A stretch of DNA of 44,397 bases. It comes from Streptosporangium minutum (lineage in GTDB: Bacteria; Actinomycetota; Actinomycetes; Streptosporangiales; Streptosporangiaceae). The translations under genes and the position numbers were made by a program. Shown in pieces: positions 1 to 44,397 of this stretch. Where the stretch lies: assembly GCF_002149035.1 (NCBI RefSeq), contig NZ_NGFP01000032.1, positions 1 through 44,397 of the forward strand, written 5' to 3'. How positions within the stretch are numbered: the stretch's first letter is position 1; each line of letters begins with the position of its first letter. The notes beneath the pieces were generated by a model. It ran no database searches. It worked only from the letters and a program-made list of their open reading frames with translations, and was not told where the DNA came from.

Positions 1-175
1 GGCCTACACCTCGCGAGGCTGCTCGGCCTGCGGGCACGTGGACAAGAAGAACCGGCCCGACCAGGAAACCTTTCTCTGTACGTCGTGCGGCTTCGCTGAG
101 CACGCCGACGTCAACGCAGCTCGTAACATCGCCGCACGCGGTGTCACAAGCTGGGCAGTGAGTCACGCTGCCTGA
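1..175 (+). CDS. tnpB: TnpB-like (IS200/IS605 OrfB) C-terminal end, partial
   Basis: Reading frame opens before the window and ends with TGA at 173-175, giving the last 57 residues. It shows the zinc ribbon typical of TnpB: GCSACG, a spacer, then CTSCGF, followed by EHADVNAARNI, which holds the third RuvC aspartate. TnpB is the RNA-guided nuclease carried by IS200/IS605 and IS607 elements. The domain looks intact, but the rest of the protein lies outside the window, so activity cannot be judged. The family is clear from the ribbon and RuvC-III motif; the exact IS family is not. Confidence 0.88.
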   Translation, partial: AYTSRGCSACGHVDKKNRPDQETFLCTSCGFAEHADVNAARNIAARGVTSWAVSHAA

Positions 176-245
176 CGCGGACCAAACCGTCGAAGCCACC
201 GACGGCGAGGAGCTGCAAGCTCGGTCGTTTACGGCCGAGAAGCTG
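176..245 (+). other. TnpB 3' flank with hairpin (possible IS right end / omega-RNA region)
   Basis: Directly after the tnpB stop there is an 8-bp stem (220-227 paired with 232-239, one G-T wobble) with a TTTA loop. In IS200/IS605-type elements the segment after tnpB holds the transposon right end and the scaffold of the guide RNA. Position and hairpin fit that, but the element border is not proved. Confidence 0.4.
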
Positions 246-806
246 ACTTGATCACTGGCAGGGGGGGCCGGGCGAGCACCTGGGCACTCATGTGGCCGGC
301 GCCGGTGCCCACGGCCGCCTCGACCAGGCAGCCGGCGCGCAGGATCGCCTCCTGGATGATGTCGATCAGCGCAGTTGTACGGTCAGCCCCAAGCGTGCTC
401 CCGGTCCCCAACGCGGCGCATCCAAGAGCGCGTGCTCGCGCGACGTCAGCGTGAGTGCTTGATCAACCCCTCACGCCCGATGTCTTGGAACGACCGAAGT
501 CGCTCCAACTGCTTATCCGGCAGAAACCTCATCCAGATCGACCACTCCAAGCGCTACAGATCACCTAGGTCGTGACGAACCGTAGCGGAGATGATCAATA
601 AGAAGCGTGAAAGCCGAGAAGTCGCAGGTCAGACGTAGATCAGTTGGATTTCCGCCGTTTGCTACGGAAACCCCGTTAAGCCTGTGGTTAACGCGGCGTT
701 GCGGGATCCCGCATTGCCGGCGGCGAGCCGTACCGGCAGTCTTGATCCAGGACGAATCAGCACATGGGAGGGAAAACGTGGCATACAACCATATACGAGC
801 AGATTC
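246..806. other. Intergenic stretch without a convincing gene
   Basis: No frame here has a recognisable product. A minus-strand stretch at about 229-411 reads as a plausible protein fragment but has no ribosome binding site and no family I recognise; it may be debris next to the IS200/IS605-type element. Base composition drops between about 460 and 700. Confidence 0.4.
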
Positions 807-1181
807 ATGAACATTATCGGCTCAAAAGTCGTCTTCACCATCGACGATCTGCCGAGGTCCCGCCACTTCTTCACCACTCACCTCGGGTTCCGCGAGATGC
901 TCGACACGCTGGATCTCGTCTGGCTGAACCGCGATGACGCGGCCGTCGACATCATGCTGCACCAGCGCGATCTCGAACGGCCGCCCGAGCGGATCGCCCA
1001 GCCGGTGGTGGCGTTCGCGGTCACCGACCTGGTCAAGGAGTCCACGCGCCTGAGCGCCGAGGGCGCGCCCGTCACCACGCGGCTGTGGCGCAGCCCGTGG
1101 GGCGAGCGGCTGATGCGCCTGACCGACCCCAACGGCATCGTCGTCGAGCTGACCGAATGGATCCCGCCGAGCGGCGCCTGA
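807..1181 (+). CDS. VOC-family (glyoxalase/bleomycin-resistance fold) protein
   Basis: A 124-residue protein with the layout of a single vicinal-oxygen-chelate domain: an opening strand ending in FTIDDLPRSRHFFTTHLGF, a middle with a metal-ligand-like DIMLHQRD, then VTDLVKEST and a closing segment with RLTDPNGIVVELTEW. The glutamate in VVELTEW is at the usual position of the last VOC metal ligand. Such proteins are dioxygenases, isomerases or drug-binding proteins; the substrate cannot be told. The ATG at 807 is chosen because homology begins there; an in-frame upstream extension to 684 looks non-coding. It is separated by about 195 bases from the next gene, so it is probably its own transcription unit. 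Confidence 0.8.
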   Translation: MNIIGSKVVFTIDDLPRSRHFFTTHLGFREMLDTLDLVWLNRDDAAVDIMLHQRDLERPPERIAQPVVAFAVTDLVKESTRLSAEGAPVTTRLWRSPWGERLMRLTDPNGIVVELTEWIPPSGA

Positions 1182-1376
1182 TCCACCCCACCGGCTCTGC
1201 CGGGAGCACACGCCGCTGCTGCGGCCGAGCAACGGCCCGTCCCCATCACACCGCGCACTGACAGGCGCGCCGGATGATGTCAGCGGCCGCGTCAGAGCGG
1301 CGACGGTACCGCATCAGGGCGGCCAACGATCGTCAACCTACCGAACTTCGCAACTGATCCCCAGGAGCTCACCACC

Positions 1377-1784
1377 ATGTCCCTCACCCTCACCACCCAG
1401 GACAAGCTCACCCTCCGCACCGCCGCCTACGGCGCCGTCACGCTGCTGGCGTCCGCCGACGCCGCCGGCTCGCCGCACAAGGCCGCCACCGCCGGCTCGC
1501 TGGCCCTGTACAGCGCGACCGGGCCGGTCGGGCACGTGCTCGCCGAGAAGAAGCCGGGCGTCCACCTGGAGGGCAAGACGGTGGCCGCGATGGCCGACCA
1601 CGTGCTGCCCGCCCTGACCGCCTCCATGACCCTGCTCACCCAGCAGGACCCGGCCGCGGCCGGAGACTTCCGCCACACCGTCCTGGTCGCCGTCGACGCC
1701 GCGGCCCGCTCCCACCGGGGCGAGCCCAGCCCGACCGCGGCCGGGATGACCCGCAAGATCACCGCAGCTCTCGACGCCGTCTGA
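1377..1784 (+). CDS. Conserved small actinobacterial protein of unknown function
   Basis: A 135-residue, alanine-rich protein starting at an ATG preceded by AGGAGC. The N-terminal part (DKLTLRTAAYGAVTLLASAD, then GSPHKAATAGS) resembles a family of unnamed actinobacterial proteins I recall as often lying near regulators, but I cannot give a function. There is no signal peptide or clear membrane segment. It lies 56 bases before the secreted hydrolase gene in the same direction and could be co-transcribed with it. The strong coding bias and its own ribosome binding site support it being a real gene. Confidence 0.6.
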   Translation: MSLTLTTQDKLTLRTAAYGAVTLLASADAAGSPHKAATAGSLALYSATGPVGHVLAEKKPGVHLEGKTVAAMADHVLPALTASMTLLTQQDPAAAGDFRHTVLVAVDAAARSHRGEPSPTAAGMTRKITAALDAV

Positions 1785-1840
1785 CGCGCCGGTCGGCGCG
1801 ACCACAGTCGGCCGACTACGAACAACAACCAAGGACGCCC

Positions 1841-3697
1841 ATGGCTGTTCATCCATGGCGAGCCCCGCTCGCCGCACTCCCTCTCGCGGCCGTGACCGCG
1901 GTCGCAGGGGCTCCCGCCGCCTCCGCCGGACCGAAGATCGAAGTCTCCGGCGGAGTCACCCAGCCCGTCTTCTCCTACACCGACGCCATCCGCGAGCACG
2001 TCCAGGTGCAGTCGCCGCTCGACAGTGACGGCGACGGCAAGAAAGACCTGGTCCGGGTGGACATCATCCGGCCGAAGGGGTCCGGCTCCGGGCTCAAGGT
2101 CCCAGTGATCATGCACCAGAGCCCGTACTTCGACAACCCCGGCGTCGGCTTCCAACTGGATCACAAAAAATACGACGCGAACGGCAATCCGACGAAGTTT
2201 CCGCTGTTCTATGACAACTACTTCGTGCCCCGCGGCTACGCGTTCGTTTCGGTCGACATGGTCGGCACCCGGCTGTCGGAAGGCTGCCCGACCGGAGGCG
2301 GCCCGTCCGACGTGCTGGGCGGCAAAGCGGTCATCGACTGGCTGAACGACCGCGCACCCGCCTACGACGACAACGGCGACCCGGTGAAGGCCACATGGAC
2401 CACTGGCCGCACCGGCATGATCGGTCACTCCTACGAGGGCGCGTTGGCCATCGGGGTGGCGGGCACCGGGGTGGCCGGGCTGGAAACGATCGTGCCGCTC
2501 GCCGCGCCGAGCAGTTGGTACGACATGTGGCGAGCGAACGGCACCCTCACGGACTTCAAGGGCGGGCAGGCGTGGCTGGCCAAGCGGGTCGACGCCGATC
2601 CGCCCGAGAAGTGCGCGGCGGTGCACCAGCGGATGACCGCCGGCTCGGACGACGCCACCGGCGACTACAACGCCTACTGGGACGAGCTCGACTACCGGGA
2701 CGGGCCGATCTCGAGCGCACGCAACGTGCGCGCCAGCGTCTTCCCGATGGTGGGCATGCACGACCGCAACGTGATGGGCAACCAGTTCTCCAAGTGGTGG
2801 GCCGTGCTGCCCCGCCGCGTCGAGCGCAAGGTGTGGGTCACGCAGTATGGTCACCTGGACCCGTTCTGGGCGCGGCGCGACGCGTGGGTCGACACCCTGC
2901 ACAAGTGGTTCGACCATGAGCTGATGGGCGTGGCCAACGACATCATGCGCCAGCCGCGCGCCGACGTGCAGCTCGGCCCGGACCACTGGATCACCCAGAC
3001 CGACTGGCCGGCACAGGCGCGTACGGTGACCCTGAGGCCGCGGCAGGACGGCTCGCTGGTCCGCAGCCCCTCCAAGGGCACGGGTAGCTTCCTCGACACC
3101 AAGCAGGCCGAACTCGCGATGGCCGAGAGCCCCGCCACCGTCAACCCGAACCGGCTGGCCTACCTGACACCGCCGCTGAAGAAGGCGGTGCGGTTGTCCG
3201 GGACGCCGGAGGTGAGCCTCAAGGTCAAGCTCGACAAGCCCGCCGCCAACCTGGGCGTCCTGCTCGTCGACTACGGCACCGACACCCGCATCCACGGCGT
3301 CGACCCCGCCCAGGGGCAAGGCCTCAAGCTCATCGACGGACACGACTGCGTCGGCGAGGGCACGGCCGACGACGACGGCTGTTACCTCAGGGCCGGGGAC
3401 AACACGATCACCTCCGGCTTCCAGGTGGTCTCCCGCGGCATCATCGACGCGCAGAACCGCAGGTCGCTGAGCCGTCCGGCACCTTTGGCCCCGGGCCGGC
3501 CGTACCAGATCACCTGGGAGATGCTGCCGCAGGACTACGAGTTCAAGGCGGGGCACCGGCTGGGTCTGGTGCTGACCGGAACCAACGCCGACCTGGACCA
3601 GGCCGTCCTCGGCGAGGGCGAAACCGCCACCGGGGCCAGGGTCACCGTCGACCTGGCCGGCACCTCGATCGCGCTGCCGCTGGTGACCTCCGGCTGA
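1841..3697 (+). CDS. Secreted CocE/NonD-type serine hydrolase (X-Pro dipeptidyl-peptidase S15-like)
   Basis: A 618-residue protein. Residues 1-29 form a Sec signal peptide (basic start, alanine-rich core, AAS-AG cleavage region). The alpha/beta-hydrolase domain has the nucleophile elbow GHSYEG with Ser197, a candidate acid Asp308 in VGMHDRN, and His338 in QYGHLDPF, the order expected for peptidase family S15. The C-terminal part (about 380-618) has the beta jelly-roll features of the X-Pro DPP C-terminal domain, ending in AGHRLGLVLTGT. The likely role is extracellular hydrolysis of proline-containing peptides or acyl esters. The ATG at 1841 follows AAGGAC. A very long open frame on the opposite strand is a GC shadow. 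Confidence 0.88.
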   Translation: MAVHPWRAPLAALPLAAVTAVAGAPAASAGPKIEVSGGVTQPVFSYTDAIREHVQVQSPLDSDGDGKKDLVRVDIIRPKGSGSGLKVPVIMHQSPYFDNPGVGFQLDHKKYDANGNPTKFPLFYDNYFVPRGYAFVSVDMVGTRLSEGCPTGGGPSDVLGGKAVIDWLNDRAPAYDDNGDPVKATWTTGRTGMIGHSYEGALAIGVAGTGVAGLETIVPLAAPSSWYDMWRANGTLTDFKGGQAWLAKRVDADPPEKCAAVHQRMTAGSDDATGDYNAYWDELDYRDGPISSARNVRASVFPMVGMHDRNVMGNQFSKWWAVLPRRVERKVWVTQYGHLDPFWARRDAWVDTLHKWFDHELMGVANDIMRQPRADVQLGPDHWITQTDWPAQARTVTLRPRQDGSLVRSPSKGTGSFLDTKQAELAMAESPATVNPNRLAYLTPPLKKAVRLSGTPEVSLKVKLDKPAANLGVLLVDYGTDTRIHGVDPAQGQGLKLIDGHDCVGEGTADDDGCYLRAGDNTITSGFQVVSRGIIDAQNRRSLSRPAPLAPGRPYQITWEMLPQDYEFKAGHRLGLVLTGTNADLDQAVLGEGETATGARVTVDLAGTSIALPLVTSG

Positions 3698-3775
3698 CAG
3701 CCAGCCGGGTTTCCCTTCCCTCATGCAGGACAAGGCGGTTCGTCTTGTCTCCTACTAGTTCAGGAGTATCCGCAT

Positions 3776-4615
3776 ATGCAAACCACCTGGCTCATCACCG
3801 GTGCCAGCCGCGGTCTGGGCCGCGCCTACGCCGATGCCGCGCTGGAGCGCGGTGACCAGGTCGTCGCCGTCTCCCGAAGCGTCGTGCGCGGCGACTTCCA
3901 CGACGCCCACGGCGACCGCGTGCTGCCCTTGGCCGTCGACGTGACCGACCGGGACGCCGTGTTCGCCGCGGTATCCACCGCGGTCGAGCGCTTCGGGCGC
4001 CTCGACATCGTGGTGAACAACGCCGGGACCATGTCCTCGGGCATGGTGGAGGAGTTCACCGAGGCCGAAGCCCGCGCCCAGCTGGAGGTCAACTTCTTCG
4101 GCGCGCTGTGGGTCAGCCAGGCGGCCCTGGGACGGATGCGCGAGCAGGGGGCCGGGCACATCGTCCAGATTTCCAGCATCGGCGGCCTGGGAGGCTTCCC
4201 GAGCACGGGGTTGTACAGCGCGAGCAAATTCGCGCTGGAGGGCATGAGTGAGGCGCTGGCGATGGAGGCGGCGGCCTTCGGGGTGAAGGTCACCATCGTC
4301 CAGCCGGGCGGCTACTGGACCGATCTGTACACCAGCATGACCTCGACCGCTCCGGCGGAGCCGTACGACCCGCTCCGTGGCGAGCTGGCCAAGCAGTGGG
4401 CCGAGGGGTCGATCGACAGCGATCCGAGGCTGGCCGCCGAGGCGATGCTGAAGCTGGTCGACAGCCCGGAGCCGCCGCTGCGGTTGCTGCTCGGGAGCAT
4501 GGTGTACGACCTGGCCTTTGACATCTCGCGTCGGCGGATGAAGGAGTGGGCGGGCTGGGAGGAGGTCAGCCGGGCCGCCGAGCACGCCGTACCCGCTCCC
4601 GGGAGCACCGGCTGA
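3776..4615 (+). CDS. Short-chain dehydrogenase/reductase (classical SDR)
   Basis: A 279-residue classical SDR. The cofactor motif TGASRGLG is at residues 8-15, NNAG at 81-84, the catalytic Ser at about 134 (QISSIGG), and YSASK puts Tyr147 and Lys151 in the active site. A Ser-Arg pair after the second strand (AVSRS) suggests NADP(H) preference, an inference only. The substrate is unknown. The start ATG at 3776 follows AGGAG with good spacing. It lies 78 bases after the hydrolase gene and may be read with it; two nested inverted repeats about 145 bases after its stop probably end transcription. Confidence 0.9.
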   Translation: MQTTWLITGASRGLGRAYADAALERGDQVVAVSRSVVRGDFHDAHGDRVLPLAVDVTDRDAVFAAVSTAVERFGRLDIVVNNAGTMSSGMVEEFTEAEARAQLEVNFFGALWVSQAALGRMREQGAGHIVQISSIGGLGGFPSTGLYSASKFALEGMSEALAMEAAAFGVKVTIVQPGGYWTDLYTSMTSTAPAEPYDPLRGELAKQWAEGSIDSDPRLAAEAMLKLVDSPEPPLRLLLGSMVYDLAFDISRRRMKEWAGWEEVSRAAEHAVPAPGSTG

Positions 4616-4759
4616 CCTTGATGCGGTCCGGCCTGGGCGGATGTTTCGCCGACGCGCTCAAGGCGCGCCGAACCGTGCGGCGCGCCGAGAGAGGTGACGG
4701 TGTCGGATCGTGGTCGGCCCGGTGGCCTGGCGTCGCGCGAATGTCGGGGTTAACGGGAC

Positions 4760-4848
4760 CGCGGTAGCAGTGGAAATACTAAAGATCGTGCTACCGCGCC
4801 GTGGCCGCGGCATGGCCCTCTCCTCGGGGGCCATGCCGCGGCCACGGC
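4760..4848. terminator. Two neighbouring inverted repeats, the second with a perfect 21-bp stem
   Basis: A 10-bp repeat (4760-4769 with 4789-4798) is followed at once by a perfect 21-bp stem (4798-4818 with 4828-4848) around a 9-base loop. There is no T-run, as is common for actinomycete terminators. It lies about 145 bases after the SDR gene. The length and perfection of the stem would also fit the remains of an element end. Confidence 0.6.
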
Positions 4849-5068
4849 ACCCCAGGCACTCTAAGTTGTAGATCCAGCACGTAGAGCGACTATCTCTGAT
4901 AGCTGTGATCCATGCCCACCTCGATGCGGCGCACCGCCGCCGTCTTCACCCTGCCCTCGCCCTGGCCGTCCTCGCCGCCCCCGCCGGTGCCGCCGCCCAC
5001 AGCGCTACTGGCGGCTGGGGCCGCGTTCGGGAGAAGACCCCCTCACTTGGTGACGCGACCGCAGCGCG

Positions 5069-5262
5069 GCGCTGACGGCGGACACCACGTTGAAGGCCAT
5101 CGCCGAGGACCTCCACGTGGGCTACGAATGGCTACGGCAAAGAATCAAGGTATACCGACCAAGCACGGCGATCTTCCTGCAGGCGTTCAACTGCCCTACC
5201 GGCGCTGGGACAAGGACAAGTTCCTCGCCGAGGTGTGGCTCAGCATCAACACCCGGGCGTAA
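5069..5262 (+). pseudogene. Remnant of IS3-type OrfA (helix-turn-helix)
   Basis: One frame reads ALTADTTLKAIAEDLHVGYE then WLRQRIK (about 5070-5148), matching the N-terminal helix-turn-helix of IS3-family OrfA proteins, where the usual text is like LKAIAADLGV.ETLR. The frame then loses similarity; another frame continues to a stop at 5260-5262 with YRRWDKDKFLAEVWLSINTR, which I cannot place. There is no usable start and no second transposase ORF, so this is debris. It marks the left side of the lower-GC island. Confidence 0.5.
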
Positions 5263-5432
5263 CCCCAACGCACGAAGCCCAGGTCGAGCGGCCGGGGCTT
5301 CGTCATGTCCGGAAGAGCGGTGTGTTGATGATCGGGGTCATCGGCAGCATCACCCGCGCCGCACTCGTCCTTACCCATTTCGAGTATGGCTGACTCATTT
5401 GAAAGTCGCTGAGATCACCTCATTGAATTGAA

Positions 5433-5984
5433 TCAGTCCTGGGGAAGTTGAACCAGCAGCCCTTGCGAGGTGAAAAAGTCATGGTCGAGGAATCGCCCAG
5501 CAACTCTTCCCAAGATGCATAGATACTCCTCCAACTGTCCTTCTTCCGACGTAATATCGTATGCCAGATCCTCCCAGTAAATTCGGTATTCTTCCTCATC
5601 GTAGATGGTTCCGGTACATATCCCGTCGTGGGTGTAGAATAGTTCTTCGATTTCGTCGATGCCGCGGATATATGAGACGTCGAAAACGCGCTGGCCGCCG
5701 AGACTAAGCGCATCCGAAGATGACATCAAGCCGTTGAGATATAGAACTAGAGACCAGCCAGGAGCAAGGCGGGTGATCCAAGCCTGCTGCGGTTCCCCGG
5801 ACTTAGAACCGTACGACCTTACGGCAGTCTGAAAGTTGCACGCGACTGTCGCCTCTATTACGACTTGCAGTCGCTGGGCTACCTCGTTGATGTCTTCGAT
5901 ACTGACCCACTGGGCCATAAAGAAGCCATGGATTCCATGTTCGAGCAGGAGAAGCTGTTGATTTTCGACAGGCAAGGCATTCAT
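5433..5984 (-). CDS. Unrecognised acidic protein in a lower-GC island
   Basis: A 183-residue acidic protein that starts with ATG at 5984. I do not recognise its family. It is rich in Glu, Asp, Tyr and Ile (IRGIDEIEELFYTHDG, YDEEEYRIYWEDLAYD), has no signal peptide and no membrane segment. Its base composition, with AT-rich third positions, is clearly unlike the surrounding genes, which suggests recent acquisition. It lies 106 bases downstream of another lower-GC gene on the same strand and may form an operon with it. An acidic partner next to a possible defence-type protein could be an immunity or accessory protein, but this is a guess. Confidence 0.55.
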   Translation of the reverse strand: MNALPVENQQLLLLEHGIHGFFMAQWVSIEDINEVAQRLQVVIEATVACNFQTAVRSYGSKSGEPQQAWITRLAPGWSLVLYLNGLMSSSDALSLGGQRVFDVSYIRGIDEIEELFYTHDGICTGTIYDEEEYRIYWEDLAYDITSEEGQLEEYLCILGRVAGRFLDHDFFTSQGLLVQLPQD

Positions 5985-6090
5985 AGAGGATATCCAGGTT
6001 CTGCATGATGCGTGTCGAGATGGTAAGGGGCGAGAAGTGCCATCGTATCACTCCTCACCCCTTATCCAGAATGGGTTCATCTGGTCAATC

Positions 6091-6717
6091 TTAAGGTTCG
6101 ATGAGCACCCAGAAGCTGTTGCCTTCCCCTACTCGAAATTCTCCATAGAACGTTTCGAGCCTTGATCCATGGAGATTGTTTTGGCGGTTATTTAAGGCTT
6201 TCACGGTCCTGTGTGTATGCGAGATGCGGCTCCGCACGTACGCGCGCTTGCTGTTGTGCGCTTCGTCGTCATCGCCGTCATCAAGCCCGAACGCGCGGCA
6301 GACCTTCGGCAGGTCGTACGATCTCACCGGATGAAGCGCGTCGGCGATCGCATCACGAAGCTGAATGGTCAAGGTTCCGGTGCCGCCCAGTTCAGCTTTG
6401 GCGAAGGGGTCGGCCAGCATCGCGGCGACCGTCACCCCATGGCGAGGACTACCGCCAAAGACCTTCATCTTGTCCATTTCGGTGGCGATGGCCTGTAAGT
6501 CAGCGGGCTGGAACAGATTCAGGGAGATCGGACGCACTCGCAGTACCACGGTCTCCGTCTGGTCGAAGGGGTTCGAGACGGCCGACTCCGCATCTTGCAC
6601 CAGCGACAACAGCCGCGCCGCGCGTTGATTACCCGCCTGCAGCAGAAGCTCAGAGAGTGTGGCGAGCTCTCTGCTCCAGAGGCCAACACCGCCACGACCA
6701 TTCGACATGTTCATCAC
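6091..6717 (-). CDS. Hypothetical protein, possible AbiJ N-terminal-like domain
   Basis: A 208-residue protein starting with ATG at 6717 (ATGATGAACATG, so the exact start is uncertain). The middle part, IQLRDAIADALHPVRSYDLP then VCRAFGLDDGDDDEAHNSKR and YVRSRI, resembles the SKR.YV.xRL signature I associate with AbiJ N-terminal-type domains of abortive-infection proteins. That link is from memory and unverified. No nuclease or HEPN motif is evident after it. The GC content is below that of the neighbours, as for the downstream gene at 5433-5984. A 9-bp inverted repeat lies about 300 bases upstream. Confidence 0.5.
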   Translation of the reverse strand: MMNMSNGRGGVGLWSRELATLSELLLQAGNQRAARLLSLVQDAESAVSNPFDQTETVVLRVRPISLNLFQPADLQAIATEMDKMKVFGGSPRHGVTVAAMLADPFAKAELGGTGTLTIQLRDAIADALHPVRSYDLPKVCRAFGLDDGDDDEAHNSKRAYVRSRISHTHRTVKALNNRQNNLHGSRLETFYGEFRVGEGNSFWVLIEP

Positions 6718-7090
6718 TGTATGAGCTGAGACTGACGATCTCCCATACCAGCAAAGGCGTTCCGTGGTTTCCTCACAGACCGGGCAGTGTTGAGACTTGC
6801 GAGAAGACCCATTCCCGTGAGCCGGGAACCCGTTCGTGGCGTGCGCCTATCCCGGAAGACCAACTTTTGGGCGCTCGGGGACACCTTCGTCGGCATCCCT
6901 ACACGGGTAAGCAACAGTTCTTGAGTTGAAGGCGCTGAATCCTCCTCACCCTGCACGCGCACTGCCTGCGAACTGCGTCTTCTCCCATTTGCCAGATCGA
7001 TCACCGCGGACCGACGTAGCTTCACTCTGGGTGAAGCTATTGTCACCGGAGTGATGGAGTGGCGGTGGCGGTGAAGTCGGGAGGTGTGGG
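6718..7090. other. Intergenic region with a 9-bp inverted repeat
   Basis: Nothing convincing is coded here. A perfect 9-bp repeat (7017-7025 TAGCTTCAC, 7031-7039 GTGAAGCTA) with a 5-base spacer lies between the divergent genes at 6717 and 7091 and could be an operator or a small terminator. Confidence 0.45.
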
Positions 7091-7300
7091 TTGGCGCTGG
7101 GAATCGTACGAGACCTACGCGAGCACCGGGCCCCAGGCAGCGAAGAAGATCTCGTCGCCTTCGAGATCGACGTCCTGGCAGGGTTCGTCCTAGACCGCCC
7201 CTCAGCAGGGCTGACCGACAGCACCATTCGCAACGACGCCAATCATCTGGAGCTGATCCGGGACTGGTTCGGGGTCTTGGGACTATCCGGCTGGAATTGA
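7091..7300 (+). pseudogene. Truncated tyrosine integrase (N-terminal SAM-like domain only)
   Basis: The 69 residues include EIDVLAGFVLDRPSAGLTDS then TIRNDANHLELIRDWFG, which match the N-terminal core-binding domain of actinobacterial phage-type tyrosine recombinases. The frame starts at TTG 7091 after GGGAGG and ends at 7298-7300, exactly where a 13-bp inverted repeat begins. The catalytic domain (R...HxxR...Y) is absent. The gene was cut by insertion or deletion at that repeat. Confidence 0.65.
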
Positions 7301-7431
7301 ACGTTAAGCCTTCCGCTGCTGGTCAGCGTGGGGTCAGTAGTCTCCGAAGACGCCGATCGAGAGGGCTTTTCCGAGGCTTGGATGCCGACTTCCCACAGCT
7401 CAGAACGCGCCGGTCGGTCTTAACGTTCAAT
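7296..7431. repeat. 13-bp perfect inverted repeats bounding a 136-bp cell
   Basis: ATTGAACGTTAAG at 7296-7308 is repeated exactly in reverse complement at 7419-7431. Outside these, ACTAT at 7282 is mirrored at the right side, so the similarity may extend imperfectly. The inner sequence codes for nothing obvious. The left arm coincides with the end of the truncated integrase, so this is either a small non-autonomous element or the joined ends of a deleted insertion sequence. Confidence 0.6.
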
Positions 7432-7739
7432 CCTGCGGAAATAGTCCCAGCACCCCGGTTTCTTCACAGTAGGCCAGACGGCCAAAGCTGAATCATCTTC
7501 CTGTACACGCAGGTCAGGCCCTACTTCGTTGGATTCACGGCCGAAACTACGAGGACCCCTCCCGGCGGCCGGCACACGTTTTCCGGCCCCGGCCCGTGCG
7601 CCCGTCGAGAGCGCTATACACGCCATACGTCCGAAATATGGGGATTTGCAGGGTTGTCCGCCCCTCGAGTCGATGTCACCGTTAGGGCAGCCCTGGCCGG
7701 CCACGGCTCCTTGCGCTTGCGGACAAGGAGTCATCGCGT

Positions 7740-9116
7740 ATGAACCCCAAAACCACGCTGGGAGCGTTCGCTCTCATGATGGTCGTCGCCATGGGCGCGA
7801 CGGCGCCGGCGAGCGGCGCGGAGACCACGAGCACGGTGTCCCGGCTCGCCACGGCACACAGTGCGGGCACGGACGGGAGCCTCTCCTCCGGCCAGGCGCT
7901 CCTGGGCTCAGGTAACAGTCACTTCAACGGCAACCCGGTAACCATCCAGACCACGAACTCCGGGAGCCTGTACTCCCTGAACGACCCCACCCGCCCTGCT
8001 CTGAGCTGCGGCCGTCTCAACGGCCCTGTCTTCACCAAGACGAGCGACACCTGGGGCGACGGAACCGGCACCAGCCTGGAGACCGCCTGCGTCGACGTCA
8101 TGTTCGCCGCGCAGAAACACTGGGACATGCTGCGCAACTGGCTGGGACGCAACGGCGTCGACGGAGCCGGCCGCTCCTACCCGGCGTCCGTCGGCCTGAA
8201 CAACGTCAACGCCTACTGGGACGGCACCCGCACCGTCTTCGGCCACAACAGCGCCCACACCAAGCAGCTCACCTCACTCGACGTGGTCGGCTATCAGTAC
8301 GGCCTCGCCGTCTATGAAATGTCCGGTTCCGATGACGGGAACGGCGCGGAGGCGCTGGATCTCAACAGGTCGGCCGCCGACATCTTCGGCACCCTGACCG
8401 AGCACTACGTCAACCACCCCCTCGCCCTGGATGAGCCCGACTATCTGATCGGCGAGGAGGTGAACACGGTGGGCACGGGACCGCTCATCCACATGTACAA
8501 CCCCTCGCTGACGGGGCAGTCGAACTGCTACGGCTCTCTCCTGCCGCCCCCCGGCGGGGGACCGCAGGACCACTGGTTCTACCTGCTCGCCGAGGGCACC
8601 AACCCGCCGGGCAAACCCGCCAGCCCGGTCTGCGCCGGCCCGTCCACGCTGGTCGGCATCGGCATCCAGAAAGCCGCCCGGATCTTCTATCTGGGGATCC
8701 AGCGCAAGTCCCTTGGCTGGTCATACGCCAGGGCACGTGTGGCCACCATGCAGGCCGCCAAAAACCTCTATGGCTGCCCCGAGATGAACGCGACCAGGGC
8801 CGCGTGGACCGCCATCCGCGTCCCCGTCCAGGCCGGCGAGCCGACCTGCTCGATGCCCGCTCCCACTCCTTCCGCTACTCCCAGTCCTACCAGCCCTTCC
8901 GGTCCCTCCCCCTCTCTCAGCGGGATCACGGTCGACCCGCCCTCGGCCAGGGTCAGCCCCGGTGGATCCACCACCGTCCAGATCAAGCTGTCGCCCGGCA
9001 CGGCCCAGCAGGTGACCCTGTCCGCCAGCGGCAGCCCTGCGGGGACGACCGGCCGCCACCGGCGAATCCCACGTGCTGGCCCTGCTGCGCCACGGCAAGC
9101 CTGGTTTTGTAGGTGA
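7740..9116 (+). CDS. Secreted M4 (thermolysin-fold) metallopeptidase homologue lacking all catalytic residues
   Basis: A 458-residue protein: signal peptide (1-27), no FTP/PepSY propeptide, an M4-like domain (about 45-365), a Pro/Ser/Thr linker and a short Ig-like start. The M4 fold is clear from NNVNAYWDGTRTVFG, ADIFGTLTEHYVNHP, VGIGIQKAARIFY and the C-terminal helices. Where M4 enzymes have HExxH, this has YQYGL (residues 185-189); the zinc-ligand Glu of NExxSD is Arg210; the late catalytic His is replaced in a PPPGGG stretch before DHWFYLLAEG. Zinc binding and hydrolysis are therefore not expected. After ASGSPAGTT the C-terminus changes into an Arg/Pro-rich tail, suggesting a frameshift or deletion. 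It could be a binding protein or a decaying gene; the clean frame across the domain favours selection. Confidence 0.85.
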   Translation: MNPKTTLGAFALMMVVAMGATAPASGAETTSTVSRLATAHSAGTDGSLSSGQALLGSGNSHFNGNPVTIQTTNSGSLYSLNDPTRPALSCGRLNGPVFTKTSDTWGDGTGTSLETACVDVMFAAQKHWDMLRNWLGRNGVDGAGRSYPASVGLNNVNAYWDGTRTVFGHNSAHTKQLTSLDVVGYQYGLAVYEMSGSDDGNGAEALDLNRSAADIFGTLTEHYVNHPLALDEPDYLIGEEVNTVGTGPLIHMYNPSLTGQSNCYGSLLPPPGGGPQDHWFYLLAEGTNPPGKPASPVCAGPSTLVGIGIQKAARIFYLGIQRKSLGWSYARARVATMQAAKNLYGCPEMNATRAAWTAIRVPVQAGEPTCSMPAPTPSATPSPTSPSGPSPSLSGITVDPPSARVSPGGSTTVQIKLSPGTAQQVTLSASGSPAGTTGRHRRIPRAGPAAPRQAWFCR

Positions 9117-9324
9117 CTCCCGACAGCGTTTGTAGGCCAGCCACGGCAGCGGCGTCTGTTGGCGTCAGGGTGTGTTGCTGGGTTTTGACAGCGCCCGAGT
9201 ACTTGCGATGGAGCTATCGAGCTGCTGCGCAGTATGAGGGAGCCCTTGTGCCTCCGATGTCCGATGAGTTCGGCGGGACGCGCTGACCTGGATGGATCAG
9301 GGCTGACCATGGTGAAGGTGACCA

Positions 9325-9972
9325 TCAATCGCCGCCGAGGTCGGCCAGGCCGATGTCGCTGTCGGGCAGTTGCTGGATGTCCGGGTGGGCACGTAGGCCG
9401 TCGAGCATGAGTGTCAGGTAGCGGTCCACGCTGCGCTGGGTGAGCTCGGCACGCAGGCCAGGGATCGGCCGCAGCAGCAGGGCCATCATCAGCGTCAGGT
9501 CGCCGGCGTCCACATCGTGGCGCAGGTCACCGTCGGCTTGGGCGCGGCGGACGAGCCGACCGAGGATCTTCAGCAGGATCTGGCGCAGCCGCCGTTCCTC
9601 GGGGTCGTCGCGGACTTGTTCCCAGGTGCTGGTGAACCAGATCGACAACCAGGTGGCCAGCCGCAGCTCGGCGGCGGCCCGGCGGATGAAGCGCGACAGC
9701 GCCCGCCAGGCGTCTGACTCCTCGTCCTCGGCGTCGCGCACGATGGCGACCACGCGGTGGAAGCCGTCCAGCGCGACCTCGCGCACCAGCGCCTCGCGGT
9801 CGGGAAAGCGGCGGTAGAGAGTGGCGGTCCCGACGCCGGCGCGGCGGGCCACCTCCTCCATTGGCACCTCGGCGCCGCGCTCGGCGATGAGGGCGCGGGC
9901 GGCCTCGATGATCTGTTCGCGGTTGAGCCTGGCGTCGGCTCGGAGCTTGCGGCCAGGGCTCTCGTTGTTCAC
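9325..9972 (-). CDS. TetR-family transcriptional regulator
   Basis: An N-terminal TetR helix-turn-helix is clear: LNREQIIEAARALIAERG, then EEVARRAGVGTATLYRRFPD. The C-terminal part is an all-helical ligand domain of the usual length. Two starts are possible: ATG at 10002 (225 residues) or GTG at 9972 (215 residues). I prefer GTG because an inverted repeat ATAC-N6-GTAT (9982-9995) would then lie between the divergent genes as an operator. The gene is divergent from an arylamine N-acetyltransferase, with 46-76 bases between them, so it very likely controls that gene and itself. The ligand is unknown. Confidence 0.88.
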   Translation of the reverse strand: MNNESPGRKLRADARLNREQIIEAARALIAERGAEVPMEEVARRAGVGTATLYRRFPDREALVREVALDGFHRVVAIVRDAEDEESDAWRALSRFIRRAAAELRLATWLSIWFTSTWEQVRDDPEERRLRQILLKILGRLVRRAQADGDLRHDVDAGDLTLMMALLLRPIPGLRAELTQRSVDRYLTLMLDGLRAHPDIQQLPDSDIGLADLGGD

Positions 9973-9981
9973 TCCAGCAGT

Positions 9982-9995
9982 ATACGGGTGGGTAT
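9982..9995. promoter_or_regulatory. Possible TetR operator between divergent genes
   Basis: The short symmetric sequence ATACGGGTGGGTAT lies upstream of the preferred TetR start and about 55 bases before the acetyltransferase start. Its location fits autoregulation. The half sites are only four bases, so this is tentative. Confidence 0.3.
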
Positions 9996-10048
9996 CCCTC
10001 ATTTATGCTAAATAAGTGGTGGATCTTCTTTCACTTATGGAGGCAGAG

Positions 10049-10885
10049 ATGACCATCGACCCGATACTCCACAGGATCGGGCACCGCGGGCCCGTGGCCG
10101 CCGACCTGGAGACGCTGTTCGCCCTGCACCGGGCCTGGCGGCAGGCCGTGCCATACGAGAACCTCGACATCCAGCTCGGCAGGCCGATCAGTCTCGAACC
10201 GGACGCGCTGTTCGACAAACTCGTGCGGCGGCGACGCGGCGGCTACTGCTACGAGCAGAACGCCGGCCTGGCCATGCTGCTACGCCTGGCCGGCTTCCAG
10301 GTGACGATGGTGGAGGCCGGTGTCTTGCGCGCGGCCCGGGGCGAGGCGATGTGGGGCAACCACAACGCGCTGCTGGTCGACCTCGACGGTCGCCGCTGGC
10401 TGGCCGACGCGGGCATCGGGGACGGCTTCGTCGAGCCGCTGCCGCTGCGCGAGGGGCCGCACCCCCAGGGGGATCTGACGTACCGGCTGGAGCGGCTCGA
10501 CCCGGACACCTGGCGCTTCCACCATCACCCCGGCGGATCGATCGCCTCCTATGACTTTCGGCTGCTACCGCGCGAGACCGCCGACTTCGCCGCCCGATGC
10601 CGGGAACTGTCCACCTCCGCCGAGTCGGCGTATGTCACCACGCTCATGGCCGCCCGACCGGTCGCCGGGCATACCCTGCTCCTGCTGTCACGCACGCTGC
10701 GCCGACTGGGCACCGACGGCAGGACGTCCCGGACCATCGGCGACGCAGCGGAGTTTGCCAGGACGCTCTCCACGGACTTCCTCGTCCCGCTCAACGAGCT
10801 CGGCCAGGACGGGGTCGCTCGGCTCTGGTGCAAGACAGGCACTCAAGACGACCTGTGGCGCGCACGCGTCAGCGACATCCCCTAG
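10049..10885 (+). CDS. nat: Arylamine N-acetyltransferase
   Basis: A 278-residue NAT. The cysteine protease-like triad is visible: Cys67 in RRGGYCYEQN, His105 in WGNHNALLV and Asp120 in LADAGIGD. The N-terminal VPYENLDIQLG is also typical. NAT enzymes transfer an acetyl group from acetyl-CoA to arylamines and hydrazines; homologues also act as amide synthases in ansamycin clusters, but no polyketide genes are here. The ATG at 10049 is chosen for the GGAGG at 10039-10043; upstream in-frame starts lack one. The stop TAG (10883-10885) is part of the CTAG target of the IS701-type insertion, so the insertion left the gene complete. Confidence 0.93.
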   Translation: MTIDPILHRIGHRGPVAADLETLFALHRAWRQAVPYENLDIQLGRPISLEPDALFDKLVRRRRGGYCYEQNAGLAMLLRLAGFQVTMVEAGVLRAARGEAMWGNHNALLVDLDGRRWLADAGIGDGFVEPLPLREGPHPQGDLTYRLERLDPDTWRFHHHPGGSIASYDFRLLPRETADFAARCRELSTSAESAYVTTLMAARPVAGHTLLLLSRTLRRLGTDGRTSRTIGDAAEFARTLSTDFLVPLNELGQDGVARLWCKTGTQDDLWRARVSDIP

Positions 10886-10943
10886 TAGTGCTTTGTTAAG
10901 TGGCTAGGGCGGCTAGTAGTGCTTTGTTAAGTGGCTAGGGCGG
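10882..10943 (+). repeat. 31-bp tandem duplication of the IS left end
   Basis: Positions 10882-10912 and 10913-10943 are identical 31-base units, each starting with CTAG followed by the first 27 bases of the insertion sequence. The right end (12312-12328) is present once. Confidence 0.95.
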
Positions 10944-12324
10944 CCGTTGGTGACAGGTCGGGCATCGGCCTGTCCAGGCTGCCAGCAGCGCCTGCAGCTC
11001 TTTGAGGACCCGGTAGAGCGTCAGGCCGCCCCGACCGCTTTTGGGCTGCTCAAGCGCAGCTCGGTGCAGAACAAGTGCGCGGCGCTGACCAAGGTGACGT
11101 GCCGATGCCACCCAGTCCAGGAGCGGCCTTCGAAGTGGTCCAAACCCAGGCCGGTCTTCAGTTCGCGGTAGTCGTGCTCGATCCGCCAGCGGATCTTGAC
11201 CAAGGTGACCAACTGCGCCGCCGGCGTGTCGGCGGGCAGGTTGGACAGCCAGTACTTGACCGGCTCGACCGCGCCGTCGGGCCATTGCGCGATCACCTGA
11301 CTGACCGGCAGCGAACCGTCATCGGCCAGACGGGGCCTGCGGCTGGCCACCCGGACCGCCACGATCACAAACTGCGAGGTCAGTGATCCTTTGGAGCCGG
11401 CCCGCCAGGTCAGCGTCACCGCTGCGGCACGGCCCGCGGCCAACACGTGCTCACGCAGGCTGACCGGCTTACTGCGATAACGCGGCTGGGGATGCGGCCC
11501 CAACCCCGAGTAGGTGATCGTCTCGGGCTGGGCGCACACGCCATGGGCGGTGACCGCGCCTTTGACCTGCACCACATAGGCCAGGCCGCGCATCTCCAGG
11601 GCGGTGCGCAGGTGCGCGTTGTCGCCGTATCCGGCATCGGCCACCACCACCGGCGGCGCCAGGCCCCACCCCGCGAGTTCGTCGAGCATCTCCACGGCCA
11701 TCTGCCATTTGGGACGATGCCGCTCGCTGTCGGGGATGACGCAGCGGGCGCGGCGCAAGCCGACCCGCTCAGCGCTGTGCGGATCGGCCGCTTGGCCCGC
11801 ATCCCAGGACGCGGGCAGATACAAACGCCAGTTCAGCGGACAGGAGAGCGTATCGGTGACGGCATGCACACTCACGCCGATCTGGCAGTTGCCGACCTTG
11901 CCCAGCGTGCCGCAGTACTGCCGGGCCACACACGGTGAGGCGCTGCCGTCCTTGGGGAAGCCGGTGTCGTCGATCACCCACGCGCGCGGGATGATCACCT
12001 CGACCGCGCGGACGGCCAGGCGCTGCCGTACCGCACGGAAGTCCCAGGTGGAGGAGGTGACGAACTGCTGCAGTCCCTGGTGATCCACGCCGAGGCGCTC
12101 GGCCATCGGCTGCATCGACTTGCGGCGACCGTCCAAAAGCAGTCCCCGCAGGTAGGTCAGGCCCTTGACCCGTTGGTCGGAGCGGGGCAACGGGGTGAAC
12201 ACCTCAGTAGCGAACATCTCCAGCCGCTGACGGATGTGAAGGAGTTGTTTGGGGGTCACGACCGGATCGAACCACCACCCGGCCAACCCGACCAGCCATA
12301 ACAGGCTGACCTAACAAAGCACTA
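10886..12324 (-). mobile_element. IS701-family insertion sequence with CTAG target duplication
   Basis: The ends TAGTGCTTTGTTA and TAACAAAGCACTA are exact inverted repeats (13 bases, left at 10886 and again at 10917; right at 12312-12324), flanked by CTAG at 10882-10885 and 12325-12328. A YTAR-type 4-bp duplication is characteristic of the IS701 family and agrees with its transposase. The basic element is 10917-12324 (1408 bp); the outer copy of the left end adds 31 bp. It separates the acetyltransferase from the serine hydrolase gene. Confidence 0.92.
11021..12286 (-). CDS. IS701-family DDE transposase
   Basis: A 421-residue transposase that appears complete. The first catalytic Asp is in VIDDTGFPKDG, the second in VVVADAGYGDN, and the Glu lies in the block IRWRIEHDYRELKTGLGLDH followed by FEGRSWTGWHRH, the C1-type signature of IS701/IS4-like enzymes. 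It occupies nearly the whole element. The first in-frame start is TTG at 12286; a start further in, such as the GTG of VVTPKQLL, cannot be excluded. No frameshift is visible, so the element may still be mobile. Confidence 0.93.
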   Translation of the reverse strand: MAGWWFDPVVTPKQLLHIRQRLEMFATEVFTPLPRSDQRVKGLTYLRGLLLDGRRKSMQPMAERLGVDHQGLQQFVTSSTWDFRAVRQRLAVRAVEVIIPRAWVIDDTGFPKDGSASPCVARQYCGTLGKVGNCQIGVSVHAVTDTLSCPLNWRLYLPASWDAGQAADPHSAERVGLRRARCVIPDSERHRPKWQMAVEMLDELAGWGLAPPVVVADAGYGDNAHLRTALEMRGLAYVVQVKGAVTAHGVCAQPETITYSGLGPHPQPRYRSKPVSLREHVLAAGRAAAVTLTWRAGSKGSLTSQFVIVAVRVASRRPRLADDGSLPVSQVIAQWPDGAVEPVKYWLSNLPADTPAAQLVTLVKIRWRIEHDYRELKTGLGLDHFEGRSWTGWHRHVTLVSAAHLFCTELRLSSPKAVGAA

Positions 12325-12347
12325 CTAGGCACTGGAAGGATCATGTC

Positions 12348-13328
12348 GTGTCCCAACTGCACCAGCGCATGACAGCCCTTATCTCCGAAGCCGGCTACCG
12401 CAGTGACGAATCGATCGTGGTCGGGATGCAGCAACGCGGCGCGCCACCCATCCTCCTGGCCCAGGGGCTGACATCCACCGGTGGGTCGATGACCGCCGCG
12501 ACGCTTACCTACGCGGCGTCTCTGTCGAAGCAGATGACCGCGGCCTGCGCGGCGCTGCTTGCCCAACATGGCGCGCTGGACATGGAATCGCCCCTGTCAC
12601 GCTGGCTGCCCCAGCTGCCGGCATGGGCCGGCACCGTCCGACTCCGGCACCTTGCCCATCACACAGCGGCCCTTCCCGCCGACTCCGAGATCGATGCCAT
12701 CATCGCCGGCGACGCCGATCGGACCACCCCAGGCATCATCCGAGCACTCACCCAGTTCCCGGCCCTGGACCGCCAGCCGGGCACCGAACACGTTTATTCC
12801 AACGCCGGATACGTCTGCCTAGCCGCGGTGGTGGAACGAGCGGCGGACATGCCGCTGCCCGACTTCGCCCGGCGCCACCTCTTCGGTCCGCTGGAGATGG
12901 CCGACACCCGCTACTGGCCCGGACCTGACCCCATGCCCGCGGGTGCCGCGCCGCTTGCCCGTCTTCATCCCGCCCCGCTGTCCCTGGGGGACGGAGGGGT
13001 ATGGACAACCCTCAGCGATCTGCTGCGCTGGGGCCAGGCGCTCAACGCCGACGAACTCGGCATCTCGGGGCTCATGCAGACCCCAGGACGCCTCGATGAC
13101 GGAACACCGATCGACTACGCCTGGGGCATCGGAGTCCGGTCACACGCCGGGCACCGCGTCTATCGGCACGGAGGAGGCTGGATAGGTCTGCGTGCCCTAC
13201 ACGTCCGAGTACCCGACCTGGATCTGAGCGTGGCTCTCATTGCGATCAACGATCACACCGAACGCCGGGTCCCGCTGCTCAACAGCCTTCTCGATGAGAT
13301 AACCAAACTCGGCCTCCCACCCCGTTGA
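12348..13328 (+). CDS. Beta-lactamase-family serine hydrolase (class C / esterase type)
   Basis: A 326-residue member of the beta-lactamase/penicillin-binding fold. It has SxxK as SLSK (Ser58, Lys61), YSN (Tyr150) and HGGGWIG as the third motif. There is no signal peptide, so it is more likely a cytosolic esterase or peptidase than a beta-lactamase. The GTG at 12348 is preferred because GGAAGGA at 12334-12340 is well spaced and the ATG at 12343 is out of frame. The IS701-type element ends only 23 bases upstream, so native promoter sequence has been moved away. The 3' end overlaps the convergent polymerase frame by 50 bases. Confidence 0.88.
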   Translation: MSQLHQRMTALISEAGYRSDESIVVGMQQRGAPPILLAQGLTSTGGSMTAATLTYAASLSKQMTAACAALLAQHGALDMESPLSRWLPQLPAWAGTVRLRHLAHHTAALPADSEIDAIIAGDADRTTPGIIRALTQFPALDRQPGTEHVYSNAGYVCLAAVVERAADMPLPDFARRHLFGPLEMADTRYWPGPDPMPAGAAPLARLHPAPLSLGDGGVWTTLSDLLRWGQALNADELGISGLMQTPGRLDDGTPIDYAWGIGVRSHAGHRVYRHGGGWIGLRALHVRVPDLDLSVALIAINDHTERRVPLLNSLLDEITKLGLPPR

Positions 13329-15975
13329 AGGATGGGCAGAAGTGATTCCTGTCACACATCACGGCAGGAAACGCAACACGAGTGGTCGTGTCGATCGCGA
13401 ACATGATCGCCGCCCAACCGCGGGGGAGGGGTTCAACCCGATACGGGCCGGCGCTGTGGTTGACATCCAGCGGCAAGATCGTGACGCCGCGGCGGCGGAC
13501 GTCGGCCAGCAGCAGCCGCTTGGGATACATGCCCGGATCATGGGTGAGCACCGCGGCGTAGAAGGCGGCCGGATGGTGGGCTTTCAGCCAGGCCGACTGC
13601 AGGGTGGGCAGGGCGAAGGCGGCCGCGTGGGCTTTGGCGAAACCGAATGAGCCGAAGCCGGCCAGAGTCCGCCAGACATGCTCGACGACCGTGGGGTCGT
13701 AGCCGCGGGCGGCCGCCGCGCCGGTGAACCAGGCGCCCATCCGCTCCGCTTCGCTGGTGTCGGCCAGAGCACGGCGAACTTCGTCGGCGTCACCGAGCTC
13801 GCAGCCGGTCATGATGGCGATGATGCGGATCACCTGCTCATGGAAGACGACCACGCCGCAGGTTTCGGCCAGCACCGGGGCCAGATCCGCATGCGGATAG
13901 CCGACCTGGCGGTGGCCGTGCCGGACGGCGAGAAACGGCGTGATCATGTCGGCCGCGACCGGGCCGGGGCGAAACAGCGAGATGCCGATGATGAGGTCAC
14001 CGAAGTGCCCGGACTGCAGGCGGCTCAGCAGATCGCGCTGGCCGGGCGACTCGATCTGAAAGCAGCCCACCGTCTCGGCCGAGCGGATCAGTTCGAAGGC
14101 GGCCGGATCGTCCAGCGGTACCTGGGCAGGGTCGTCGATGGCGACGCTGTGGCCTTCCACCCGATCAATCTCGGCCACCGCGTGGGCGATCGCCGACTGC
14201 ATCCGTACCCCCAGCACGTCGAGCTTGAGCAGTCCGAGCGCTTCGACGTCGTCCTTGTCGAACTGGCTCATCATCAGGCCGCCGCCCGCACCGGTCGGCA
14301 CGGACTGGACGGGGCTGCGATCCAGCAAGGTGGCGTCGGAGACGATGATCCCGCACGGATGCATCCCTTGCTGGCGGGGCAGGCCGTCCAGGGCCTCCAC
14401 CAGGTCCCACAACAGCCGCAGCCGGCCGGGGCGGATGCCGCGCGCGGCCAGCTGCGGCAGCTCGGCCATCGCCCGGCGCGCGTCCCGGGCCCGGATGTGC
14501 GGGAAGGCCGTGGCCAGGGCGTCGATCTCACCCGGGTCCACGCCGAGCGCGGCGCCGGCGTCGCGGATGGCGCTGCGCACCCGGTAGGTGGCGGGCGCCG
14601 CCACCGCGGCGACTCGCTCGGGCCCGTAGCGGCCGAGGATCGCCCGATACACCTCCAGACGGCGCGTCGATTCCACATCCAGGTCGACGTCGGGTAGCGA
14701 GCGGCGCCGCACCGACAAAAACCGCTCCATCAGCAGATCGTGCCGGAGCGGATCCACCCCGGAGATGCCGAGGGCGTAGGCGACCAGGCTGCCCGCAGCC
14801 GACCCGCGGGCGGCCACCCGCACCCCCATCGCGCGGATCATGCCGACGATCTCGGCGATCGTCAGGAAATACGGCGCGTACCCCAGCTGCGCGATCACGG
14901 CCAGCTCGTCTTGCAGCCGTCGCAGCGCCGCCCGATCCGTGCCCAGTGTCCGCGCGTTCAGGCCGGCCTCGCAGCGAACGCGCAACACCCCGTCGACGCC
15001 GCCGTCGACGGCGGGATCGGTGCTGAGGACGCCGAGCAGGTGCGGCTCGGGAAAATGCACCCGCCGCTCGCCGATCCCCAGATCGGTGACCGGATCCAGC
15101 GTGCATGCCCGGGCGGCGGCCAGGGTGCACGCCAGCAGATGCCCGGCGGCCGCCGGGGCCAGGCCGGCGGCCGCGGTGATCTGCTCGGCCATCCGCGTCA
15201 TCTCGGCAGGGGATTTGAGGTAGGCCTCGGCGTTGGCATGACGGGCGCGGCTGACCGGCAGGCGGCGACGGCAGGCCGCCAGCACGTCTCCCACCCGGGC
15301 TGCGGATCGCTCGGCGTAGCGCACCGCGTTGGTCAGCACCGGCACGGCTCGCTGCTGGGTGGAAAAAGCCAGCATGCGCCCGGCCAGGACGAGCGAGCCC
15401 GGCCCAGGAGCGGGGGACAGGTGGCAGACGACCTCCACCCGGACGGCGTCCCGGCCGACGCTGTCCTGCCAGGCGTGCAGCCGCCTGAGCGCCGTCTCGG
15501 CGTCGCGGTCGATGATCGCGCCGCCGACGTCGGAGTCCGGGCCCAGCAGCACCAGCAACCCGCCCCGGCCGGCGTGGGCGGCCAGCATCTGACGGCTCAG
15601 GAACGGCTCGTCGCGGTCGGCGGCGTGCGCCGCCGAGACCATCCGGCACAACGCGCTCCACCCCGAGGTGTCCCGCACCAGGAACGTCGCCCGGCACCGG
15701 CCGGCGGCATCGCCCGGGGGCGTGCCCCGCCGCTGCCCGGACGGCGGACCGTCGACGGCGACGGCCAGGTTGGCGCCGAGCAGCGGCCGCACTCCCGCGC
15801 CCGCGCATGCCTGGGCGAAGCGGACCGTGCCGGCCAGGCTGTCGCGGTCGGTCAACGCCAGCATGCTCATGCCCAACTCGCCGGCGCGGGCGACCAACGC
15901 GTGCGGCTGCGAGGCCCCGTACAGCAGGGAGAACCCGCTGGCGACGTGCAGATGGGCGAACTCGCTCCCCGGCAC
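13279..15975 (-). pseudogene. dnaE2: DnaE2-like error-prone DNA polymerase III alpha subunit, C-terminally truncated
   Basis: The frame codes for 898 residues. It begins with a PHP domain (FAHLHVASGFSLLYG, ALTDRDSLAGTVRFA) and continues into the Pol III alpha palm with the catalytic aspartates in PDVDLDVE (Asp429, 431, 433) and LLKLDVLGV. Fingers motifs such as GSFGFAKAHAAAFA are present. Similarity stops near residue 850 (LDVNHSAGPYRVEPL, about position 13425); the last 48 residues are unrelated. The (HhH)2 and OB regions, about 200-250 residues, are missing. The GTG start at 15975 follows GAAAGG. A LexA-like box lies about 41 bases upstream, so it was probably damage-inducible. No imuA/imuB-like genes are nearby. 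The polymerase core may still fold; function is doubtful. Confidence 0.85.
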
Positions 15976-16015
15976 TGGTCCCGCCTTTCAGGAGCGGGCC
16001 GGGAGGCATCCCGCA

Positions 16016-16031
16016 TCGAATACATGTTCGA
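16016..16031 (-). promoter_or_regulatory. LexA-type SOS box upstream of dnaE2
   Basis: TCGAATACATGTTCGA is nearly symmetric and fits the actinobacterial/Gram-positive LexA site CGAAC-N4-GTTCG with one mismatch. It sits about 40 bases before the polymerase start, where a repressor would block transcription. DnaE2 genes are known SOS genes in actinobacteria. Confidence 0.75.
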
Positions 16032-16240
16032 TCAGTATGCGCCGGCGGTCACGTCGATGGGCTGTTCGACGCGCCCGCACCCGCAAGCGGAGCGCGCTCA
16101 TTTCCTACCGCGCAGGGGAGCGCCGGAGCTTCTCCGGGCCGGCCTTGTCGGATCGGAGACTGAAACGCGCCGGCAACTCGATCCAACCCGCCACTTTCAG
16201 CCCGCGCCAAGCACCGGCCGCACCGCAGATGAGCGGCTCA

Positions 16241-16714
16241 TCACTCAGATGCCCGCAGGCGCGGCACCGGCCGGTAGTCCTGGCCGTCCAGCCGCTGAAC
16301 CTCCGCCGCCGGAACACGGCGGCCGACGACCCGCGGCCGCCGCGGCGACAAAGCCGGGTCATCGACGATCCGCAGGAGGTCAGCCCACCACATCCGCGGG
16401 CCGCTCTGCCACCAGGCACTCAAAAACAGCGACGCCCCCTCATACGTCACCAGCGGCGGCGCAGTCAGCATGCGGCCGCAGGCGCCACGGAAAACGTCGT
16501 AGTTCTGGCCGTCGATCATGTCGATGTCGCCGATCAGCACCTGCGCGCCGGCCAGGACGGGTTCACCGAGCGGCTCGCCGCTGTCGTTGTTGTGCACCCA
16601 GGCGACGTCGACCACCGGTGGCCCGTCCGGCGAGGCCCGCTTACCGCACCACAGCACCACCGCGCTGCGATAGATCACCAGCGGCGGCAGCGGAAGAGGA
16701 CCCAGGTCACGCAC
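16241..16714 (-). CDS. Hypothetical protein upstream of dnaE2
   Basis: A 157-residue protein with an ATG at 16714. I do not recognise it. It has mixed alpha/beta character (DIDMIDGQNYDVFRGACGRM, WWQSGPRMWWADLLRIVDD) and an Arg/Val-rich C-terminus. There is no signal peptide or membrane segment. It ends 265 bases before the polymerase start and is on the same strand, but the LexA-like box between them suggests separate transcription. The codon bias supports coding; the long plus-strand frames over this area are shadows. Confidence 0.45.
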   Translation of the reverse strand: MRDLGPLPLPPLVIYRSAVVLWCGKRASPDGPPVVDVAWVHNNDSGEPLGEPVLAGAQVLIGDIDMIDGQNYDVFRGACGRMLTAPPLVTYEGASLFLSAWWQSGPRMWWADLLRIVDDPALSPRRPRVVGRRVPAAEVQRLDGQDYRPVPRLRASE

Positions 16715-17071
16715 ATGGCGAGCCTACCGGCCCATCACCTGATTTCCGATCACCCGTTCGAAAGACCCTCCGAACGCCGACCTCGATCCGCAGGTCACCC
16801 GCCAGGAGGTGACCCGCGCGTGCTCACCGAACCGGCCAGGTGGTCTGCGGCGAAGGGGGAAAACAGATCTCGCAGGTAACGGCCGAGCAGGCCACCGCGC
16901 AGCCTGGGCGCCCGCACCAGTGCCGGGCCGCCGAAGCGGCGATCTCACCGCAGGCCGCAGTGTGGATCGGGGTGGGGCTGATGGCCTCGTTCAGCGAACT
17001 ACTCCTGCAAGCATCTTCATGATGGGCACGGCTCGGTGCCCCGGGCACAGCGGCCGGTGACCGGCTGGTGA
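16715..17071. other. Intergenic stretch, possible small cysteine-rich ORF
   Basis: No firm gene. On the minus strand, near 16850-16960, one frame reads with six cysteines in about 35 residues (including RHWCGRPGCAVACS and VTCEICF), which could be a small metal-binding protein, but no start with a ribosome binding site is evident. Confidence 0.3.
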
Positions 17072-17521
17072 TTATGCCGTGGAATGCGCGCCCACCGATA
17101 GCGCCGCAACCAGGCAAGCAGCCAAAGGCGTCGACCGGAGGGCGCGCAGACGCCGACCACGACGCATGGGGGAGTGGGCAGCACCGCGCTCAGCGAACGC
17201 GGCGTGCAGCCGGAGGTTGGCCTCCAGCAGGTGATTCTTGGCGCGCATGCCGTCTTCGGCCAGCCATTTCAGCTCCGCCCGCACATCCGCGGACGGCGCC
17301 TTGGCGTCGGTGCCGAGGGACTCGGCGGCGAACAGCCCGGCCTCGATGCGCCGGGCGAGCTCGACCTCCTGCTCGGCCGACAGCAGCGCGACCTTGCCGA
17401 TCCGCCGGAGGTAGTCCTTGACCAGATCGGAGCTGGCGGCGGTCGCCGCGGCATTGGAGGCGCGGTCCTCTTCGTCGTGGTCGGACAGGATCAGCACGTC
17501 GTCATCGATGGTGGTCGTCAC
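17072..17521 (-). pseudogene. N-terminal fragment of a SigA/HrdB-type sigma factor
   Basis: GTG at 17521 follows AAAGG. The first 105 residues match group 1/2 sigma factors through regions 1.2 and the start of 2.1: SSDLVKDYLRRIGKVALLSA, EQEVELARRIEAGLFAAE, then AKNHLLEANLRL. At exactly this point the expected VVSLAKRYTGRGM is replaced by unrelated Arg/Ala-rich sequence ending at 17072. A piece with regions 2.4 to 4.2 lies 1.6 kb away at 19164-19715 on the same strand but in the wrong order. The fragment lacks core-binding and DNA-binding regions and cannot act as a sigma factor. Confidence 0.8.
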
Positions 17522-17681
17522 AGCGGCGGCACCTTTCCCGGGGCGAAACCTGTGCCGATCACGGTATGTCGCACACGGGCATACTGCGGTCACTACCACC
17601 ACCTCCGCCGACTTCATCCCGGCCGTCGGGCAGCCGCAGGAGACCTGGCCGCCATGACATCGGCCACCGACCGGCCGGCCG

Positions 17682-18353
17682 TCAGAGCCCCGCGGGGACG
17701 GTCATCACGTCGACGGGCAGGACCGGAACCGGCCAGGAGTCGTCGGCCCGCCAGCCGGCCCAGGGCGCCCCGAACGCACCCTGGCGTCCCTCGATCATCG
17801 CGACCGCCTCTTCGCGTGCCCGCTGGACATGCTGGTGGGTGCCGTCGTCGACGATTCCCAGGCGCCGGCCGTGCCGGTACTCCTCCTCGTCCTTCCAGAC
17901 GTAGGACGACAGGTCCGGCGCCACGACGAGATCGATGAACAGGTCGAAGGTGTCCACGCCGATGGGGGTACGCGTGTAGGGGCGCTGAAAGTTGACATAC
18001 CAGCGGTCCAGGCGGTGCCCGCTGGTGAAGAACAGGTTGACGCTGAAGAAGGACTCGGGGGTGAGGATGCTGAGCCAGGTGGTCTCGCGCCACGTCCAGC
18101 GGCCCAGATCCCATCGCCGGGCAGCGAGGCTGGTGATCGCGGCATCGCGCGCCGTGGTGTCGCCGGTCTGCAGCCAGTCGATCCAGGTGGTCGGAGCGAG
18201 GCTCTGGATGCCGGGCCAGTAGGCCAGGGCGAGCTCGTGGCCGCTGTCGTGGAGGACCCGGTGCGGTGAGGCGGTCCACACTCCGCCGTCGAAGGTGTCG
18301 CGCCGGATCGCGGTGGCACCGCCGGGAAACCTGGCCGTTGCGGAGACCGTCAT
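17682..18353 (-). CDS. DUF402 / FomD-like phosphohydrolase family protein
   Basis: A 223-residue protein starting with ATG at 18353. The signature is strong: HELALAYWPGIQSLAPTTWI, RRWDLGRWTWRETT, then RWYVNFQRPYTRTPIGVDTF and DLFIDLVVAPDLSSYVWKDE, with the conserved Asp/Glu/Lys cluster DLFID...WKDEEEY. DUF402 proteins include FomD (a CMP-phosphonate hydrolase) and nucleoside diphosphatases, with two metal ions bound by these acids. The substrate here is unknown. It lies between the two sigma fragments; whether it was brought in by the same rearrangement is open. Confidence 0.85.
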   Translation of the reverse strand: MTVSATARFPGGATAIRRDTFDGGVWTASPHRVLHDSGHELALAYWPGIQSLAPTTWIDWLQTGDTTARDAAITSLAARRWDLGRWTWRETTWLSILTPESFFSVNLFFTSGHRLDRWYVNFQRPYTRTPIGVDTFDLFIDLVVAPDLSSYVWKDEEEYRHGRRLGIVDDGTHQHVQRAREEAVAMIEGRQGAFGAPWAGWRADDSWPVPVLPVDVMTVPAGL

Positions 18354-19163
18354 GGGTGCATGATGCCATCAGGGGCGGGCCGTCTTCGAGCAGATGGTCC
18401 AGATGGCACCATAACAACCAGCGGGCCACGCAGTAGGGGCCGGCTCCTGCGTCGTACCCGGCTGCGGGTACAGGCGTGTCGCAGCGACGCCGGTTGGACC
18501 GGCTGTCGCACGACGGGGCCCTTACGGCAAGCAGGACGTGTGCACTCCTTGCACTCCCCGGTTCAGGCGTAGGTGCCGCGAGGAGGCAGGAGAGACATCC
18601 GCGTCTGCGGACGCGACCTTGGCCGAAGCCACGATGAAGCAGCCGGGTTTTTGAGCTGGTCCGGCAAGGCGGATCGGCTCCATGCAGCATCCCCATCGCC
18701 GTGGCGGGCATCAGCTGATTGGCCGGAGGTTCGTTGAGCGCGACGGTTTTCACAGGCGGCACTCGCCGATGCTCCCGGCATTCAGGCTGCTGCCGCCTGG
18801 CGGCCGCCACGATGAGCAGCCTTTGATCGTTATCAACTGGTAAGCGATCATTCCCAGGCTGGGCTGGCCGCATCCCTAAAGTGAGGGGCCTCGCTCGCCA
18901 CGGCCCTCTTTCTCCCGTCAGGGGGCGGCGGCGGGTTCTCATAGAACGCGGCCTGAATCGCGCCCTGCCTCACTGCAGGCAGGGCGTTGGCTTCCTCAAC
19001 GCCCTGCCGTCGTGACGGCCGAGTGGGCAGCGACGGCCCATCTACGAGTCACAGCCGCTGGACGAAGCCAGCCGATCTAGCCGTCGCTTTCACCCGGCGA
19101 GGTGAAGAACCGGCGCTCGCAACCGCACCGGCGCACCACCACGGCGCGCTCACCCCGAGATAG
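18354..19163. other. Long gene-poor stretch
   Basis: About 810 bases without a supportable gene. The only clear structure is a perfect hairpin at 18961-18986. No missing middle part of the sigma gene was found here. Confidence 0.5.
18961..18986. terminator. Hairpin, 10-bp stem
   Basis: CGCCCTGCCT (18961-18970) pairs with AGGCAGGGCG (18977-18986) around a 6-base loop. It lies downstream of the sigma C-terminal fragment, in the right place to end its transcript. No T-run follows. Confidence 0.55.
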
Positions 19164-19715
19164 TCAGTCCAAATAGCCGCGCAAGAGCTGGGCCCGGGAC
19201 GGCTGGCGGAGTTTGCCCATGGTCTTGATCTCGATCTGCCGGATGCGCTCACGGGTCACCCCGTAGACCCCGCCGATCTCGTCCAGGGTCTTGGGCCAGC
19301 CGTCGGCCAACCCGTATCGCAGCATCATCACCCCCGCCTCCCGTTCCGACAGGCTTCCCAGTACTTGACGCAGTTGATCTTGCAGCAGGATCGATCCCAC
19401 GGCGTCGTCGGGCGTGAGGGCATCGCTGTCCTCGATCAGATTGCCCAGCTCATTGCCGTTCTCAGCGCCGAGCGGGGTGTGCAGGGAGATCGGCTCGCGT
19501 GCGTATTTTTGCACCTCGGTGAGCCGGTGCGGGGTCATGTCCATCTCGGCGGCCAGTTCCTCCGGCGTGGGCTCGCGCCCCAGATCGGCCAGTAGCTGCC
19601 GCTGCACCCGGGCGACCTTGTTGATCACCTCGACCATGTGGACCGGAATCCGGATGGTGCGTGCCTGATCGGCCAGCGCGCGAGTGAGGGCTTGGCGGAT
19701 CCACCAGGTGGCATA
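19164..19715 (-). pseudogene. C-terminal fragment of a SigA/HrdB-type sigma factor, cut by IS5-type element
   Basis: Reading on the minus strand from the insertion-sequence border, the text begins [18 protein letters not shown] (region 2.4) and continues through region 3 ([40 protein letters not shown]) to region 4.2 ([32 protein letters not shown]) and its natural stop. Everything before region 2.4 is gone: the border at 19715/19716 is the end of the IS. Without a start this fragment is not translated as a sigma factor unless read out of the IS. The N-terminal fragment at 17072-17521 may come from the same gene, with about 45 residues missing between the two. Confidence 0.88.
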
Positions 19716-20604
19716 ACTGATCGTTTCAGAATGAAGTTCTGAGGCGGCGGAGGCAGATAATGCTGCAGGCCAGTTCGAGCAGGCCCTGATGGAGGTCGGC
19801 CCGGCGCTCGTAGCGGATGCGTAGTCGTTTGAACTGGTGAAGCCAGGCGAACGCGCGTTCAACCACCCAGCGCACCTTGCCAAGCCCGGATCCATGGGCG
19901 GTTCCGCGTCGGGCGATCACGGGTTTGATGCCGCGCTTCCACAGCAGGCGGCGGTATTTGTCGAAGTCGTAGCCCCGGTCGGCGTACAGGCGCCGGGGCT
20001 TACGACGGGGGGCGCCCCCGCAGGCCCCGGATCGGTGGGACGGCGTCCAGCAGCGGCAGCAGCTGGGTGACGTCGTGGCGATTGCCTCCGGTGAGAGCGA
20101 CGGCCAGCGGGGTTCCGTGCCGATCGACGATCACATGGTGCTTGGAACCGAGCCGGGCCCGGTCGACGGGCGAAGGGCCGACATGATCCCCCCTTTGAGG
20201 GCCCGGACATGTGAGCCGTCGACAGCGCAGTCATCCAGGTCAAGAAGGTCCGTCTGCCGTAGCTCGGCCAGCATAGCGGCGTGCAGGCGGGGCCAGACGC
20301 CGGCTTCGGTCCAGTCCCGCAGCCGGCGCCAGGCCGTGACTCCGGAGCAGCCCACGGTCTCCGCGGGCACATTGCGCCAGGCAACACCGGTCCGCAGCAC
20401 GTACATCACGCCAGTGAGCGCCGCCCGGTCCGGAATACGCAGACGTCCCGGGTGGCGACGACGGCGCTCGGGAACGGGCGGCAGCAGCGGAGCCACGCGC
20501 TCCCACAGGTCGTCCGGAACAAGATCAGCACTCACCCACACAGCCTCCCGATCAACATCGCCAGGCACAAGAGCGCGGGCTCAACTCGCTCTGAAACGAT
20601 CAGT
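19716..20604 (-). mobile_element. IS5-family (IS427-like) insertion sequence
   Basis: Exact 15-bp inverted ends ACTGATCGTTTCAGA (19716-19730) and TCTGAAACGATCAGT (20590-20604) bound an 889-bp element. It carries overlapping transposase reading frames. No matching target duplication is visible (left flank GCATA, right flank CAGTC), consistent with later recombination. Its left end cuts the sigma fragment and its right end reaches the stop codon of the PPOX-like gene. Confidence 0.88.
19726..20568 (-). pseudogene. IS5-family transposase, two-frame with an extra frameshift
   Basis: The first frame (20131-20568) starts PDDLWERVAPLLPPVPERRR and holds the first DDE aspartate in DDCAVDGSHVRALKGG. 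At that point AAAGGGGGG allows a -1 shift into DHVGPSPVDRARLGSKHHV, the normal programmed arrangement in IS427-type elements. That second frame then hits TAA after GLRGRP because a run of six C (minus strand; six G around 19997-20002) has one base too many; with five it would read RRKPRRLYADRGYDFDKY and join the last frame (19726-19920, [20 protein letters not shown]). So the enzyme is inactive as read, unless the extra base is an assembly error. Confidence 0.8.
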
Positions 20605-21014
20605 CAGTCGGCGAAGGTGCCGACCAGCCGCTGCGGGGTGACCCTGACGACCACCCGCACCACCTCCGGCGGCAGTTCCAGGTACTCCTCACCCGCGCCC
20701 GGCCCCTCGTACTGCTCGGCCAGTGCGACGGCCAGCTTCCGGCCCAGATCCTCGGCCACCGTCGCGGTACCGCGTACCTCCAGGTATCGCAGCGGGTTGG
20801 CCCGGTCGTAGACCGTCAGGCTGACCCGCGCGTCGCGCTCCATGTTGGTGACCTTGCGGCGGCCAGCTGCCGAAGAGATCAGCAGGTCGCCGCCGTCCCG
20901 GGCGACCCAGACCACTGAGGTCTGCGGGCTGCCGTCGGGGTTCACGGTGGCCAGCACCGCGGGATTCGCATCGTCAAGGAGCCTGCAGGCGGCATCGTTC
21001 AACTTGATCCTCAC
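20604..21014 (-). CDS. PPOX-class F420/FMN-dependent oxidoreductase-like protein
   Basis: A 136-residue split-barrel protein. PAVLATVNPDGSPQTSVVWV, RRKVTNMERDARVSLTVYDR and RYLEVRGTATVAEDLG are the typical blocks of the pyridoxamine 5'-phosphate oxidase-like family that binds F420 or FMN. The GTG at 21014 is where similarity begins. Such proteins reduce small organic substrates with F420H2; the substrate is unknown. The stop codon at 20604-20606 touches the right end of the IS5-type element, and a second copy of that IS end lies 120 bases upstream of its start, so the gene is bracketed by two like-oriented IS ends. Confidence 0.85.
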   Translation of the reverse strand: MRIKLNDAACRLLDDANPAVLATVNPDGSPQTSVVWVARDGGDLLISSAAGRRKVTNMERDARVSLTVYDRANPLRYLEVRGTATVAEDLGRKLAVALAEQYEGPGAGEEYLELPPEVVRVVVRVTPQRLVGTFAD

Positions 21015-21119
21015 GCCCGCGACCCTAGCCAGGTCGCCAGGCGGCGTCGACCGATATGTCCCCTGCCGGCGCACGCACGTAGGGCACCCTCGCCGACCGA
21101 GATCGCAAACCGCAAAACC

Positions 21120-21148
21120 CGGGCTCATCTCATTCTGAAACGATCAGT
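21120..21148 (-). repeat. Orphan copy of the IS5-type right end
   Basis: About 29 bases ending TCTGAAACGATCAGT (21134-21148) match the right end of the element at 20604, with three changes. The sequence next to it, CATTCTGAAACGATCAGT, matches the left end of the element over 18 bases in reverse complement. No transposase is attached. A truncated recombinase begins right after it. Confidence 0.8.
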
Positions 21149-21150
21149 TA

Positions 21151-21717
21151 GTGGTGGTTCCTGGGGGTTCGGGTGGCGTCGATCGATCGGACGGCGTAGC
21201 TCTGGCGGCCAGCGGCTACGACGAACTGGTCATGGAAAGGGAGTCGGGCAAGCGCGGGGTCGCGCGGCCGGCATGGGAGGCGCTCCTGGCGCTGCCCAGG
21301 GCGGACGACACGCTGAAGTTCTGGAAGTCCGACTGGTGGGGCCGCTCGACGGGGCACGTGCTGACCACGGTCAACCAGCTGCGCGACCGCGGCATCACGG
21401 TGGTGTCGCTGACGGAGAACTTTGATTTGGGTACCAAGGAGGGCCGGTTCATGTTCGCGGTCCTGGCCGCCGCTGCGGAGTACGAGCTGGAGCTGCGCGC
21501 CGAGCGCCAGGCCGAGGGAATCGCCGCCGCCAAGCGCCGGGAAGCCACCAGTGCCATGCTGCCCGGCAAGAAGACGACCGGCCAGCCGCGCACTATCAGC
21601 CCCGCCGAACTGGCCACACTACGCCGCCCGGTCGACGACGGTATCTCAGTCACCGAGGCTGCCCGCACTCTCAAAATCGGCCGCTCCACCGCCTACGCGG
21701 CACTCGCGGCCCGCTGA
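21151..21717 (+). pseudogene. Serine recombinase (resolvase), N-terminus lost at an IS end
   Basis: From about 21210 the frame reads as a resolvase: LKFWKSDWWGRSTGHVLTTV, NQLRDRGITVVSLTENFDLG, GRFMFAVLAAAAEYELELRA and a C-terminal helix-turn-helix VTEAARTLKIGRSTAYAALA. The first part with the catalytic Ser (YARVSTxxQ) is missing; the orphan IS end lies immediately upstream. The usual DRxxRS catalytic pair is also changed to SDWWGRS. A second copy of the last 40 residues occurs at 23179-23298, after the APH-type gene. Confidence 0.78.
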
Positions 21718-22315
21718 CACCAACTACTCCGTGCGGCTTCCGGCAACTCCCGGTGCGCATGGTGTCCACTCCCCTTACTCTCCGGAACGCACGCCGTAGG
21801 ATGAGGGGAGGCTCATTACGTTCCCAGGGGATTGACACCCAGGCCCTCCGCCGACACCGGCAATAAACCGAATGCGCGGAACCGACCGGGTGGTATTGCA
21901 TACGGACATGACCGGCGGACCCTCGCACTTCTCCAGGAGCAGTCGACCGCACGCGGGTGCTGACGCAACGTTGGCCGCCCACCGGACGAACCCGCGACCG
22001 CGTCGCCACCGACGACGCCCGCCGCTTCGCCCCCTTCCCACTGCTGCGCGCCCTCCCGATCAGGCCGACGCGCTCACGTCCACCCTCTCCGCGGCCGGCT
22101 GCCGACTCAGCGGCGACGGCTGCAGCACGGCGCTGCTTCGGGGCGATCCGGACGTGAGCGCTCTCCTTGACCGGCCCCTGACGGCACAGGACGACTACGG
22201 CCTCGGGGTCCGCTATGCCCGGCCGCGCTGACCTGGTCACGACGCATCAGACGCCCGGCCGGGCCAAGGGCCTGCGCCGCACACATCAACTCCAGCAGGG
22301 AGAGGCACCGAACAC
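21718..22315. other. Intergenic stretch between resolvase remnant and APH-type gene
   Basis: About 600 bases with no convincing gene. A plus-strand frame ending at 22231 (DDYGLGVRYARPR) has coding-like ending but no recognisable family. TTGACA at 21835 could be a -35 element, but no good -10 follows. Confidence 0.35.
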
Positions 22316-23173
22316 GTGAAGGACACCGAGATCCCGCGGGCGGTGGCCGCGGCCGTCGACACGGCCGCCGAGTACGGTCTGGGCGCCGACGACGCCGCTG
22401 TGCTGCACAACTCGAACCGGATCGCCGTCCGGCTGCGGCCCAGCGGCGTGCTCGCCCGGGTCGCGCCCCTCGCGCACCGCCTCGACTTCGAGGTCGAGAT
22501 CGCCCGGCGCCTCGCCGGGACCGGCAGCCCGGTGGCGGGTCTCGATCCGAGGGCCGAGCCCCGCGTCCATGTCCGCGACGGCTTCGCCGTCACCCTCTGG
22601 ACCTACTACGAGCCCACCGCCGCACCCGAGAACCACCCGCCCGCCGCCTACGCCGACGCCCTGGCCCGGCTGCACGCCGGCCTGCGCCGCATCAACTTCG
22701 CCGCACCGCACTTCACCGACCGCGTCGCCGACGCCCTCCGGGTGGTCGAGGATCCCGCCGTCAGCCCGGACCTCGGCGCCGCGGAACGCGCCCTGCTGAC
22801 CGACACCCTCCACGGAATCAGCCGCGCGATCCTGGACCGCGGCACGCGGCAACAGCTCCTGCACGGCGAACCGCACCCCGGCAACCTGCTCGCCACCGCG
22901 GACGGACCGCTCTTCATCGACCTGGAGACCGCCTGCCGCGGACCCGTCGAGTTCGACCTCGCGCATGCTCCGGAGGACGTCGCCGCGCACTACCCAGGCG
23001 CCGACTCCGGGCTGCTCGCCGACTGCCGGATCCTCAGCCTCGCCCTCATGGTCTCCTGGCGTTGGGACCGCGACGACCAACTCCTCGACGGGCGCGGAAA
23101 GGGCCGGGAGTGGCTCGCCCAGATGCAGGCCGACCTCGACCGCCGGGAGCACGCCGCCGGTGGCGGCCACTGA
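22316..23173 (+). CDS. APH/ChoK-fold phosphotransferase
   Basis: A 285-residue kinase-like protein starting with GTG at 22316 after GGGAGAGG. The catalytic loop is HGEPHPGN (residues 183-190; Glu replaces the usual Asp of HGDxxxxN) and the metal motif is FIDLETACRGPVEFDLA, with Glu after Asp-Leu. These place it in the aminoglycoside phosphotransferase superfamily, which also phosphorylates choline, homoserine and macrolides. The substrate cannot be named. The HGE variant occurs in the superfamily but leaves activity uncertain. It lies between two remnants of the same type of recombinase gene, suggesting arrival with a mobile element. Confidence 0.82.
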   Translation: MKDTEIPRAVAAAVDTAAEYGLGADDAAVLHNSNRIAVRLRPSGVLARVAPLAHRLDFEVEIARRLAGTGSPVAGLDPRAEPRVHVRDGFAVTLWTYYEPTAAPENHPPAAYADALARLHAGLRRINFAAPHFTDRVADALRVVEDPAVSPDLGAAERALLTDTLHGISRAILDRGTRQQLLHGEPHPGNLLATADGPLFIDLETACRGPVEFDLAHAPEDVAAHYPGADSGLLADCRILSLALMVSWRWDRDDQLLDGRGKGREWLAQMQADLDRREHAAGGGH

Positions 23174-23178
23174 GCGGC

Positions 23179-23298
23179 GCCCCCACCGAACTGGCCACAC
23201 TGCGCCGCCTGGTCGACGACGGCGTCTCGATCACCGAGGCCGCCCGCACCCTCAAGATCGGCCGCTCCACTGCCTACGAGGCGCTGGCCCAGCGCTGA
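23179..23298 (+). pseudogene. Second copy of resolvase C-terminal helix-turn-helix
   Basis: The frame reads APTELATLRRLVDDGVSITE then AARTLKIGRSTAYEALAQR and stops. It matches the end of the remnant at 21151-21717 at nearly every position. It follows the APH-type gene by five bases and has no start of its own. Confidence 0.8.
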
Positions 23299-23762
23299 GC
23301 AGCGGTTCTGCCGTCCCGCGGCCTGTTTCTGCCGTATTCCGGTGGTACCCGCTGGTCGCGGGCCAGATAAGAGTTGAGGGTGCGAGAGGCGATCCCCGCG
23401 CGCTCGGCGATCTCCTCGGTATCGAAGAGCGGGCCGCCGAGCACGACGCCCCGGTTGTCGAGGTCAGCCAAGATCGCACTGCGGTGCTCCAGGAAGTTGG
23501 CGGCGTAGCGGCGGGGCTCGCCATGCTGGCCGAGTAACCGCATCGTCTCGGCCGGCACCTCCTCCTCGACGCCGAGCAGCGACTGCCTGTTGCGCAGCGT
23601 CCAGGCCCCGTCCAGGCTCAGGCGGTGGGCGGCTTGAGCGACGGTCTCGTCGGTGTCCCACTCCAGGTGGCCGCCGGCCGCGGGGCTACGGGGGAAGGAC
23701 AACGGACCGGTCCGTTGTTCTCCGACCCCCGAGCACGCGCTGTACGGGGTGCTCGACTCCAC
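23274..23762 (-). CDS. Hypothetical protein with possible helix-turn-helix
   Basis: Within this frame, residues from about 35 on look coding: HLEWDTDETVAQAAHRLSLD, then AETMRLLGQHGEPRRYAANF and a helix-turn-helix-like segment FDTEEIAERAGIASRTLNSY, LARDQRVP. This resembles excisionase or MerR-like DNA-binding segments, but no family is sure. The N-terminal 30 residues are probably not real, so the start is uncertain. It overlaps the resolvase remnant at its 3' end. It may be a fragment. Confidence 0.4.
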   Translation of the reverse strand: MESSTPYSACSGVGEQRTGPLSFPRSPAAGGHLEWDTDETVAQAAHRLSLDGAWTLRNRQSLLGVEEEVPAETMRLLGQHGEPRRYAANFLEHRSAILADLDNRGVVLGGPLFDTEEIAERAGIASRTLNSYLARDQRVPPEYGRNRPRDGRTAAQRWASAS

Positions 23763-23906
23763 CGTCGGTCTCGGGGGTTCGTGATCCGTGCCGTCAGTCC
23801 ATCGTGAGCAGGCAGGGCAGTCGCCCGGAGGTGGGCTGGGGGTGCCATCTCCGGGCGGTTGACGGCGGTCAGCGGCGCGGCACGGGCGCGACTGTGACCG
23901 CCGGCA

Positions 23907-24215
23907 TCAGCGGGTACACCGAATGGAGGCACTGCCCCAGTAGTAGCCCGGCCCGAGCCGGGACGAGTCGGCGAACAGCAGCACGCACTGCTCGTTGCTG
24001 AAGCCCGAGATCAGCGCCTGGCGGCGGGCGTCATTCTCCGCCTCGCGCTTGGCCTCTTTGGGGCTGTTCTCGAGGGCCATGCCGTTGAAGCCGCGCTCCT
24101 CGAGCACGCTCGCCTGTCCCGTCGCGGCCGGCGCGGCGAACGCCGCGGCCGGAGCGAGGACGGCGAGGCCGGTGACCATGGCGGCGACGACGCCGCGAGC
24201 AACGATTGAACGCAT
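23907..24215 (-). CDS. Small secreted two-cysteine protein (paralogue A)
   Basis: A 102-residue protein, ATG at 24215 with GGAG upstream. Residues 1-28 are a Sec signal peptide (MRSIVARG, a hydrophobic core, AFA-AP). The mature part has ARRQALISGFSNEQCVLLFA and ends GYYWGSASIRCTR: two cysteines, a Gly-Trp-Gly-Ser/Thr-Ala block and a final Cys-x-Arg. The neighbouring gene at 24257-24526 has the same plan. The family is unknown to me. The gene is 41 bases downstream of the paralogue and likely co-transcribed with it. Confidence 0.75.
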   Translation of the reverse strand: MRSIVARGVVAAMVTGLAVLAPAAAFAAPAATGQASVLEERGFNGMALENSPKEAKREAENDARRQALISGFSNEQCVLLFADSSRLGPGYYWGSASIRCTR

Positions 24216-24256
24216 TCCTGAAGTCTCCTTCTGTTCTTTGGTTCCCGTACCGGGGC

Positions 24257-24526
24257 TCAGCGCTGGCAGTTGACTGTCGCGGTGCCGAACCAGCTGCCCG
24301 GAAGGTCTCCGGCCCTCGCGCTGGAGTTGCTCACGTAGCACTGCGAGTGCAGGAATCCGGCCCATTCCGCCTTGCTGTAGGCGTGGTACACCGCGCTGTT
24401 CACCGCGCTGGCCTGGCTTGTGCCCTGAGCGGTCGCGGTGAACGAACGGGCTTCCGCCGACGCCGGCCCCGCCGCGATCACGATCGCGGCGGCGGCCAGT
24501 ACGGCGGCACCCAGCATCTTCTTCAT
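24257..24526 (-). CDS. Small secreted two-cysteine protein (paralogue B)
   Basis: An 89-residue protein, ATG at 24526 after GGAAGGGGG. A signal peptide (MKKMLGAAVLAAAAIVIAA, cleavage near ASA-EA) is followed by a short mature part with SAVNSAVYHAYSKAEWAGFL, HSQC and the end GSWFGTATVNCQR. The cysteine spacing and ending match paralogue A. A good promoter on the minus strand (24570-24598) precedes it, with its -35 inside the 24-bp inverted repeat shared with the divergent XRE gene. Function unknown; a secreted signal, inhibitor or surface peptide are all possible. Confidence 0.78.
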   Translation of the reverse strand: MKKMLGAAVLAAAAIVIAAGPASAEARSFTATAQGTSQASAVNSAVYHAYSKAEWAGFLHSQCYVSNSSARAGDLPGSWFGTATVNCQR

Positions 24527-24569
24527 CCGCCCCCTTCCTCATTCATCTCAGCTAATATGATCAAGACAC

Positions 24570-24598
24570 AAGCTAGCCATGCATCATGGCAATGTCAA
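24570..24598 (-). promoter_or_regulatory. Sigma-70-type promoter for the secreted-protein genes
   Basis: On the minus strand TTGACA (24593-24598) is followed after exactly 17 bases by TAGCTT (24570-24575), close to the actinomycete housekeeping consensus. The start codon of paralogue B lies 44 bases downstream. The -35 lies in the left arm of the inverted repeat. Confidence 0.7.
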
Positions 24599-24646
24599 CT
24601 GATATGAATGATCTCCCCATGGTCATTCATATCAGTTGACATTGCC
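24588..24646. promoter_or_regulatory. Perfect 24-bp inverted repeat between divergent genes
   Basis: 24588-24611 and 24623-24646 are exact reverse complements around an 11-base spacer. Each arm holds an outward TTGACA. It lies between the secreted-protein gene and the XRE regulator start (24668) and is the best candidate for the operator of that regulator. It could also form a cruciform or an mRNA hairpin. Confidence 0.85.
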
Positions 24647-24667
24647 GCCTACCATCCAGAGGCGCAG

Positions 24668-25132
24668 ATGACCGACGAGCAGGACCGCGCACCGGTGGCC
24701 GGCACGCTCAGCGACCGGATCGACCACCTGTTCCAGGTGGTCCGTCGCCCCAACGGCGAGCAGCACAGCCACGAGGAGGTGGCCAAGGCCTGCCGGGAGA
24801 GCACCGGTGAGACCTTCTCCGCGACCTACCTCTGGCAGCTTCGCACCGGCCGCAGGGACAACCCGACCAAGCGGCACCTGGAAGCCCTCGCCGCCTTCTT
24901 TCAGGTGCCGCCCGCGTACTTCTTCGACGACGAACAGGGCGCGGTGATCGCCAAGGAGTTGGAGCTACTCGGTGCGTTGCGCAACAGCGCGGTGCGCGAT
25001 GTGGCACTGCGTGCGGTCAACCTCTCCGAGGAGGGCCTCGGCACGGTCGCTGACATCATCGATGCCATCGAGCGCCGCGAGGCGCAACAGGGCGGCGCCA
25101 GGGAGGCGCACGGTCGCAAGCCGAGGGAGTGA
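24668..25132 (+). CDS. XRE-family transcriptional regulator
   Basis: A 154-residue protein. The ATG at 24668 is preferred to an in-frame ATG at 24608, which lies inside the inverted repeat. The N-terminal half has a helix-turn-helix of the EspR/XRE type (HEEVAKACRESTGETFSATY, LWQLRTGRRDNPTKRHLEAL, AAFFQVPPAYFFDD), and the C-terminal half is a helical dimerisation-like region (LRAVNLSEEGLGTVADIIDA). It overlaps the next gene by four bases (GTGA), so translation is coupled. In actinomycetes such regulators are often followed by an ImmA/IrrE-like protein and a multi-span membrane protein, as here. It probably binds the inverted repeat upstream. Confidence 0.88.
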   Translation: MTDEQDRAPVAGTLSDRIDHLFQVVRRPNGEQHSHEEVAKACRESTGETFSATYLWQLRTGRRDNPTKRHLEALAAFFQVPPAYFFDDEQGAVIAKELELLGALRNSAVRDVALRAVNLSEEGLGTVADIIDAIERREAQQGGAREAHGRKPRE

Positions 25133-25641
25133 GGTTGCGGTACGCGCGAAACGCGCTCTGGCGACACTGCGCACAGATCGTGTCTACTGTGGATATACCA
25201 GATCCCTTTGACGTCGCCACGCTCGTCGCCGGGCTTGCCGCCGGAAGAGGCCGGCCCATCGAGCTGATCCCGCTGGCGGCACAACCCAGCACGCCGTGCG
25301 GCGTGCTCGCGGCGACCGACCGGACCGACTACGTCTTCTACACCGCCGACACCAGCCCCCTGCACCAGGAGCACATCCTGCTGCACGAGCTGGGCCATCT
25401 CTTGTGCGGCCACGTAGGCTCCAGCGGACTGGACGAGACGGTCTCCTCGGTGCTCATGCCGAACCTTCCGGTCGAACTCGTACGGCGGGTGCTGGGCCGC
25501 ACGACCTACGCCGAACAGCAGGAGCAGGAGGCGGAGATGGTCGCTTCGCTGATCATGCACAAGGCCCGCCGCGGCGTGCCCGCCGAACCAGTGAGCAGCG
25601 AACTGGAACGCCTGCACTCGGCGTTCGGCCCCGGTGACTGA
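25129..25641 (+). CDS. ImmA/IrrE-family (M78-like) metallopeptidase
   Basis: A 170-residue protein with GTG at 25129 overlapping the XRE stop. The zinc motif is ILLHELGHLLCGH (His86, Glu87, His90), and a later acidic block EQQEQEAEMVASLI supplies the expected third ligand. ImmA/IrrE proteases cleave the repressor encoded beside them, releasing its target genes, in response to a signal. By analogy this one may cut or modulate the XRE protein. It overlaps the membrane-protein gene by eight bases, making a tightly coupled three-gene operon. Confidence 0.85.
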   Translation: MRLRYARNALWRHCAQIVSTVDIPDPFDVATLVAGLAAGRGRPIELIPLAAQPSTPCGVLAATDRTDYVFYTADTSPLHQEHILLHELGHLLCGHVGSSGLDETVSSVLMPNLPVELVRRVLGRTTYAEQQEQEAEMVASLIMHKARRGVPAEPVSSELERLHSAFGPGD

Positions 25642-26812
25642 GGTGATCAGCTATTTCGCGGCCGGGCTGCTGGTGCTGATCAGCGCGGGCAAGCTGGCCA
25701 CCGCGCGGCGCATCCCGTTGAGCCCCGGTATGCGATACCTGCTGGGGTTCTTCCTGAGCATGGCGGCAGCGCTGGCGGTCTCGGCCGAACCGACCGTGCG
25801 ATTGCTGCTCGCCCATGACCTGCCCACGGTGGCTCTGGTGTGCCGGCTGGTGAGCAACGCGTTGCAGGTGCTGGCTGTGCACTTCCTGATGCGGCTGGCC
25901 CGCGCCGTCCAGACCCCCGTACCGCGCACCCGGCTGTGGCCGCTGGTGCTGTGCTGGGCGCTGATGGCGGTGTGCTTCGTTGACGTGGTGCTGCATGTCG
26001 ATCAGTTCGACGCTCCCGGTTTCGGTTGGCGGTTCGGCGCCGTCGGATACCAGGTGGTGCTGGTCGGATACGCGGTCGGCTGCCTCATGACGTTCATGCG
26101 AGTGCTCACCCGGCATGCCCGGCAGTGCCCGCCCGGCAGCTTCCGCACCGGACTGCGGGTGATCGTGACGGCCTCGGCGGTGACCGTGGTCTGGGGCCTG
26201 TACTCCGGCCTTCCCACGCTCTGGCTGTCGGTGACCGGCCTGTCCGGTGACGACTTCCTGCCCATCGGCCGGATGATCGGGCTGATGGCAATGGCGCTGT
26301 GGGTCGTGGGCGCGGTGGTGACCACCTGGCAGGGCATGGTGGAGCGACCGCTGCGGTGGCTGACGGCCCGGCGCGACGTCCGCGCGGTAACGCCGCTGTG
26401 GTCGGTGCTGGTGGCCGCGTTACCCAGGATCGCGTTGCCGCCGACTGCCCGGTGTGGCGCGGAGTTCGCGCTGTATCGCAAGCTGATCGAGATCCGGGAC
26501 GGACTGCTGGCCCTGCGCCAGCATGTGCCACCCGAACTGGCGGACTGGGTGCGCGAGTCGGCCTGCCGGCACGCCGCCGCCGAGGACGAGCCGACTGTGG
26601 CGGCCGCCGGGCTGGCCGCCGCGCTGGTGGCCCGGAAGTCCGGGCGCAGTTGGCCGCAACCGCCCGCCGTGCGCACCTCCTCGGTACCCAGCATCGATGC
26701 GGAGACGGCCTGGCTGAGCGCGGTGTCGGTGGCATTCACCAGCTCACCGGTGGTGGACGAGGTCCGGAAACGGGCCCGCGCGACCTACCCGGCGCCCGCG
26801 GAAGCGGCCTGA
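25634..26812 (+). CDS. Multi-span membrane protein, DUF6545 / MAB_1171c-like
   Basis: A 392-residue protein with GTG at 25634. The first 235 residues contain about seven hydrophobic segments (for example YFAAGLLVLISAGKL, LLGFFLSMAAALAVS, VLCWALMAVCFVDVVLHV, ALWVVGAVVTTW); the rest is a cytosolic helical domain with FALYRKLIEIRDGLLALRQH. This matches the actinobacterial family annotated as MAB_1171c-type putative transporter or DUF6545. It is usually found behind XRE and ImmA/IrrE-like genes. It could sense or export a small signal for the two upstream partners; there is no direct evidence of transport. Confidence 0.82.
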   Translation: MTEVISYFAAGLLVLISAGKLATARRIPLSPGMRYLLGFFLSMAAALAVSAEPTVRLLLAHDLPTVALVCRLVSNALQVLAVHFLMRLARAVQTPVPRTRLWPLVLCWALMAVCFVDVVLHVDQFDAPGFGWRFGAVGYQVVLVGYAVGCLMTFMRVLTRHARQCPPGSFRTGLRVIVTASAVTVVWGLYSGLPTLWLSVTGLSGDDFLPIGRMIGLMAMALWVVGAVVTTWQGMVERPLRWLTARRDVRAVTPLWSVLVAALPRIALPPTARCGAEFALYRKLIEIRDGLLALRQHVPPELADWVRESACRHAAAEDEPTVAAAGLAAALVARKSGRSWPQPPAVRTSSVPSIDAETAWLSAVSVAFTSSPVVDEVRKRARATYPAPAEAA

Positions 26813-26887
26813 ACACCGTCATGCCCTGGACGACCTGCGACAGCTCGCCGAAGCTCCGCGCGTCATTCCGTCCCCACGCCGGGCGAG

Positions 26888-27316
26888 GTGGGCCGCGCGC
26901 ATGCCGCGTCCCTGTCCAGCCTCGATGTCGATGCCCGGACTCGGCGGCTTCTGGCCCGGGGCGGCTACACCAGCGGCGCTGCGGCCACGATGCGCGCTGA
27001 GCGTGATGCGCTGCGCGGCCACCACATCCCCGACTACAACGGCCACTACGACGCTCCCGCCACCAACTGCCGGCTGCGCTGCCCCCTGGCCCAGCACCAG
27101 GTCTGCGCCGACGCCGTCCGGCCGCAGCAGGCGCAGGTCCGCCAGCTGCTGCACCGCCTGAGGCGAGACGAGGAGCGCTTCACCATCACCAACGCCACCG
27201 TCGTCATCCACGGCGCCCTGTCGGCGTTCGAGCGGACCTTCCTACGTCAGAACCTGCTCTACCCCGTCCACACGGCGCCGCAGGCCGCCAAACTGATCGC
27301 CGGGAGGCTCCGTTGA
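26888..27316 (+). CDS. Hypothetical protein coupled to the glycosyltransferase-like gene
   Basis: A 142-residue protein starting with GTG at 26888. I do not recognise it. It carries a cysteine group (NCRLRCPLAQHQVCADA) that could bind metal, and a C-terminal Arg-rich helix region. Its stop (27314-27316) overlaps the TTG start of the next gene, so the pair is translationally coupled. The gene downstream is broken, so this one may be non-functional too. Confidence 0.5.
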   Translation: MGRAHAASLSSLDVDARTRRLLARGGYTSGAAATMRAERDALRGHHIPDYNGHYDAPATNCRLRCPLAQHQVCADAVRPQQAQVRQLLHRLRRDEERFTITNATVVIHGALSAFERTFLRQNLLYPVHTAPQAAKLIAGRLR

Positions 27317-28710
27317 CAACCAGCACCCCATCCGCCGGCGCAGACACACCCGCCAGCCCCCTGTTCACCCGGCAAGCGCCCCTGCCGGAGTTCAGTGACC
27401 TGGCCGCTCATCTGGCCGCGACCGCCGATGCGGCCACCGTGCGCACCCTGCTGACCATCAGCCGCCAACCCGCCGCCGACCGCATCGCCGCAGTCCTCGA
27501 CGAACGCACCGACCTGCCGGTGGAGGCGCTGGCCCTGCTGGTCGCCGTCCGGCCCGGCCTGCGTTCGGCCACCACCCGGCTGAAAGAGCATCTGTTTCCC
27601 ACCGGCCGCGGCTGCCACCGCTTCACCCGCGCCATCGCCGCCCTGGCCCACCGTCCCGAGAGCCTGGAGCTTGACTTCACCGCCGACGAACGGTTCGCCG
27701 AAGCCGCGGTCGAGGCCGACCCCGGCGCCGTGCTCGGCGTCTTGACCGATGCGCTGGCCGTGCCGCGCCTGGACCTGCGGCGCGAGGAGGGCCTGCGCGC
27801 CCTCACCGTGGCCCGCGCAGCCCGCGGCCACATCAGCGACCCTCTGGCCCACGCCGCACGCCAGGTGCTGGAGCGCACCCGCCTGGCCGCGCTCACCGAC
27901 CCCCTCATGCGCCGCCGCGCCGCGCTGCTGGAGGACCTCTCCTCCCACACCGGCGGACTGACCCGGGCGCTGCAGGTGTGGTTCGACGACCTCGTCGCCG
28001 GTGTCGACACCCCCGAGCAGGCCCGCGCAGCCTCCGAACACCTCGACCGGGCCTGCGCGCACCTGGCCGCCGCACACCGCCTGCACCTGGCCGCCGACCA
28101 TCTCACCGGATGCGACGGCCAACGCCCCCTGGACCACTTCGACGATGCCTTGTTGATCGCCTTCACCCGAGCGCTCACCAAGAACCACCGCGACAAGATC
28201 CCAGCCGCTGTGCACATCCACGCGATGATCGCCGCGGTGAAGGCAGCCCGCTCCAAGGCCTTCATCAACGACGCCACCGCCGACCCGCGCATCGGGCTGG
28301 TCATCCCGATGCGCGATGAGGCAGGACGCATCAGCGCCCCCAGCCTCCAAGCCCCGACGGCCTTGACGCCATCGGCGTCAAACTCGCCCAGCTCGCCTGG
28401 CTGTTCGACGCCCGGCCCGGCGCCCGCGCGCACGTGCTGCTCGTTGACGAAGCACCTGATGCCGCATCCGCCCGCGCGGCCCGCGCCGTGTTGGAGACCG
28501 CCCCGGCCCATCCGCAGGTCAACATCAGCGTCGCCACGCACCCGGCCCACCTCGGCGACAGCGCCAAAGGCGGAGCCGTGCTGTGGGGCCTGGCTCGGCT
28601 GCTGAACGACGGCTGGCCTATCCTCACCCATCCTCGCCTACACCGACCTTGACCTTACCTATCCCCTTGACCAGCTCGGCCTGCTCCTGCACCGCCTCGA
28701 CCAGCCCGGC
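27313..28710 (+). pseudogene. Glycosyltransferase-like protein, frameshifted and cut by Tn3 sequence
   Basis: A helical N-terminal domain (about 300 residues, ending near ARSKAFINDATADPRIG) is followed by a GT-A-like start, LVIPMRDEAGRIS. A frameshift near 28340 moves the text into a second frame (DAIGVKLAQLAWLFDARPGA, HVLLVDEAPD, AVLWGLARLLNDGWPIL), and near 28625 into a third (LAYTDLDLTYPLDQLGLLLH), where TDLDL looks like the DxD motif. The second shift comes from a near-exact 10-base duplication (TATCCTCACC/CATCCTCGCC). The third frame runs without a stop into the Tn3 transposase at 28711. Substrate unknown. Confidence 0.65.
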
Positions 28711-30594
28711 GTGTACCGGTTCTTCAAGAAGGACCGGCCGGCGCTGTTTGAGCTGGCGGGCAAGCTGCGGCTGAAGGCCACCTCCAGCGACGATCCGGTG
28801 CTGGCCGCGCTGGCGCACGCCCGCGAGCATTCACCCAAGCGGCGCGACTTCATCCCGCTGCCGCCACCGGTGCAGGAGGATGAGCCGGAGTCGGGTATCG
28901 CGTTCGCCTCGGGTAACTGGCGGCGCGCGGTGACCGACCGCAGGCGGCCTGGCATGGTGGCGCGGCGGCACTTCGAGGCGATGGTGCTCTGCTACCTGGC
29001 CGAGGAACTGCGCACCGGCGACGTAGCCGTGCTCGGCTCGAACGAGTACGCCGACTGGGGCGCCCACCTGCTGCCCTGGGAGGAGTGCCAGCCGAAACTG
29101 GCCGCCTTCTGTGAGAAGGTCGGGCTGCCCGACACCCCCGCCGGCTTCGTCGCCCGCCTCAAGGACGCCCACCTGAGCGCGGCCGCGCAGCTGGACGCCG
29201 GCTACCTCGACAACGCCGACCTGGTCATCGACGAAGGCGGCGTGCCCACCCTCAAACGCCGCCCCGGCAAGGGCAGCGATGCCGAGGCCGAACCGCTGGC
29301 GGCCGAGATCGAGCGGCGCATGCCCGAACGCTCGCTGCTGTCCATCGTCGCGCGCACCGCCCACCGGCTCACCTGGTATCGCCACTTCGGCCCGGCCTCC
29401 GGCTCCGACCCCAAGATCAAGGACAAGCTGGGGCGGTACTCGCTGGCGGTGTTCACCGGCGGCATCAACATCGGCCCCTACGAGGCGGCCAAGCACATCA
29501 CCGGCGTCACCGCCCGCGAGCTGTCCATGGTCCGCAACCGGCACATCACCCTGAAGAAGCTGAACGCCGCGGTCGTCGATGTGGTCAATGCCTTCGCCGA
29601 GCTGGATGTGGTCAAGGCCTGGGGGGACGGCAGCACGGTGGCCGCCGACGGTACCCAGGTGGACACCTACATCGATAATCTCCTGGCCGAGACCAGCATC
29701 CGGTACGGAGGACTCGGCGGCATCGCCTACCACTACATCTCCGACACCTACGTGGTGCTGTTCTCCCGGTTCATCCCGTGCGGGGTGTGGGAGGCGGTGC
29801 ACCTGATTGAAGGGCTACTGGCCAACACCGCCGACATCCAGCCCTCCCCGGTGCACGCCGACACCCAGGGCCAGAACTTCCCGGTCTTCGCCCTGGCGAC
29901 GCTGTTCGGGTTCGACCCGATGCCACGCATCCGCAACTTCAAGGACCTGATCTTCTTCCGCGCCTCAAAGAAGATCGCCTACCCGCACATCGACCAGCTG
30001 TTCGGCGAGAGCGGCCGCAACGTCATCGACTGGAAGCTGATCGACAAGCACTGGACCGACCTGATGCAGGTGGCCACCTCCATCAGCGAGGGTCGGCTGA
30101 GCTCGGCCACGCTGATGCGGCGGCTGCGGTCCAACTCCCGCAAGAACCGCATCTACAAGGCCTTCCGCGAGGTCGGGCGCAGCGTGCGCACCGTCGCCCT
30201 GCTGCGGTATCTGGCCGACCCGGCGCTACGGGCGCGGGTCACCGCGGCGACCAACAAGGTCGAGTCCTACAACGGCTTCTCCAAGTGGCTCGGCTTCGGC
30301 GGGGTGCTGGCCGACAACGACCCCGAAGAGCCGGAGAAACTGATCAAGTTCAACACCCTGCTGGCCAACCTGGTCGTCTTCCACAACGCCCTGGACATCT
30401 CCGGCATCGTCCGGCAGCTGGTCGCCGAAGGCTGGCAGATCACCGCCGACCAGCTCGGCCAGATCGCGCCTTACCCGCGCTCCCACATCAGCCGCTTCGG
30501 CGCCTACGCCACCGACGAACTACGTCACCGGCCGGATCCGTTCGACCCACTGCTGAAAGAGGTCGACTTCACAACCGTCGACCTGGCCGCCTGA
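28711..30594 (+). pseudogene. tnpA: Tn3-family transposase, N-terminal third missing
   Basis: Residues from YRFFKKDRPALFELAGKLRL to the stop are the C-terminal two thirds (about 627 residues) of a Tn3 transposase of about 1000. The DDE residues are intact: Asp in WGDGSTVAADGTQ, Asp in HADTQGQNFPVFALATLFGF, Glu in NKVESYNGFSKWL. The N-terminal DNA-binding part is absent; the frame is joined in phase to the glycosyltransferase-like gene. An N-terminal fragment of the same kind of protein lies inside the mini-element at 30991-31287. Binding to transposon ends needs the lost part, so this copy should be inactive. Confidence 0.88.
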
Positions 30595-30757
30595 GCGCGA
30601 CGGATCCGGTGAGGACGCGGCAGGGTTGAGCAGCCCTGGCGACGGCCAGTGCTGCCAGGGCCTCGGGCTCGTCGGTGTCGGCCTCCCAGACCAATCGGCG
30701 CAGTAGCGCGTCGCGACGATGCTCGGGGAAGTCGGCGGGTCCCAGCCAGGCGATCAT
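30569..30757 (-). CDS. Small ORF coupled to a resolvase gene
   Basis: A 62-residue frame whose ATG (30755-30757) overlaps the stop of the recombinase fragment as ATGA. It reads DFPEHRRDALLRRLVWEADT, DEPEALAALAVARAAQP and an Arg-rich end. It overlaps the 3' end of the Tn3 transposase on the other strand. It may be a small accessory protein of the transposon; the family is unknown. Confidence 0.4.
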   Translation of the reverse strand: MIAWLGPADFPEHRRDALLRRLVWEADTDEPEALAALAVARAAQPCRVLTGSVALRRPGRRL

Positions 30758-30900
30758 GAGGCTGCTGGCAGGGCGGTGGGGTCGAGAGCACGTGTGGTCT
30801 GGCCGGCGCGCAGTTGCTGCAGGTCGGGGATGTGGTTGTACAACGTCCCTGCTGAGACGCCGAGCAGCTTGGCGATCGAGGTGATCGAGTTCTCCGGGTT
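30754..30900 (-). pseudogene. C-terminal end of a serine recombinase split by the mini-Tn3
   Basis: The minus strand reads NPENSITSIAKLLGVSAGTL, YNHIPDLQQLRAG and stops at 30754-30756: the helix-turn-helix end of a resolvase. It joins the upstream part at 32099-32582 when the element at 30901-32098 and one GGGTT are removed, giving a continuous DMLPNPENSITSIAKLLG. Confidence 0.88.
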
Positions 30901-32098
30901 GGGGTCCCAGTAGTAACCGCCGAAAATCGGGCGGATATAGCTGAATAGGCTTCTGAGCTTGATATCTGTGGGACCGGCTGGAGGTCGTTCTTGGCGACGC
31001 AGGTGTTCGCGGATGAGGATCTGGAGCGGCTGCGGGGATTCCCGGAGATCGGTCGAGACGAGCTGTTCCGGTTCTTCACCCTGACATCAGCTGATGTCGC
31101 GTTCGTCGATCCCGGCCGGGGCCGAGGTCCGGCCGATCGGCTGGGGCTGGCCGTAGCCCTGTCCACGTTGCCGTGGCTCGGATTCGTGCCGGACAAAGTC
31201 TCGGCGGCGCCGCCGGTGGCGGTGGCCAGGCTGGCCGACCAGCTCGCCGTCGACCCAGCCGAACTGCGGTCCTACAAGCGGCGCCAGGCACCCCGCCGCC
31301 GGCGCCGATCCCCGCCGACACCCCGGCCATGGACATCCGCGTCGCCTACGCCCGCTGCTCCCACCTCACCCAGGAACTTCAGTCTCAGCTGGCCGCGCTG
31401 GCCGCGCACGGCATCCCGCGCGAGAAGATCTTCGCCGAGAAGGTATCCACCCGCGTGCGGGTCCGCCCGAAGTTCGAAGCCGCCCTGCAGGCCTGCCGCG
31501 AGATCAAGGCGCACGCCCCGCACTGCCGGGTCATCCTCACCGTGTACGAGATGAAGCGGCTGGGCCGGGACTCGGCCGAGCTGACCGCGCTGGCCGACCA
31601 CCTCACCGCGCACGGCATCGCCTTGGAGATGCTCGCCGGGCCGCTGACCGGGATCTACGACCCGTCCGGCACCGGGCGGGTGCTGTTCGCCTTCTTCGCC
31701 GCGATGGCCGAGACCGAACGCGAGAACATCCGCGAGGCCACCTTGGAAGGCTTGAGTGCCGCAGCCCGCAAGGGAAACCACGGCGGACGTCCGCCGGTGA
31801 TCACCGACGACATGCTGCACACCGTGCTCCGCCGCCGCGTGAACGGCGAGTCGGTGGAGGACATCCGCCCGGACCTGATCATCCCCACCGGCAAGCGCAA
31901 GGGGCAGCACCCTAGCCTGGCTAGCATCTACCGCGCTGGCCGAGCACGAGAAGCGGCAGGCGTATCCCGGGGTCGTAGAGCAGGCCCATGCCGACTTCGC
32001 CATGCTCCAGGCGAGCACCTGATCGGCACGGCCAATCGGCCGCATCATCGCTGGCCAGCGATATCCGCCCGATTTTCGGCGGCAACTACGGCCACCCC
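30901..32098. mobile_element. 1.2-kb mini-Tn3 with 38-bp ends and 5-bp target duplication
   Basis: The ends 30901-30938 and 32061-32098 are inverted copies of 38 bases (33 identical), both starting GGGGT and sharing CCGCCGAAAATCGGGCGGAT. GGGTT flanks the element on both sides (30896-30900 and 32099-32103), the 5-bp duplication expected for Tn3-family transposition. Inside are the first 99 codons of a tnpA and a tnpR gene; about 90 percent of tnpA is deleted. It inserted into a minus-strand recombinase gene. It would move only with transposase supplied in trans. Confidence 0.95.
30991..31287 (+). pseudogene. tnpA: Tn3 transposase N-terminal fragment
   Basis: TTG at 30991 follows GGAGG. The 99 residues include LERLRGFPEIGRDELFRFFT, LTSADVAFVDPGRGRGPADR and VARLADQLAVDPAELRSY, the N-terminal (DUF4158-type) domain of Tn3 transposases. 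After RSYKRRQ similarity stops and the resolvase leader begins, marking the internal deletion. Confidence 0.88.
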
Positions 32099-32144
32099 GG
32101 GTTGGGCAGCATGTCCCGCGCTGCCCGCAGGAGTTCGGGAGTGA
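31329..32144 (+). CDS. tnpR: Tn3-type serine resolvase
   Basis: ATG at 31329. The catalytic domain reads RVAYARCSHLTQELQSQLAA (Ser in the nucleophile position), LTVYEMKRLGRDSAELTALA and FAAMAETERENIREATLEGL, then a helix-turn-helix region RKGNHGGRPPVITDDMLHTV with a longer tail. Note KRLGRDS in place of DRLGRS. Near 31943 two bases (one GC) seem lost: the alternative frame reads YRALAEHEKRQAYPGVVEQA and stops at 32020-32022. The present frame runs 46 bases beyond the transposon end to 32144. The catalytic part is whole, so resolution activity is possible. Confidence 0.82.
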   Translation: MDIRVAYARCSHLTQELQSQLAALAAHGIPREKIFAEKVSTRVRVRPKFEAALQACREIKAHAPHCRVILTVYEMKRLGRDSAELTALADHLTAHGIALEMLAGPLTGIYDPSGTGRVLFAFFAAMAETERENIREATLEGLSAAARKGNHGGRPPVITDDMLHTVLRRRVNGESVEDIRPDLIIPTGKRKGQHPSLASIYRAGRAREAAGVSRGRRAGPCRLRHAPGEHLIGTANRPHHRWPAISARFSAATTATPGWAACPALPAGVRE

Positions 32145-32582
32145 TGACGGTGGGGCGGCCGCCGGTGCGGCCGCGGGCCTTGGCCGCGGCCAGGCCGTCG
32201 CGGGTGCCGACGACGATGAGTTCGCGGATGAACTCGGCGAGGGCGGCGAAGACGTGGAAGATGAGCCGGCCGCCGGGGGGTGGTGTCGAGGTTCTCGTGC
32301 AGCGAGGTGAAGCCGATCTCGCGCTTGCGGAGGTCACCGACCATGGTGATGAGGTCGGCCAGAGAACGGCTGTAGCGATCCAGGGAGGGCACGACCAGTG
32401 TCGCCCTCCTGGAGGAAGACGTGGCACGCCTGGAGCTCGGGCCGGGCAGCGGTCTTGCCGGATTTCTTGTCGGTGAAGACGCGGCGGCATCCGGCTGCTT
32501 TGAGCGCGTCGAGTTGGCGTTCGAGGTTCTGGCCGGCGGTGGAGACGCGGGCGTAGCCGATGCGGATCTCGCTGCGGTGGGC
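32099..32582 (-). pseudogene. N-terminal part of the split serine recombinase, with frameshifts
   Basis: Minus-strand text: [20 protein letters not shown] with the catalytic Ser, then [20 protein letters not shown]; after a shift near 32400, [20 protein letters not shown]; after an extra C near 32275 (run of six instead of five), GRLIFHVFAALAEFIREL and ARGRTGGRPTVITPELLRAA. It is cut at 32099 by the mini-Tn3 and its end is at 30754-30900. The N-terminus is fused in frame to an IS1380-type fragment rather than having its own start. Confidence 0.85.
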
Positions 32583-32915
32583 TTGGCGGACGTTGCCCCA
32601 GGTGAAAGCACGCAAGAAGGAGCCCGGCGTGGACGGCGCGCGCACGCCGTCGAACACGGTGCTCATCCCGCTGTGCCGCAGCACGTCCAGATCGGTGATG
32701 CTGTCGGCGCCGCAGGCCATCCCGGCCACGATCGCGCTGACCTTGGCTTCAGCGTGGGCGCCGTCCGGGGCGGCCAGGGCCACCCGCTCACCGGCCAGCC
32801 GCTCCAGCCCGCACCGCTCGGCCAGCCGCATCACCGGGGCCAGCCCACCGTAGGCGATCACGTGCTCATCGTCGAAGATCGCATGCGTACGGCTGGCGGC
32901 GTGGGAGAATCGCAC
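32583..32915 (-). pseudogene. IS1380-family transposase N-terminal fragment
   Basis: ATG at 32915. The 111 residues read [20 protein letters not shown], then [40 protein letters not shown] and [14 protein letters not shown], the N-terminal part of an IS1380 transposase before its DDE core. It passes without a stop into the recombinase sequence, so a recombination joined the two. The rest of the IS is absent. It borders the RiPP cluster. Confidence 0.8.
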
Positions 32916-33057
32916 TTACGAGGTGTCCTTTGTCGTTGGGCTGCTGGAAGCGTCAGAACTCCCATCATCCCAGCTCGAAGGGCACCTCACTTCATTTCAC
33001 GACCGCTGCGTCAGATTCCGCCCCGTGGATCCAGGCTCAGTAAGCGGCGGCGTGCCG

Positions 33058-33801
33058 TCAGGCCTGTGGCGCGGCCTTCCACGCGGGCCAGCGCTGCTCG
33101 ACCGGGCGGGGCAGGTCGGCGGCGTACCACGTGCGCAGCGGCACCGGCACCGGATTCGACCGCTCGGCCGGCACCGGCGTGTCGGTCAGCTGTGCCAGGG
33201 CCTCGTGGTCGGCGGCTTCGGTCGCCAGCCGTGCGTTGCTGACCATCGGGCTCGGCCACCAGTTGATCGGCATGCTGGTGCGGACCTGCTGCGCGTGCTC
33301 GCGGCTGGGCAGCACCGCGTGTACGGCGTCGCCCCGGGCGACCACGAACCGGTTGCGGCGCGGCGCGATGGTCCACGCGCGTTCGAGGCGGCGGGGGACG
33401 AGCGCCGCGCCCTCCTGGTCGCAGACCTGGGAGGAGAAGATGGTCGCTCCACCCGCATCGCTGAGGTAGAGGATGCTGGCGGCGGCCGGCGGCCGGACGA
33501 CGCCGTCGCGCATGAACAGCGCCTCGTCCTTGTCGACGTGCCAGGGCTGGAAGTGGTAGGCGGGGGCTCGGCGGACCCACCACTCGACTCCGGCGTCGGG
33601 CCGTTCGAGCTGGGGGAGTCCGACCAGCGCCTTCAGGTGGCGTAGGACGGTCGCGATGAGCGGCGGCTCGGGTGCGTCGAGGCCGGTCCAGAAGGACAGC
33701 GTGCGGTTCGGCAACACGGCGGCCGCGACGCTGAGCACTTCGAGCAGCGCCGGGGGCAGCACATCGTCGAAGACACGCGGAGCGAACGGATCGACATCCA
33801 T
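33058..33801 (-). CDS. 2-oxoglutarate/Fe(II) oxygenase, prolyl 4-hydroxylase-like
   Basis: A 247-residue protein. The iron facial triad fits His88 and Asp90 (WHVDKDEALF) and His161 (GDAVHAVLP), with an Arg/Lys-rich segment beside the second His for 2-oxoglutarate; SILYLSDAGGATIF is the usual central strand pair. P4H-like enzymes hydroxylate proline or other residues; the precursor peptide 0.5 kb away has two prolines in its C-terminal ten residues. The ATG (33801) overlaps the stop of the upstream 120-residue gene as TGATG, so the two are coupled. The pair is transcribed away from the precursor. It ends about 140 bases from the IS1380 remnant at the cluster border. Confidence 0.78.
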   Translation of the reverse strand: MDVDPFAPRVFDDVLPPALLEVLSVAAAVLPNRTLSFWTGLDAPEPPLIATVLRHLKALVGLPQLERPDAGVEWWVRRAPAYHFQPWHVDKDEALFMRDGVVRPPAAASILYLSDAGGATIFSSQVCDQEGAALVPRRLERAWTIAPRRNRFVVARGDAVHAVLPSREHAQQVRTSMPINWWPSPMVSNARLATEAADHEALAQLTDTPVPAERSNPVPVPLRTWYAADLPRPVEQRWPAWKAAPQA

Positions 33802-34163
33802 CAGGCGCTTCCCCAGGAGCATCGTTCGGCCAGCGCCGTGCGCACGACGCCGAGCCGTTCCAGTGTCGTGAGCGCGTCGGCCAGCTGAGAGAAGGGGACG
33901 GACAGCTCCCGTGCCAGGTCGCCCGCGGCGCGCGGCGGCCGCGCGGCAAGGTGCCCGGCCAGGGCGGTCGACCACAACGCACCCCGGATCCGGCCGACAA
34001 CGGTCCCGGCGCGGACGATCTCGACACCGTCGGCGTCGGCCTTCAGCACGACGCCCTCGGATAACACCGGCTCGTCCTGCGGCACCCAGTCATGATAGGG
34101 CGACGCGACCTCTTCGATCCGGTCCAATGCCCAGAGTTCTGGCACGCCAGCATGACCCACCAT
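33801..34163 (-). CDS. Small winged-helix / PqqD-RRE-like protein of the RiPP cluster
   Basis: A 120-residue protein; ATG at 34163 is chosen because AAGGG stands seven bases upstream. The pattern is three strands (VLSEGVVLKADADGVEIVRA) followed by helices with a winged-helix ending (DLARELSVPFSQLADALTTL, ERLGVVRTA). The same plan occurs at the N-termini of the TylF-like and HDO-like proteins in this cluster. In RiPP pathways such domains bind the leader peptide and deliver it to an enzyme, here most likely the coupled 2OG oxygenase. Similarity is structural by eye and would need profile comparison. Confidence 0.6.
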   Translation of the reverse strand: MVGHAGVPELWALDRIEEVASPYHDWVPQDEPVLSEGVVLKADADGVEIVRAGTVVGRIRGALWSTALAGHLAARPPRAAGDLARELSVPFSQLADALTTLERLGVVRTALAERCSWGSA

Positions 34164-34255
34164 GCAACGACCCTTCAGAAGACATGTCAACGTAATTCGT
34201 CCTCGTCGAATGCCGACCTTAACAACGGTCTACCATTCCCGCCAGCCCGTCCCCA

Positions 34256-34284
34256 TTGAATTCGATGTCGGCGGCTGTTAACTT
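34256..34284 (+). promoter_or_regulatory. Promoter of the RiPP precursor operon
   Basis: TTGAAT (34256-34261) and TAACTT (34279-34284) are separated by exactly 17 bases and lie 38 bases before the precursor ATG. This is a good fit to a sigma-70-type promoter in a region that is otherwise AT-richer than its surroundings. Confidence 0.6.
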
Positions 34285-34321
34285 TTGTCAGAATTGTCGT
34301 CCACCCTCGAAAGAGGTATGC

Positions 34322-34450
34322 ATGGCCGAGAATCTGCCTCCCGAGTCCGAGCTTCCCACCCCGGGCACCGACGAAGAGCACGTGCCGTTCACTGTCGAGA
34401 TGATGGAACTCGACAGCAACCCCATCATTCTGCAGCCGAAGTCCTACTAA
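34322..34450 (+). CDS. Putative RiPP precursor peptide
   Basis: A 42-residue peptide starting with ATG at 34322 after AGAGG. Residues 1-22 are acidic and Pro/Glu-rich (MAENLPPESELPTPGTDEEH); then FTVEMMELDSNPII follows, and the end is LQPKSY. There is no cysteine, and the only hydroxyl residues in the second half are Thr24, Ser32, Ser41 and Tyr42. Position (first gene behind a promoter, directly before YcaO), size and acidic start fit a leader plus a short core. The cleavage site is unknown; the hydrophobic NPIILQPKSY end is the best core candidate. An overlapping frame in another phase is a shadow. Confidence 0.75.
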   Translation: MAENLPPESELPTPGTDEEHVPFTVEMMELDSNPIILQPKSY

Positions 34451-34458
34451 CGCTGCGC

Positions 34459-36336
34459 ATGGCGAATTCGTATCCGGACGTCTCCGGATCACATTCCGTG
34501 ACATCCACCGGCAACGATTTCGCCTATCGGCTCGCCCCTTGGGTGGTCACGGCCGTCCGGGGGGCGAGTGCATTTCTCTTGGGCCCGAAGCTTTCACTGC
34601 TCCACCTTGCGACCGCGACGGTCGACGCCTCCGCAATCGCGCAGGCCATAGGCGTCGACAACGCGGTGGGCGCGGGTTTTATCGAGCCCCGCGCACCCGC
34701 CGATGATGTCGACCCGGACGACTCCGGGCCCGACGCGCCGGTGACGGGCGTACTCGTGCGCGGCGCTGGCGTGCCGGCCCGCGCGTGCGCCGAGCTGGCC
34801 CGCCGGCTGACCGCCGCCGGGCAGGGCCGGTGGGCGCTCGGGCGGCCGCCGTTACCGGGCACCTTGGTCCTGATCATCACGCATCGCCGGGCGGCCCACG
34901 ACGCACTGGCCCGCACCCTGCCCACGGGCCGGCTCCTGAGCGTGGGCGAGTCTTTCGAGGGTCTGTACGTGACCGGCCCCAGGCCGCTCACCGAGCGCGG
35001 ACTCGCCGGACCCGGACCCGATCGGCGCTGGGCGTTCGAGCACCGGCTCGCCGGACTCGGCCTGCACGACCGCCCCTCCACGACGCTGTGGCAGTTGCGC
35101 ACCGACCCGGACGGCCTGGTCCGCGCCGTGTTGGCCGCGGCCCGCCGCACCGCGGACGACGCCGTCCTCGCCGGCACCGGGCGGCAGGTCTCCTTCGCCA
35201 CTCCCGCCGCCGTGCGCCGCACGGTCTTCCGCGATGTGCCGGACACGCAGGCGTGGACGTTCGGGATGGTGCGCGGGCTGAAGGTCCGGCCAGGGGCGGT
35301 CGTCGGCAGCCACATCGCCACCTGCCGGACCCCCGCCGCCGGCCAGGACCACCTGGAGGGCAACAGCGGCAAGGGGACCGACGCGCGGAGCGCGGTGACC
35401 GGCGCGGTCGGTGAGGCCGTCGAACGGTACGCGGCCTACGAGGCCAACTGGAGTCTGCCGCCGGCGGCCGCGACGTCACCCCGGGTTGATTTGTCGCAGT
35501 TCCATCCGTACGGCGACGCCTGGGACAACGATCCGGCACCCACGGCCGACTACGTCGACGGCACGGACCTGGCCGGCCACGGCACCGTCGCCGTGCCCAA
35601 GGCCCTGGTCGCATTCCCCTACGTCGGTGCCAACCGGCCCACCTACGGCGGCACGACCGGTCTCGCGGCGGCGCCGGACGTCGCGGACGCCACCCTGCGC
35701 GGCCTGCGCGAGGTGCTCGAGCGCGACAGCCTCTACCACCACTTCACCGGGATGCGACCCGCGCACCGGCTGGACGGCGCGGCCTCCCTGCGCCGCCTCG
35801 GCCTGGCCGGCGCCTTCCGCGGCGACCTCTGGATCCTGCACTGGCCGAACCGGAAATACCTCATGCCCGACGTGCACGCCTTCCACCACGACCCGCACGC
35901 CGGGCTACTCGTGCGCTCCAGCGGCTCCGGCCTGACCTTCGACGAGGCCGTCGACTCGGCGATGCTGGAGCTCTGCCAGGTCCACCACGAGGGCGTGCGC
36001 GCACACCGCGCGGGCGCCGCGACGAGCTCCGTGCACGCGCGGTGGCGGCAGCCGTCCGTCATCGACGAGTGCCGCCGGTACCTGGACGCCCAGCGTCCGC
36101 ATGCCGTACCCGAGATGCCCTACCACGACGCGCCCGGACAGCTGGAGCACCTGGTGCGCCGGCTCGCCGCCACGGGCCGCGGGCCGATCACCGTCCGGCT
36201 GCCGCTGCACGGACCCGACTGGACCGTGGTGCGGGTGCTGGTGCCGGGGGCGGCGACCGTACCGTACGCCTCGGCCAGCCGCGGCGGGGCCCGGTTGCCC
36301 ACCGACGCGCCGTGGCGGCACGGCATACCGACCTGA
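34459..36336 (+). CDS. YcaO-domain protein with fused N-terminal TOMM-type domain
   Basis: A 625-residue protein beginning eight bases after the precursor stop. The C-terminal YcaO part (about 270-625) has the ATP/Mg signature GNSGKGTDARSAVTGAVGEA then VERYAAYEA (from residue 301), VPKALVAFPY, TTGLAAAP and LRGLREVLERDSLYHHF. YcaO enzymes phosphorylate a backbone amide oxygen to form azolines, thioamides or amidines. The N-terminal 265 residues are poorly conserved and resemble the partner (E1/ocin-ThiF-like) region of fused TOMM proteins. No SagB-type azoline dehydrogenase is present. The C-terminus ends PWRHGIPT and lacks the PxPxP of azoline-forming YcaOs, so another amide modification is possible. 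Confidence 0.85.
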   Translation: MANSYPDVSGSHSVTSTGNDFAYRLAPWVVTAVRGASAFLLGPKLSLLHLATATVDASAIAQAIGVDNAVGAGFIEPRAPADDVDPDDSGPDAPVTGVLVRGAGVPARACAELARRLTAAGQGRWALGRPPLPGTLVLIITHRRAAHDALARTLPTGRLLSVGESFEGLYVTGPRPLTERGLAGPGPDRRWAFEHRLAGLGLHDRPSTTLWQLRTDPDGLVRAVLAAARRTADDAVLAGTGRQVSFATPAAVRRTVFRDVPDTQAWTFGMVRGLKVRPGAVVGSHIATCRTPAAGQDHLEGNSGKGTDARSAVTGAVGEAVERYAAYEANWSLPPAAATSPRVDLSQFHPYGDAWDNDPAPTADYVDGTDLAGHGTVAVPKALVAFPYVGANRPTYGGTTGLAAAPDVADATLRGLREVLERDSLYHHFTGMRPAHRLDGAASLRRLGLAGAFRGDLWILHWPNRKYLMPDVHAFHHDPHAGLLVRSSGSGLTFDEAVDSAMLELCQVHHEGVRAHRAGAATSSVHARWRQPSVIDECRRYLDAQRPHAVPEMPYHDAPGQLEHLVRRLAATGRGPITVRLPLHGPDWTVVRVLVPGAATVPYASASRGGARLPTDAPWRHGIPT

Positions 36337-36362
36337 CCGACCGACGACGACAAGGGGCCGAA

Positions 36363-37430
36363 GTGAGCACCATCGACGCGTTCCGTGAACTCCAGGACGC
36401 TCTGACCGCCGTCGAGGCGCAGGCCGATGCGGCCGACGACGACCGCTCGGCGCATGCGCTGGCCACGGTCCTCGCGGACTCGACGGCACTCGCCCGGGTG
36501 GACCCGGGCCTGCTCCTCGCGGAGCTGCTGGCGGACCCGCGCGGCTGGCCGGACCAGTCGTGGGAGAACTACTTCGGCAACGCCTGCATCACCGTGGTCC
36601 AGACCGAGACGATCCGGGTCGACGTGCTGTATTGGCTGCAGAACGCCTCTACCCTGCACAAGCACGTGTCGTCCGGGGCGTTCCTGGCGCTCAGCGGCCG
36701 CCGCGTCCACCTCGAGTACGACTTCTCCGCACTCGACGCGCTTGGCGACGGCGTCACGTCCGCGACGCTGGCGGCAACCAGCCGCACCATGATGCGCGCC
36801 GCGTCGGTCGTGCCGATCCTGCCAGCGCTCGTCCACGAGCTCTACTGGATCGAGAAACCGTCGGTGACGGTAGCGGTGCGACGCGCACCCGCGGCGGGCG
36901 GGCCCGCGCATCGGCCGCACGAGTTCATCGGCCCCGGCACCGGGTACCTGCCCGCCGCCTTCCACCGCACGTCCAACGTCCAGCGATGGATCGACGGGCT
37001 GGGCATGCTGCGCCGCGCGAGCCGGCCGCTGTACTGGCGGACGCTCGAGCAGGCGATGGCCGTGGTGGACCCGATCCACCTCATCCACGTGCTCGACGAG
37101 CTGAGCGACAACCCGCCGGACGAGGTGTCGGCGCTGCTGGAACGCGCCGCCGCGGCCCGCTCCGACGACAGCCTGGCCCGGCTCGCGCCGACGGTGCCCG
37201 AGTTCCGCCGCCGGAAGGTCTTCTCCCGCGTGTTCGCCCCCAGCACCGATGCGCAGCTACTGGCCGCCCTGCTGTGGGCCGGTGCGGAGGGCGGAGAACT
37301 GGCCGCCTTCCTCAAGGACGAGGGCATCACCGATCCCGACCGGTTCGTCCGTGACCACGGCGAGTCGCTGAGCGCCCGGGATCCGCGCACCGCCCCCTAC
37401 GTCGAGCACGCCAGGCGGTCGCTGCGATGA
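36363..37430 (+). CDS. Cupin-type (cysteine-dioxygenase-like) protein
   Basis: A 355-residue protein with GTG at 36363 after AGGGG. A cupin motif is visible: STLHKHVSSGAFLALSGRRV (His99, His101), similar in pattern to H-x-H...GAF...G of cysteine-dioxygenase-like proteins. A later HEFIGPGTGYLPAAFHRTSN block may supply another ligand. The last 130 residues are helical and acidic and not recognised. It lies between YcaO and the JmjC-type gene and overlaps the latter by four bases. A metal-dependent oxidation of the precursor is the natural guess, but catalysis is unproved. Confidence 0.6.
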   Translation: MSTIDAFRELQDALTAVEAQADAADDDRSAHALATVLADSTALARVDPGLLLAELLADPRGWPDQSWENYFGNACITVVQTETIRVDVLYWLQNASTLHKHVSSGAFLALSGRRVHLEYDFSALDALGDGVTSATLAATSRTMMRAASVVPILPALVHELYWIEKPSVTVAVRRAPAAGGPAHRPHEFIGPGTGYLPAAFHRTSNVQRWIDGLGMLRRASRPLYWRTLEQAMAVVDPIHLIHVLDELSDNPPDEVSALLERAAAARSDDSLARLAPTVPEFRRRKVFSRVFAPSTDAQLLAALLWAGAEGGELAAFLKDEGITDPDRFVRDHGESLSARDPRTAPYVEHARRSLR

Positions 37431-38683
37431 GCGGACGACCGGACCTCGCCGCGTTGTGGGAGACCGGGCCCGGCGTGATCGACCCGCCGTGGGACACCGG
37501 CGCCTTCACGGGGGAGCGGCTGTTCGCGCTCGCGTGCACCGCCGCGGCCAGCCGCACGACGCTGCCCGACCCGCAGGACGTGCGGCTCTTCACCGACGAC
37601 AACATCGTCAATCCCACCCAGCTCGCCCCATACCTGCCCGATCGCGAACGGGACAGCGGCTTCGCCGGATACGCCAGCCGTCTGCGCGGTCAGGTGACGT
37701 CCTTCGCGCTGACCATCAACTCGCTCCAGCAGTTCGACTGGGACTTCTGGCGCATCCTGCGCCGCCAGGTCGACGCCGTCCTGGCCGCGACCGGTCCGGG
37801 GTCGGCCGGCGGCGTCGACTGCCATCTCATCGCCTCCGCGTACGGCACCGCGCCGACGCTGATCCACAAGGACACCGCAGGCGTCTTCACCCACGTCATC
37901 AGCGGCACCAAACGCTACTACACGTGGCCCTTCGACGTGTTCGCCCCCATCGCCGGCGCCGAGGCGCTCCAGCGTCAGGTGAACCTGCCCGCGTCGGTGC
38001 GCGTCGAGGACCACCGCGACACAGCCACCGTGGTCGAGGGCGGCGCGGGCACCGTCATGTACTGGCCGTCGGACCGCTGGCACTGTGCGACCTCCGACGG
38101 CGCGGCGACGGTGTCCCTGCACGTGGCGCACTATCAGTGGGACGACCGGCTCGCCACGGTGCTGCGACGGCTGCGCAAGCAGGCCGAGGCCGACCTGGGC
38201 ACCGCCCGGTACCTGGGCGGCACGCCGGGGGAGGCGGGCACCGACCGGGCCGACGCCGTCGAGGCGGCCGTGCGCAAGACCCTGTCCCGCATCCTTGAAG
38301 ACACCGGCCTGGACCTGCAGACGCGCCTCGGCCGACTGCGGCGCCGGACCGCGTCGAACTTCGAGGTGGTGCCGCCGCCGCGGCCGTGCCCCGACCTCGT
38401 GGCCGCCGACCTGCTCACGGTCCCGGACGTGTCGGCCGTGGCGACGCTGGCCGTGGACGACACGACGCACCTCGCGGCCAACGGGCACGTCATGCGCGTA
38501 CGCGGCGGCGGCTGGCTCGACGGATTCCTGGCCGCGCTGGAGCCGGGTGCGGCGCGGACCCTCGCCGGATGGAGCGAGGCGATCCGCGCCGCCGGTGGCC
38601 CGCCGGGCCTGGCCGAGGCCGCGACGCTCGTACGGGAGCTGGTCCGGCGCGGCGCGCTGGACCGGGAAGGGGCGACGCCGTGA
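37427..38683 (+). CDS. JmjC-type 2-oxoglutarate oxygenase with C-terminal winged helix
   Basis: A 418-residue protein starting with ATG at 37427 inside the stop of the cupin gene. The JmjC core has His147-Lys-Asp149 (APTLIHKDTAGVFTHVISGT), KRYYTWPFDVF, and His219 in YWPSDRWHCATSDGAATVSL. The architecture (JmjC, dimerisation helices, C-terminal winged helix around HLAANGHVMRVRGGGWLDGF, LAEAATLVRELVRRGALD) resembles ribosomal oxygenases of the RoxA/YcfD group, which hydroxylate Arg or His. Here, inside a RiPP operon, the likely substrate is the precursor peptide, and the terminal winged helix may act in leader binding. It overlaps the next gene by four bases. Confidence 0.82.
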   Translation: MSGRPDLAALWETGPGVIDPPWDTGAFTGERLFALACTAAASRTTLPDPQDVRLFTDDNIVNPTQLAPYLPDRERDSGFAGYASRLRGQVTSFALTINSLQQFDWDFWRILRRQVDAVLAATGPGSAGGVDCHLIASAYGTAPTLIHKDTAGVFTHVISGTKRYYTWPFDVFAPIAGAEALQRQVNLPASVRVEDHRDTATVVEGGAGTVMYWPSDRWHCATSDGAATVSLHVAHYQWDDRLATVLRRLRKQAEADLGTARYLGGTPGEAGTDRADAVEAAVRKTLSRILEDTGLDLQTRLGRLRRRTASNFEVVPPPRPCPDLVAADLLTVPDVSAVATLAVDDTTHLAANGHVMRVRGGGWLDGFLAALEPGAARTLAGWSEAIRAAGGPPGLAEAATLVRELVRRGALDREGATP

Positions 38684-39663
38684 AGCTGACCGACGGGGCG
38701 TTCGTGGCGGTCAGGGACGGCCGGCTCGTCCTCGGCCACGCCGACCGGCCGTTCACCCTCTGGCAGGTCGATCCGGGCGTCCTGGTTGTACTGGCGGAGA
38801 TCGCGCGCGGCACGACGGCACAGGACCTCCACGAGGCGCTCGCCCCGCTCACCGGGCTCGACCGGAAGGCGGTCGAAACCCTGCTCGGGCACCTGCGCAC
38901 AGCCCGGATCGTCGCCGAAGAACCGGGCGTTGTACTACGTGACGTAAATGCGGAAATTGCCAAGGTCGTTTCCGCCGCTCCCGACCTCGACCAGGACCCC
39001 GACTTCCTCGAGGCCGCCCGGCAGTGCGAGGACCTCACCCTCACCTCGGCCGCCGCGCAGTACGCCCTGTGGTCGGCGGTGGGCCACATCGCCGCCAACG
39101 CGATCCCCGGTGCCGTGGTGGAGTGCGGCGTCTGGCGGGGCGGCAGCATGCTGCTGGCCGCGCTGGCCCTGCTCCACCACCGGGTCGAGGACCGCGACCT
39201 GTACCTGTTCGACACGTTCGACTGGGCCTGGGAACCGGCCGGCGACCGCGACGGCATGGTCGGAGCGGAGGAGCAGACGCTCGGCGCCGAAGCAGCGACG
39301 CCGTCGTACATGTCGACCGGCACCTCCGCCGCCGACATCCACAAACGGATCACCACGGCGGGGTACCCGGGCGCGCGTGTGCACTGCGTGACTGGGTTCG
39401 TCCAGGACACCGTCCCCGGACACGCGCCGGACAGCATCGCACTGCTGCGCCTGGACACCGACCAGTACGAGTCGACCCTGCACGAGCTGCGTGAGCTGTA
39501 TCCGAGAGTGGTGCCGGGCGGCGTGGTCATCGTCGATGACTACGGCAAGCTGAGCGGCGCCACGCGAGCCACCGATGAATACCTCGCCGGACTGGACCGC
39601 CGGGTGCTGCTGCACCGCATCGACACTCAGGGCCGCGTCTTCGTGAAACCCGCGTCTTCATGA
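38680..39663 (+). CDS. TylF-family O-methyltransferase with N-terminal RRE-like domain
   Basis: A 327-residue protein, GTG at 38680 (GTGA overlap). Residues 1-85 are a PqqD-like winged helix: LTDGAFVAVRDGRLVLGHAD, FTLWQVDPGVLVVLAEIARG, VETLLGHLRTARIVAEE. The rest is a macrocin/mycinamicin-type (TylF/MycF) methyltransferase: VVECGVWRGGSMLLAALALL, YLFDTFDWAWEP, ALLRLDTDQYESTLHELREL, GGVVIVDDYGKLSGATRA, with the two metal-binding Asp residues. TylF enzymes methylate sugar hydroxyls; fusion to a peptide-binding domain suggests methylation of a hydroxylated residue on the precursor. Its 3' end lies inside a 17-bp tandem repeat. Confidence 0.85.
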   Translation: MKLTDGAFVAVRDGRLVLGHADRPFTLWQVDPGVLVVLAEIARGTTAQDLHEALAPLTGLDRKAVETLLGHLRTARIVAEEPGVVLRDVNAEIAKVVSAAPDLDQDPDFLEAARQCEDLTLTSAAAQYALWSAVGHIAANAIPGAVVECGVWRGGSMLLAALALLHHRVEDRDLYLFDTFDWAWEPAGDRDGMVGAEEQTLGAEAATPSYMSTGTSAADIHKRITTAGYPGARVHCVTGFVQDTVPGHAPDSIALLRLDTDQYESTLHELRELYPRVVPGGVVIVDDYGKLSGATRATDEYLAGLDRRVLLHRIDTQGRVFVKPASS

Positions 39664-39704
39664 AACCCGCGTCTTCATGAAACCCGCGTCTTCATGAAAC
39701 CCGT
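39637..39704 (+). repeat. Four 17-bp tandem repeats across a gene end
   Basis: GTCTTCATGAAACCCGC occurs at 39654 and 39671, with one-base variants at 39637 and 39688. The stop codon of the TylF-like gene is in the second copy. Each copy holds ATGAAACCC; 17 is not a multiple of three, so changes in copy number would move the stop or the spacing to the next gene. Confidence 0.95.
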
Positions 39705-39719
39705 TGAAAGGTAGGACCG

Positions 39720-40748
39720 ATGTCTGACGTCATTGATTTCGCGGTACGCCCGCGGTTCAGCGACCGCGCGTCCCTGACCGTCGACGACGGCGTGGTGCGC
39801 ATCGAGGACGGCACGTACCGCGCCGAGTTCTCGGCGCGCACCGCCGAAACCCCGGACCTGACGCGGCTGGCGCACGGCGTGCCGCCGCAGCAGCTGCTGT
39901 CGGAGGTGCGCGGCTGGCTCGAATGCGACGAACGGGAGGCGCGCGCGGCTGTCCAGCGGCTGTTCAGCACCGGCCTGCTGGTGGACCCAGACGCCGCCCA
40001 GCAGGAGCACGTGCCCGGGGCGTACGTGGCGTGCCGGCTGCTCGACGTGTTCCGCCGCCGGTTCCCGGCCGCGGTCCGCGACGCGCCTCTGCTGCGCGCC
40101 CTGGCAGAAGGCCCGAACCCGGGACTCGCGCTCGGGTTCCTGGCGGAGACCTACTTCGTCGTACGGACCGCCCGCTGGTCCAGCGAGCCGGTGTTCCGGC
40201 ACGACATGACCGGCGCCCAGCGCGCGGCACTGGAGGACTTCCGCAACTCGGAGTCCGGCCACGGTGAACTGCTGCTGAGCGGCTTCAACGCCGCCGGCCT
40301 CGACGTCGAGGCCCTGCGCCGGGCGCCGGAGGCTATCGAGACGATGGCCTACAGCCACGCCTACGGCGCCTTCGCCTGGCAGGGTGTGGCGCAGTTCGCG
40401 GCGGCGCTCGTGCTGCCCGAGGTGCCGGCGCCACGGCCCGGCGGGGTGCGAACGGGCGACGACGTGCTGGACCTGCTCGCCCGTGACCACGGCGTGCCGG
40501 ACCACCTGATCAAGGTGTTCCGCGCGCACGAGGACGACGACGTCGAGGGCGACCACGCGGGGCTGCCCGCGTTGCTGCTGTCCGAGGAGCGTCACCTCAC
40601 GCCAGCCGTCGTGGAGCATCTGTTCGTCATCCTGCGGCAGATGATCGACCTGTACCGGGGACACCTCGACGCGGTGCACCGGCGGTACGCGCGATGGGTC
40701 CCCGACGCGGTGGCGCCACGGCTGCCCGACAACGCATTCCGGGTCTGA
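39720..40748 (+). CDS. Heme-oxygenase-fold diiron (HDO/PqqC-like) enzyme with N-terminal RRE-like domain
   Basis: A 342-residue protein, ATG at 39720 after AAAGGTAGG. The first 95 residues are a PqqD-like domain (LTVDDGVVRIEDGTYRAEFS, LLSEVRGWLECDEREARAAV, QRLFSTGLLVD). The remainder is a helical TenA/PqqC/HDO-type domain with candidate metal ligands in FLAETYFVV, DFRNSESGHGELLLSGF and EDDDVEGDHAGL (Glu, Glu, His, Asp, His in the usual order). HDO enzymes use two irons and oxygen for N-oxygenation, C-C cleavage or desaturation. In this cluster it likely oxidises the precursor. The 56-base gap upstream contains the end of the tandem repeats. Confidence 0.75.
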   Translation: MSDVIDFAVRPRFSDRASLTVDDGVVRIEDGTYRAEFSARTAETPDLTRLAHGVPPQQLLSEVRGWLECDEREARAAVQRLFSTGLLVDPDAAQQEHVPGAYVACRLLDVFRRRFPAAVRDAPLLRALAEGPNPGLALGFLAETYFVVRTARWSSEPVFRHDMTGAQRAALEDFRNSESGHGELLLSGFNAAGLDVEALRRAPEAIETMAYSHAYGAFAWQGVAQFAAALVLPEVPAPRPGGVRTGDDVLDLLARDHGVPDHLIKVFRAHEDDDVEGDHAGLPALLLSEERHLTPAVVEHLFVILRQMIDLYRGHLDAVHRRYARWVPDAVAPRLPDNAFRV

Positions 40749-40753
40749 GTCGC

Positions 40754-41494
40754 GTGACGACGACGAGCTTCTATGATGGCCTCCTCGGGACCGTGTACGC
40801 CAATGCCATTGCCGATCAACGTTTCGTTGAGGACGACGTGTTCACCCAACTGGTCGCCGACGCCGACGGCCCAGCCCTGGAGCTGGGCAGCGGAACCGGA
40901 CGCCTGACGCTGCGCCTGCTCGCCGCCGGGCACGACGTCGAAGGACTGGAGATCTCCGATGAGATGACCGACGTGTGCATCGCCGAGGCGAGCCGCCTCG
41001 GGCTGCGCCCGGTGGTGCATCGCGGCAGCTTCGCGCCGCTCGACGCGTCGCTGCGCGGATACGCGATGATCTTCTGCCCGCTCAACGCGTTCAGCTTCAT
41101 CGTGGACGACGCCGCCGCCATGACCGCGGTGCACAGCTACGCGGCCGCACTCAAGCCCGGCGGCGTCCTCGCGCTCGCCGGTTCGGCCGGCGAGAACGCG
41201 CTGCGCGACGGCACCGGCTGGACGAGGCGCCCCGACGTCCAGGTCGCCGAGGCCACACTCGCGCAGGTCGAGGAGCGACGGACCCCCGACGACGACGGCC
41301 GGTGCCTGCGGATCGAGCGGGTCATCCGGATCGTCGGCCCCGACGGAACCGTACGGCAGACGCAACGCGGGACACAGCTGCGGCGGTTGCGCCCCATCGC
41401 CGCGCTCGCCCAGATGTTCGCGGGTGCGGGGCTCGGAGCGCTGCACGCCTACGGCAACGACGCCGACTACATTCTCACCGGGCGCAAAGGATGA
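40754..41494 (+). CDS. SAM-dependent methyltransferase (class I)
   Basis: A 246-residue protein; GTG at 40754 lies five bases after the preceding stop, and similarity starts with SFYDGLLGTVYANAIADQRF. The SAM site is ALELGSGTGRLTLRLLAAGH followed by DVEGLEISDEM; later blocks are IFCPLNAFSFI and ALKPGGVLALAG. This is the general small-molecule methyltransferase fold and says nothing about the acceptor. Within the operon it would methylate the peptide, for example at its end or a side chain. Its stop overlaps the exporter start (ATGA). Confidence 0.85.
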   Translation: MTTTSFYDGLLGTVYANAIADQRFVEDDVFTQLVADADGPALELGSGTGRLTLRLLAAGHDVEGLEISDEMTDVCIAEASRLGLRPVVHRGSFAPLDASLRGYAMIFCPLNAFSFIVDDAAAMTAVHSYAAALKPGGVLALAGSAGENALRDGTGWTRRPDVQVAEATLAQVEERRTPDDDGRCLRIERVIRIVGPDGTVRQTQRGTQLRRLRPIAALAQMFAGAGLGALHAYGNDADYILTGRKG

Positions 41495-42726
41495 ACTCCA
41501 CCACTATGTCCACCGATGTCGCCCAAGCTCGCCGAGGTGCGGCCGCTGTCTTCCTCGTCGCGGTGTTCGTCTCGGCCGTCGGCGACGAGATCGCCGCCAT
41601 CGCGGTCATGTTTCACCTCGCCGAGACCGGGCAGTCATTCCTCGTCGCCGCGCTGCTGGTGCTGCAGCTGGTGCCCGCCGTACTGCTGGCGCCGCTGGCC
41701 GGCCAGCTGCTCGACCGGCGCGACGCCGGGCGGATGCTCGCCCTGGTGTCCGGGGTGCAGGCCGTCGTCGTGCTGGCCATGAGCGCCTGGCCGAACACGG
41801 CCGTCCTGCTCGGCGGCTCGACGCTGGTCGGCCTGTGCGCGGCCGTGTCCACCCCGGCGGCGATCGTGCTGATCCCCCTGCTGGCCGGCGAGGCCTTCCC
41901 GACCCGGGCCAACGGACTGCTGGAGGTCAGCCGCTCCGCGTCCACGCTCGCCGGGCCGGTCATCGGCGGCGTGCTGGTGGCAAGCGTCGGGGTACGGCCG
42001 GCGCTGCTGGCCGACGCCGTGTCCTTCGCCCTGGCCGCGGCGGCGATCGTGCTCATCAAGGTGCGCCGCCCGGTCAACGACGACGGCAAGGTGTGGTGGA
42101 CGGGCGCCACCGACGGCATCAAGTTCCTGGCCCGCCAGACCGAGCTGCGCACCGTCCTGCCGATCGTGATCATCACCGTGTCGGCCAGCTCGATGGTCAA
42201 CGTGGCATTGGTGTTCTTCGTCAAGGGGCCCCTGCAATCGGGCGCCACGGCCCTGGGCGTGCTGACCGCGGCGTGGGGGGTCGGCGCACTGGTTGGCGCC
42301 GCCCTCGGATCCCGCCGCGAGTTCCGGGTTCCCGAGCGTGTCGTGTTGATCGGCGCCGGCGTCATGGGCGTGGCGATCCTCGCGTACGGACTTGTCAGCG
42401 TTGTCGTGCTCGCGGTCGTCGCCGCGCTGGCGGCGGGCGCGGCCAACGCCTACCAGAACATGGGCATGCGTACGGCGGTGCAGATCCGCACCCCGAATGA
42501 GCTGCTGGGCCGCGCGCACGCCGCCGCGGGTTCGATCATCAACTCGTTCTTCCTGGTCGGTTTTGTGCTCGGCGGCATCTTCGCCGCGAGGGACCCCCGC
42601 GCCACGTTCGTGGTCGCCGGCGTGGTCACGGTGGTGGCCGCCGCCGTCGGTCTCGTGCTCATGGCCGCTCGGCGGGCGCCTGCGCCGCAGGACGACGCCG
42701 CCGTACCCCAGGGAGATCGTGAGTGA
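41491..42726 (+). CDS. MFS transporter, probable RiPP exporter
   Basis: A 411-residue integral membrane protein with ATG at 41491. It has about eleven to twelve hydrophobic segments, the conserved loop LAGQLLDRRDAGRML between helices 2 and 3 (the G-x-L-x-D-R motif), and the pattern of the MFS_3 (enterobactin exporter-like) group, including GLLEVSRSASTLAGPVIGGV. It is embedded between biosynthetic genes with overlaps on both sides (4 bases each), so it most likely exports the finished peptide and may give self-protection. Confidence 0.88.
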   Translation: MNSTTMSTDVAQARRGAAAVFLVAVFVSAVGDEIAAIAVMFHLAETGQSFLVAALLVLQLVPAVLLAPLAGQLLDRRDAGRMLALVSGVQAVVVLAMSAWPNTAVLLGGSTLVGLCAAVSTPAAIVLIPLLAGEAFPTRANGLLEVSRSASTLAGPVIGGVLVASVGVRPALLADAVSFALAAAAIVLIKVRRPVNDDGKVWWTGATDGIKFLARQTELRTVLPIVIITVSASSMVNVALVFFVKGPLQSGATALGVLTAAWGVGALVGAALGSRREFRVPERVVLIGAGVMGVAILAYGLVSVVVLAVVAALAAGAANAYQNMGMRTAVQIRTPNELLGRAHAAAGSIINSFFLVGFVLGGIFAARDPRATFVVAGVVTVVAAAVGLVLMAARRAPAPQDDAAVPQGDRE

Positions 42727-43847
42727 TCGCCTCCTCGCACCGCGGCGGCGTCAGTGCCGCGGTGCGTGTGCTGCCCGACAGCCTCTACAGCGCGATCTGC
42801 GTGGTGGTGGCCCGCGGCTACCTTGACGACCCGCCGTCCGGCGCGGGTCTGGCCCATCTGTTCGAACACGTGTGGTTCGCGCACGGGCTCGACGTGCCGA
42901 CCGTCGAGTGGGGTGAGACCCGCGAGCACGCCGTCGTGCTGCACCACGTGTGCCCGCCGGACGAGGTTCCGGCGGTCGTCTCCGCCCTGGCGCGGCGGCT
43001 TCACCGCTGCCGCGCCGCCCCGCCCGAGGCGATGGCGCCGCGCGTCGCGGCCGCGCTGAAGCTCATCGCGCTGGAACGGCGGACCGGACGGGAGCGGCGG
43101 GTCTTCGGGTTCCCGCGCCGCGACATCGCCCGGGCGTTGCGCGGCGATCCCGACTTCGATCCGGTCGCCGTCGACACCGACGGTCTGCGGCTCGACGGCA
43201 TCACCTCGTTCCTGACCGGGCACCGCCTCGCCGTGTGCGTCGCGGGACCGCAGGCGTCGCCCTCACCCGGGGAACTGCTGGCCGCCTTCGCCGTACCGAC
43301 TGACCAGGGCGGGACGGTGAGCGCGCTGGCGCCGGCACTGACAGGCGGCTGGTCCGTCGCCACCGAGGACGTCGAGGCGCGCGCCACCGCCTGGCTTCTT
43401 CCGTCCACCGTGGACGTCGCGGCAGCGGCCTGGCTCGCCACCGGGCTGATCGAGCGATGCCCGCCACCGGCCGGGCTGCGGTGGGTGTCGGGACGGGTCG
43501 TCTCCCCGTTCGGCACGGCGGCGGTGCGCGGCGGTCACCTGTTCGCGGTGGCCGCCGGCCTGGCGGACGGACCCGCCGCGGACCTCGTCCACGATCACCT
43601 GCTCCCGCTGCTGCGCGGTGACCTGGCGCAGTTCGACGCGGTGCGCGCCGCCACCGACGCGACCCGGATCGAGGCCACCGACCAGGCCGCCATCGACGCG
43701 ATCGATCTGATCGGCCCGGCGATCGGTCACGACGCGGTACGGCAGGCGGTCCGCGAGGCGTCGACGGCCACGATGCGGGACTTCGCCGAGCTGCTCGCCA
43801 CAAGCCCGCACGCGGAATTCCGCGCACACGCCGGGTCGCGGCGGTGA
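42723..43847 (+). CDS. M16-family zinc metallopeptidase
   Basis: A 374-residue protein with GTG at 42723. The inverted zinc motif HxxEH is present as GLAHLFEHVWF (His45, Glu48, His49), preceded by VVVARGYLDDPPSG as in the insulinase/processing-peptidase family. The downstream Glu ligand is probably among EAMAPRVAAALKLIALE. At 374 residues it is one M16 unit; such proteases work as pairs, and the next overlapping gene may be the partner. In RiPP pathways (PqqF/G, AlbE/F) M16 pairs remove or degrade leader peptides, so that role is likely here. Confidence 0.82.
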   Translation: MIASSHRGGVSAAVRVLPDSLYSAICVVVARGYLDDPPSGAGLAHLFEHVWFAHGLDVPTVEWGETREHAVVLHHVCPPDEVPAVVSALARRLHRCRAAPPEAMAPRVAAALKLIALERRTGRERRVFGFPRRDIARALRGDPDFDPVAVDTDGLRLDGITSFLTGHRLAVCVAGPQASPSPGELLAAFAVPTDQGGTVSALAPALTGGWSVATEDVEARATAWLLPSTVDVAAAAWLATGLIERCPPPAGLRWVSGRVVSPFGTAAVRGGHLFAVAAGLADGPAADLVHDHLLPLLRGDLAQFDAVRAATDATRIEATDQAAIDAIDLIGPAIGHDAVRQAVREASTATMRDFAELLATSPHAEFRAHAGSRR

Positions 43848-44397
43848 GCGCCTGGGAGCGCCGCGACGGCAACCGCAGCGTGCGGTACGTGCACACCGGT
43901 GACCCGCAGCCGCGCGTGCACCTGCGCGCGGACAGCGCTCCGCCGGACGGGCCCGCCGTCCAGCTCATCCACGACGCGCTGACCCTCCCAAGGGTCTGGA
44001 CCTTCGGCGCCCGGCTCGGCGCGGCCGCCCCCCTCGTCGACCACGGCCGCGTCATCGGCGTGGACGTGACGGTAACGGCGCTCGACCCGACCTGCGTCTG
44101 GGAGCAGGCGGCGCGCCTGCACGACGCCGTACGACCGGCTCCCGTGCCTGCCGAGCGGGCCGGGCGCGCGCTGGAGCGGGCCGCCGCCGCGTCCGTCGAA
44201 ACCTCGCATCACCTCGCAACCCTGGCCACGCTCTTCGCCCGGCCCACAGGCCCTGGCCGGATCCATGCGGGGCAGCTCGTCGCCGACGTCGTGCGCGCCG
44301 CCCGGCGGCTGCTCGAGGAGCCCGCGGCCGTGCCGGTCGGCGTGGCCGTCACCGCGGCGCTCGGGCCGGACGCCGTGGCGTGCGGCGAAGATCCGGT
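43844..44397 (+). CDS. Possible second M16-like subunit, partial
   Basis: GTG at 43844 overlaps the preceding stop (GTGA). The 184 visible residues run off the window. They contain SVRYVHTGDPQPRVHLRADS, LPRVWTFGARLGAAAPLVDH, an Ala/Arg-rich helical stretch and a new strand VPVGVAVTAALG. No HxxEH is seen. Position and coupling suggest the non-catalytic partner of the M16 peptidase, but similarity is weak and another function is possible. Confidence 0.55.
   Translation, partial: MSAWERRDGNRSVRYVHTGDPQPRVHLRADSAPPDGPAVQLIHDALTLPRVWTFGARLGAAAPLVDHGRVIGVDVTVTALDPTCVWEQAARLHDAVRPAPVPAERAGRALERAAAASVETSHHLATLATLFARPTGPGRIHAGQLVADVVRAARRLLEEPAAVPVGVAVTAALGPDAVACGEDP

What the first reader, a model, noticed from the sequence alone, without database searches (positions are those of the whole stretch)
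33058..44397. Apparently undescribed RiPP cluster with a YcaO and an unusual set of oxidative enzymes
Seen: a 42-residue ORF behind a promoter, then YcaO, cupin, JmjC, TylF-type methyltransferase, HDO-like diiron protein, another methyltransferase, MFS exporter and M16 peptidase in a nearly continuous overlapping operon, with a divergent 2OG oxygenase pair. Known: YcaO, RRE-like domains and M16 pairs are hallmarks of RiPP pathways. Inference: the peptide is modified at the backbone by YcaO and then hydroxylated and methylated several times. I know of no characterised RiPP with this set, though I cannot search for one.
Basis: partly seen in the sequence, partly recalled or inferred. Interest (0 to 1): 0.93.

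Follow-up and report, generated by a model that had tools for sequence, protein, structure and literature searches.

The report
Undescribed YcaO peptide natural-product gene cluster
This is a rare bacterial gene cluster that makes a short ribosomal peptide and hands it to an unusual team of oxidising, methylating and backbone-modifying enzymes, one of which has the fold of enzymes that oxidise sulfur amino acids although the peptide contains none.

Summary
A 42-residue peptide gene (34322-34450) lies 8 bases upstream of a YcaO gene and heads an operon that runs past the window end to contig base 45007. Four further clusters (S. tateyamensis, S. albus, a Kitasatospora, Nocardioides zeae) carry the same ten genes in the same order. 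All five have the small ORF before ycaO, with an invariant C-terminal frame ELD-x-x-PI(V/I)LQ-x-K-x-Y. So this is a real, conserved, sparse RiPP cluster family; ten literature searches showed no description.

The parts
33058..33801 (-). 2OG-Fe(II) oxygenase-like protein, accessory (not found in the held stretches of the other four clusters)
   Evidence: PF13640 E 1.3e-4, below cut-off; no tblastn hit in L007-L009, L015-L021
33801..34163 (-). small winged-helix, RRE-like candidate protein, accessory
   Evidence: only weak HTH matches; not detected as PqqD-like; no tblastn hit in the other clusters
34322..34450 (+). precursor peptide, 42 aa, C-terminal core about PIILQPKSY
   Evidence: conserved in 5 of 5 clusters before ycaO, 13 invariant columns
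34459..36336 (+). YcaO ATP-dependent amide-activating enzyme with ~290-residue N-terminal extension (RRE-like then E1-like by a low-confidence model)
   Evidence: PF02624 E 8e-28; ATP-site motifs invariant in 10 of 10; model and fold matches
36363..37430 (+). cysteine-dioxygenase-fold cupin with 3-His site (H99, H101, H158) and C-terminal helical domain
37427..38683 (+). JmjC-type Fe/2OG oxygenase 1 (H147-x-D149...H219)
   Evidence: PF08007 sub-threshold; profile hits to YxbC and a putative asparaginyl hydroxylase; triad invariant in 7 of 7
38680..39663 (+). TylF-type O-methyltransferase with PqqD-like N-terminal domain
   Evidence: PF05711 E 7e-38; PDB profile hits NovP, mycinamicin MT; N-terminus to PqqD prob 84.8%
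39720..40748 (+). heme-oxygenase-like diiron oxidase (HDO) candidate with PqqD-like N-terminal domain
   Evidence: PF14518 in 4 of 5 orthologues at E up to 1, best 3e-5 and below cut-off; candidate ligands E178, H181, E207/E234, H270, D274/E276, H279 invariant in 5 of 5
40754..41494 (+). class I SAM methyltransferase, nearest NCBIfam model daptide-type MTase (54.5 bits, cut-off 175)
41491..42726 (+). MFS exporter
   Evidence: PF07690 E 1e-25
42723..43847 (+). M16-type metallopeptidase, HxxEH (H45, E48, H49) and E118
   Evidence: PF00675 in 5 of 5 orthologues at E up to 1, best 2.5e-4; PDB profile hits MPP-beta and PqqF; residues invariant in 5 of 5
43844..44397 (+). second, presumably non-catalytic M16-type partner; continues past the window to contig base 45007
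   Evidence: position and conservation in 5 of 5 clusters; not recognised by Pfam or PDB profiles

Best explanation
A biosynthetic cluster for a short, heavily modified ribosomal peptide (RiPP). Shown by sequence: a conserved precursor gene, and a conserved set of YcaO, CDO-fold cupin, JmjC oxygenase(s), TylF-type methyltransferase, HDO-like protein, second methyltransferase, MFS exporter and an M16-type pair. Inferred: the conserved F-x-V-E-x-x-E-L-D stretch of the peptide docks on PqqD/RRE-like domains of the enzymes. The YcaO uses ATP to activate a backbone amide of the C-terminal core PI(V/I)LQ(P/M)K(S/P)Y and makes a non-azoline product, most likely an amidine with the invariant Lys40 side chain or ammonia as nucleophile. 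The JmjC enzymes hydroxylate (JmjC2 perhaps Pro39), the HDO desaturates, cleaves or oxidises a side chain (Lys40 or Tyr42 are candidates), the TylF enzyme methylates a hydroxyl on the leader-bound peptide, and the CDO-fold cupin performs a further O2-dependent step. The M16 pair then releases the core, the second methyltransferase, which has no recognised RRE, caps it and the MFS protein exports it. Likelihoods: RiPP cluster 0.95; C-terminal core 0.85; non-azoline YcaO chemistry in the family 0.75; amidine specifically 0.4.
For: Operon and order conserved in 5 of 5 clusters; precursor conserved before ycaO in 5 of 5, with synonymous codon changes in its C-terminal segment in all ten pairs; ATP-site residues of the YcaO invariant in 10 of 10, no C-terminal PxPxP in 10 of 10; the N. 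zeae precursor has no C/S/T in its last 20 residues; none of ten scanned proteins is a TfuA; PqqD-like N-termini of TylF and HDO proteins (combined prob 91.8%); CDO fold with 3-His; JmjC triad; HxxEH of M16a. Precedent read in passages: YcaOs that use amines, including ammonia and N-termini (PMC12338566; PMC11002830), and a heme-oxygenase-like protein proposed to desaturate an Arg side chain in a YcaO pathway (PMC6511847).
Against: No product, expression or enzyme activity is known. The YcaO fold matches include the heterocyclases TruD and LynD and its best NCBIfam match is SagD (69.7 bits, cut-off 219), while four of five precursors do have Ser41. The HDO assignment is below the Pfam cut-off, and hhalign against four sets of HDO-family sequences gave no support (prob up to 0.3%). 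M16b was not recognised as M16. RRE-like domains in the JmjC tails, the YcaO N-terminus and the small divergent protein were not detected by profile comparison. The N. zeae YcaO start is not settled and its second JmjC protein has no Pfam match.
Confidence: 0.45

Rival explanations
1. A linear azol(in)e-containing peptide pathway: the YcaO makes an oxazoline from Ser41 (K-S-Y), and N. zeae is a diverged exception.
Against: N. zeae has Pro at that place and no C/S/T in the last 20 residues while keeping the other nine genes; no PxPxP; the window's SagD score is far below cut-off; no SagB-type dehydrogenase among ten proteins scanned.
Confidence: 0.15
2. A thioamidated peptide: the YcaO installs a backbone thioamide and the CDO-fold cupin, related to thiol dioxygenases, oxygenates that sulfur.
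For: Explains a thiol-dioxygenase fold in a pathway whose five precursors have no Cys; the best PDB sequence match of the YcaO profile is the archaeal MJ1094, and NCBIfam's McrA-glycine thioamidation model matches 10 of 10 members, for the window's far below cut-off.
Against: No TfuA or evident sulfur-supply gene among the cluster proteins scanned; N-terminal extension resembles E1-like heterocyclases (low-confidence model).
Confidence: 0.15
3. The YcaO acts as an ATP-dependent peptidase, as the title of the MusD structure entry describes, and the chemistry is done by the other enzymes.
For: MusD (7u58) is among the top fold and sequence matches (entry title only, paper not read).
Against: The operon already has an M16-type metallopeptidase with intact HxxEH.
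Confidence: 0.07
4. Not a peptide product: the small ORF is a regulatory or chance ORF and the enzymes modify something else.
For: No expression data.
Against: The ORF is conserved in 5 of 5 clusters with an invariant C-terminal frame and purine-rich, Shine-Dalgarno-like upstream bases judged by eye, beside PqqD-like domains.
Confidence: 0.03

Closest known systems
Thiovarsolin YcaO-TfuA cluster (PMC6511847, passages read)
   Same: YcaO, heme-oxygenase-like protein (VarO), MFS transporter, short peptide product
   Different: No TfuA found here; single short precursor instead of repeats; adds CDO-fold cupin, JmjC, two methyltransferases, M16 pair
Daptides with YcaO (PMC12338566, passages read)
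   Same: YcaO in a C-terminal-core RiPP; related methyltransferase family
   Different: C-terminal residue is Tyr not Thr; no daptide-type dehydrogenase or aminotransferase among ten proteins scanned; MT scores 54.5 bits against a cut-off of 175
Cyanobactin/LAP heterocyclases TruD, LynD
   Same: E1-like plus YcaO layout suggested by a low-confidence model
   Different: No PxPxP; no C/S/T in the core of one member; no SagB-type dehydrogenase among ten proteins scanned
PQQ biosynthesis (recalled, except the PqqF profile hit)
   Same: Short precursor, PqqD-like domains, M16 peptidase, HO-fold oxidase
   Different: No radical SAM protein among the cluster proteins scanned; different precursor; added YcaO, methyltransferases and exporter
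Cysteine dioxygenase / 3-mercaptopropionate dioxygenase
   Same: Fold over residues 1-198 and 3-His site of the cupin
   Different: About 17% identity to the best match, extra C-terminal helical domain, peptide substrate presumably without thiol

Membership tests
RiPP pathway (general) | Genetically encoded precursor next to modifying enzymes, conserved across clusters | tested here: met
   5 of 5 clusters, 13 invariant columns
RiPP pathway (general) | Product derived from the precursor by modification and cleavage | not testable with these tools
   needs expression and mass spectrometry
RRE-guided RiPP enzymes | PqqD-like peptide-binding domains | tested here: met
   TylF and HDO N-termini against six PqqD-family frames: prob 84.8% and 31.3%, the two combined 91.8%; for these two only; JmjC tails, YcaO N-terminus and the small protein not detected; binding not tested
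Linear azol(in)e-containing peptides (TOMM/LAP) | Cys, Ser or Thr in the core of every member | tested here: not met
   N. zeae precursor has none in its last 20 residues
Linear azol(in)e-containing peptides (TOMM/LAP) | C-terminal PxPxP of the YcaO | tested here: not met
   0 of 10 YcaO sequences of A1, which end GIPT; N. zeae ends GIVV
[quoted passage not shown]
Thioamitides (YcaO-TfuA) | TfuA gene adjacent to ycaO | tested here: not met
   none among ten cluster proteins scanned with Pfam; elsewhere in the genome not tested
Daptides | C-terminal Thr in the precursor | tested here: not met
   C-terminal residue is Tyr in 5 of 5
Daptides | Daptide methyltransferase | tested here: not met
   NF041820 54.5 bits, cut-off 175
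Cysteine-dioxygenase-type cupins | CDO fold and three metal-binding His | tested here: met
Cysteine-dioxygenase-type cupins | Thiol substrate | not testable with these tools
   none of five precursors contains Cys
Heme-oxygenase-like diiron oxidases | PF14518 above cut-off with 3 His/3 carboxylate ligands | tested here: inconclusive
   24.3 bits against 28.9, 4 of 5 orthologues match at E up to 1; enough invariant His/Asp/Glu; hhalign gave no support
M16 heterodimeric peptidases | Catalytic HxxEH subunit plus a partner without it | tested here: inconclusive
   HxxEH invariant in 5 of 5 M16a; partner not recognised as M16

The most novel reading that the evidence does not exclude
A new RiPP class in which a thiol-dioxygenase-fold enzyme works on a cysteine-free peptide, either by oxygenating a YcaO-made thioamide (perhaps as the activated intermediate of an amidine) or by non-sulfur O2 chemistry new to that fold, together with a Lys-derived backbone amidine or related heterocycle next to a C-terminal Tyr.
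Probability: 0.25. Interest if true: 0.88.

Novelty: new variant of a known kind. Interest (0 to 1): 0.66.

Why it matters
Six modifying enzymes conserved in 5 of 5 clusters, and a seventh (JmjC2) in 4 of 5, appear to act on a core of about ten residues, an unusually dense set. It offers a direct test of what YcaO enzymes do when no Cys, Ser or Thr is available in the core, and of whether the cysteine-dioxygenase fold has been recruited to modify ribosomal peptides. Distant members of the same cupin family sit in two other RiPP-like operons with radical SAM enzymes, so it may be an unrecognised tool of several pathways.

Tried and rejected
Azoline as the shared YcaO reaction: rejected on the N. 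zeae precursor and the missing PxPxP. Daptide membership: rejected (C-terminal Tyr, MT below cut-off). The divergent 2OG pair as a core part: rejected, since it was found only in the window cluster (the flanks held differ in length). Pfam, NCBIfam and PDB sequence searches of the cupin: nothing convincing; the fold came from hhalign and a model. HDO against four sets of HDO-family sequences by hhalign: no support. M16b: no Pfam, PDB or hhalign support. Domain comparisons of the JmjC tails, YcaO N-terminus and small divergent protein with PqqD or each other: no support. YcaO N-terminus of the S. albus protein against PDB sequences: nothing. Plasmid records: no match to the YcaO. Literature: ten searches listed no paper that describes the cluster, as far as titles, abstract starts and the passages read show; a search for the core words of the precursors found 0 papers. 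A description elsewhere, or in MIBiG, cannot be excluded. The YcaO model is poor (mean pLDDT 58.7), so its domain reading is tentative. Limits of counts: in the genome searches only the best candidates of a first look were scored (3 per genome in 31, 58 and 80, 18 in 30), and protein searches scored 8000 candidates, so misses are possible. Rows dropped: P0001 (listed as the window's own protein) and the N. zeae YcaO are not in A1; P0014 (the window's own) and P0024 (207-residue fragment) are not in A9; A3 holds the JmjC2 proteins of two other clusters, not that of the window or N. zeae; of 24 HDO-family loci picked, 23 gave a frame and 17 distinct ones were used, set A being 15 of them and including the one that also served alone as set B; 20 CDO_I frames were used of 35 rows; of ten PqqD rows six were used.
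Full report
What is there. The window is bases 1-44397 of a 50758-base contig of a 9.58 Mb assembly. The precursor ORF is 34322-34450, MAENLPPESELPTPGTDEEHVPFTVEMMELDSNPIILQPKSY, eight bases before the YcaO gene. Then follow the cupin-type, JmjC-type, TylF-type, HDO-type, methyltransferase, MFS and two M16-type genes; five of the nine junctions overlap by 4 bases. The second M16-type gene ends at 45007. Beyond the window lie a second JmjC gene (44977-46209, minus; PF08007 E 3e-5, above cut-off), a DUF2087/HTH regulator (46206-46955, minus) and an aldo/keto reductase (46884-47855, plus). On the left lie a Tn3-type transposase (28711-30594) and resolvase-like ORFs.

Relatives. The YcaO protein search gave 10 proteins at E 1e-20 or better among 8000 scored, one listed as the window's own. 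A scan of one genome per species gave 3 loci among 66 pattern matches: S. tateyamensis (L007), S. albus NRRL B-1811 (L008), N. zeae (L009). Genome searches found the YcaO in 1 of 100 relatives and 1 of 345 genomes of the order (both only the window's genome), 1 of 392 genomes of the genus of G101 (G101 itself), 2 of 70 of the genus of G100 (G100 and G835) and 1 of 245 of the family of G102 (itself); the cupin profile hit 2 of 394 (G100, G835) and 3 of 367 genomes (G101 and two distant homologues). Only the best candidates per genome were scored in these searches. The family is thus rare and scattered, which with the neighbouring transposase suggests horizontal transfer (inference).

Conservation. 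The ten genes precursor, ycaO, cupin, jmjC1, tylF, hdo, mt2, mfs, m16a, m16b stand in the same order in 5 of 5 clusters; in N. zeae identities fall to 30-41% and the two M16-type matches are partial. The regulator is in 5 of 5 (32% identity in N. zeae), JmjC2 in 4 of 5 (35% in N. zeae, without a Pfam match there), the aldo/keto reductase in 3 of 5, the divergent 2OG pair in 1 of 5. For the S. albus cluster the stretches read cover bases 1 to 40000 of its contig and hold no JmjC2. The precursor ends 8 to 14 bases before ycaO in four clusters; in N. zeae the ycaO start is not settled, the nearest later start codon being 16 bases on.

Precursor. The five peptides share M1, F23, V25, E26, E29, L30, D31, P34, I35, L37, Q38, K40 and Y42 (window numbering). 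Over the last 20 codons the ten pairs show 10-17 identical, 2-5 synonymous and 1-7 nonsynonymous codons. No precursor contains Cys. The N. zeae peptide ends FEVEIVELDNDPIVLQPKPY, without Cys, Ser or Thr. The S. albus peptide, from the one cluster lacking JmjC2, has Met in place of Pro39; a single event among five, so a lead, not a test.

Other enzymes. JmjC triad H147-x-D149...H219 invariant in 7 of 7, PDB profile hits YxbC and a putative asparaginyl hydroxylase (E 0.003). TylF: NovP and mycinamicin MT hits. HDO: Pfam match in 4 of 5, window below cut-off, with E178, H181, E207, E234, H270, D274, E276, H279 invariant, enough for the 3 His/3 carboxylate set described in PMC13108848 (passages); hhalign did not support it and PDB profiles gave no HDO. 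The N-termini of the TylF and HDO proteins resemble each other (prob 62%) and PqqD (84.8% and 31.3%; combined 91.8%). M16a: MPP-beta E 4e-5 and PqqF E 9e-4.

How it probably works. The conserved F-V-E-ELD stretch is the likely docking site. Enzymes with PqqD-like domains should act on the leader-bound peptide, and the second methyltransferase, without a recognised one, after release by the M16 pair. Since no shared Cys, Ser or Thr exists in the core, the YcaO nucleophile should be an amine (Lys40 or ammonia) or sulfide. Amine use by YcaOs is described in PMC12338566 (passages) and PMC11002830 (passages). A heme-oxygenase-like protein, VarO, was proposed to put a double bond into an Arg side chain in a YcaO pathway (PMC6511847 passages); the invariant Lys40 is an analogous target here. 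All these product assignments are inference.

Papers. Passages only were seen of PMC13108848, PMC12710340, PMC12338566, PMC11002830 and PMC6511847; others only as search listings with abstract starts. PMC12710340 mentions RRE-like domains fused to JmjC domains with bacterial homologues in RiPP-like contexts, which fits these clusters but does not describe them in the passages seen.

Noticed in passing
window 39633-39703: A 17-base unit (CCGCGTCTTCATGAAAC) repeated 4.2 times at 98% matches spans the end of the TylF-type gene and the gap before the HDO gene.
   Followed up: no
window 28711-32915: Tn3-type transposase and resolvase-like ORFs directly left of the cluster.
   Followed up: partly
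contig base 44398 (L005): One ambiguous base just beyond the window end, inside the second M16-type gene; it may explain where the window was cut.
   Followed up: no
L082 5526-11157: A different RiPP-like operon: radical SAM protein, carbamoyltransferase, distant CDO-fold cupin, 2OG oxygenase, and a 68-residue Cys-containing ORF after the radical SAM gene.
   Followed up: partly
L083 8628-13962: 54-residue ORF, ORF with a HExxH-like stretch, distant CDO-fold cupin, B12-radical SAM gene and MFS gene in a row.
   Followed up: partly
window 34322-34450 and 33058-34163: Only the window peptide has Ile rather than Val at position 36, and only its cluster has the divergent 2OG pair; a coincidence of one case.
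   Followed up: no
G000:C155:10821-12236: Two adjacent HDO-like frames elsewhere in the same genome (one above, one below the PF14518 cut-off), with a similar pair in G011.
   Followed up: no
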